Positions 1 to 20,053 of a DNA stretch of 20,053 bases are shown one piece after another. Source of the stretch: a virus; IMG/VR virus record IMGVR_UViG_3300013094_002250, positions 1 to 20,053 of that record. One strand, given 5' to 3'. Both the position numbers and the translations under genes were made by a program. Under the pieces are notes generated by a model. It searched no databases and was not told the origin of the DNA. It was given only the letters and a program-made list of their open reading frames with translations. Each line of letters opens with the position of its first letter. The first letter of the stretch is position 1.

Positions 1-225
1 GGTGCCAGCGCAATGTACAATGACGTCAGGATTATAGTCGTAAATGGCGGCAAGGCTAGCATCGTCAGCAAAATCTCCGATATGATATCCATCAATGTCC
101 TTTAGTGTATGCAAACGTAAGACTCGATCTATTGTAAGAACAGAGTCTCCGTTTTGTTTAAATGCTCGTGCTACATGGCTACCAATGTAGCCACATCCAC
201 CAGTTACTACGATTCGTCTAGTCAT
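1..225 (-). CDS. NAD-dependent sugar-nucleotide epimerase, N-terminal part (runs off the left edge)
   Basis: Reading the minus strand from ATG at 225 gives 75 codons open to base 1, so the gene is cut by the window edge. The N-terminus RRIVVTGGCGYIGSHVARAF is a Rossmann fold with the GxxGxxG NAD(P)-binding motif of the extended short-chain dehydrogenases. An acidic stretch follows (DIDGYHIGDFADD), then a beta strand ending DVIVHCAGT, as in UDP-glucose 4-epimerase (GalE-like) enzymes, where it leads into the AxxAxV region. The family epimerises or dehydrates nucleotide sugars in the cytoplasm. In a phage it would feed glycan or DNA glycosylation, and the glycosyltransferase at 2292-3497 on the same strand is a possible partner. 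The ribosome site is weak (AAAGAA). The start overlaps the upstream small ORF by 8 bases. The family is sure; the exact substrate (GalE or RfbB-like dehydratase) cannot be told because the catalytic YxxxK lies outside. Confidence 0.85.
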   Translation of the reverse strand, partial: MTRRIVVTGGCGYIGSHVARAFKQNGDSVLTIDRVLRLHTLKDIDGYHIGDFADDASLAAIYDYNPDVIVHCAGT

Positions 226-325
226 TATATTTCTTTGTAAGTGCGTGTACCAGCCACAATATACCTAAGTTTATAGCAAAATATATGATTAATATAATAG
301 CAATATTAATATCGGTGTCGCTCAC
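218..325 (-). CDS. Small single-pass membrane protein (35 aa)
   Basis: A GTG at 325 overlaps the stop of the CDGSH gene in a GTGA junction (bases 322-325) and opens 35 codons ending in TAG at 218-220, which overlaps the epimerase ATG by 8 bases. The product begins MSDTDIN and then has one hydrophobic segment, about residues 8-29 (IAIILIIYFAINLGILWLV), followed by a basic tail (HALTKKYND). This is a short acidic head, one membrane helix and a positive end. It fills the gap between two clear genes exactly, with overlaps at both ends, which is the packing used throughout this window. No family is recognised. The evidence is position, start/stop coupling and the clean hydrophobic segment. Confidence 0.6.
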   Translation of the reverse strand: MSDTDINIAIILIIYFAINLGILWLVHALTKKYND

Positions 326-525
326 TCGGGTTTACCGCCTGTACATGATCCGCCATCAAACCAAAGTTCCTGTGCTTGCTTTTGATAGCGTTCTAGTTCT
401 ACTTTACGCTTCCACTCTTCATACTGCTCGGCATTACGACCATGACTACCATCGCAGTAAGGTGGGTGCATTGTTTTCCCGCAACCGCATTTAGGTTGTC
501 CGTTAGTTTCTGGTTTTGCTTGCAC
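322..525 (-). CDS. CDGSH-type iron-sulfur protein (67 aa)
   Basis: The protein carries CGCGKTMHPPYCDGSH, an exact fit to the CDGSH (mitoNEET) consensus C-x-C-x2-(S/T)-x3-P-x-C-D-G-(S/T/A)-H. The 2Fe-2S ligands are C13, C15, C24 and H28. Known members bind a redox-active, pH-labile 2Fe-2S cluster through three Cys and one His. The rest (about residues 30-67) is a charged, probably helical tail (EEWKRKVELERYQKQAQELW). The start is GTG at 525, five bases after a strong GGAGG. A longer reading to 573 would need TTG and has no ribosome site. It overlaps a 38-residue membrane ORF upstream and a 35-residue one downstream, so it may work at the membrane with them. The role in a phage is unknown; electron transfer or cluster donation to the iron-sulfur enzymes of this region is a guess. 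Confidence 0.85.
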   Translation of the reverse strand: MQAKPETNGQPKCGCGKTMHPPYCDGSHGRNAEQYEEWKRKVELERYQKQAQELWFDGGSCTGGKPE

Positions 526-619
526 AAAGGCCTCCGAATTTAATACCAAACCAACAGCATAGCAATGATGCAATTGGTGTAGCGATTACAGTTGTTATAA
601 ACCAACCTAAGTTACTCAT
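503..619 (-). CDS. Small membrane protein (38 aa)
   Basis: The ATG at 619 overlaps the stop of the upstream gene (ATGA, 616-619) and follows AAGGA at a good distance. The 38-residue product has one hydrophobic segment, about residues 5-26 (GWFITTVIATPIASLLCCWF), and a short basic tail ending SKTRN. It overlaps the first 23 bases of the CDGSH gene. No family is recognised. Its reality rests on the ribosome site, the coupled start and the fit between neighbours. Confidence 0.55.
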   Translation of the reverse strand: MSNLGWFITTVIATPIASLLCCWFGIKFGGLCASKTRN

Positions 620-822
620 TCCGGAATCCTTATTTTTAATCCGCGCCACTGTCCTACTGCTTCTGTGGTATCCCATCCCTTTTCCTTAGTCCATATAACA
701 CGATGCGGCCAAGGCCAATGTAGCGTCATTACATCATATTCGCCTTCGTTAACTGGATCTACATCACCTGGGAACCAGTCTGTTAGTAATGATTCTAAAT
801 CCTCTGTAGTAAAGGTCGTCAC
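616..822 (-). CDS. Small hypothetical protein (68 aa), acidic and tryptophan-rich
   Basis: The start is GTG at 822 with AGAGGA just upstream, one base after the stop of the preceding gene. The product begins MTTFTTEDLESLLTDWFPGD and contains WPWPHRVIWTKEKGW. It has six Trp in 68 residues and an acidic N-terminal half. There is no signal peptide, membrane segment or cysteine motif. Its stop overlaps the next start in an ATGA junction, so it belongs to the same transcription unit. I do not recognise the family. The Trp-rich, compact look suggests a small soluble domain, perhaps a binding module. Confidence 0.65.
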   Translation of the reverse strand: MTTFTTEDLESLLTDWFPGDVDPVNEGEYDVMTLHWPWPHRVIWTKEKGWDTTEAVGQWRGLKIRIPE

Positions 823-823
823 G

Positions 824-2056
824 TTAATCCTCTATTTGAATATATTCATCATCGGCACATAAAGCTTCAAACTCTGCTTTAAGTTTTTCAAGATCGTCTT
901 CTAAGCCGGATACATCACTCTTAGTGCGACAATACTTCTTGCGATTAGCACGTCCTTCTTTGGTATTGGGATCATAATCAATCCACGTAAACTCTGTACC
1001 ATTGCAAGCAGGGCAGTGATCGTTATATTCAGCATCTTCGATTCGGTCTGATCCCATACCTACCCAGCCGCACTCCTTGTTATCGCATGCAACATCAACT
1101 GGCTCTAGCGGACGATTTGCCCACGAGCTTGTGTCCCAGTTAAATCCCGACCAAGTCTTTACACCACCAATAGCGTTAAACTTGCCGTATTCCCACTCAC
1201 CAAAGTTTTCACCATCCCAATACAAACTACCGTATGTGGTACCAAAGTGACTCCATACAGCATTATAGTATCCTGGGTGTACTGGCTTCTGCTTAGGAAA
1301 TTTGAAGTCTACAGTCTTTTCCCATGACTCTGGGCTAGTACCATACTCAGGATGTCCCCAATCTTTTTCTTCGGGTTCGTAGCGTTCAAAGTGTCCTTCG
1401 TCGTCAATCATACGCACCATGACAAAGTCCGAACTTTTACCATCTGTTGAGCCGCCCCAGTTGTCAATGTCTTCACCGTCATAGCTAACACCATGCACAA
1501 TTTCTTCGTCATCAAAATCGGAAATATGTAAAGTTAGCTTTTCAATATCAAATGGTGCACGAAGTTCAATTTCACCTTCAAAGAATGTACCTTTTTCGTT
1601 TGAACTGCCAACAAACACTACTTCGCCTTTTTTGCGACTTCCAATCCAAACTTCGTCATCGGTGTCAAGCTGTGCGCTATCGTCACAACCATCAAAATCT
1701 TCTAGACTACGTTCAAGTACTGTATCACCGTTTTCATCTTCAATCTGTAGTGTACCTGCATTACGACTAACGCCGTGAACGTGACCCATGCTATCGCACT
1801 CGTACCAAGATCCTGGATAAAATGGTAAACGATCAGGATCAAGACCCATGTTTTCGGCGGCATCACTATCCCAGGCCAAATCACTGAGATCAACTTGATT
1901 CTCTGTGCAATAATCCCAAACGTCCTGGCCAACTGTGCCCATGACTTTTTCGCCACCGTAACCCCACATAGAGATCTTGTAGGTGCGTGGTGTGAACTTA
2001 ATAAGTTCTACTAGTTCTTCTGCTGTAACTTCTTTAACTTCTGCTTGGTGTCCCAT
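824..2056 (-). CDS. Acidic hypothetical protein with C-terminal zinc ribbon (410 aa)
   Basis: A 410-residue, strongly acidic protein starting at ATG 2056 after AGAGG. The N-terminal third has short helices and an MWGYGGEKVMGTVG stretch. The middle is Asp/Glu-rich. About residues 258-310 form a module (PGYYNAVWSHFGTTYGSLYW, then GENFGEWEYGKF and WSGFNWDT) rich in Trp, Tyr and Gly, which looks like a small all-beta domain. Next comes a zinc-ribbon-like set of cysteines, C324, C329, C348 and C351 (C-x4-C-x18-C-x2-C), and then a helical charged tail (residues 380-405). No enzymatic motif is visible. It overlaps the upstream small membrane gene by 46 bases and is followed after one base by the next gene. 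A regulatory, structural or nucleic-acid-binding role is possible; function unknown. Confidence 0.75.
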   Translation of the reverse strand: MGHQAEVKEVTAEELVELIKFTPRTYKISMWGYGGEKVMGTVGQDVWDYCTENQVDLSDLAWDSDAAENMGLDPDRLPFYPGSWYECDSMGHVHGVSRNAGTLQIEDENGDTVLERSLEDFDGCDDSAQLDTDDEVWIGSRKKGEVVFVGSSNEKGTFFEGEIELRAPFDIEKLTLHISDFDDEEIVHGVSYDGEDIDNWGGSTDGKSSDFVMVRMIDDEGHFERYEPEEKDWGHPEYGTSPESWEKTVDFKFPKQKPVHPGYYNAVWSHFGTTYGSLYWDGENFGEWEYGKFNAIGGVKTWSGFNWDTSSWANRPLEPVDVACDNKECGWVGMGSDRIEDAEYNDHCPACNGTEFTWIDYDPNTKEGRANRKKYCRTKSDVSGLEDDLEKLKAEFEALCADDEYIQIED

Positions 2057-2256
2057 AGTTCGCCTCTGAGTTGATTTTCTAACTGTCTATAGTTTTGTAC
2101 TTCTGTTAGTAACGATTGATTTAAATTTAACTGGATTTCATAATCTCGACGTTCTTTGTCAGTCATTTCTATTTGCTTAACTACTTCTTTGGGTGCAGAA
2201 GTACGTCCTGCTAGATAGCAAACCAAACCTAAGATAATGTAAAGAATAAAGTCCAT
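2011..2256 (-). CDS. Small membrane-anchored coiled-coil protein (81 aa)
   Basis: The first about 17 residues are hydrophobic (DFILYIILGLVCYLAG) and look like an N-terminal membrane anchor. Residues 25-80 are highly charged and helical, with heptad-like Leu spacing (NLNQSLLTEVQNYRQLENQL), ending in a Lys/Gln tail. The layout, one membrane helix plus a cytoplasmic coiled coil, resembles phage spanin or lysis accessory proteins and small inner-membrane effectors, but no lysis gene lies nearby, so this is only a comparison. No good ribosome site precedes the ATG; a TATAAT sits six bases upstream (see that feature). The 3' end overlaps the next gene by 46 bases. Confidence 0.65.
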   Translation of the reverse strand: MDFILYIILGLVCYLAGRTSAPKEVVKQIEMTDKERRDYEIQLNLNQSLLTEVQNYRQLENQLRGELWDTKQKLKKLQQKN

Positions 2257-2261
2257 AATGT

Positions 2262-2267
2262 ATTATA
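2262..2267 (-). promoter_or_regulatory. TATAAT-like -10 box just upstream of the 2256 start
   Basis: The minus strand reads TATAAT here, five bases before the ATG at 2256, in the 35-base gap after the glycosyltransferase stop. If it works as a -10 box, the transcript would begin at or very near the ATG and be leaderless, which would agree with the missing ribosome site. No convincing -35 box was found, and the gap is AT-rich, so chance is a real alternative. Confidence 0.25.
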
Positions 2268-2291
2268 GCATTGTTTTATTTTTGTGTCATT

Positions 2292-3497
2292 CTAAAATTT
2301 GGACTCGTGTGTATGTTTTCGGTAATCGGTTGACATACGACGCCATTGTTCACCTTTGCCCTCTAATATGTCTACGATGCGATCAATGGTGCCATCGGTC
2401 CAATCTGAGATCTTACCCATATTTGGGCTTGGTGCTTGTAACGCACCCCATAACTTGGTCATTGCATCATCTATCGACCAAGGAACGTATAACCGGCTTG
2501 CGTCATTTGCAAAAGTTTCAGGGAAGCTACGATAAGCAGGATATAAAACATTCGATCCAAGCGTATCAGCTTCGGATACAGTATTGGAGACCCAGTCTTG
2601 TAAAGCGCAATTAAACAATACCCTAGTGTCATTAAGCAAAGCATAGTAATCATTTTTTTCTAAATCCTCGTATACAGTCAGCAAGCCACGTGCTTGTAAG
2701 TCACGTGTACGAGCCATATAGCTGTCGTTGTTGCTTTTTAATTTGGCACCTGAAAAGATACAGAACTCAACAGTATTCATTGGGAAGTTATCTCGATGTT
2801 TAGCATGCCATGCTTCGATAAAGTCCATGTAAAAGTCTGGCTGTTTCTCTTGATCCCAACGTGCGGCAAATCCTACACGATATTTGCGATCTATAAATGG
2901 CTTAAGTTCTCCGGGTACACGTGCTCGAACTTCCGCCTTACCAAATGCCAGTCCAGAAATGTTATAGATGTCGCCTTCCCATCCGGCAACCTTCATGTGC
3001 ATGGCCATTTCTTCATTTGATGCTAGGATAATATCCGCAAAACTATCCACCATCTTTTCGTAAAGTCCCATCCACTTTTGCATACCCCAAACATGAACGA
3101 AATCATCAGGGTCAATACTTTGTGCCAAACAGCGAACAGCAATACGAGGACGGTGAGCAGGATCGATTTGATCCATAATGTAAGGCAAGCTCTCGATACC
3201 GGGTTGAAACATGTCTTCAAAGTAGATAACATCTTCATTAGTAACTTCTCCTTGTTTCATCTTTTTAACAAGATTCATTAGCTGACTCATACCAAAGTAA
3301 GTACGACCATGTGCATCTAGCACCTGTCCTGTTACAATAGCTTGATCGTTACTGAGTGTTTCACCTTCAACGATTTCGTAGTTGATACCACGACGTTCAA
3401 ATACAGCACGATTCCACTCTTGTAGTTGTAGAGTGTAACGAGCTTTATAAGGCTCCAACCCCATATACCATAATTTACGCATTTTATATAATCTCAT
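2292..3497 (-). CDS. GT-B-like glycosyltransferase (401 aa)
   Basis: The N-terminal half is mixed alpha/beta (YMGLEPYKARYTLQLQEW; YFEDMFQPGIESLPYIMDQI). The C-terminal half has the usual GT-B donor-domain signs: a strand VGFAARWDQEKQPDFYMDFI like the GRxxxxKG region, then LTVYEDLEKNDYYALLNDTR and a SNTVSEADTLGSNVLYPAY segment resembling the ExxxxG nucleotide-sugar site. Together these suggest a cytoplasmic glycosyl transfer enzyme; the acceptor (DNA base, glycan or protein) is unknown. The start at 3497 shares one base with the stop of the upstream micro-ORF (TAATG), a junction seen repeatedly in this window. An alternative ATG at 3482 (MRKLWYMG) has GAGA about nine bases upstream and could be the true start. 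The partial epimerase gene at the left end may supply sugar donor. The fold assignment is by pattern only. Confidence 0.7.
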   Translation of the reverse strand: MRLYKMRKLWYMGLEPYKARYTLQLQEWNRAVFERRGINYEIVEGETLSNDQAIVTGQVLDAHGRTYFGMSQLMNLVKKMKQGEVTNEDVIYFEDMFQPGIESLPYIMDQIDPAHRPRIAVRCLAQSIDPDDFVHVWGMQKWMGLYEKMVDSFADIILASNEEMAMHMKVAGWEGDIYNISGLAFGKAEVRARVPGELKPFIDRKYRVGFAARWDQEKQPDFYMDFIEAWHAKHRDNFPMNTVEFCIFSGAKLKSNNDSYMARTRDLQARGLLTVYEDLEKNDYYALLNDTRVLFNCALQDWVSNTVSEADTLGSNVLYPAYRSFPETFANDASRLYVPWSIDDAMTKLWGALQAPSPNMGKISDWTDGTIDRIVDILEGKGEQWRRMSTDYRKHTHESKF

Positions 3498-3631
3498 TAA
3501 TCTTTAATAATTTGAAAAAAACTATCAAAAGGTATCGAATAGACTGAAAATCTAATAGCCTCTGTTAAAGTCTTAAAAGATTTCCTAGTTCTACCCGATC
3601 CTATATAGTAACTAACAATATAACTAGTCAC
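3497..3631 (-). CDS. Small hypothetical protein (44 aa)
   Basis: A GTG at 3631 overlaps the end of the 87-residue gene (stop at 3624-3626) and opens 44 codons whose TAA shares a base with the glycosyltransferase ATG (TAATG). It fills what would otherwise be a 126-base gap. The product looks protein-like: it begins MTSYIVSYYIGSGRTRKSF and continues with KTLTEAIRFSVYSIPFDSF, a short beta hairpin followed by a helix. GGA lies six bases before the GTG. No family is recognised. An in-frame ATG further up (3709) would overlap the upstream gene heavily and is less likely. Confidence 0.5.
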   Translation of the reverse strand: MTSYIVSYYIGSGRTRKSFKTLTEAIRFSVYSIPFDSFFQIIKD

Positions 3632-3887
3632 GCGGTTTCCAGTTATTATCACGTGGCTTAAAGTTAGTACGATCACGCTTAGGAGTACGCCACTGATCCC
3701 AAGGTTCACGACCTTTAGTCATTTTAACATACTCGCCATAGGGAGTACGCTCATTGTATAAGTGTTTTTCGTCATACGGATAGCCGTAATCTTGACAAAA
3801 CTGTTTGTATACTTCTAAATCTTCAAAGATTGTTTTTACTTCAGGTTTAAGGCGAAGATACTTAGTAAGCCATTCTGGTTTGGCCAT
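3624..3887 (-). CDS. Small basic hypothetical protein (87 aa)
   Basis: The start is ATG 3887 (MAKPEWLTKYLRLKPEVKTI), preceded by AAAAGGAA at a good distance. A longer reading to 3950 would run into the QueD-like gene and has no ribosome site. The protein has a helical N-terminal half (EDLEVYKQFCQDYGYPYDEK), then HLYNERTPYGEYVKMTKGRE and a basic, disordered-looking tail rich in Lys, Arg, Asn and Trp. The tail composition suggests nucleic-acid binding. Its Tyr/Gly-rich body looks conserved, but I cannot name the family. It is 11 bases downstream of the QueD-like gene and likely co-transcribed with it. Confidence 0.7.
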   Translation of the reverse strand: MAKPEWLTKYLRLKPEVKTIFEDLEVYKQFCQDYGYPYDEKHLYNERTPYGEYVKMTKGREPWDQWRTPKRDRTNFKPRDNNWKPRD

Positions 3888-3898
3888 GATATTTCCTT

Positions 3899-4363
3899 TT
3901 AAATAACGATTGATTGACTTGGACGGGTGAGGTTGTAAGTAATCTGGCATCCGTTTTCACCGTCCTCGGATACTTCGATTGTAACAGCACGATTAGGATA
4001 ACGTGCGGCAATTTGTGTGTATAAGTCATCTGCAATCATTTCGCAAGACTTATAGTTAAGTTCTAAAACTCGACCTTCACCAAAGGGACCGGTCCCAGTG
4101 TAAAGGTTTTCAAGCCAGCGTTTGAACTGGATGAACTCGATGTCCCTGTCATTGTGGAATACATCGATTGACACCCTGAAATGAAAGATATGGCGATGAG
4201 GACTAGCCAAAAACGATACATCATATTCATCTCCTGTTGCTAGTAGCGGGTCAGTTGCTGCCGCTGGGTAGCAATGTATGCCTTCTCGTTGAAACGTAAC
4301 CCAAATCTGTCTTTGTGCCGCGGACATAATACGATCTGTTTGTGCTCTTTGTTCTTGATTCAT
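3899..4363 (-). CDS. QueD/6-pyruvoyl-tetrahydropterin synthase-like protein (154 aa), divergent
   Basis: The core follows the T-fold layout of QueD/PTPS: GIHCYPAAA with a possible first zinc ligand H30, then SPHRHIFHFRVSI with the H-x-H pair H56/H58, NDRDIEFIQFKRWLENL (cf. the xIDFxxLK element), LNYKSCEMIADDLYTQI (cf. NPTxENLA helix) and VTIEVSEDGENGCQI, where E130 or E133 matches the substrate-anchoring Glu strand. QueD makes 6-carboxytetrahydropterin from dihydroneopterin triphosphate on the way to preQ0. Odd point: the catalytic Cys four residues before the H-x-H pair in QueD is Leu here (L52), although C31 is near the first His. It may therefore be a relative with changed chemistry. AAGG precedes the ATG. 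The DpdA/Tgt-like gene upstream in the same unit gives it a pathway context. Confidence 0.6.
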   Translation of the reverse strand: MNQEQRAQTDRIMSAAQRQIWVTFQREGIHCYPAAATDPLLATGDEYDVSFLASPHRHIFHFRVSIDVFHNDRDIEFIQFKRWLENLYTGTGPFGEGRVLELNYKSCEMIADDLYTQIAARYPNRAVTIEVSEDGENGCQITYNLTRPSQSIVI

Positions 4364-4364
4364 G

Positions 4365-4700
4365 TTATGCCTTAAGTTTACTCATTGTAATAATCTTTCC
4401 CAATTCGCGATCGAAGTCCGATCCGTCGGGAATAATATGTAACTCTCCGTTGCCATATTCGTTTGTTTGCATCTGTACAATAGTTCCGCCATTAGCTGGG
4501 GTAATCTTAATAGTCATTGTTTGACTGGATTGTGGACTAGCTGATTGTTGATAAGTGGGGCTGATGTTAATAGAGCCAGCACCATTTCCGCCTAATGTAT
4601 AACTCATCGGTTTATATTCCTGTGGTTTCTTTTCTTTTTCTATAACTAATCTACCGGCAGCTAGCCAGTTTAGTATATCAATACGTAAGTTTTTAAACAT
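4365..4700 (-). CDS. Hypothetical protein (111 aa)
   Basis: It overlaps the end of the radical SAM gene by 8 bases and ends 1 base before the QueD-like start, so it sits inside the putative modification unit. Residues 1-25 are amphipathic (MFKNLRIDILNWLAAGRLVI). Residues 38-60 are a Ser/Gln/Gly-rich linker. Residues 62-110 alternate polar and hydrophobic residues (TMTIKITPANGGTIVQMQTN; GELHIIPDGSDFDRELGKII), probably a small beta domain closed by a helix. There are no cysteines, membrane helices or catalytic motif. It could be a peptide or carrier handled by the neighbouring radical SAM enzyme, or a virion component; nothing in the sequence decides this. Confidence 0.65.
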   Translation of the reverse strand: MFKNLRIDILNWLAAGRLVIEKEKKPQEYKPMSYTLGGNGAGSINISPTYQQSASPQSSQTMTIKITPANGGTIVQMQTNEYGNGELHIIPDGSDFDRELGKIITMSKLKA

Positions 4701-5787
4701 CTAATAGTTTATTTAGATTGGGAAAAGTTGTAGTAAAATTTAATGTCCTGCGTTGATCTATATTGTTCAATGAGTATACAACATTAGCAGGATCTTTGTC
4801 AAACGGTTTGGTAAGAAAATCCCGACAATTCTGAATACTTTGTCCAAATGTTGTTGCGGTTTCTGTATAGGTATTTAGGTAAGCAGTAATCTTATCTAAA
4901 TCTTTTATATTACGAGCATCTAAAAACTTTGGCCCAGTTACTGTATGTACTGCTATTTTATTCAGATCAACTCCTAGACTATTAATATATAATCCAGTTT
5001 CAATAATAGTGTCGGCAGTAAGTAAGAAGTAGTTCATGGTAATACCCACATTGTCCCACTCCGTTAATAACTGTTTTAAGTTACGTTCAAACTCAGACCA
5101 TACTCCAGGATAGCGTATGTATTCAAACTGGGCACCGGTGGCTTCAACACTTACTTCCCATTTAACATTTTTAAACTGTTTGATTTGTTCGTAAATCTTG
5201 TTTGTTAGGTTACTAGCATTGGTGGTAATACGTACTAGACAATCGGGATTGATTTGATGTAGTTCTTCTAGTAGCTCTAGATTTTCTTTGATTAACAGTG
5301 GTTCGCCACCGGCTAGATATACTTCTTTAACATTAGATAAGTTAGCAAAGGCATACTCTTTTAACTTTACAAAATGTTCTCGATCGGCATTGACTTGTTG
5401 GCTTAGTTCCCGTGCCCATTGGCTACTTAATGTTGGACTACAGTAAACACAGGCATAGTTACAAGTATTAGACCAACGTAGATCTAACTGCGTTAAACTA
5501 TGTTTACCGGCGTAATCAATGTTGACATCTTGGTGTAGTTCAAGTTGATAAGCACGGTTACTAAACAATGGATCTATTTGTTCGACACTTTTACATTGAT
5601 TACAGGCGGTCGGCCAAGCATCGTAAGTTAAACTTGTACGTATGTCTTGATTAGTGTAACCATCAAGAATATCTTTGATTGGTTGGAACTTTAGATTTCC
5701 AAGGGGAATAGAGCTAACAGCACAGTTCTTAACCATACCATCGGGTTCAACTGCAATACCTGTCCACGGTAGCGGACATTTGATCAT
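4693..5787 (-). CDS. Radical SAM protein with N-terminal SPASM/twitch-like cysteines (364 aa)
   Basis: The radical SAM 4Fe-4S motif C-x3-C-x2-C is at C109, C113 and C116 (SNTCNYACVYC), followed by the SAM-binding GGEP (VYLAGGEPLL) and later strands (WEVSVEATGAQFEY). Before the barrel, residues 1-70 carry C4, C22, C62 and C65 with the look of an auxiliary-cluster (SPASM/twitch) segment: PLPWTGIAVEPDGMVKNCAV and PTACNQCKSVEQ. Family members make a 5'-deoxyadenosyl radical and often modify peptides, proteins or small molecules. It is not QueE-like: it is much longer and has extra cysteines. The start overlaps the 171-residue gene by ATGA. The second radical SAM protein at 15676-16830 is a clear paralogue (both have LD-RWSNTCN, CVYC and SSQWA). 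The substrate is unknown; context suggests base modification or maturation of a neighbour. Confidence 0.85.
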   Translation of the reverse strand: MIKCPLPWTGIAVEPDGMVKNCAVSSIPLGNLKFQPIKDILDGYTNQDIRTSLTYDAWPTACNQCKSVEQIDPLFSNRAYQLELHQDVNIDYAGKHSLTQLDLRWSNTCNYACVYCSPTLSSQWARELSQQVNADREHFVKLKEYAFANLSNVKEVYLAGGEPLLIKENLELLEELHQINPDCLVRITTNASNLTNKIYEQIKQFKNVKWEVSVEATGAQFEYIRYPGVWSEFERNLKQLLTEWDNVGITMNYFLLTADTIIETGLYINSLGVDLNKIAVHTVTGPKFLDARNIKDLDKITAYLNTYTETATTFGQSIQNCRDFLTKPFDKDPANVVYSLNNIDQRRTLNFTTTFPNLNKLLDV

Positions 5788-6299
5788 CGTATTACTTCAT
5801 CTTGTGTATATCGAGACCAATCTGTGAACACGCTACGATCACGCAGTTCGTGTATGCTATGGCACCAAACACCGGGGTTTGTCTTAGCAAAATCTTTATC
5901 ATCTAGTTTAAGAGTAGCATTGTATCCTAGCAGTTGAATATAAGGCAACTTAACTGAGATCATTGGAATAAAGTTATTGTACTCGATTAAACAACCTTCA
6001 GCTAGGCCTTCGGCGGCAGAGGAATCTAAATCTAATGTACATAGTATACCGGCTTGTAGACACTCGGTAATCATACCTTCCCATTCACGCCAGGTATCTC
6101 CATCGTTAACTTCTGGATTAGGAAAACTTTGATTGGCGCCAAAATAAACATGGGTACAGTTATTATTCTTAACTAAGTTTAAAATAACACCGGCATCTTG
6201 AATACCTACTACAAATAGTGTGCGATGTCCATATGCTGGACTGTGTTCTACTTCCTTGCCTACAAAGAAGTTTACCTGTTCGTGACCTGCTCTAACCAT
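5784..6299 (-). CDS. Hypothetical protein (171 aa) between DUF465-like and radical SAM genes
   Basis: An alpha/beta soluble protein with distinct motifs: NFFVGKEVEHSPAYGHRTLF near the start, CTHVYFGANQSFPNPEVNDG in the middle, then LCTLDLDSSAAEGLAEGC and a C-terminal half with ISVKLPYIQLLGYNATLKLD. Several His, Glu and Asp residues (E17, H19, H24) could bind metal or substrate. There is no membrane helix or signal. The start overlaps the coiled-coil gene by 8 bases and the stop overlaps the radical SAM start by ATGA, so it is probably translated together with both. I do not recognise a named family. The tight linkage to a transglycosylase and a radical SAM enzyme suggests a helper or partner enzyme in the same modification. 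Confidence 0.75.
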   Translation of the reverse strand: MVRAGHEQVNFFVGKEVEHSPAYGHRTLFVVGIQDAGVILNLVKNNNCTHVYFGANQSFPNPEVNDGDTWREWEGMITECLQAGILCTLDLDSSAAEGLAEGCLIEYNNFIPMISVKLPYIQLLGYNATLKLDDKDFAKTNPGVWCHSIHELRDRSVFTDWSRYTQDEVIR

Positions 6300-6489
6300 G
6301 TGTTTTACGCTCTCTGAATGCTAGTTCTTCTTTAAGTTTAACAATATCGTCTTTAATATGCAACCGTTGTTTTTTCAACTTGTTTAATAGTTCATCCTGA
6401 AATGCGCCTGTGCTTTCCAAACCATCAATCTTTTTATCAAGTTTGGCATGCTCATCTTCTAAATGTTTAATACGTGCTGGGATTGTCAT
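6292..6489 (-). CDS. DUF465/YdcH-like coiled-coil protein (65 aa)
   Basis: The sequence has the DUF465 pattern, HxxLDxxIxxLE followed by LKKQRLHIKDDIVKL: two helices forming a hairpin coiled coil (LEDEHAKLDKKIDGLESTG; FQDELLNKLKKQRLHIKDDI). The length matches the family's usual 60-75 residues. The cellular function of the family is not established. The start overlaps the transglycosylase stop (ATGA at 6486-6489) and is preceded by GGAGGCAGA. The stop overlaps the next gene by 8 bases. It may be a scaffold or partner in this gene unit. Confidence 0.75.
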   Translation of the reverse strand: MTIPARIKHLEDEHAKLDKKIDGLESTGAFQDELLNKLKKQRLHIKDDIVKLKEELAFRERKTHG

Positions 6490-8036
6490 TCTGCCTCCAA
6501 TGCGTCTAGTTTTGATTCGTCTAATCCAGAATCATCAATATGATGTTCTTCAACTTCTTCACTGCCTTCTACTTCAAATAACTGATCAAACATAGCATTA
6601 CCATTAATAGCCTTTTTGCCTTTAAATCCACGTGTGCCAATAATCTCGGTCCAGTATGTACTGTAGGATTCGATTAAGTCCAAGGCCTTTTGTTTGTCTG
6701 TTTCGGCAAAGATAGCTTCTACCAGATGCTCAAAGTATTCTCCACCTGGGCCCGAGCTACGCATCATAGCAGGGTGAGCACCAGCATCAAAGCGACGATT
6801 GGCTTCTTGTACGGCAGTCAAATGCATCCATACATTATGTCCCATTAGTAGAGCATAGCTAAAGCTGTCCCAACTTGTTTTGCCTTCTTTACCGTTTTTA
6901 TTAAGGTCGCCCGGTTTGTAAATGCACACATCCTTCATCTTCATCATGTCGCTTAATGGACTATCTTCCCAACGTGGGTAAATGCCATCGGCTACAACTC
7001 CGTCTGACCATTTTCGTGTGTCTGTTGCGTATTTTTTGTCATCTGCACTAGGCGCCATGCGGTATGACCATTTACCGTTGTCAGGAAATACGTTCTCGAA
7101 GTAGACTTGGCCGTTGGCAGTTGCCAAAAACGGACTAGCGCAATCAAAGCTAATAGTGAAACTAGGATTGACATATTTTCTAATGTTCCTTTGTATAACT
7201 GTGAGCAAGACTGCCCACTCTAGTTTACTTGTGCCCAAGAAGTGCATCCAATCATGCCGACCTTCTTGTAGCAAGTTATCGTGACGTAGAGTAACTAATC
7301 GCTTAAGGATTAAGTGTACGTCACACATGTTCTGGCCTCCCATAGCCCAACCATTGAAGTGTGTATCTGGATACTTTGCAGGATCACAGTAGTCCTTCAT
7401 AGTTTCATACCAACGATCTGCGTCGGGGTGATTAGCACCTTGTAATACGTTAAGGATCTTAACCCCGCCATTAGCAACACCCTTGCGGTGTTTCATGAAG
7501 TATTCGTTGTTAAACTTTGTAGCATCTACAGCTTCTTCTAAAGTTTTAATACCACACTTGGCACTAGCGTTTTTATCATGTATAACCCAAGTTGGAATAT
7601 CAAGGGTCATACCATAGTCAGCGATGCCGTCCAGCCAAGCTAAAACTTGTTCACGTTTTTTCTGGGCCTTCGGGCAACCTGAGCCGGCCTTCCAATCGCC
7701 TTCCCATAATCCTTTAGCAATCTGGAATCCACCAGAGTCACCAAGCATTAGTGTGTTGGGATCGCGATTGCGTACCATATCCTCTGACCAGTCCTGCTTA
7801 TTAAGGTCAAGGTTTGCGTGGCCGCCGGAGTAAAGCGACCACTTATATGGGAACAATGCTTTCTGGTCATTTAGCCAGTTCATCTGTTCCATATCTGTTA
7901 AGCCCTGCGGAAAACGTGCAGGATCTACATATTCTTCGTTACGTTGTTTGCCTATAAAGGTAGCATAAAAGCCACTGATCGCTGGTAAGAACACAGCATA
8001 GTCTGATTGTTTAGCAGTTAAGTTATCTTGGGTCAT
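6486..8036 (-). CDS. dpdA: Guanine transglycosylase-like protein, DpdA/Tgt family (516 aa)
   Basis: The protein follows the tRNA-guanine transglycosylase barrel: MLGDSGGFQIAKG with general Asp D100 in DSGGFQ, TLDIPTW (about 144-150), ILNVLQG (194-200), GWAMGGQ (229-235), HFLGTSK (265-271), and ISFDCASPFLATANGQVYF with the nucleophile D298 in FDC, aligning with FDCVxPTRxxRNG of bacterial Tgt. The C-terminal C-x-C-x2-C zinc site of bacterial Tgt is not visible, and a long insert and tail (residues 320-516) differ from tRNA enzymes. In phages such proteins (DpdA) exchange guanine in DNA for a 7-deazaguanine such as preQ0, which resists host restriction. The linked QueD-like and radical SAM genes support this. 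There is no clear ribosome site; it starts 4 bases after the sulfotransferase stop, so coupling is likely. A tRNA target remains possible. Confidence 0.85.
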   Translation of the reverse strand: MTQDNLTAKQSDYAVFLPAISGFYATFIGKQRNEEYVDPARFPQGLTDMEQMNWLNDQKALFPYKWSLYSGGHANLDLNKQDWSEDMVRNRDPNTLMLGDSGGFQIAKGLWEGDWKAGSGCPKAQKKREQVLAWLDGIADYGMTLDIPTWVIHDKNASAKCGIKTLEEAVDATKFNNEYFMKHRKGVANGGVKILNVLQGANHPDADRWYETMKDYCDPAKYPDTHFNGWAMGGQNMCDVHLILKRLVTLRHDNLLQEGRHDWMHFLGTSKLEWAVLLTVIQRNIRKYVNPSFTISFDCASPFLATANGQVYFENVFPDNGKWSYRMAPSADDKKYATDTRKWSDGVVADGIYPRWEDSPLSDMMKMKDVCIYKPGDLNKNGKEGKTSWDSFSYALLMGHNVWMHLTAVQEANRRFDAGAHPAMMRSSGPGGEYFEHLVEAIFAETDKQKALDLIESYSTYWTEIIGTRGFKGKKAINGNAMFDQLFEVEGSEEVEEHHIDDSGLDESKLDALEAE

Positions 8037-8040
8037 TGTA

Positions 8041-8709
8041 TTATTCGTAAAATGTTACACTATTGATTAAAGCATAATCACGACTGTATGCTTGTTTAAA
8101 TACTTCAAAGTATTTAGGTCTGCTGAGTAAATCCCGCCAAATATTTTTTGATTGATTAATAGCATCAACATTTGGTTGCACTTCTTGTTCGTTAACTGGT
8201 GCTGGCGGTGTAGTACTAGTAAATCCATGACTGTCAAAAAACCGTTTCATTTTTGTTGAAAGGTCGTTGTCGCACCAAAAGTACACAGCATGAGTTAAAT
8301 CTAATCCATCAATAAAGTTATATTGCGGAGTAGTATGCTCATCGGTTAAAAAGTATTCAAAGTTTTCAAACACAGAATCTATAGTGTTTTCGGCTACAGC
8401 AGTAGGCAAACCATCTGCCATTGGGCATTGTGATAACCAACGCTGTACTGGATCTCTAACTATGATAACAGGAGTTAGTCCTTTAGAATCTTCTGTGGTA
8501 AAGTTATGTGAATCCCAGCGATCATTTAAGTTTGTACCTAAATCACTGATATACTTACGCATCCACATACTAGCACACTTAGGTGTATTATAGTAAGTTA
8601 ATCCACGTGAACGATTGATCAGTCCCTGTCCATAAACATGACTACTAGTCCAAGTTGCTCCAGGAAAAAACTTATCCACGATGTATGCCCGACAGTTGCT
8701 TGCTACCAT
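8041..8709 (-). CDS. Sulfotransferase-like protein, copy 2 (222 aa)
   Basis: It has the two PAPS-binding signs of sulfotransferases: TPKCASMWMRK (42-52) in the 5'-phosphosulfate loop position and VIIVRDPVQRWLSQC (81-95) in the 3'-phosphate position. It shares more with its upstream neighbour: TDEHTTPQYNFI against FDEHTARQVYFI, and at the C-terminus PKYFEVFKQAYSRDYALI against PMYLEKIKKFYHLDYRVI. The pair looks like a tandem duplication. Known enzymes move a sulfuryl group from PAPS to hydroxyls or amines of carbohydrates, proteins or small molecules; the target here is unknown. It overlaps copy 1 by 38 bases and precedes the transglycosylase by 4. The start at 8709 has only a weak ribosome site; a GTG about 11 codons on is an alternative. 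Confidence 0.75.
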   Translation of the reverse strand: MVASNCRAYIVDKFFPGATWTSSHVYGQGLINRSRGLTYYNTPKCASMWMRKYISDLGTNLNDRWDSHNFTTEDSKGLTPVIIVRDPVQRWLSQCPMADGLPTAVAENTIDSVFENFEYFLTDEHTTPQYNFIDGLDLTHAVYFWCDNDLSTKMKRFFDSHGFTSTTPPAPVNEQEVQPNVDAINQSKNIWRDLLSRPKYFEVFKQAYSRDYALINSVTFYE

Positions 8710-9322
8710 ACAGTCTAACTGACCATATTACTCTGTAGTCAAGATGATAAAACTTTTTAATCTTTTCAAGATACATAGGATTATCTAATAGTGTTCTAAA
8801 GAAAGTTGCATATTTTTTTCTAACGGGATTACCAATGGTAGTATGTTGATAAACACGGTTAGTGTAATCTACATCAGCATAGCCTTGTTCCTTTAACCAA
8901 CTGGTAAAGTTTGCCCTGTAAGAATCGTCTGCCATCATAAAAGTACAACGATTTGGGTCAATGTTTCTGATAAAATATACTTGTCTTGCAGTATGCTCAT
9001 CAAACTCAACTTGTTCCATAATAAAATCAATGAATGATTTATTAAAATCATCAAGATCAAAGTCGGGATGATACAGTGAAAAATATTCTGCAATACCGCT
9101 TACCCACCGTTCTACAGGATCACGTAATACAATCAAAGAATGATAGTTTGTTAAATGGTCTAAGTGATAGTTTTTAACCACCCACCCTAGTTCTTCTAAG
9201 TTGGGTTTAGTCCAACTGCTGGCATTCTTAGAAATGTTTACATACATTAGATCATTTGTAGGAGCAATCCAACAAGTTCCTAATGTATGATTCTTTGGCT
9301 GCCAGGGTTGATGAAATAGCAT
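8672..9322 (-). CDS. Sulfotransferase-like protein, copy 1 (216 aa)
   Basis: YVNISKNASSWTK (27-39) fits the 5'-phosphosulfate loop, but with Asn/Ala in place of the usual Thr/Gly. SLIVLRDPVERWVSGIAEY (62-80) fits the 3'-phosphate site of Sulfotransfer_2-type proteins. FDEHTARQVYFI and the C-terminal DNPMYLEKIKKFYHLDYRVI recur in copy 2 just downstream. The ATG shares one base with the clamp stop (TAATG), so it should be made with the sliding clamp and the transglycosylase. It is short for the family (usually 250-300 residues), like many phage and marine bacterial relatives. The acceptor is unknown. Confidence 0.75.
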   Translation of the reverse strand: MLFHQPWQPKNHTLGTCWIAPTNDLMYVNISKNASSWTKPNLEELGWVVKNYHLDHLTNYHSLIVLRDPVERWVSGIAEYFSLYHPDFDLDDFNKSFIDFIMEQVEFDEHTARQVYFIRNIDPNRCTFMMADDSYRANFTSWLKEQGYADVDYTNRVYQHTTIGNPVRKKYATFFRTLLDNPMYLEKIKKFYHLDYRVIWSVRLYGSKQLSGIHRG

Positions 9323-10056
9323 TACTTAGTTTGTGCTGGTAGTTTGTAGTAGTAAGTTGCAAGTCCAGAGTCAACGGTAATCTCTGCAACACCGTCGTCG
9401 CTAATCTTAAATGTCTTGTCGCCCGGCAAGCTAAGGATTGAGTTCACTACTGCAACTGGCCAGTTTAACTGTTTAGTCAACGTACCCGATGTTGTAGCAA
9501 ATGTAAATGATCCTGCGTGGCTACTAGAATCACCAAAGAAAAACTTTAGTTCGCCATTTTCTGTTTTGCTTGAAAACACAGTAGCGTCGGAGTGTGCCAT
9601 TGCTTGAAACTTTAACTTTTGAATGCTTAGTGCTGTAGGATTAACTTCTACTGCCCACTTAACTGGTTTCATATTAACGTTCTTAAGTTGATCGTTAATA
9701 ACGCTTGTGCTCATAAAGCGATAGTTGTTCTTAAAGTCGCCTGTTTTGTTTTCAAACTGGATGCTAGCTGGCACATCATTGCCTTCTGCATCTTTTTGTG
9801 TTTGAACAGTAATCTTAGCATCTTCCTTGTATTCAGGAATGTTAAGGATAGTATTCAAACGATCCAAGTTAGGCATACCAAATACGCCTTCAAAGCCGGC
9901 AACCGGTGCTTTGAAATCTGCGTTCAAAATAACAGTTTTAGTCTGCTGATCAAATGCGTTGATTGCGGTACTGGTTTTAGTTCCAGTAATCTTAATCATA
10001 TTAATAACGCCTAAGCCATAAGTGTGTTGTACAATATCTTTTAAATAATCAAACAT
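9322..10056 (-). CDS. 45: DNA polymerase sliding clamp, T4 gp45-like (244 aa)
   Basis: Length and order match T4 gp45 (228 aa). An N-terminal segment precedes INMIKITGTKTSTAINAF. The inter-strand motif GMPNLDRLNTILNIPEYKED parallels the gp45 segment YDLNGFLGILSLV. A second repeat follows (VEVNPTALSIQKLKFQAMA), then FFFGDSSSHAGSFTFATT and a C-terminal YYYKLPAQTK strand. Clamps form a trimeric ring that tethers the polymerase and, in T4, activates late transcription. The polymerase at 11057-13717 ends in a matching clamp-binding peptide. The ATG at 10056 follows CGGAGAAAACT, a good ribosome site, so the internal Met20 is not the start. It has its own upstream promoter (10078-10106) in the 46-base gap. 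Confidence 0.85.
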   Translation of the reverse strand: MFDYLKDIVQHTYGLGVINMIKITGTKTSTAINAFDQQTKTVILNADFKAPVAGFEGVFGMPNLDRLNTILNIPEYKEDAKITVQTQKDAEGNDVPASIQFENKTGDFKNNYRFMSTSVINDQLKNVNMKPVKWAVEVNPTALSIQKLKFQAMAHSDATVFSSKTENGELKFFFGDSSSHAGSFTFATTSGTLTKQLNWPVAVVNSILSLPGDKTFKISDDGVAEITVDSGLATYYYKLPAQTK

Positions 10057-10077
10057 AGTTTTCTCCGTAATAGTAGT

Positions 10078-10106
10078 AGTGTATAGGTTTATTTAGAAAA
10101 AGTCAA
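10078..10106 (-). promoter_or_regulatory. Promoter upstream of the sliding clamp gene
   Basis: In the short gap before the clamp the minus strand has TTGACT (10106-10101) and, 17 bases on, TACACT (10083-10078), or TATACA at 15 bases: a sigma70-like -35/-10 pair. CTAAATAA lies between them (CTAAATA at 10096-10090) and resembles the T4-type late promoter box TATAAATA. The TTGA overlaps the methyltransferase stop. The 46-base gap is unusually long for this window, which supports a regulatory role. Confidence 0.5.
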
Positions 10107-11053
10107 GGAGCGATATCTTTTATTTCGCCCAATACTTGATCGGCTTTAACCGTAGTAAGCCGACCAGTTTTACGAACTTCAATCCAGCTAACAGTTGTGC
10201 CTTCTCCACGTATGTCTCGTTCATATACAATGCTATATCCAAGACTTTCGCACATGGGCAACAACATACTTTTTGGAATATAACTCATCCAGCGATTGTC
10301 AGCATATCCAGCACATTCCGGTATGTCGCCATTGTTGTAACTAAACATAAAGGTACCGCCGGGACGTAGTAAATCTCGGACTGATTTTAAATATTCTTTT
10401 ACTGTATCTAAGCTACGATAATTCAAATAGTTCCAGCAAAATACAAAGTTCATCTGCCCTTGTGGTAACTCTGACATATCCTGATCTTTAATCAAATATG
10501 GTCTAATTCTATTTTGATAATCTGTATTAAATTTTGATACAGTAGAATCAATAAACTCTCTGTAATGGTCAACTATGTATAGCGGATCGCTCGCTACCAA
10601 ATGTGGTGTCCATTCTCCATCTCTGCAACCAATCTCCAGTGCAGGATATTCCCAAGAAGTATACAGTTGTATTCTGCCTAATATTTCCTTGAGAACCAAA
10701 TCAGATAAATCCATTACACGAACATTGCGAATAATACTAGTAGCTTCGGCATCTACACGTATTTCAAGGCTGTAGTTTTCACTAAAGAACTTAGTACCTT
10801 CATTCATTATTTCATGATCTATAACATTGATAACCAGATCAAACTGTTTTTTATTTTCGTTAAATCTTTCTTGTACCTGATGAACATCCGTGATTAGATT
10901 TTCTAACATAACTCGGTGATCTGCATCTCCGCGCTCTTCGACTATAGAAACAAGTTTAGCTTGCAAATGATCAAGTTCATTTCCTACGGGTCTAGGATCG
11001 TAAGCCTGTGTTAGTTGTTCTCGAAGATTTACTAGTTCTGTTAGCTTTTTCAT
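10103..11053 (-). CDS. Class I SAM-dependent methyltransferase-like protein with N-terminal helices (316 aa)
   Basis: Residues 1-90 are long charged helices (coiled-coil-like; VNLREQLTQAYDPRPVGN, QVQERFNENKKQFDLVINVI). From about 137 a Rossmann methyltransferase core begins: PALEIGCRDGEWTPHLV (motif I, ExGxxxG-like, 137-153), DPLYIVDHYREF (motif II acidic loop, 156-167), MNFVFCWNYLNY (motif IV-like) and LLRPGGTFMFSYNNGDIPEC (post-motif region). The pattern is typical of small-molecule, tRNA or wobble-type methyltransferases. There is no DPPY/NPPY motif of DNA adenine or N4-cytosine enzymes and no PCQ motif of 5mC enzymes. It starts 3 bases after the polymerase stop, an unusual place between polymerase and clamp. 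The target is unknown. Confidence 0.75.
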   Translation of the reverse strand: MKKLTELVNLREQLTQAYDPRPVGNELDHLQAKLVSIVEERGDADHRVMLENLITDVHQVQERFNENKKQFDLVINVIDHEIMNEGTKFFSENYSLEIRVDAEATSIIRNVRVMDLSDLVLKEILGRIQLYTSWEYPALEIGCRDGEWTPHLVASDPLYIVDHYREFIDSTVSKFNTDYQNRIRPYLIKDQDMSELPQGQMNFVFCWNYLNYRSLDTVKEYLKSVRDLLRPGGTFMFSYNNGDIPECAGYADNRWMSYIPKSMLLPMCESLGYSIVYERDIRGEGTTVSWIEVRKTGRLTTVKADQVLGEIKDIAP

Positions 11054-11056
11054 AAG

Positions 11057-13717
11057 TTACTCAAAAGTAAATAAATCGTCAAAAGTTGTTTTAATATCTG
11101 TGCTTTCTGCAATCCGCCACTCTAGCACACCTAGTAAGTTTTCTACCTTTTGATCAACAATAGTTGATTCCATTGTTGAATCGTCAAATGGCAAGTCTTT
11201 AAACCATTGCGGAATATGACTTTCGTCTGTTGGGTAGCCTACACTAGTATATCCCACTGGATTGTCTTTGAGTTTACATACAACAGTTTTCATACCGTCT
11301 ACAATAGTAGTTGAGTAGTTGTCGCCATGCATACGCTTAAGGTTATTCCAGTTCATTGCGGCACGAACGTGACCGGGCATGTTGGCTTTGCCTAGGCGTG
11401 CTTCTTCTGCGGCATACTTAGTCAAGTTGTTTACACGCTTAGGTGTACCCTTTTCCCAAGCCGGACGTTCAGCAAACTTCAACTTGAACTCTTTGACTTT
11501 GGCAATAATAGCTTCCTTCTCAGCGCCAGTTAGGACATCCATTAGCAGTTCGCTTAAGAACTCTTGTACAATCTTAGGTGTATCACTACGCTTTAGGTCT
11601 AGGCCCATAGCTTTCATCTTACCCGGTTTTCCGTGTGTGTCTAAACGCACACCTTCCATGTCGTAGATTAATACTCCATAGCGTTTTTTCTTAATGAATA
11701 GGCCCTTACTAGCAATAAGCTCACGTCCGCCTTTGATAATGGCGCCCATTTCACGTGGACAATGACAAGCACGTTCCATAAACGCAGGGAACGAGTCATT
11801 TACGCTCTCGGCAATAGTATCGTATAACTGTACACAGATTTCTCTGTTCCACTCCATGTTACCTTTAGCTACTTCCTCTTTGATTTGCGGCCACGCTGAG
11901 AAATAGACCGAGTCCGTATCGCCATAGATGATTGCGGCGCCGACGTGGTTGTAGTCGCCCGTAATAGCTTCGTTGACATGGCTGTCCATGTGTTTGGCAA
12001 TGATACGCCCAGTAAGTGTCGTGCTCTGGCCAATGCGCTGGTCAAAGAAGCGGCAACCCGGATTGAGGATCGCCCCATATAGCGAATTGAGGTTAATCTT
12101 TTTAACGAGCTGTCTTTTGTCCCAGAACGCTGTATCTTCCTTAGATGTTGCGGTTTTCTTTTTAGCTTGCATTTCTTTACGTTCGGCATACCATCTCTCC
12201 AATAACCCGGGAATAATACCCTTTGTGTCATATTTAAATATTGTACCGTTAGCACTGAACGTCCATGGCTGGCGACTGTCAAATATCAAACGCCATACAT
12301 CCTTTGCCGACATTACATCACTGCTTCCATCTTCCCAGTCTATGGTAATCTCTGTACCTATATCACCATTCATTACCGCTTGATATTCTAGTGTACCAAA
12401 CATGTTTTCCCAAGCATCAGCAAAACTAGCACCGCTATCCATCTTTTCACGGATGTAGTGGTCTGTCATTACTGGACGGAGTTGCCCGACGATTGTTTCT
12501 GGCCCCATGTTAAGAGCACGGATCGCTGAGGGGTAGAGCGAGTTAATGTCGATTGCGCCAACATATTCGTGCATTCCTTTTTTGGGGAAAGCAACGTAGG
12601 CACCTGCCGCTTGCGTATTTCCTTGGTCATCTCTAGATCTCCTGTTAGGCACAACCATACCACGGCTGTGTGCTTCGTTAATAATAGCTTGTTCTGTAAC
12701 AGCCACAGCACCCATAGTGGTCTGTAGCAATACTGTATTATCGTGTGCAAGTTCGTTAGCTAGATCTAGGAAGCGTAACTTCTTATCTAGTTTAGCCAAC
12801 AACAAGGTATCTTGTCTATTATAGTCAATAAACTTTTCAAATTCTTTATTGTACAGTTGGTCCAGCGTACCTTCGTATGCTAACTTACTACCGACTTCTT
12901 CGTACTCGCCGATAGCATCCAAGGAGTAGCTATGACGTTCTTCGTATGTGTATTTGCGATACAGTTGCATGTAGTCTAGGTGTACACGACCAATCAAGTC
13001 AAATGTAAGTTGTTCTGCACCAAAGCGTTCAAACATACGTTGCTTGGGCATTTGTCCCCACAAGCATAGTCTACGTGTGTCATCTTTACTTAATACACGA
13101 GTAATACGCATAGTGGTATAGGGAATATCAAAACCTTCTGAGTTCCAACCTGATAAAATATCTGCATCTTCGATCAAGTCTAAGAACGTGTTAAGCATAT
13201 CTTCTTCACGTTCAAATAAGAAACAGTTGTCAAACTTTTTACAAATCTCTTCGGCGGTTTCCCAACTATAACTCTTAGGCGGCACAACTAACGTGACCAT
13301 CTTGTCCATCCAGTCTAAGTAGACAGAGATACTAGTAATAGGATTAAAGGGATCTTCGGGTTTACTGTAGCCTCGTTCTGGGTCGAAATCGACCTCAATA
13401 TCGAAAAAGGCTGTTTGTAGTTTTGGCGACATAGCACCTAGATAATGTTCTTCTAAGCAACGGAAAATAGGATTAATATCCGACTCCCATAGGCGCTTGC
13501 CCGAGTTTACTCGTTGTTCTTTATGGAACTCTTTACCGTTACGTGTACTAAAGCGTGACACGGGTGTGTCGTAGATAGTGCGGAACTTGCCGCGGGGATC
13601 ATCATAGTAAAATACATAGTTAGCGGGATATTCTTTGTATACCCGTTCGCCATCAACTCGTTCTACTACGTGAATTCTGTCTTTGTCTCTATCAAAGAGA
13701 GCGTCAATGTAACTCAT
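11057..13717 (-). CDS. 43: Family B DNA polymerase, T4 gp43-like (886 aa)
   Basis: Full-length replicative polymerase with proofreading. Exonuclease motifs: FFDIEVDF (D106, E108), GWNSEGFDIPY (D197) and YNRQDTLLLAK (Y299, D303). Polymerase motifs: A, DINSLYPSAIR (D390); B, KKINLNSLYGA (540-549); C, YGDTDSVYF (D600, D602); then FIKKKRYGVLIYDMEG. The C-terminus IKTTFDDLFTFE resembles the T4/RB69 clamp-binding tail SLFDMFDF, which fits the gp45-like clamp downstream. Start choice: ATG 13717 (MSYIDALFDRDKDR) lies three bases after GGAGAAAT, whereas a start 10 codons up has no ribosome site. Length (886) is close to T4 gp43 (898). The start overlaps the stop of an upstream micro-ORF (ATGA). Clamp-loader genes 44/62 and regA, next to it in T4, are not in this window. 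Confidence 0.97.
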   Translation of the reverse strand: MSYIDALFDRDKDRIHVVERVDGERVYKEYPANYVFYYDDPRGKFRTIYDTPVSRFSTRNGKEFHKEQRVNSGKRLWESDINPIFRCLEEHYLGAMSPKLQTAFFDIEVDFDPERGYSKPEDPFNPITSISVYLDWMDKMVTLVVPPKSYSWETAEEICKKFDNCFLFEREEDMLNTFLDLIEDADILSGWNSEGFDIPYTTMRITRVLSKDDTRRLCLWGQMPKQRMFERFGAEQLTFDLIGRVHLDYMQLYRKYTYEERHSYSLDAIGEYEEVGSKLAYEGTLDQLYNKEFEKFIDYNRQDTLLLAKLDKKLRFLDLANELAHDNTVLLQTTMGAVAVTEQAIINEAHSRGMVVPNRRSRDDQGNTQAAGAYVAFPKKGMHEYVGAIDINSLYPSAIRALNMGPETIVGQLRPVMTDHYIREKMDSGASFADAWENMFGTLEYQAVMNGDIGTEITIDWEDGSSDVMSAKDVWRLIFDSRQPWTFSANGTIFKYDTKGIIPGLLERWYAERKEMQAKKKTATSKEDTAFWDKRQLVKKINLNSLYGAILNPGCRFFDQRIGQSTTLTGRIIAKHMDSHVNEAITGDYNHVGAAIIYGDTDSVYFSAWPQIKEEVAKGNMEWNREICVQLYDTIAESVNDSFPAFMERACHCPREMGAIIKGGRELIASKGLFIKKKRYGVLIYDMEGVRLDTHGKPGKMKAMGLDLKRSDTPKIVQEFLSELLMDVLTGAEKEAIIAKVKEFKLKFAERPAWEKGTPKRVNNLTKYAAEEARLGKANMPGHVRAAMNWNNLKRMHGDNYSTTIVDGMKTVVCKLKDNPVGYTSVGYPTDESHIPQWFKDLPFDDSTMESTIVDQKVENLLGVLEWRIAESTDIKTTFDDLFTFE

Positions 13718-13836
13718 ATTTCTCCAAATGCCACTTTTAGCTGGCACAACTCTGCTTGTTCTTTAAGTGAACGACTCTTAATAATATTTACTCCTAGTAG
13801 TATAGCAGTTAAATATTCGTATGTCAAACTATTCAA
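13714..13836 (-). CDS. Candidate micro-ORF upstream of DNA polymerase (40 aa)
   Basis: The reading frame ending in TGA at 13714-13716 overlaps the polymerase ATG by four bases (ATGA), the junction type used by many real genes here. It runs back through the 100-base intergenic space as protein-like sequence (YLTAILLGVNIIKSRS then LKEQAELCQLKVAFGEI) and could start at TTG 13836, which has AAGGA eight bases upstream. That start lies antisense inside the first bases of the plus-strand SGNH gene. The alternative is the tail of a longer gene whose front was lost when the SGNH gene arrived. No family is recognised; small N-terminal hydrophobic segment, amphipathic C-terminal helix. Confidence 0.35.
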   Translation of the reverse strand: MNSLTYEYLTAILLGVNIIKSRSLKEQAELCQLKVAFGEI

Positions 13837-14462
13837 GAATTGTTTCCTTTGGTGCTAGTATCACTTATGGTTCTGAACTTCCTGATCAATCTTACACATG
13901 GTCTAGTATTATAGCACAAAAACTAGGCTTAGACTACCTGTGTTTAGCCAAAGAGAATGCCGCAAACTCTGGTATCGCTCGAGCTATTATTAGCAATATG
14001 GATCATTATCAAAATGATTTAATCTTAGCTATGTGGACTAGTAGTACACGCTATGAATTTAGAGTTGACAATCATTGGGAAAATGTAAGTCCGTGGTCAG
14101 AGCAAACTGGATTTACAAGAGATTGGTATAGAGGGCCAGGTGGCTTAGAATATACTGAAGTTGTAACTACAATGAAAGAAATAGTATTAGCTAGTCAGTT
14201 CCTTGACCGTATGCAACTTCCTTATACTTTTGTACTGGATAACGATGAGCTAAGGACTAGCCATACGTGGGGATCGCCCGATGAATATATACAATCGCTC
14301 AAGGCATTAATGCCCTGGGATCATATAGTGTGGTTTGATGGAACTGGCTTTCTCGAATGGTGCCGATTGAAAAACTACAGCTTTGTAAATACACATCCGG
14401 GCACAGAAGCACATCAACGTGCCGCGGAGTATATTTTGTCTAGCGGGCTAGCCACATCTTAA
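13821..14462 (+). CDS. SGNH/GDSL-type hydrolase (213 aa), the only plus-strand gene
   Basis: Block I is VSFGASITYGSEL, with the catalytic Ser S13 in GASIT (GxSxT). ANSGIARAIISN (48-59) fits the Gly of block II. MWTSSTRYEF (71-80) replaces the usual GxND block III. The C-terminal FVNTHPGTEAHQRAAEYIL has the catalytic His H192 in a HPG...H block, but the Asp three residues before it in DxxH is missing (Val), so the triad may be a Ser-His dyad. Family members are esterases or deacylases acting on acyl groups of lipids, sugars or polysaccharides; in phages, on capsule or glycan. It is convergent with the membrane-protein gene (23-base tail overlap) and diverges from polymerase. Orientation and isolation suggest a later insertion or an independent expression unit. 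No clear ribosome site (TTCGT before the ATG). Confidence 0.75.
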   Translation: MSNYSRIVSFGASITYGSELPDQSYTWSSIIAQKLGLDYLCLAKENAANSGIARAIISNMDHYQNDLILAMWTSSTRYEFRVDNHWENVSPWSEQTGFTRDWYRGPGGLEYTEVVTTMKEIVLASQFLDRMQLPYTFVLDNDELRTSHTWGSPDEYIQSLKALMPWDHIVWFDGTGFLEWCRLKNYSFVNTHPGTEAHQRAAEYILSSGLATS

Positions 14463-14742
14463 CAAGAGCAACAATATCGATTGTGCTTAGTAACAAATAG
14501 TTTGCTACCATGCCAAACGATCCTCTAGTCCAAGCCGCCCAACAGTAAATACAGCACCCTGTAATCCAAAACGGATACATAAGATGCAATGGTGGATTTG
14601 GCACAGTTAGCATCATGCCAATACTACAGCCGATACTTAACATCCAAGCAAACACTTCCAAACAAAAACGTAATGGCCATTCACGAAAATCTCTACGTGC
14701 CCATTGAAATGTATCAATGAAAGTGTTTGTGATCTGATCCAT
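14440..14742 (-). CDS. Three-helix membrane protein (100 aa)
   Basis: Three hydrophobic segments are visible: about 26-46 (FCLEVFAWMLSIGCSIGMML), 53-71 (LMYPFWITGCCIYCWAAWT) and 76-97 (GMVANYLLLSTIDIVALVKMWL). The N-terminal 24 residues are soluble (DQITNTFIDTFQWARRDFR). It shares the TAATG junction with the DsbA-like gene upstream and its last 23 bases overlap the end of the convergent SGNH gene. Length and topology would suit a holin-like or small inner-membrane protein, but there is no endolysin nearby, so no function is claimed. Confidence 0.7.
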   Translation of the reverse strand: MDQITNTFIDTFQWARRDFREWPLRFCLEVFAWMLSIGCSIGMMLTVPNPPLHLMYPFWITGCCIYCWAAWTRGSFGMVANYLLLSTIDIVALVKMWLAR

Positions 14743-15002
14743 TAAAGTGTTTTGCCTACAGTTTCGAGAATAGTGTTAAGCTCGTCGTGATCTTGATTAG
14801 TTTCACCTAGCTTAGACTTTTGTGCAATCTTAATAGCTTTCTTAAGGATAGCCGGTTTGATTTCCATTTCTTCAGCAATGGCTTTTACTGTATCATTAAG
14901 GCCTGCGTTAAGGTCCTCGATTTCTTGTAGCACAGCCATACCTTCGTTGATAATCTGGGTGAGCTTGGCTTTTTGTTCATTGCTAAACATACGTGATGAC
15001 AT
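14742..15002 (-). CDS. dsbA: DsbA-like late-transcription/DNA-binding protein (86 aa)
   Basis: An 86-residue, all-helical protein with the pattern of T4 DsbA (89 aa): an N-terminal helix (SNEQKAKLTQIINEGMAVLQ), a segment EIEDLNAGLNDTVKAIAEEM that mirrors T4 ISGYNELIKDIRIRAKDELG, then IKPAILKKAIKIAQKSK against DGKMFNRLLALYHKD, and a final Glu/Asp-rich helix (NTILETVG against VELYDTVF). T4 DsbA binds double-stranded DNA at late promoters and aids late transcription with gp45 and gp33/gp55; a clamp is encoded in this window. AGGAG precedes the ATG at a good distance. Similarity is by pattern, not close identity. Confidence 0.6.
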   Translation of the reverse strand: MSSRMFSNEQKAKLTQIINEGMAVLQEIEDLNAGLNDTVKAIAEEMEIKPAILKKAIKIAQKSKLGETNQDHDELNTILETVGKTL

Positions 15003-15041
15003 TTAATTCTCCTAGTTGAATATTTGTTTATTGTATACTAC

Positions 15042-15581
15042 TTACTCTGATAATGCAAGAGGCTTTTGGTTAAATGTGGCATACAAACTATATCTGTTGT
15101 CCATAGTTGGTACAAGTGTACCGTGTGGGTAACGTTTTGAGCATTCGGTTATATAACCACTATTTGGTATAAATGGAATAGTAGTTCTTCCTGCGGGGGT
15201 ATACCAAGTTGTACCTATATTGCCGTATACATAGGTTTGAATATGTACAGTTGCTTGTTGATCGTCTTCATGAAACGGAATCATAAAGCCTGCGGTATCT
15301 TGCCACACACGTACTTGATTAAACGATAACTCTAGGTTGGTTATTTTGCTTATTTGATCCGATACCTTGCGAAATGCATCAGTTAGTTCTTCTAATATGC
15401 CATCGTTTTGCCAGACTAGTTCGTATCTGTTGTCTATGCCTGCTGTGTATTTTTCTATAGGAATAGATCGAATCGCCGACTCAATATAGGCAAAGTCCGC
15501 GTTGTCAAATACTTGCCCAACAGTCCATAAACCTTCGGATAATGGAGTTACTTGTTGAATGTCAAAGTTTAATGTTTTCAT
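15042..15581 (-). CDS. 2-oxoglutarate/Fe(II)-dependent oxygenase-like protein (179 aa)
   Basis: The Fe(II) triad is visible: H104-x-D106 in FMIPFHEDDQQATVHI and distal H153 in SKRYPHGTLVP. R163 in NRYSLYATF, ten residues later, fits the RxS 2-oxoglutarate-binding motif. Strands before it (VRVWQDTAGF) and after it (TYVYGNIGTTWY) fit the double-stranded beta helix. Such enzymes hydroxylate proteins, nucleic acid bases or small molecules using O2 and 2-oxoglutarate; marine T4-like phages commonly carry them. It follows a radical SAM gene on the same strand, separated by a structured leader (15599-15679). It has only a poor ribosome site, so leader structure may control it. The substrate is unknown. 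Confidence 0.75.
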   Translation of the reverse strand: MKTLNFDIQQVTPLSEGLWTVGQVFDNADFAYIESAIRSIPIEKYTAGIDNRYELVWQNDGILEELTDAFRKVSDQISKITNLELSFNQVRVWQDTAGFMIPFHEDDQQATVHIQTYVYGNIGTTWYTPAGRTTIPFIPNSGYITECSKRYPHGTLVPTMDNRYSLYATFNQKPLALSE

Positions 15582-15598
15582 TTGAATTAGTGCTCACT

Positions 15599-15679
15599 TT
15601 AGGACATCATTCCGGGGCACGACTCCCATAATGTCCAGCCCAGCAGCCGGGCATACACTAGTAACGCATAACGTCCTAA
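15599..15679 (-). promoter_or_regulatory. Structured RNA leader between radical SAM and 2OG-oxygenase genes
   Basis: In the minus-strand transcript a 9-base stem GGACAUUAU/AUGAUGUCC (15636-15628 with 15610-15602) holds an inner GGG/CCC hairpin. A second hairpin GCCCGG-CUG-CUGGGC lies upstream (15652-15638). A long-range stem UUAGGACGU/AUGUCCUAA (15679-15671 with 15607-15599) would enclose both but uses the same 3' strand as the first stem, so the two folds exclude each other. Each of the three stems contains one G-U pair that would be an A-C mismatch in the plus-strand RNA, so the element is read from the minus strand. It is more GC-rich than its surroundings. The radical SAM stop codon lies in the long stem. 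No known riboswitch, ribozyme or tRNA pattern was recognised. Confidence 0.55.
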
Positions 15680-16830
15680 GGTAGTGTATTCTTTCTAAAC
15701 TTGGGCCATAAACTTTCAAATGTTAACGTTGAGTTGGGCCAATATTTTTCTTCTTGATATGCATGCCATTCGTATAACTTTTCTATGTCAGCATGGTCAT
15801 TGTTACTAGTATTTAAACGATCTGCAATATTCAGTAAAAGTTCTGTTTGGTCATGTTGATGTGTACGCTTGGTATATTCGGTTGCTAATATAGCCTGCTC
15901 TGCGGCTTGGCGCATTAGGTCTGTAGGCAAACTAAACACACTCAGTTCGTGTGGGTATTGTAGTTCATTTAGACGTAGTGTTGGCAATGCATAAAGATCA
16001 AAGTGTCTGTATAAGTCTACTAGATCTAAACAGTTATACACTGAGTATTGTCCTGTAATACCAACACGATGCCCCGGACGATCGGCGATAGCATCTTGTA
16101 GCATACGTAGGTTTAATATCATAGTTGACCAACCGGCACCTCGACGTACATACTCAAAACGCAAGTCTACAGTTTCAAAACTGATGTCCCACATAACATT
16201 CTGCATGTCTAACAATCTTTTAAATATCTTATTGTTGGCTAGTGGCACACTCAGATTAGTAATAATGTTTACGTGAACATCATTGCTGACAATATCTAAT
16301 AGTTGTATATTTTCTTTTTGTAGCAATGGCTCACCACCTAACAATGCTATATTCTTAATAGTTGCTTGATTATCAGTAACGTGTTTAATAATATTAGATA
16401 AGTTATTGCCAAAGTCTGTACGCTCAGCAGGTTCTTTACGTAGTTGTGCCCACTGACTGCTAAACATACTGTCACAGTATACACAGCTTAGGTTGCAGGT
16501 GTTTGACCAACGTATATCTAAGTTTTGTAAATGAGAGTCTGTAATATCATCGATAGGAATGATTTTATTATTGGCAATATCAGTGTACCAGTTACGCTCT
16601 GCTACCAGATTATTTTTACACAAGCGACAGTTGGTATGATATTCGTTGTTAACCAGTTTGGATTTTATGTCAAGTAATAGATCGGTATCAAACGAGTTGT
16701 CTTTTAAGTTGCCAAGAGAATCTGTGCCTGCACAGCAAGTCTTGTAGTTACCACGTGTATCGATGTGTATGTTAGTCCAGGGAGCATAGCAAAAGTTATT
16801 GCCTATGTCCGGACTGAGTTTGAACGTCAT
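15676..16830 (-). CDS. Radical SAM protein with N-terminal SPASM/twitch-like cysteines, paralogue 2 (384 aa)
   Basis: Radical SAM cluster ligands C112, C116 and C119 lie in RWSNTCNLSCVYCDSMFSS, followed by ALLGGEPLLQKENIQLL (GGEP) and WDISFETVDLRFEYVRRG. The N-terminal segment has C14, C32/C33, C68 and C71 (NFCYAPWTNIHID, TCCAG, TNCRLCKNN) as for an auxiliary cluster. It shares LD-RWSNTCN, CVYC, SSQWA, GGEPLL and FEY-R with the protein at 4693-5787, so the two are paralogues about 10 kb apart. It starts in a TAATG junction with the RibD-type deaminase, so the two are probably translated together. The substrate is not known; peptides, proteins or nucleotides are all possible. The C-terminal region (300-384) is helical and unlike that of paralogue 1. 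Confidence 0.85.
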   Translation of the reverse strand: MTFKLSPDIGNNFCYAPWTNIHIDTRGNYKTCCAGTDSLGNLKDNSFDTDLLLDIKSKLVNNEYHTNCRLCKNNLVAERNWYTDIANNKIIPIDDITDSHLQNLDIRWSNTCNLSCVYCDSMFSSQWAQLRKEPAERTDFGNNLSNIIKHVTDNQATIKNIALLGGEPLLQKENIQLLDIVSNDVHVNIITNLSVPLANNKIFKRLLDMQNVMWDISFETVDLRFEYVRRGAGWSTMILNLRMLQDAIADRPGHRVGITGQYSVYNCLDLVDLYRHFDLYALPTLRLNELQYPHELSVFSLPTDLMRQAAEQAILATEYTKRTHQHDQTELLLNIADRLNTSNNDHADIEKLYEWHAYQEEKYWPNSTLTFESLWPKFRKNTLP

Positions 16831-17315
16831 TAAGTATTTAAGAAGGTATCCGCTAACCGTTTACATAATTCACGTAGTTTTGGATTGTTGGTTTCTTCAA
16901 CACCATCTTCTTTTTGGCTAGGATCTTTGTAACCACAATAGACATTTTCTAAACCAATATCGTATCTGGCTATCAAGTCTGTACAGCTTTCTCCATGGCG
17001 TTCTGCCATTGGGCGATTGCAAGGACTTAGTGTAGTAACAATCATACAACGACTGTCGGCTACTTCACAAGCATTAAGTGCCGCACGTTCTGCATGTATA
17101 TGTAGTCCTTCTGAGTCTACGTGATTAACTCCGTATACTTCTTCGCCGTTGGGTAGTATAACACAAGCCGCTACTGCCGCTACCATGCCCCAATGATCGG
17201 GATCAGTGGCTTGGCCGTTGAGAACTAACTCGCAACAACGTGCAAGTATGAGATCTAAGTCTTCTTGAGATTTAAGCTGGTGAGAAAGGATTTCGTTTAT
17301 AATCACTGTCGTCAC
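16830..17315 (-). CDS. RibD-type zinc deaminase (161 aa)
   Basis: It has the cytidine-deaminase fold signature: HAERAALNAC with zinc ligand H74 and proton shuttle E76, and TLSPCNRPMAERHGESCTDL with C99 and C111 as the other zinc ligands. The C-x11-C spacing is wider than the PCxxC of dCMP/cytidine deaminases and closer to RibD (PCSHxGxxPPC). The downstream YCGYKDPSQ recalls the xVVAxxDPNP of RibD deaminase domains. RibD deaminates a pyrimidine in riboflavin synthesis; the reductase half is absent. GTG 17315 gives MTTVIINEI; a GTG three codons on (17306) has AGGTG upstream and may be used. It is joined to the radical SAM gene by TAATG. A nucleotide deaminase of modified-base metabolism is the main alternative. 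Confidence 0.7.
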   Translation of the reverse strand: MTTVIINEILSHQLKSQEDLDLILARCCELVLNGQATDPDHWGMVAAVAACVILPNGEEVYGVNHVDSEGLHIHAERAALNACEVADSRCMIVTTLSPCNRPMAERHGESCTDLIARYDIGLENVYCGYKDPSQKEDGVEETNNPKLRELCKRLADTFLNT

Positions 17316-17352
17316 CTACTGGCTGTTCCGGAAACACTGGATATTGGTTCAT
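17272..17352 (-). CDS. Candidate micro-ORF (26 aa)
   Basis: An ATG at 17352 overlaps the stop of the DUF6321-like gene (ATGA, 17349-17352) and opens 26 codons ending in TAA at 17272-17274, overlapping the deaminase start by 44 bases. The peptide begins MNQYPVFPEQPVGDDSDYKR and ends NPFSPA: polar, Pro- and Asp-rich, no Cys and no hydrophobic run. It fills the only gap here. The tight coupling and amino-acid mix look like real coding, but it is short enough for chance. A peptide next to a SPASM/twitch-like radical SAM gene could be a substrate; that is conjecture. Confidence 0.4.
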   Translation of the reverse strand: MNQYPVFPEQPVGDDSDYKRNPFSPA

Positions 17353-18149
17353 TTTAAACCAAAGTGTTCAGGATTTTGTTTAGCAAAGTCGCGCATAACA
17401 ATACCTGCGCTGGAGTTTGCTTCATTTTCTTGATCTGTGCCTGTTTCGCCTGCACCAGGAGGTAAGTTATCTTCAATATCTTGTTTGTGATGTGTCAACT
17501 CGTGTGCTAGTGTGCGTAATACATCAACAGGATGACGTCCGCCAGTTACTAAATAGATTGTTTTTTCCTCTGGAACATATTGTCCAAATGTAGTATCTCT
17601 TGGTTGATCCAATAATACAATTTTAGGAAGGCGAATGTCTAACTGTTCAGCTACCCATGGAGCAAACTTGTGTACAAAGTTTTGAGCTGAAGATTCATTT
17701 ATGCTTTCGTTTGGAACACAGTTATTAACACGAACGCCACCTTTAATCTTAGTGCCTTCTTTGTGCTTGCCCTTCCAACACTTAGGATCTAATCGCTGTT
17801 TGATTTTTGCCTCAGCAATCATTAACATATCCTGCAACTCTTCAACTGACTCACAATGCCATTTACGTAGAGCTTTATTAATACGACTATTTGGATCTCG
17901 TTTGGTCTTGGCACCAGTACGCGATTTCTTCATGCCCTTCATACGAGCACAGAAACTCTTACGACGCTTGCTGGCTTTGCTACCCTTCTTTAACTTACTA
18001 GGTTTAGTAGTTACAGCAGTTTGTAGTTTAGATCCAGGATGCTCGCGGCGATAGCTTTTAACACCCTTTTTGTTTAGGCCGCCGTTTTTATTCTTGCCAG
18101 ATTTTTTCTGCCAAGCGGCTGTTTCTGTAATGATCTCTGTTACTTTCAT
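17349..18149 (-). CDS. Basic DUF6321-like protein with C-terminal HExxH metalloprotease-like domain (266 aa)
   Basis: Start ATG 18149 (MKVTEIITETAAW) overlaps the Dps stop by ATGA; the Met 8 codons earlier lies inside the Dps gene and has no ribosome site. Residues 12-100 are very basic (KKSGKNKNGGLNKKGVKSY; SKASKRRKSFCARMKGMKKS), resembling the DUF6321 domain of marine phage proteins. Residues 100-145 hold a second conserved part (RKWHC; KCWKGKHKEGTK). From about 158 a zincin-like domain follows, with LRTLAHELTHHKQ (HExxH, 216-220) and a downstream ENEANSSAG likely giving the third Glu ligand. IxE motifs (I7-T-E, I150-N-E) fit the (L/I)xE cleavage consensus of T4 prohead protease gp21 and fall between domains. 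This suggests a virion or internal-head protein; not proven. Confidence 0.7.
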   Translation of the reverse strand: MKVTEIITETAAWQKKSGKNKNGGLNKKGVKSYRREHPGSKLQTAVTTKPSKLKKGSKASKRRKSFCARMKGMKKSRTGAKTKRDPNSRINKALRKWHCESVEELQDMLMIAEAKIKQRLDPKCWKGKHKEGTKIKGGVRVNNCVPNESINESSAQNFVHKFAPWVAEQLDIRLPKIVLLDQPRDTTFGQYVPEEKTIYLVTGGRHPVDVLRTLAHELTHHKQDIEDNLPPGAGETGTDQENEANSSAGIVMRDFAKQNPEHFGLK

Positions 18150-18583
18150 TTTAGTGTCGCTCTCAACATCCATGCATGTTTGCGGAACGCATCCATACGT
18201 TCTGCTAAGAAATTACTAAAACCATGTTCACCTTCAGCTTCGGCAATATCGTAAACCTTTTTAATAATGGTGACCATATGATCGGCATCTTGAAGTAACT
18301 CGGCAACCATTGCTTCTGCTGATAATATTTCTGTTTCATCTTCAATTTGTGTGAGCATACTGAATCGGCTGTTACTGGCTGGTGCATATCCGCCAAGTGT
18401 ACGAATTTTTTCAGCAAAATCATCAACTGTACCGTATACTTCTGTATAGATACGTTCAAACAATGCATGTAATTCTTGGAAGTTAATACCTTCAACATTC
18501 CAGTGAAAGAATGCCGCCTTTAAGAAGAAACTATATTGGCTTGCAAATCCAATCTTGGCAGCTTTGATTAGTTGATCACTCAT
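18146..18583 (-). CDS. dps: Dps-like ferritin (145 aa)
   Basis: The ferroxidase signature of Dps is complete: FFHWNVEGINFQELHALFE with H27 and H39, then TVDDFAEKIRTLGG with D54 and E58. The spacing H-x11-H-x14-D-x3-E equals that of known Dps proteins (e.g. H31, H43, D58, E62 in Listeria innocua). The C-terminus FLAERMDAFRKHAWMLRAT is the usual final helix. There is no long Lys-rich N-terminal tail, so DNA binding is less certain. Dps forms dodecamers that oxidise and store iron and protect DNA from peroxide. The gene is joined by ATGA junctions to the genes on both sides, so it is a regular member of the operon, not a passenger. Dps in a phage is uncommon. Confidence 0.9.
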   Translation of the reverse strand: MSDQLIKAAKIGFASQYSFFLKAAFFHWNVEGINFQELHALFERIYTEVYGTVDDFAEKIRTLGGYAPASNSRFSMLTQIEDETEILSAEAMVAELLQDADHMVTIIKKVYDIAEAEGEHGFSNFLAERMDAFRKHAWMLRATLK

Positions 18584-20053
18584 TTAATGCTTTCTTTTAA
18601 TTCGTTAACTAAGCTATTTAGTTTCTTGCTTCGTTCGTTTTGTAGCTTGACCCAATAGTTGGTATTTTCAATAGCAAATGTTCTAGGATCAGGCAAGCGT
18701 TGACGTTGATTGGTTTGTTTATCTAATAGATAATATGTACGATCCGGTGCCTGAGCAATCTGATAACGTTGTTGATACTTACTGGAAAAGTTTTGGCGCA
18801 TTGTATTTACGCGAGCATCGGGTACGCGAGTATCTGCAACAGCCTTAATAATCTGCATTGCATCATTGTATGCTTGTAAAGTCTGTTGATTATTAGTAAA
18901 TGGAACTACATCGCCTTCATTGAATGGCAACGGTTGTTGACTTAAATGTTGTTTTTTAAACTCTTTAAAATAGTTATGGTCTGTAAACAATCCTTGCCAT
19001 ACTTGTGGGCGAGTTTGAGGAGTATAGTCTGTAGCAATAGCACTAACCATTCTATCAATTTCTTCGGCTGTTAAATCTTCCCATTGCCCATCACCGTAGT
19101 ATAATTTTGCTGGTTGACTATGAGCATAGGATTGAGTAAATGTTTGATTATTATATGTAGAAATTTGTTCTAGTTCTGCGGCACTCACTGCCTCTGCTAC
19201 TAATCGAAATGGTTCGTTATTGGCGGGAGTTGCGTCGTCTTTTGGTTCAGCAGGGGAAGGAGTAGCAGTTGATGTAGGTACACCTAAACTGCCTAACTGC
19301 TGTAGTCTTTTTAATGATTCGGGGCTTGTAGGAAGTTGTGTAACATTATTGGATGTACTTGTTGCATCAACTGATGGTTGATTTTTGCCTTTGATTACAC
19401 GACCTTGTGGTTGTGATAACTGTTTGGCCATTTGTCCAATGGCTGGACTAGTTGCTGTGCCAGTTGCTGTCTTTGGTTCTTGTGCTGGTTGTTGTACACC
19501 GGCTGCTGGCATTGCCGCACTAGGAAGTCCTGTACTAGCAGGAGTAACAGGAGTTCTTGCCGCAGTAGGTGCTGGGGTCTTAGGTGTAGGCATTGGAATC
19601 ACATTGCTAGCTGGTGCAGTTGGTGCCGCTGTAGCTTTAGCTGTAGGCATAGGCATCGATTTAGCGGCGCCTGGTGTAGTAGGTGTAGCAATATTAGATG
19701 GTTTTTGTCCGCCTATTTTAGAAACCACTGTATCTAAGTCACGAATGCGTTGATCCTGATCTTGATTTAATTCTTTTTCTTGTTCAATACTATCTATTTC
19801 TCTAGATAATAAGCTAGCCAATGCTTCAGTATCATTTTTTGCACCAGGATTTGCTCGGTAGGCTTTGTCAATAGCTTGTTTAGTAGGAGCATCTTGTGTT
19901 TTGTGATACAATGCTCTTTTCTTTTCTTCTGCCACACCTTGCTCTTTTGTTGATGGGTGTCCTTCGACTGCGTCCGGATGCTTATGGACATACATTAGTT
20001 CGCGTTTGGCTTCGGCCGCTGAATCGAAACCAACTACACTATAACCCGTAGCA
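18580..20053 (-). CDS. Large Pro/Ala/Thr-rich protein, N-terminus beyond the right edge
   Basis: The frame is open to the window end: the Met at 19995 is preceded by 19 in-frame codons (GYSVVGFDSAAEAKRELM), so it is probably internal. After a charged helical region (residues 30-95 from that Met) comes a Pro/Ala/Thr/Met/Val-rich linker (about 100-260), then a folded-looking domain (265-455: FTQSYAHSQPAKLYYGDGQW; DLTAEEIDRMVSAIATDY; RTYYLLDKQTNQRQRLPD) and a helical end. The motif STKEQGVAEE near the left of the linker and RLVAEAV just after it resemble phage prohead-protease sites in spirit (VxE), which would free the linker. A structural or internal-head role is likely, but no family is recognised. 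The stop overlaps the Dps start (ATGA). Confidence 0.65.
   Translation of the reverse strand, partial: ATGYSVVGFDSAAEAKRELMYVHKHPDAVEGHPSTKEQGVAEEKKRALYHKTQDAPTKQAIDKAYRANPGAKNDTEALASLLSREIDSIEQEKELNQDQDQRIRDLDTVVSKIGGQKPSNIATPTTPGAAKSMPMPTAKATAAPTAPASNVIPMPTPKTPAPTAARTPVTPASTGLPSAAMPAAGVQQPAQEPKTATGTATSPAIGQMAKQLSQPQGRVIKGKNQPSVDATSTSNNVTQLPTSPESLKRLQQLGSLGVPTSTATPSPAEPKDDATPANNEPFRLVAEAVSAAELEQISTYNNQTFTQSYAHSQPAKLYYGDGQWEDLTAEEIDRMVSAIATDYTPQTRPQVWQGLFTDHNYFKEFKKQHLSQQPLPFNEGDVVPFTNNQQTLQAYNDAMQIIKAVADTRVPDARVNTMRQNFSSKYQQRYQIAQAPDRTYYLLDKQTNQRQRLPDPRTFAIENTNYWVKLQNERSKKLNSLVNELKESIK

Follow-up and report, generated by a model that had tools for sequence, protein, structure and literature searches.

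A putative QueC-free 7-deazaguanine DNA-modification locus with a glycosyltransferase partner in a large-genome phage

The window analyzed here, IMG/VR record IMGVR_UViG_3300013094_002250, spans 20,053 bases and represents a fragment of a phage with a large genome. The features relevant to the analysis are the following:

1..225, minus strand: GalE-type nucleotide-sugar epimerase, N-terminus, cut by the record end (PF01370, E 8e-12)
2292..3497, minus strand: GT4-like glycosyltransferase (GT), 401 aa, consistently accompanies the DpdL-like gene
3624..3950, minus strand: 108-aa ORF lying between DpdL and GT and kept in loci of the window type (65/84)
3899..4363, minus strand: QueD-like (DpdL-like) protein, 154 aa, predicted QueD fold without the catalytic Cys; HxYP, HxH and SCE are invariant
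4365..4700, minus strand: 111-aa protein, optional
4693..5787, minus strand: SPASM/twitch radical SAM enzyme, optional and distinct from QueE
5784..6299, minus strand: p171, 171 aa, core gene of window-type loci (145/160 QueD-like loci)
6292..6489, minus strand: DUF465-like protein, 65 aa, optional
6486..8036, minus strand: DpdA-type DNA guanine transglycosylase, 516 aa, new remote subfamily, assigned from a predicted model and motifs
9322..10056, minus strand: candidate sliding clamp (phrog_12062), a short way upstream of DpdA
11057..13747, minus strand: B-family DNA polymerase (phrog_262, E 8e-194), C-terminus FDDLFTFE

An earlier note on this DNA had grouped six ORFs, from the DpdA-like to the QueD-like gene, into one modification operon. 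All six were found in place on the minus strand, and their junctions consist of overlaps of 4, 8, 4 and 8 bases followed by a 1-base gap. As a conserved block, the six-gene unit did not hold. Gene content between DpdA and the QueD-like gene was counted in 80 relatives; the radical SAM gene was present in 12, the DUF465-like gene in 23 and the 111-aa gene in 15. As the IMG/VR loci are mostly related to each other, these and the later locus counts are not independent. The gene order in relatives thus spoke against the unit. What is conserved instead is a core of DpdA, p171, the QueD-like protein and the GT4 glycosyltransferase, followed in longer relatives by a GalE-type epimerase, FolE, a true QueD and a true QueE. 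The order DpdA-p171-DpdL-GT-FolE-QueD-QueE is kept on one strand in the 6 loci that span the block.

The 516-aa protein carries DSGGFQ at D100 and FDCAS at D298, as had been noticed earlier, and D100, D146 and D298 are invariant among 41 diverse relatives. Judged by this conservation, its catalytic motifs are not due to chance. DpdA, the QueD-like protein and the clamp candidate had no substantial match among PDB sequences, whether by phmmer or by profile, and folds were therefore predicted, from IMG/VR sequences alone. The AF2 model of the 516-aa protein (pLDDT 89) is a (beta/alpha)8 barrel whose best matches in the PDB are tRNA-guanine transglycosylases (TGT; Foldseek E 1.8e-7; VIA Z 19.4 over 306 residues, region 11-426). 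The protein has no match in Pfam, PHROGs or NCBIfam. Its family is similar to DpdA2 at the profile-profile level only (hhalign probability 94.5, and 90.3 in a second comparison); the DpdA2 profile does not retrieve window-type DpdA, nor vice versa. The TGT zinc motif CxCxxC occurs in 0/60 window-type DpdA sequences. By its model the protein is a guanine transglycosylase, and by profile comparison it is a distant relative of DpdA2. It is also tied genomically to deazaguanine synthesis: FolE, QueD and QueE lie downstream in relatives, and the homolog in Vibrio phage 2.275.O adjoins QueF, a COG1738 transporter, QueC and FolE. Fold, motifs and neighboring genes all support a locus in which a DpdA-type transglycosylase takes part in 7-deazaguanine modification of DNA. 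We infer that DNA is the substrate of this enzyme, and that guanine in the viral DNA is probably swapped for 7-deazaguanine by an unusual route.

The unusual part of this route concerns QueC, the enzyme that makes preQ0. Its absence, already remarked for the window, extends to the relatives: QueC was found in 0/160 and 0/121 loci (281 in all), and in 0/7 long relatives at a score over the cut-off. Of 14 complete phages, 11 have a DpdL-like protein and the other three have QueC; phage D479, one of the complete phages, has a single weak partial QueC-like match. The description of the 154-aa protein as QueD-like was right as to fold. Its AF2 model (pLDDT 87) has E. coli QueD as the best structure match (probability 1.00), with Z scores of 11.5 for PTPS and 10.4 for QueD, and HxH and HxYP, the histidine metal site of the PTPS fold, are present in 66/66 DpdL-like proteins. 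By sequence alone, the link between DpdL and QueD is weak. The protein is not QueD, and the QueD step cannot be assigned to it: a catalytic Cys a few residues before HxH is present in 0/66 DpdL-like proteins versus 22/22 true phage QueDs, and relatives encode a separate true QueD. A homolog of the protein is found in Cellulophaga phage phiST (CGPG_00067, E 6e-11), which may be the DpdL of that phage's 7-carboxy-7-deazaguanine (CDG)/7-deazaguanine route. The DpdL-like protein apparently takes the place of QueC. It is complementary to QueC and has a QueD fold without the Cys. We propose CDG as its substrate, and decarboxylation of CDG is a somewhat likelier activity than not. That deazaguanine enters the DNA without QueC is likely.

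FolE and QueE are absent from the record itself, as had been stated, because the record is a 20,053-base fragment; in 7/7 long relatives FolE, true QueD and true QueE are encoded 5–22 kb downstream, past the point where the fragment ends. Host preQ0, on which the earlier note had relied, therefore need not be assumed. The radical SAM enzyme is indeed not QueE-like: it belongs to the twitch family NF033640 (E 3e-67, over the cut-off), QueE models match it weakly, and a separate QueE exists in relatives. Its proposed role as the decorating enzyme was not supported. The family has several copies per genome at many sites, and a search of the cultured-phage collection found nothing similar to the window's enzyme. 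Among the other optional genes, the DUF465-like assignment was borne out (PF04325, E 2e-11), and the 111-aa protein has no match in Pfam, PHROGs or NCBIfam.

A better candidate for decoration is the GT, which lies outside the interval first described. A profile search ties it to structures of GT group 1 (7ec7, E 5e-4; GT-B), its homologs match PF00534 under Pfam's cut-off (E 2.5e-4 and 1e-3), and in its R..EK / E..E signatures R, E and K are conserved. The GT is present at 149/160 DpdL loci. Conversely, DpdL lies upstream in 102/104 GT loci that were picked without reference to DpdL. The two genes are adjacent in distant phages with different gene orders and with two transglycosylase families (the window's subfamily and DpdA2), including the cultured Paride/PA5oct, a cross-lineage link that comprises about five cultured groups. 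Five DpdL phages have no GT (phiST, RHph_I1_18, Bakedbeans, D479 and Ahp1); glycosylation is therefore no necessary consequence of DpdL. The epimerase follows the GT in 7/7 long relatives, and in 87/100 window-type GT loci versus 1/53 loci of the other GT type, an association confounded with lineage; a full-length relative (L101:8359-9309) scores 299.8 bits against TIGR01179 (cut-off 262.3). A hydroxymethyl-pyrimidine acceptor was considered for the GT and is disfavored: a thymidylate-synthase/dCMP-hydroxymethylase (TS-family) gene is missing from 7/13 GT-bearing records, one of which is a 96-kb fragment, and among these are three long contigs and three complete phages. The GT may attach a sugar to 7-deazaguanine, giving a new DNA letter; whether it acts on deazaguanine at all we regard as evenly balanced.

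In 213 of 216 DpdA loci the clamp candidate is encoded no more than 3 kb upstream, and one member of its family matches the PHROG "DNA polymerase processivity factor" (E 7e-5), by which phrog_12062 can be only tentatively called a clamp. An FxxLF-type end is present in 162/169 polymerase relatives. The C-terminal peptide of DpdA, FDQLF, resembles that of the polymerase, and an FxxLF C-terminus is found in 52/60 DpdA sequences versus 4.2 expected. DpdA is probably tethered to the clamp through this peptide.

In the pathway we propose, FolE, QueD and QueE would form CDG. The DpdL-like protein would act on CDG in QueC's stead, most likely decarboxylating it to 7-deazaguanine. The DpdA-type transglycosylase would then exchange guanine in DNA for 7-deazaguanine after replication, probably kept at the replisome's sliding clamp by its FxxLF peptide, and the GT4 enzyme would glycosylate the inserted base. 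In the window's type, the presence of the GalE-type epimerase makes a UDP-hexose such as UDP-galactose the probable donor; the sugar and its attachment point on the base are conjectural. We put the chance that the window belongs to a QueC-less operon running this full pathway, glycosylation included, at about even. Among the points against it, a C7-H product of DpdL would offer no C7 oxygen for ordinary O-glycosylation. A C-glycosidic sugar at the nucleophilic C7 bared by CDG decarboxylation, added by the GalE-fed GT4 enzyme to a base placed in newly replicated DNA by the clamp-tethered transglycosylase, is a possible but unlikely reading. The best reading is DNA with a QueC-free 7-deazaguanine, probably glycosylated, and the earlier suggestion of an undescribed DNA base is retained as probable.

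The base may instead be plain, dDG or dCDG, with the GT and epimerase serving a pyrimidine, protein or surface glycan and being neighbors by synteny. DpdL evidently works alone in the five phages without GT, these genomes carry other sugar genes, and a TS-family gene is present in 6/13 GT-bearing records. Against it stand the adjacency of GT and DpdL across distant phages, transglycosylase families and gene orders, the 102/104 loci, and the seven records without a TS-family gene. We consider a plain base possible but rather doubtful. Less probable still is that DpdA inserts CDG or host-made preQ0 while the QueD-like protein just raises CPH4 output or has a structural role. In favor of this, the protein has a QueD fold, and a host QueC could turn phage-made CDG into preQ0. 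Against it, the catalytic Cys is lost in all 66 proteins, with a complete true QueD encoded as well, and the DpdL-like gene is absent in exactly the three phages with solid QueC.

The earlier model has DpdA insert preQ0 from the host and leaves its decoration to the radical SAM enzyme. It would fit the position of the radical SAM gene within the window's overlapping gene run, the lack of QueC in the phage, and the frequent production of preQ0 by hosts. Against it stand the 12/80 loci, the phage-encoded FolE, QueD and QueE of all long relatives, and the complementarity of DpdL and QueC, which leave it very improbable. A transglycosylase that acts on tRNA, with the operon serving to raise queuosine, or a kindred base of tRNA, in the infected cell, would suit the nearest solved folds, but is very improbable as well: the best sequence relative is DpdA2, whose phage, nt-1, has 7-deazaguanine in its DNA (PMC6884629), the zinc motif and QueC are missing, and DpdA consistently adjoins genes for the polymerase and a clamp-like protein, with a C-terminal peptide in common.

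Like the window type, the DpdA2 pathway of Vibrio phage nt-1 joins a TGT-like DNA transglycosylase to FolE and QueE/QueD, and both remotely homologous enzymes lack CxCxxC. Unlike the window type, nt-1 has QueC, has neither a DpdL-like protein nor a GT, and its reported bases are preQ0-derived (Hutinet et al. 2019, PMC6884629). The window type likewise departs from the known phage preQ0 pathway (FolE, QueD, QueE, QueC, DpdA) in its lack of QueC. The phiST cluster, reportedly described by Cui et al. in 2023 as a CDG/7-deazaguanine route with DpdL, shares FolE, QueD and QueE without QueC, but not the window's DpdA subfamily, GT, p171 or epimerase. Acidovorax phage ACP17, Xanthomonas phage X1 and Synechococcus phage BUCT-ZZ01 have DpdL and GT beside FolE and QueE and no solid QueC, with DpdA2 in place of the window's subfamily; the role of the glycosyltransferase in these clusters appears undescribed. 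As in T-even 5-hydroxymethylcytosine glucosylation, a phage GT would glycosylate a DNA base after replication, but the acceptor would be a purine analogue placed by base exchange, and 7/13 GT-bearing records have no TS-family hydroxymethylase. Galactosyl-queuosine of animal tRNA is a glycosylated 7-deazaguanine, but in RNA and with a cyclopentenediol acceptor. A partial literature search found no report of glycosylated deazaguanine DNA.

Deazaguanine DNA is known mostly from QueC-containing phages. The QueC-free version with GT occurs in cultured phages such as Paride and PA5oct and in metagenomic contigs that number in the hundreds and reach 525 kb, where its genes are annotated only as hypothetical proteins. 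If our reading is true, phage DNA chemistry gains a glycosylated purine, many hitherto unassigned jumbo-phage genes are accounted for, and the finding bears on how jumbo phages resist restriction and CRISPR. It would also offer a possible way to couple a base-exchange enzyme to replication. The new kind of DNA letter, if real, is directly testable in phages already cultured.

The core protein p171 has no match in Pfam, PHROGs or NCBIfam, none of weight in the PDB, and no detectable relationship to QueE, QueC, FolE, DpdL, DpdA or GT. Apparent matches to the designed "Cake" propeller rest on short repeats with no single stretch passing, and were dismissed. The p171 gene is present also in PA5oct/Paride and ACP17.

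All six ORFs previously claimed as a 7-deazaguanine DNA-modification unit (DpdA, DUF465, a 171-aa protein, radical SAM, a 111-aa protein and QueD) were found in the window with the motifs and overlaps described, on the same strand as a B-family DNA polymerase and downstream of it. Since the window is the whole of one virus record of 20,053 bases, genes may be truncated at both of its ends. The radical SAM protein is indeed not QueE, but a member of the N-terminal twitch family NF033640. A second SPASM/twitch copy of this family lies at 15676-16830 (-); the adjoining gene encodes a 161-aa protein whose zinc region is of the cytidine-deaminase type (PF00383; both within 15676-17315 (-)). The genes followed here are:

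11057-13747 (-), B-family DNA polymerase
9322-10056 (-), sliding-clamp candidate
6486-8036 (-), DpdA-W, the 516-aa DpdA-type transglycosylase
5784-6299 (-), p171, the 171-aa protein
3899-4363 (-), QueD-like (DpdL-like) protein, 154 aa
2292-3497 (-), glycosyltransferase (GT)

Around 80 DpdA relatives, the constant genes were the polymerase, the clamp candidate, DpdA, p171, the QueD-like gene and the GT. The six genes of the unit proposed in the earlier note were not conserved together: just 12 of the 80 had radical SAM between DpdA and the QueD-like gene, DUF465 (23) and the 111-aa gene (15) were optional, and each long contig had radical SAM matches at 2-9 scattered sites. The six-gene unit is therefore a local arrangement, and the functional unit differs from it and is larger. 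Each of the seven long relatives has genes for FolE, true QueD and true QueE, and QueC above the cut-off was found in none of the seven, which does not support a supply of preQ0 from the host. In the six fetched loci spanning the block, the order was DpdA - p171 - QueD-like - GT - FolE - QueD - QueE on one strand. A GalE-type epimerase follows the GT in 7/7 long relatives (intervening genes inspected); the window's end falls within this gene (1-225), ahead of the expected position of FolE. Between GalE and FolE, six of the seven carry a half-size DegT/DnrJ/EryC1-like protein:

L101 (a relative's locus):9269-9898, half-size DegT/DnrJ/EryC1-like protein, 209 aa, shorter than a normal aminotransferase needs

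A small CDGSH-type iron-sulfur protein (322-573 (-); weak PF09360) stands beside the epimerase, also in relatives L102 and L103. The earlier note had recognized the locus and its transglycosylase correctly, but not the decorating enzyme or the source of the base. The predicted operon for 7-deazaguanine DNA modification is real and widely distributed, and is of a type in which QueC is absent and a GT is conserved; a literature search of partial coverage found no earlier description of this type.

DpdA-W matched no family in any library searched. Its relatives occur in PA5oct/Paride-type Pseudomonas phages (37%), Sinorhizobium phage Phosso (29%) and Vibrio phage 2.275.O (27%), and on freshwater and marine contigs; contigs with relatives of the entire module are up to several hundred kilobases long. 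For a structure model built from 41 homologs (pLDDT 89), the best matches in the PDB were tRNA-guanine transglycosylases (2ash: Z 19.4, rmsd 4.3, 306 residues). In profile comparison with DpdA2 of the phage nt-1 type, the probability was 94.5, with an alignment spanning all three catalytic aspartate regions; with a larger set it was 90.3, and controls stayed below 1. The TGT zinc motif is absent from both DpdA-W and DpdA2. By these profiles, DpdA-W is a predicted remote DpdA2-like subfamily. The insertion of deazaguanines into DNA by DpdA and DpdA2 is described in PMC6884629. In 2.275.O, the neighbourhood of the DpdA-W homolog includes QueF, a COG1738 transporter, QueC and FolE, which is an independent link to deazaguanine chemistry.

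The predicted model of the QueD-like protein (pLDDT 87) resembled E. coli QueD (probability 1.00, TM 0.70 by target length), with Z 11.5 to PTPS and 10.4 to QueD. Its catalytic cysteine is missing in all 66 non-redundant members, in which HxH, HxYP and SCE are invariant, and is kept in 22/22 true phage QueDs. In the latter, e.g. the gene at L086:3778-4254, the Cys-to-His motif (22/22) reads C-x3-HGY among those listed; E. coli QueD has HGH here, so one metal histidine seems to be replaced. Among 14 complete phages, 11 carried the QueD-like gene, and the other three (nt-1, pf16, 2.275.O) were those with a solid QueC; Vibrio phage D479 has the gene plus a weak partial QueC-like match. QueC was found in 0/160 loci fetched via the QueD-like gene and in 0/121 fetched mainly via the GT. 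From this distribution, the QueD-like protein apparently takes QueC's place after 7-carboxy-7-deazaguanine (CDG). For phiST and similar phages, Cui et al. 2023 reportedly proposed a decarboxylase of CDG, DpdL; the QueD-like gene, called DpdL below, may be the one they named, and in phiST it lies beside QueD, QueE and FolE. In Vibrio phage Bakedbeans gp176 (L089:5212-6363), a 260-aa N-terminal region that matched no family precedes a fused DpdL-like domain.

The GT is a member of a GT4-like family. Among 50,697 phage records, clear relatives were found in PA5oct-type phages, Phosso, ACP17 and X1, with BUCT-ZZ01 added by profile, and all of these have DpdL. ACP17, X1 and BUCT-ZZ01 carry DpdA2 and the others DpdA-W, so the GT-DpdL pair is common to two transglycosylase families. 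The GT was present in 149/160 DpdL loci, and DpdL was upstream in 102 of the 104 GT loci with enough upstream sequence; in ACP17 it is just downstream. GalE lay within 2.5 kb downstream of 87/100 window-type GTs versus 1/53 PA5oct-type GTs, a comparison confounded by lineage. BUCT-ZZ01, the cultured phage with a window-type GT, also has a full epimerase elsewhere in its genome. In the cultured Pseudomonas phages Paride (L081) and PA5oct (L082), the cluster runs DpdA - GT - DpdL - truncated epimerase - QueE; its genes are annotated mostly as hypothetical proteins.

GTP is converted to CDG by FolE, QueD and QueE, as is established. The DpdL-like protein would then turn CDG into 7-deazaguanine, DpdA would exchange this into DNA, and the GT would transfer a sugar. 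A hydroxymethyl-pyrimidine as the GT substrate is spoken against by the lack of a thymidylate-synthase-family gene in three long contigs and three complete phages bearing the GT. If C7 bears only hydrogen, ordinary O-glycosylation is impossible there. Because C7 is a nucleophilic carbon, C-glycosylation at this position is the bold reading; more conventional ones would be an N-glycoside or, on CDG, a carboxyl ester.

In 213/216 loci, a gene of the clamp-candidate family stood no more than 3 kb upstream of DpdA; one weak PHROG match and one record's annotation make it a candidate sliding clamp. A C-terminal FxxLF peptide ends 52 of 60 non-redundant DpdA-W members, versus 4.2 expected by shuffling, and the same kind of peptide ends 162/169 polymerases of these loci. 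The DpdA2 C-termini are LDELFE (ACP17), LEELFG (X1) and LDSFFD (BUCT-ZZ01); such an end was not seen in other module proteins. T4-type polymerases bind their clamp through such peptides, and the shared ends make a clamp-tethered base-exchange enzyme a hypothesis open to testing rather than a finding. A methyltransferase-domain protein (PF13489; 10103-11053 (-)), with relatives in 79/84 loci, is encoded between the polymerase and the clamp candidate. Two short ORFs separate the clamp candidate from DpdA (8041-9322 (-)), one matching Sulfotransfer_2 (PF03567) and the other weakly sulfotransferase-like. Elsewhere, the window encodes a ferritin-like (Dps-type) protein at 18146-18583 (-) (PF00210, E 4e-23).
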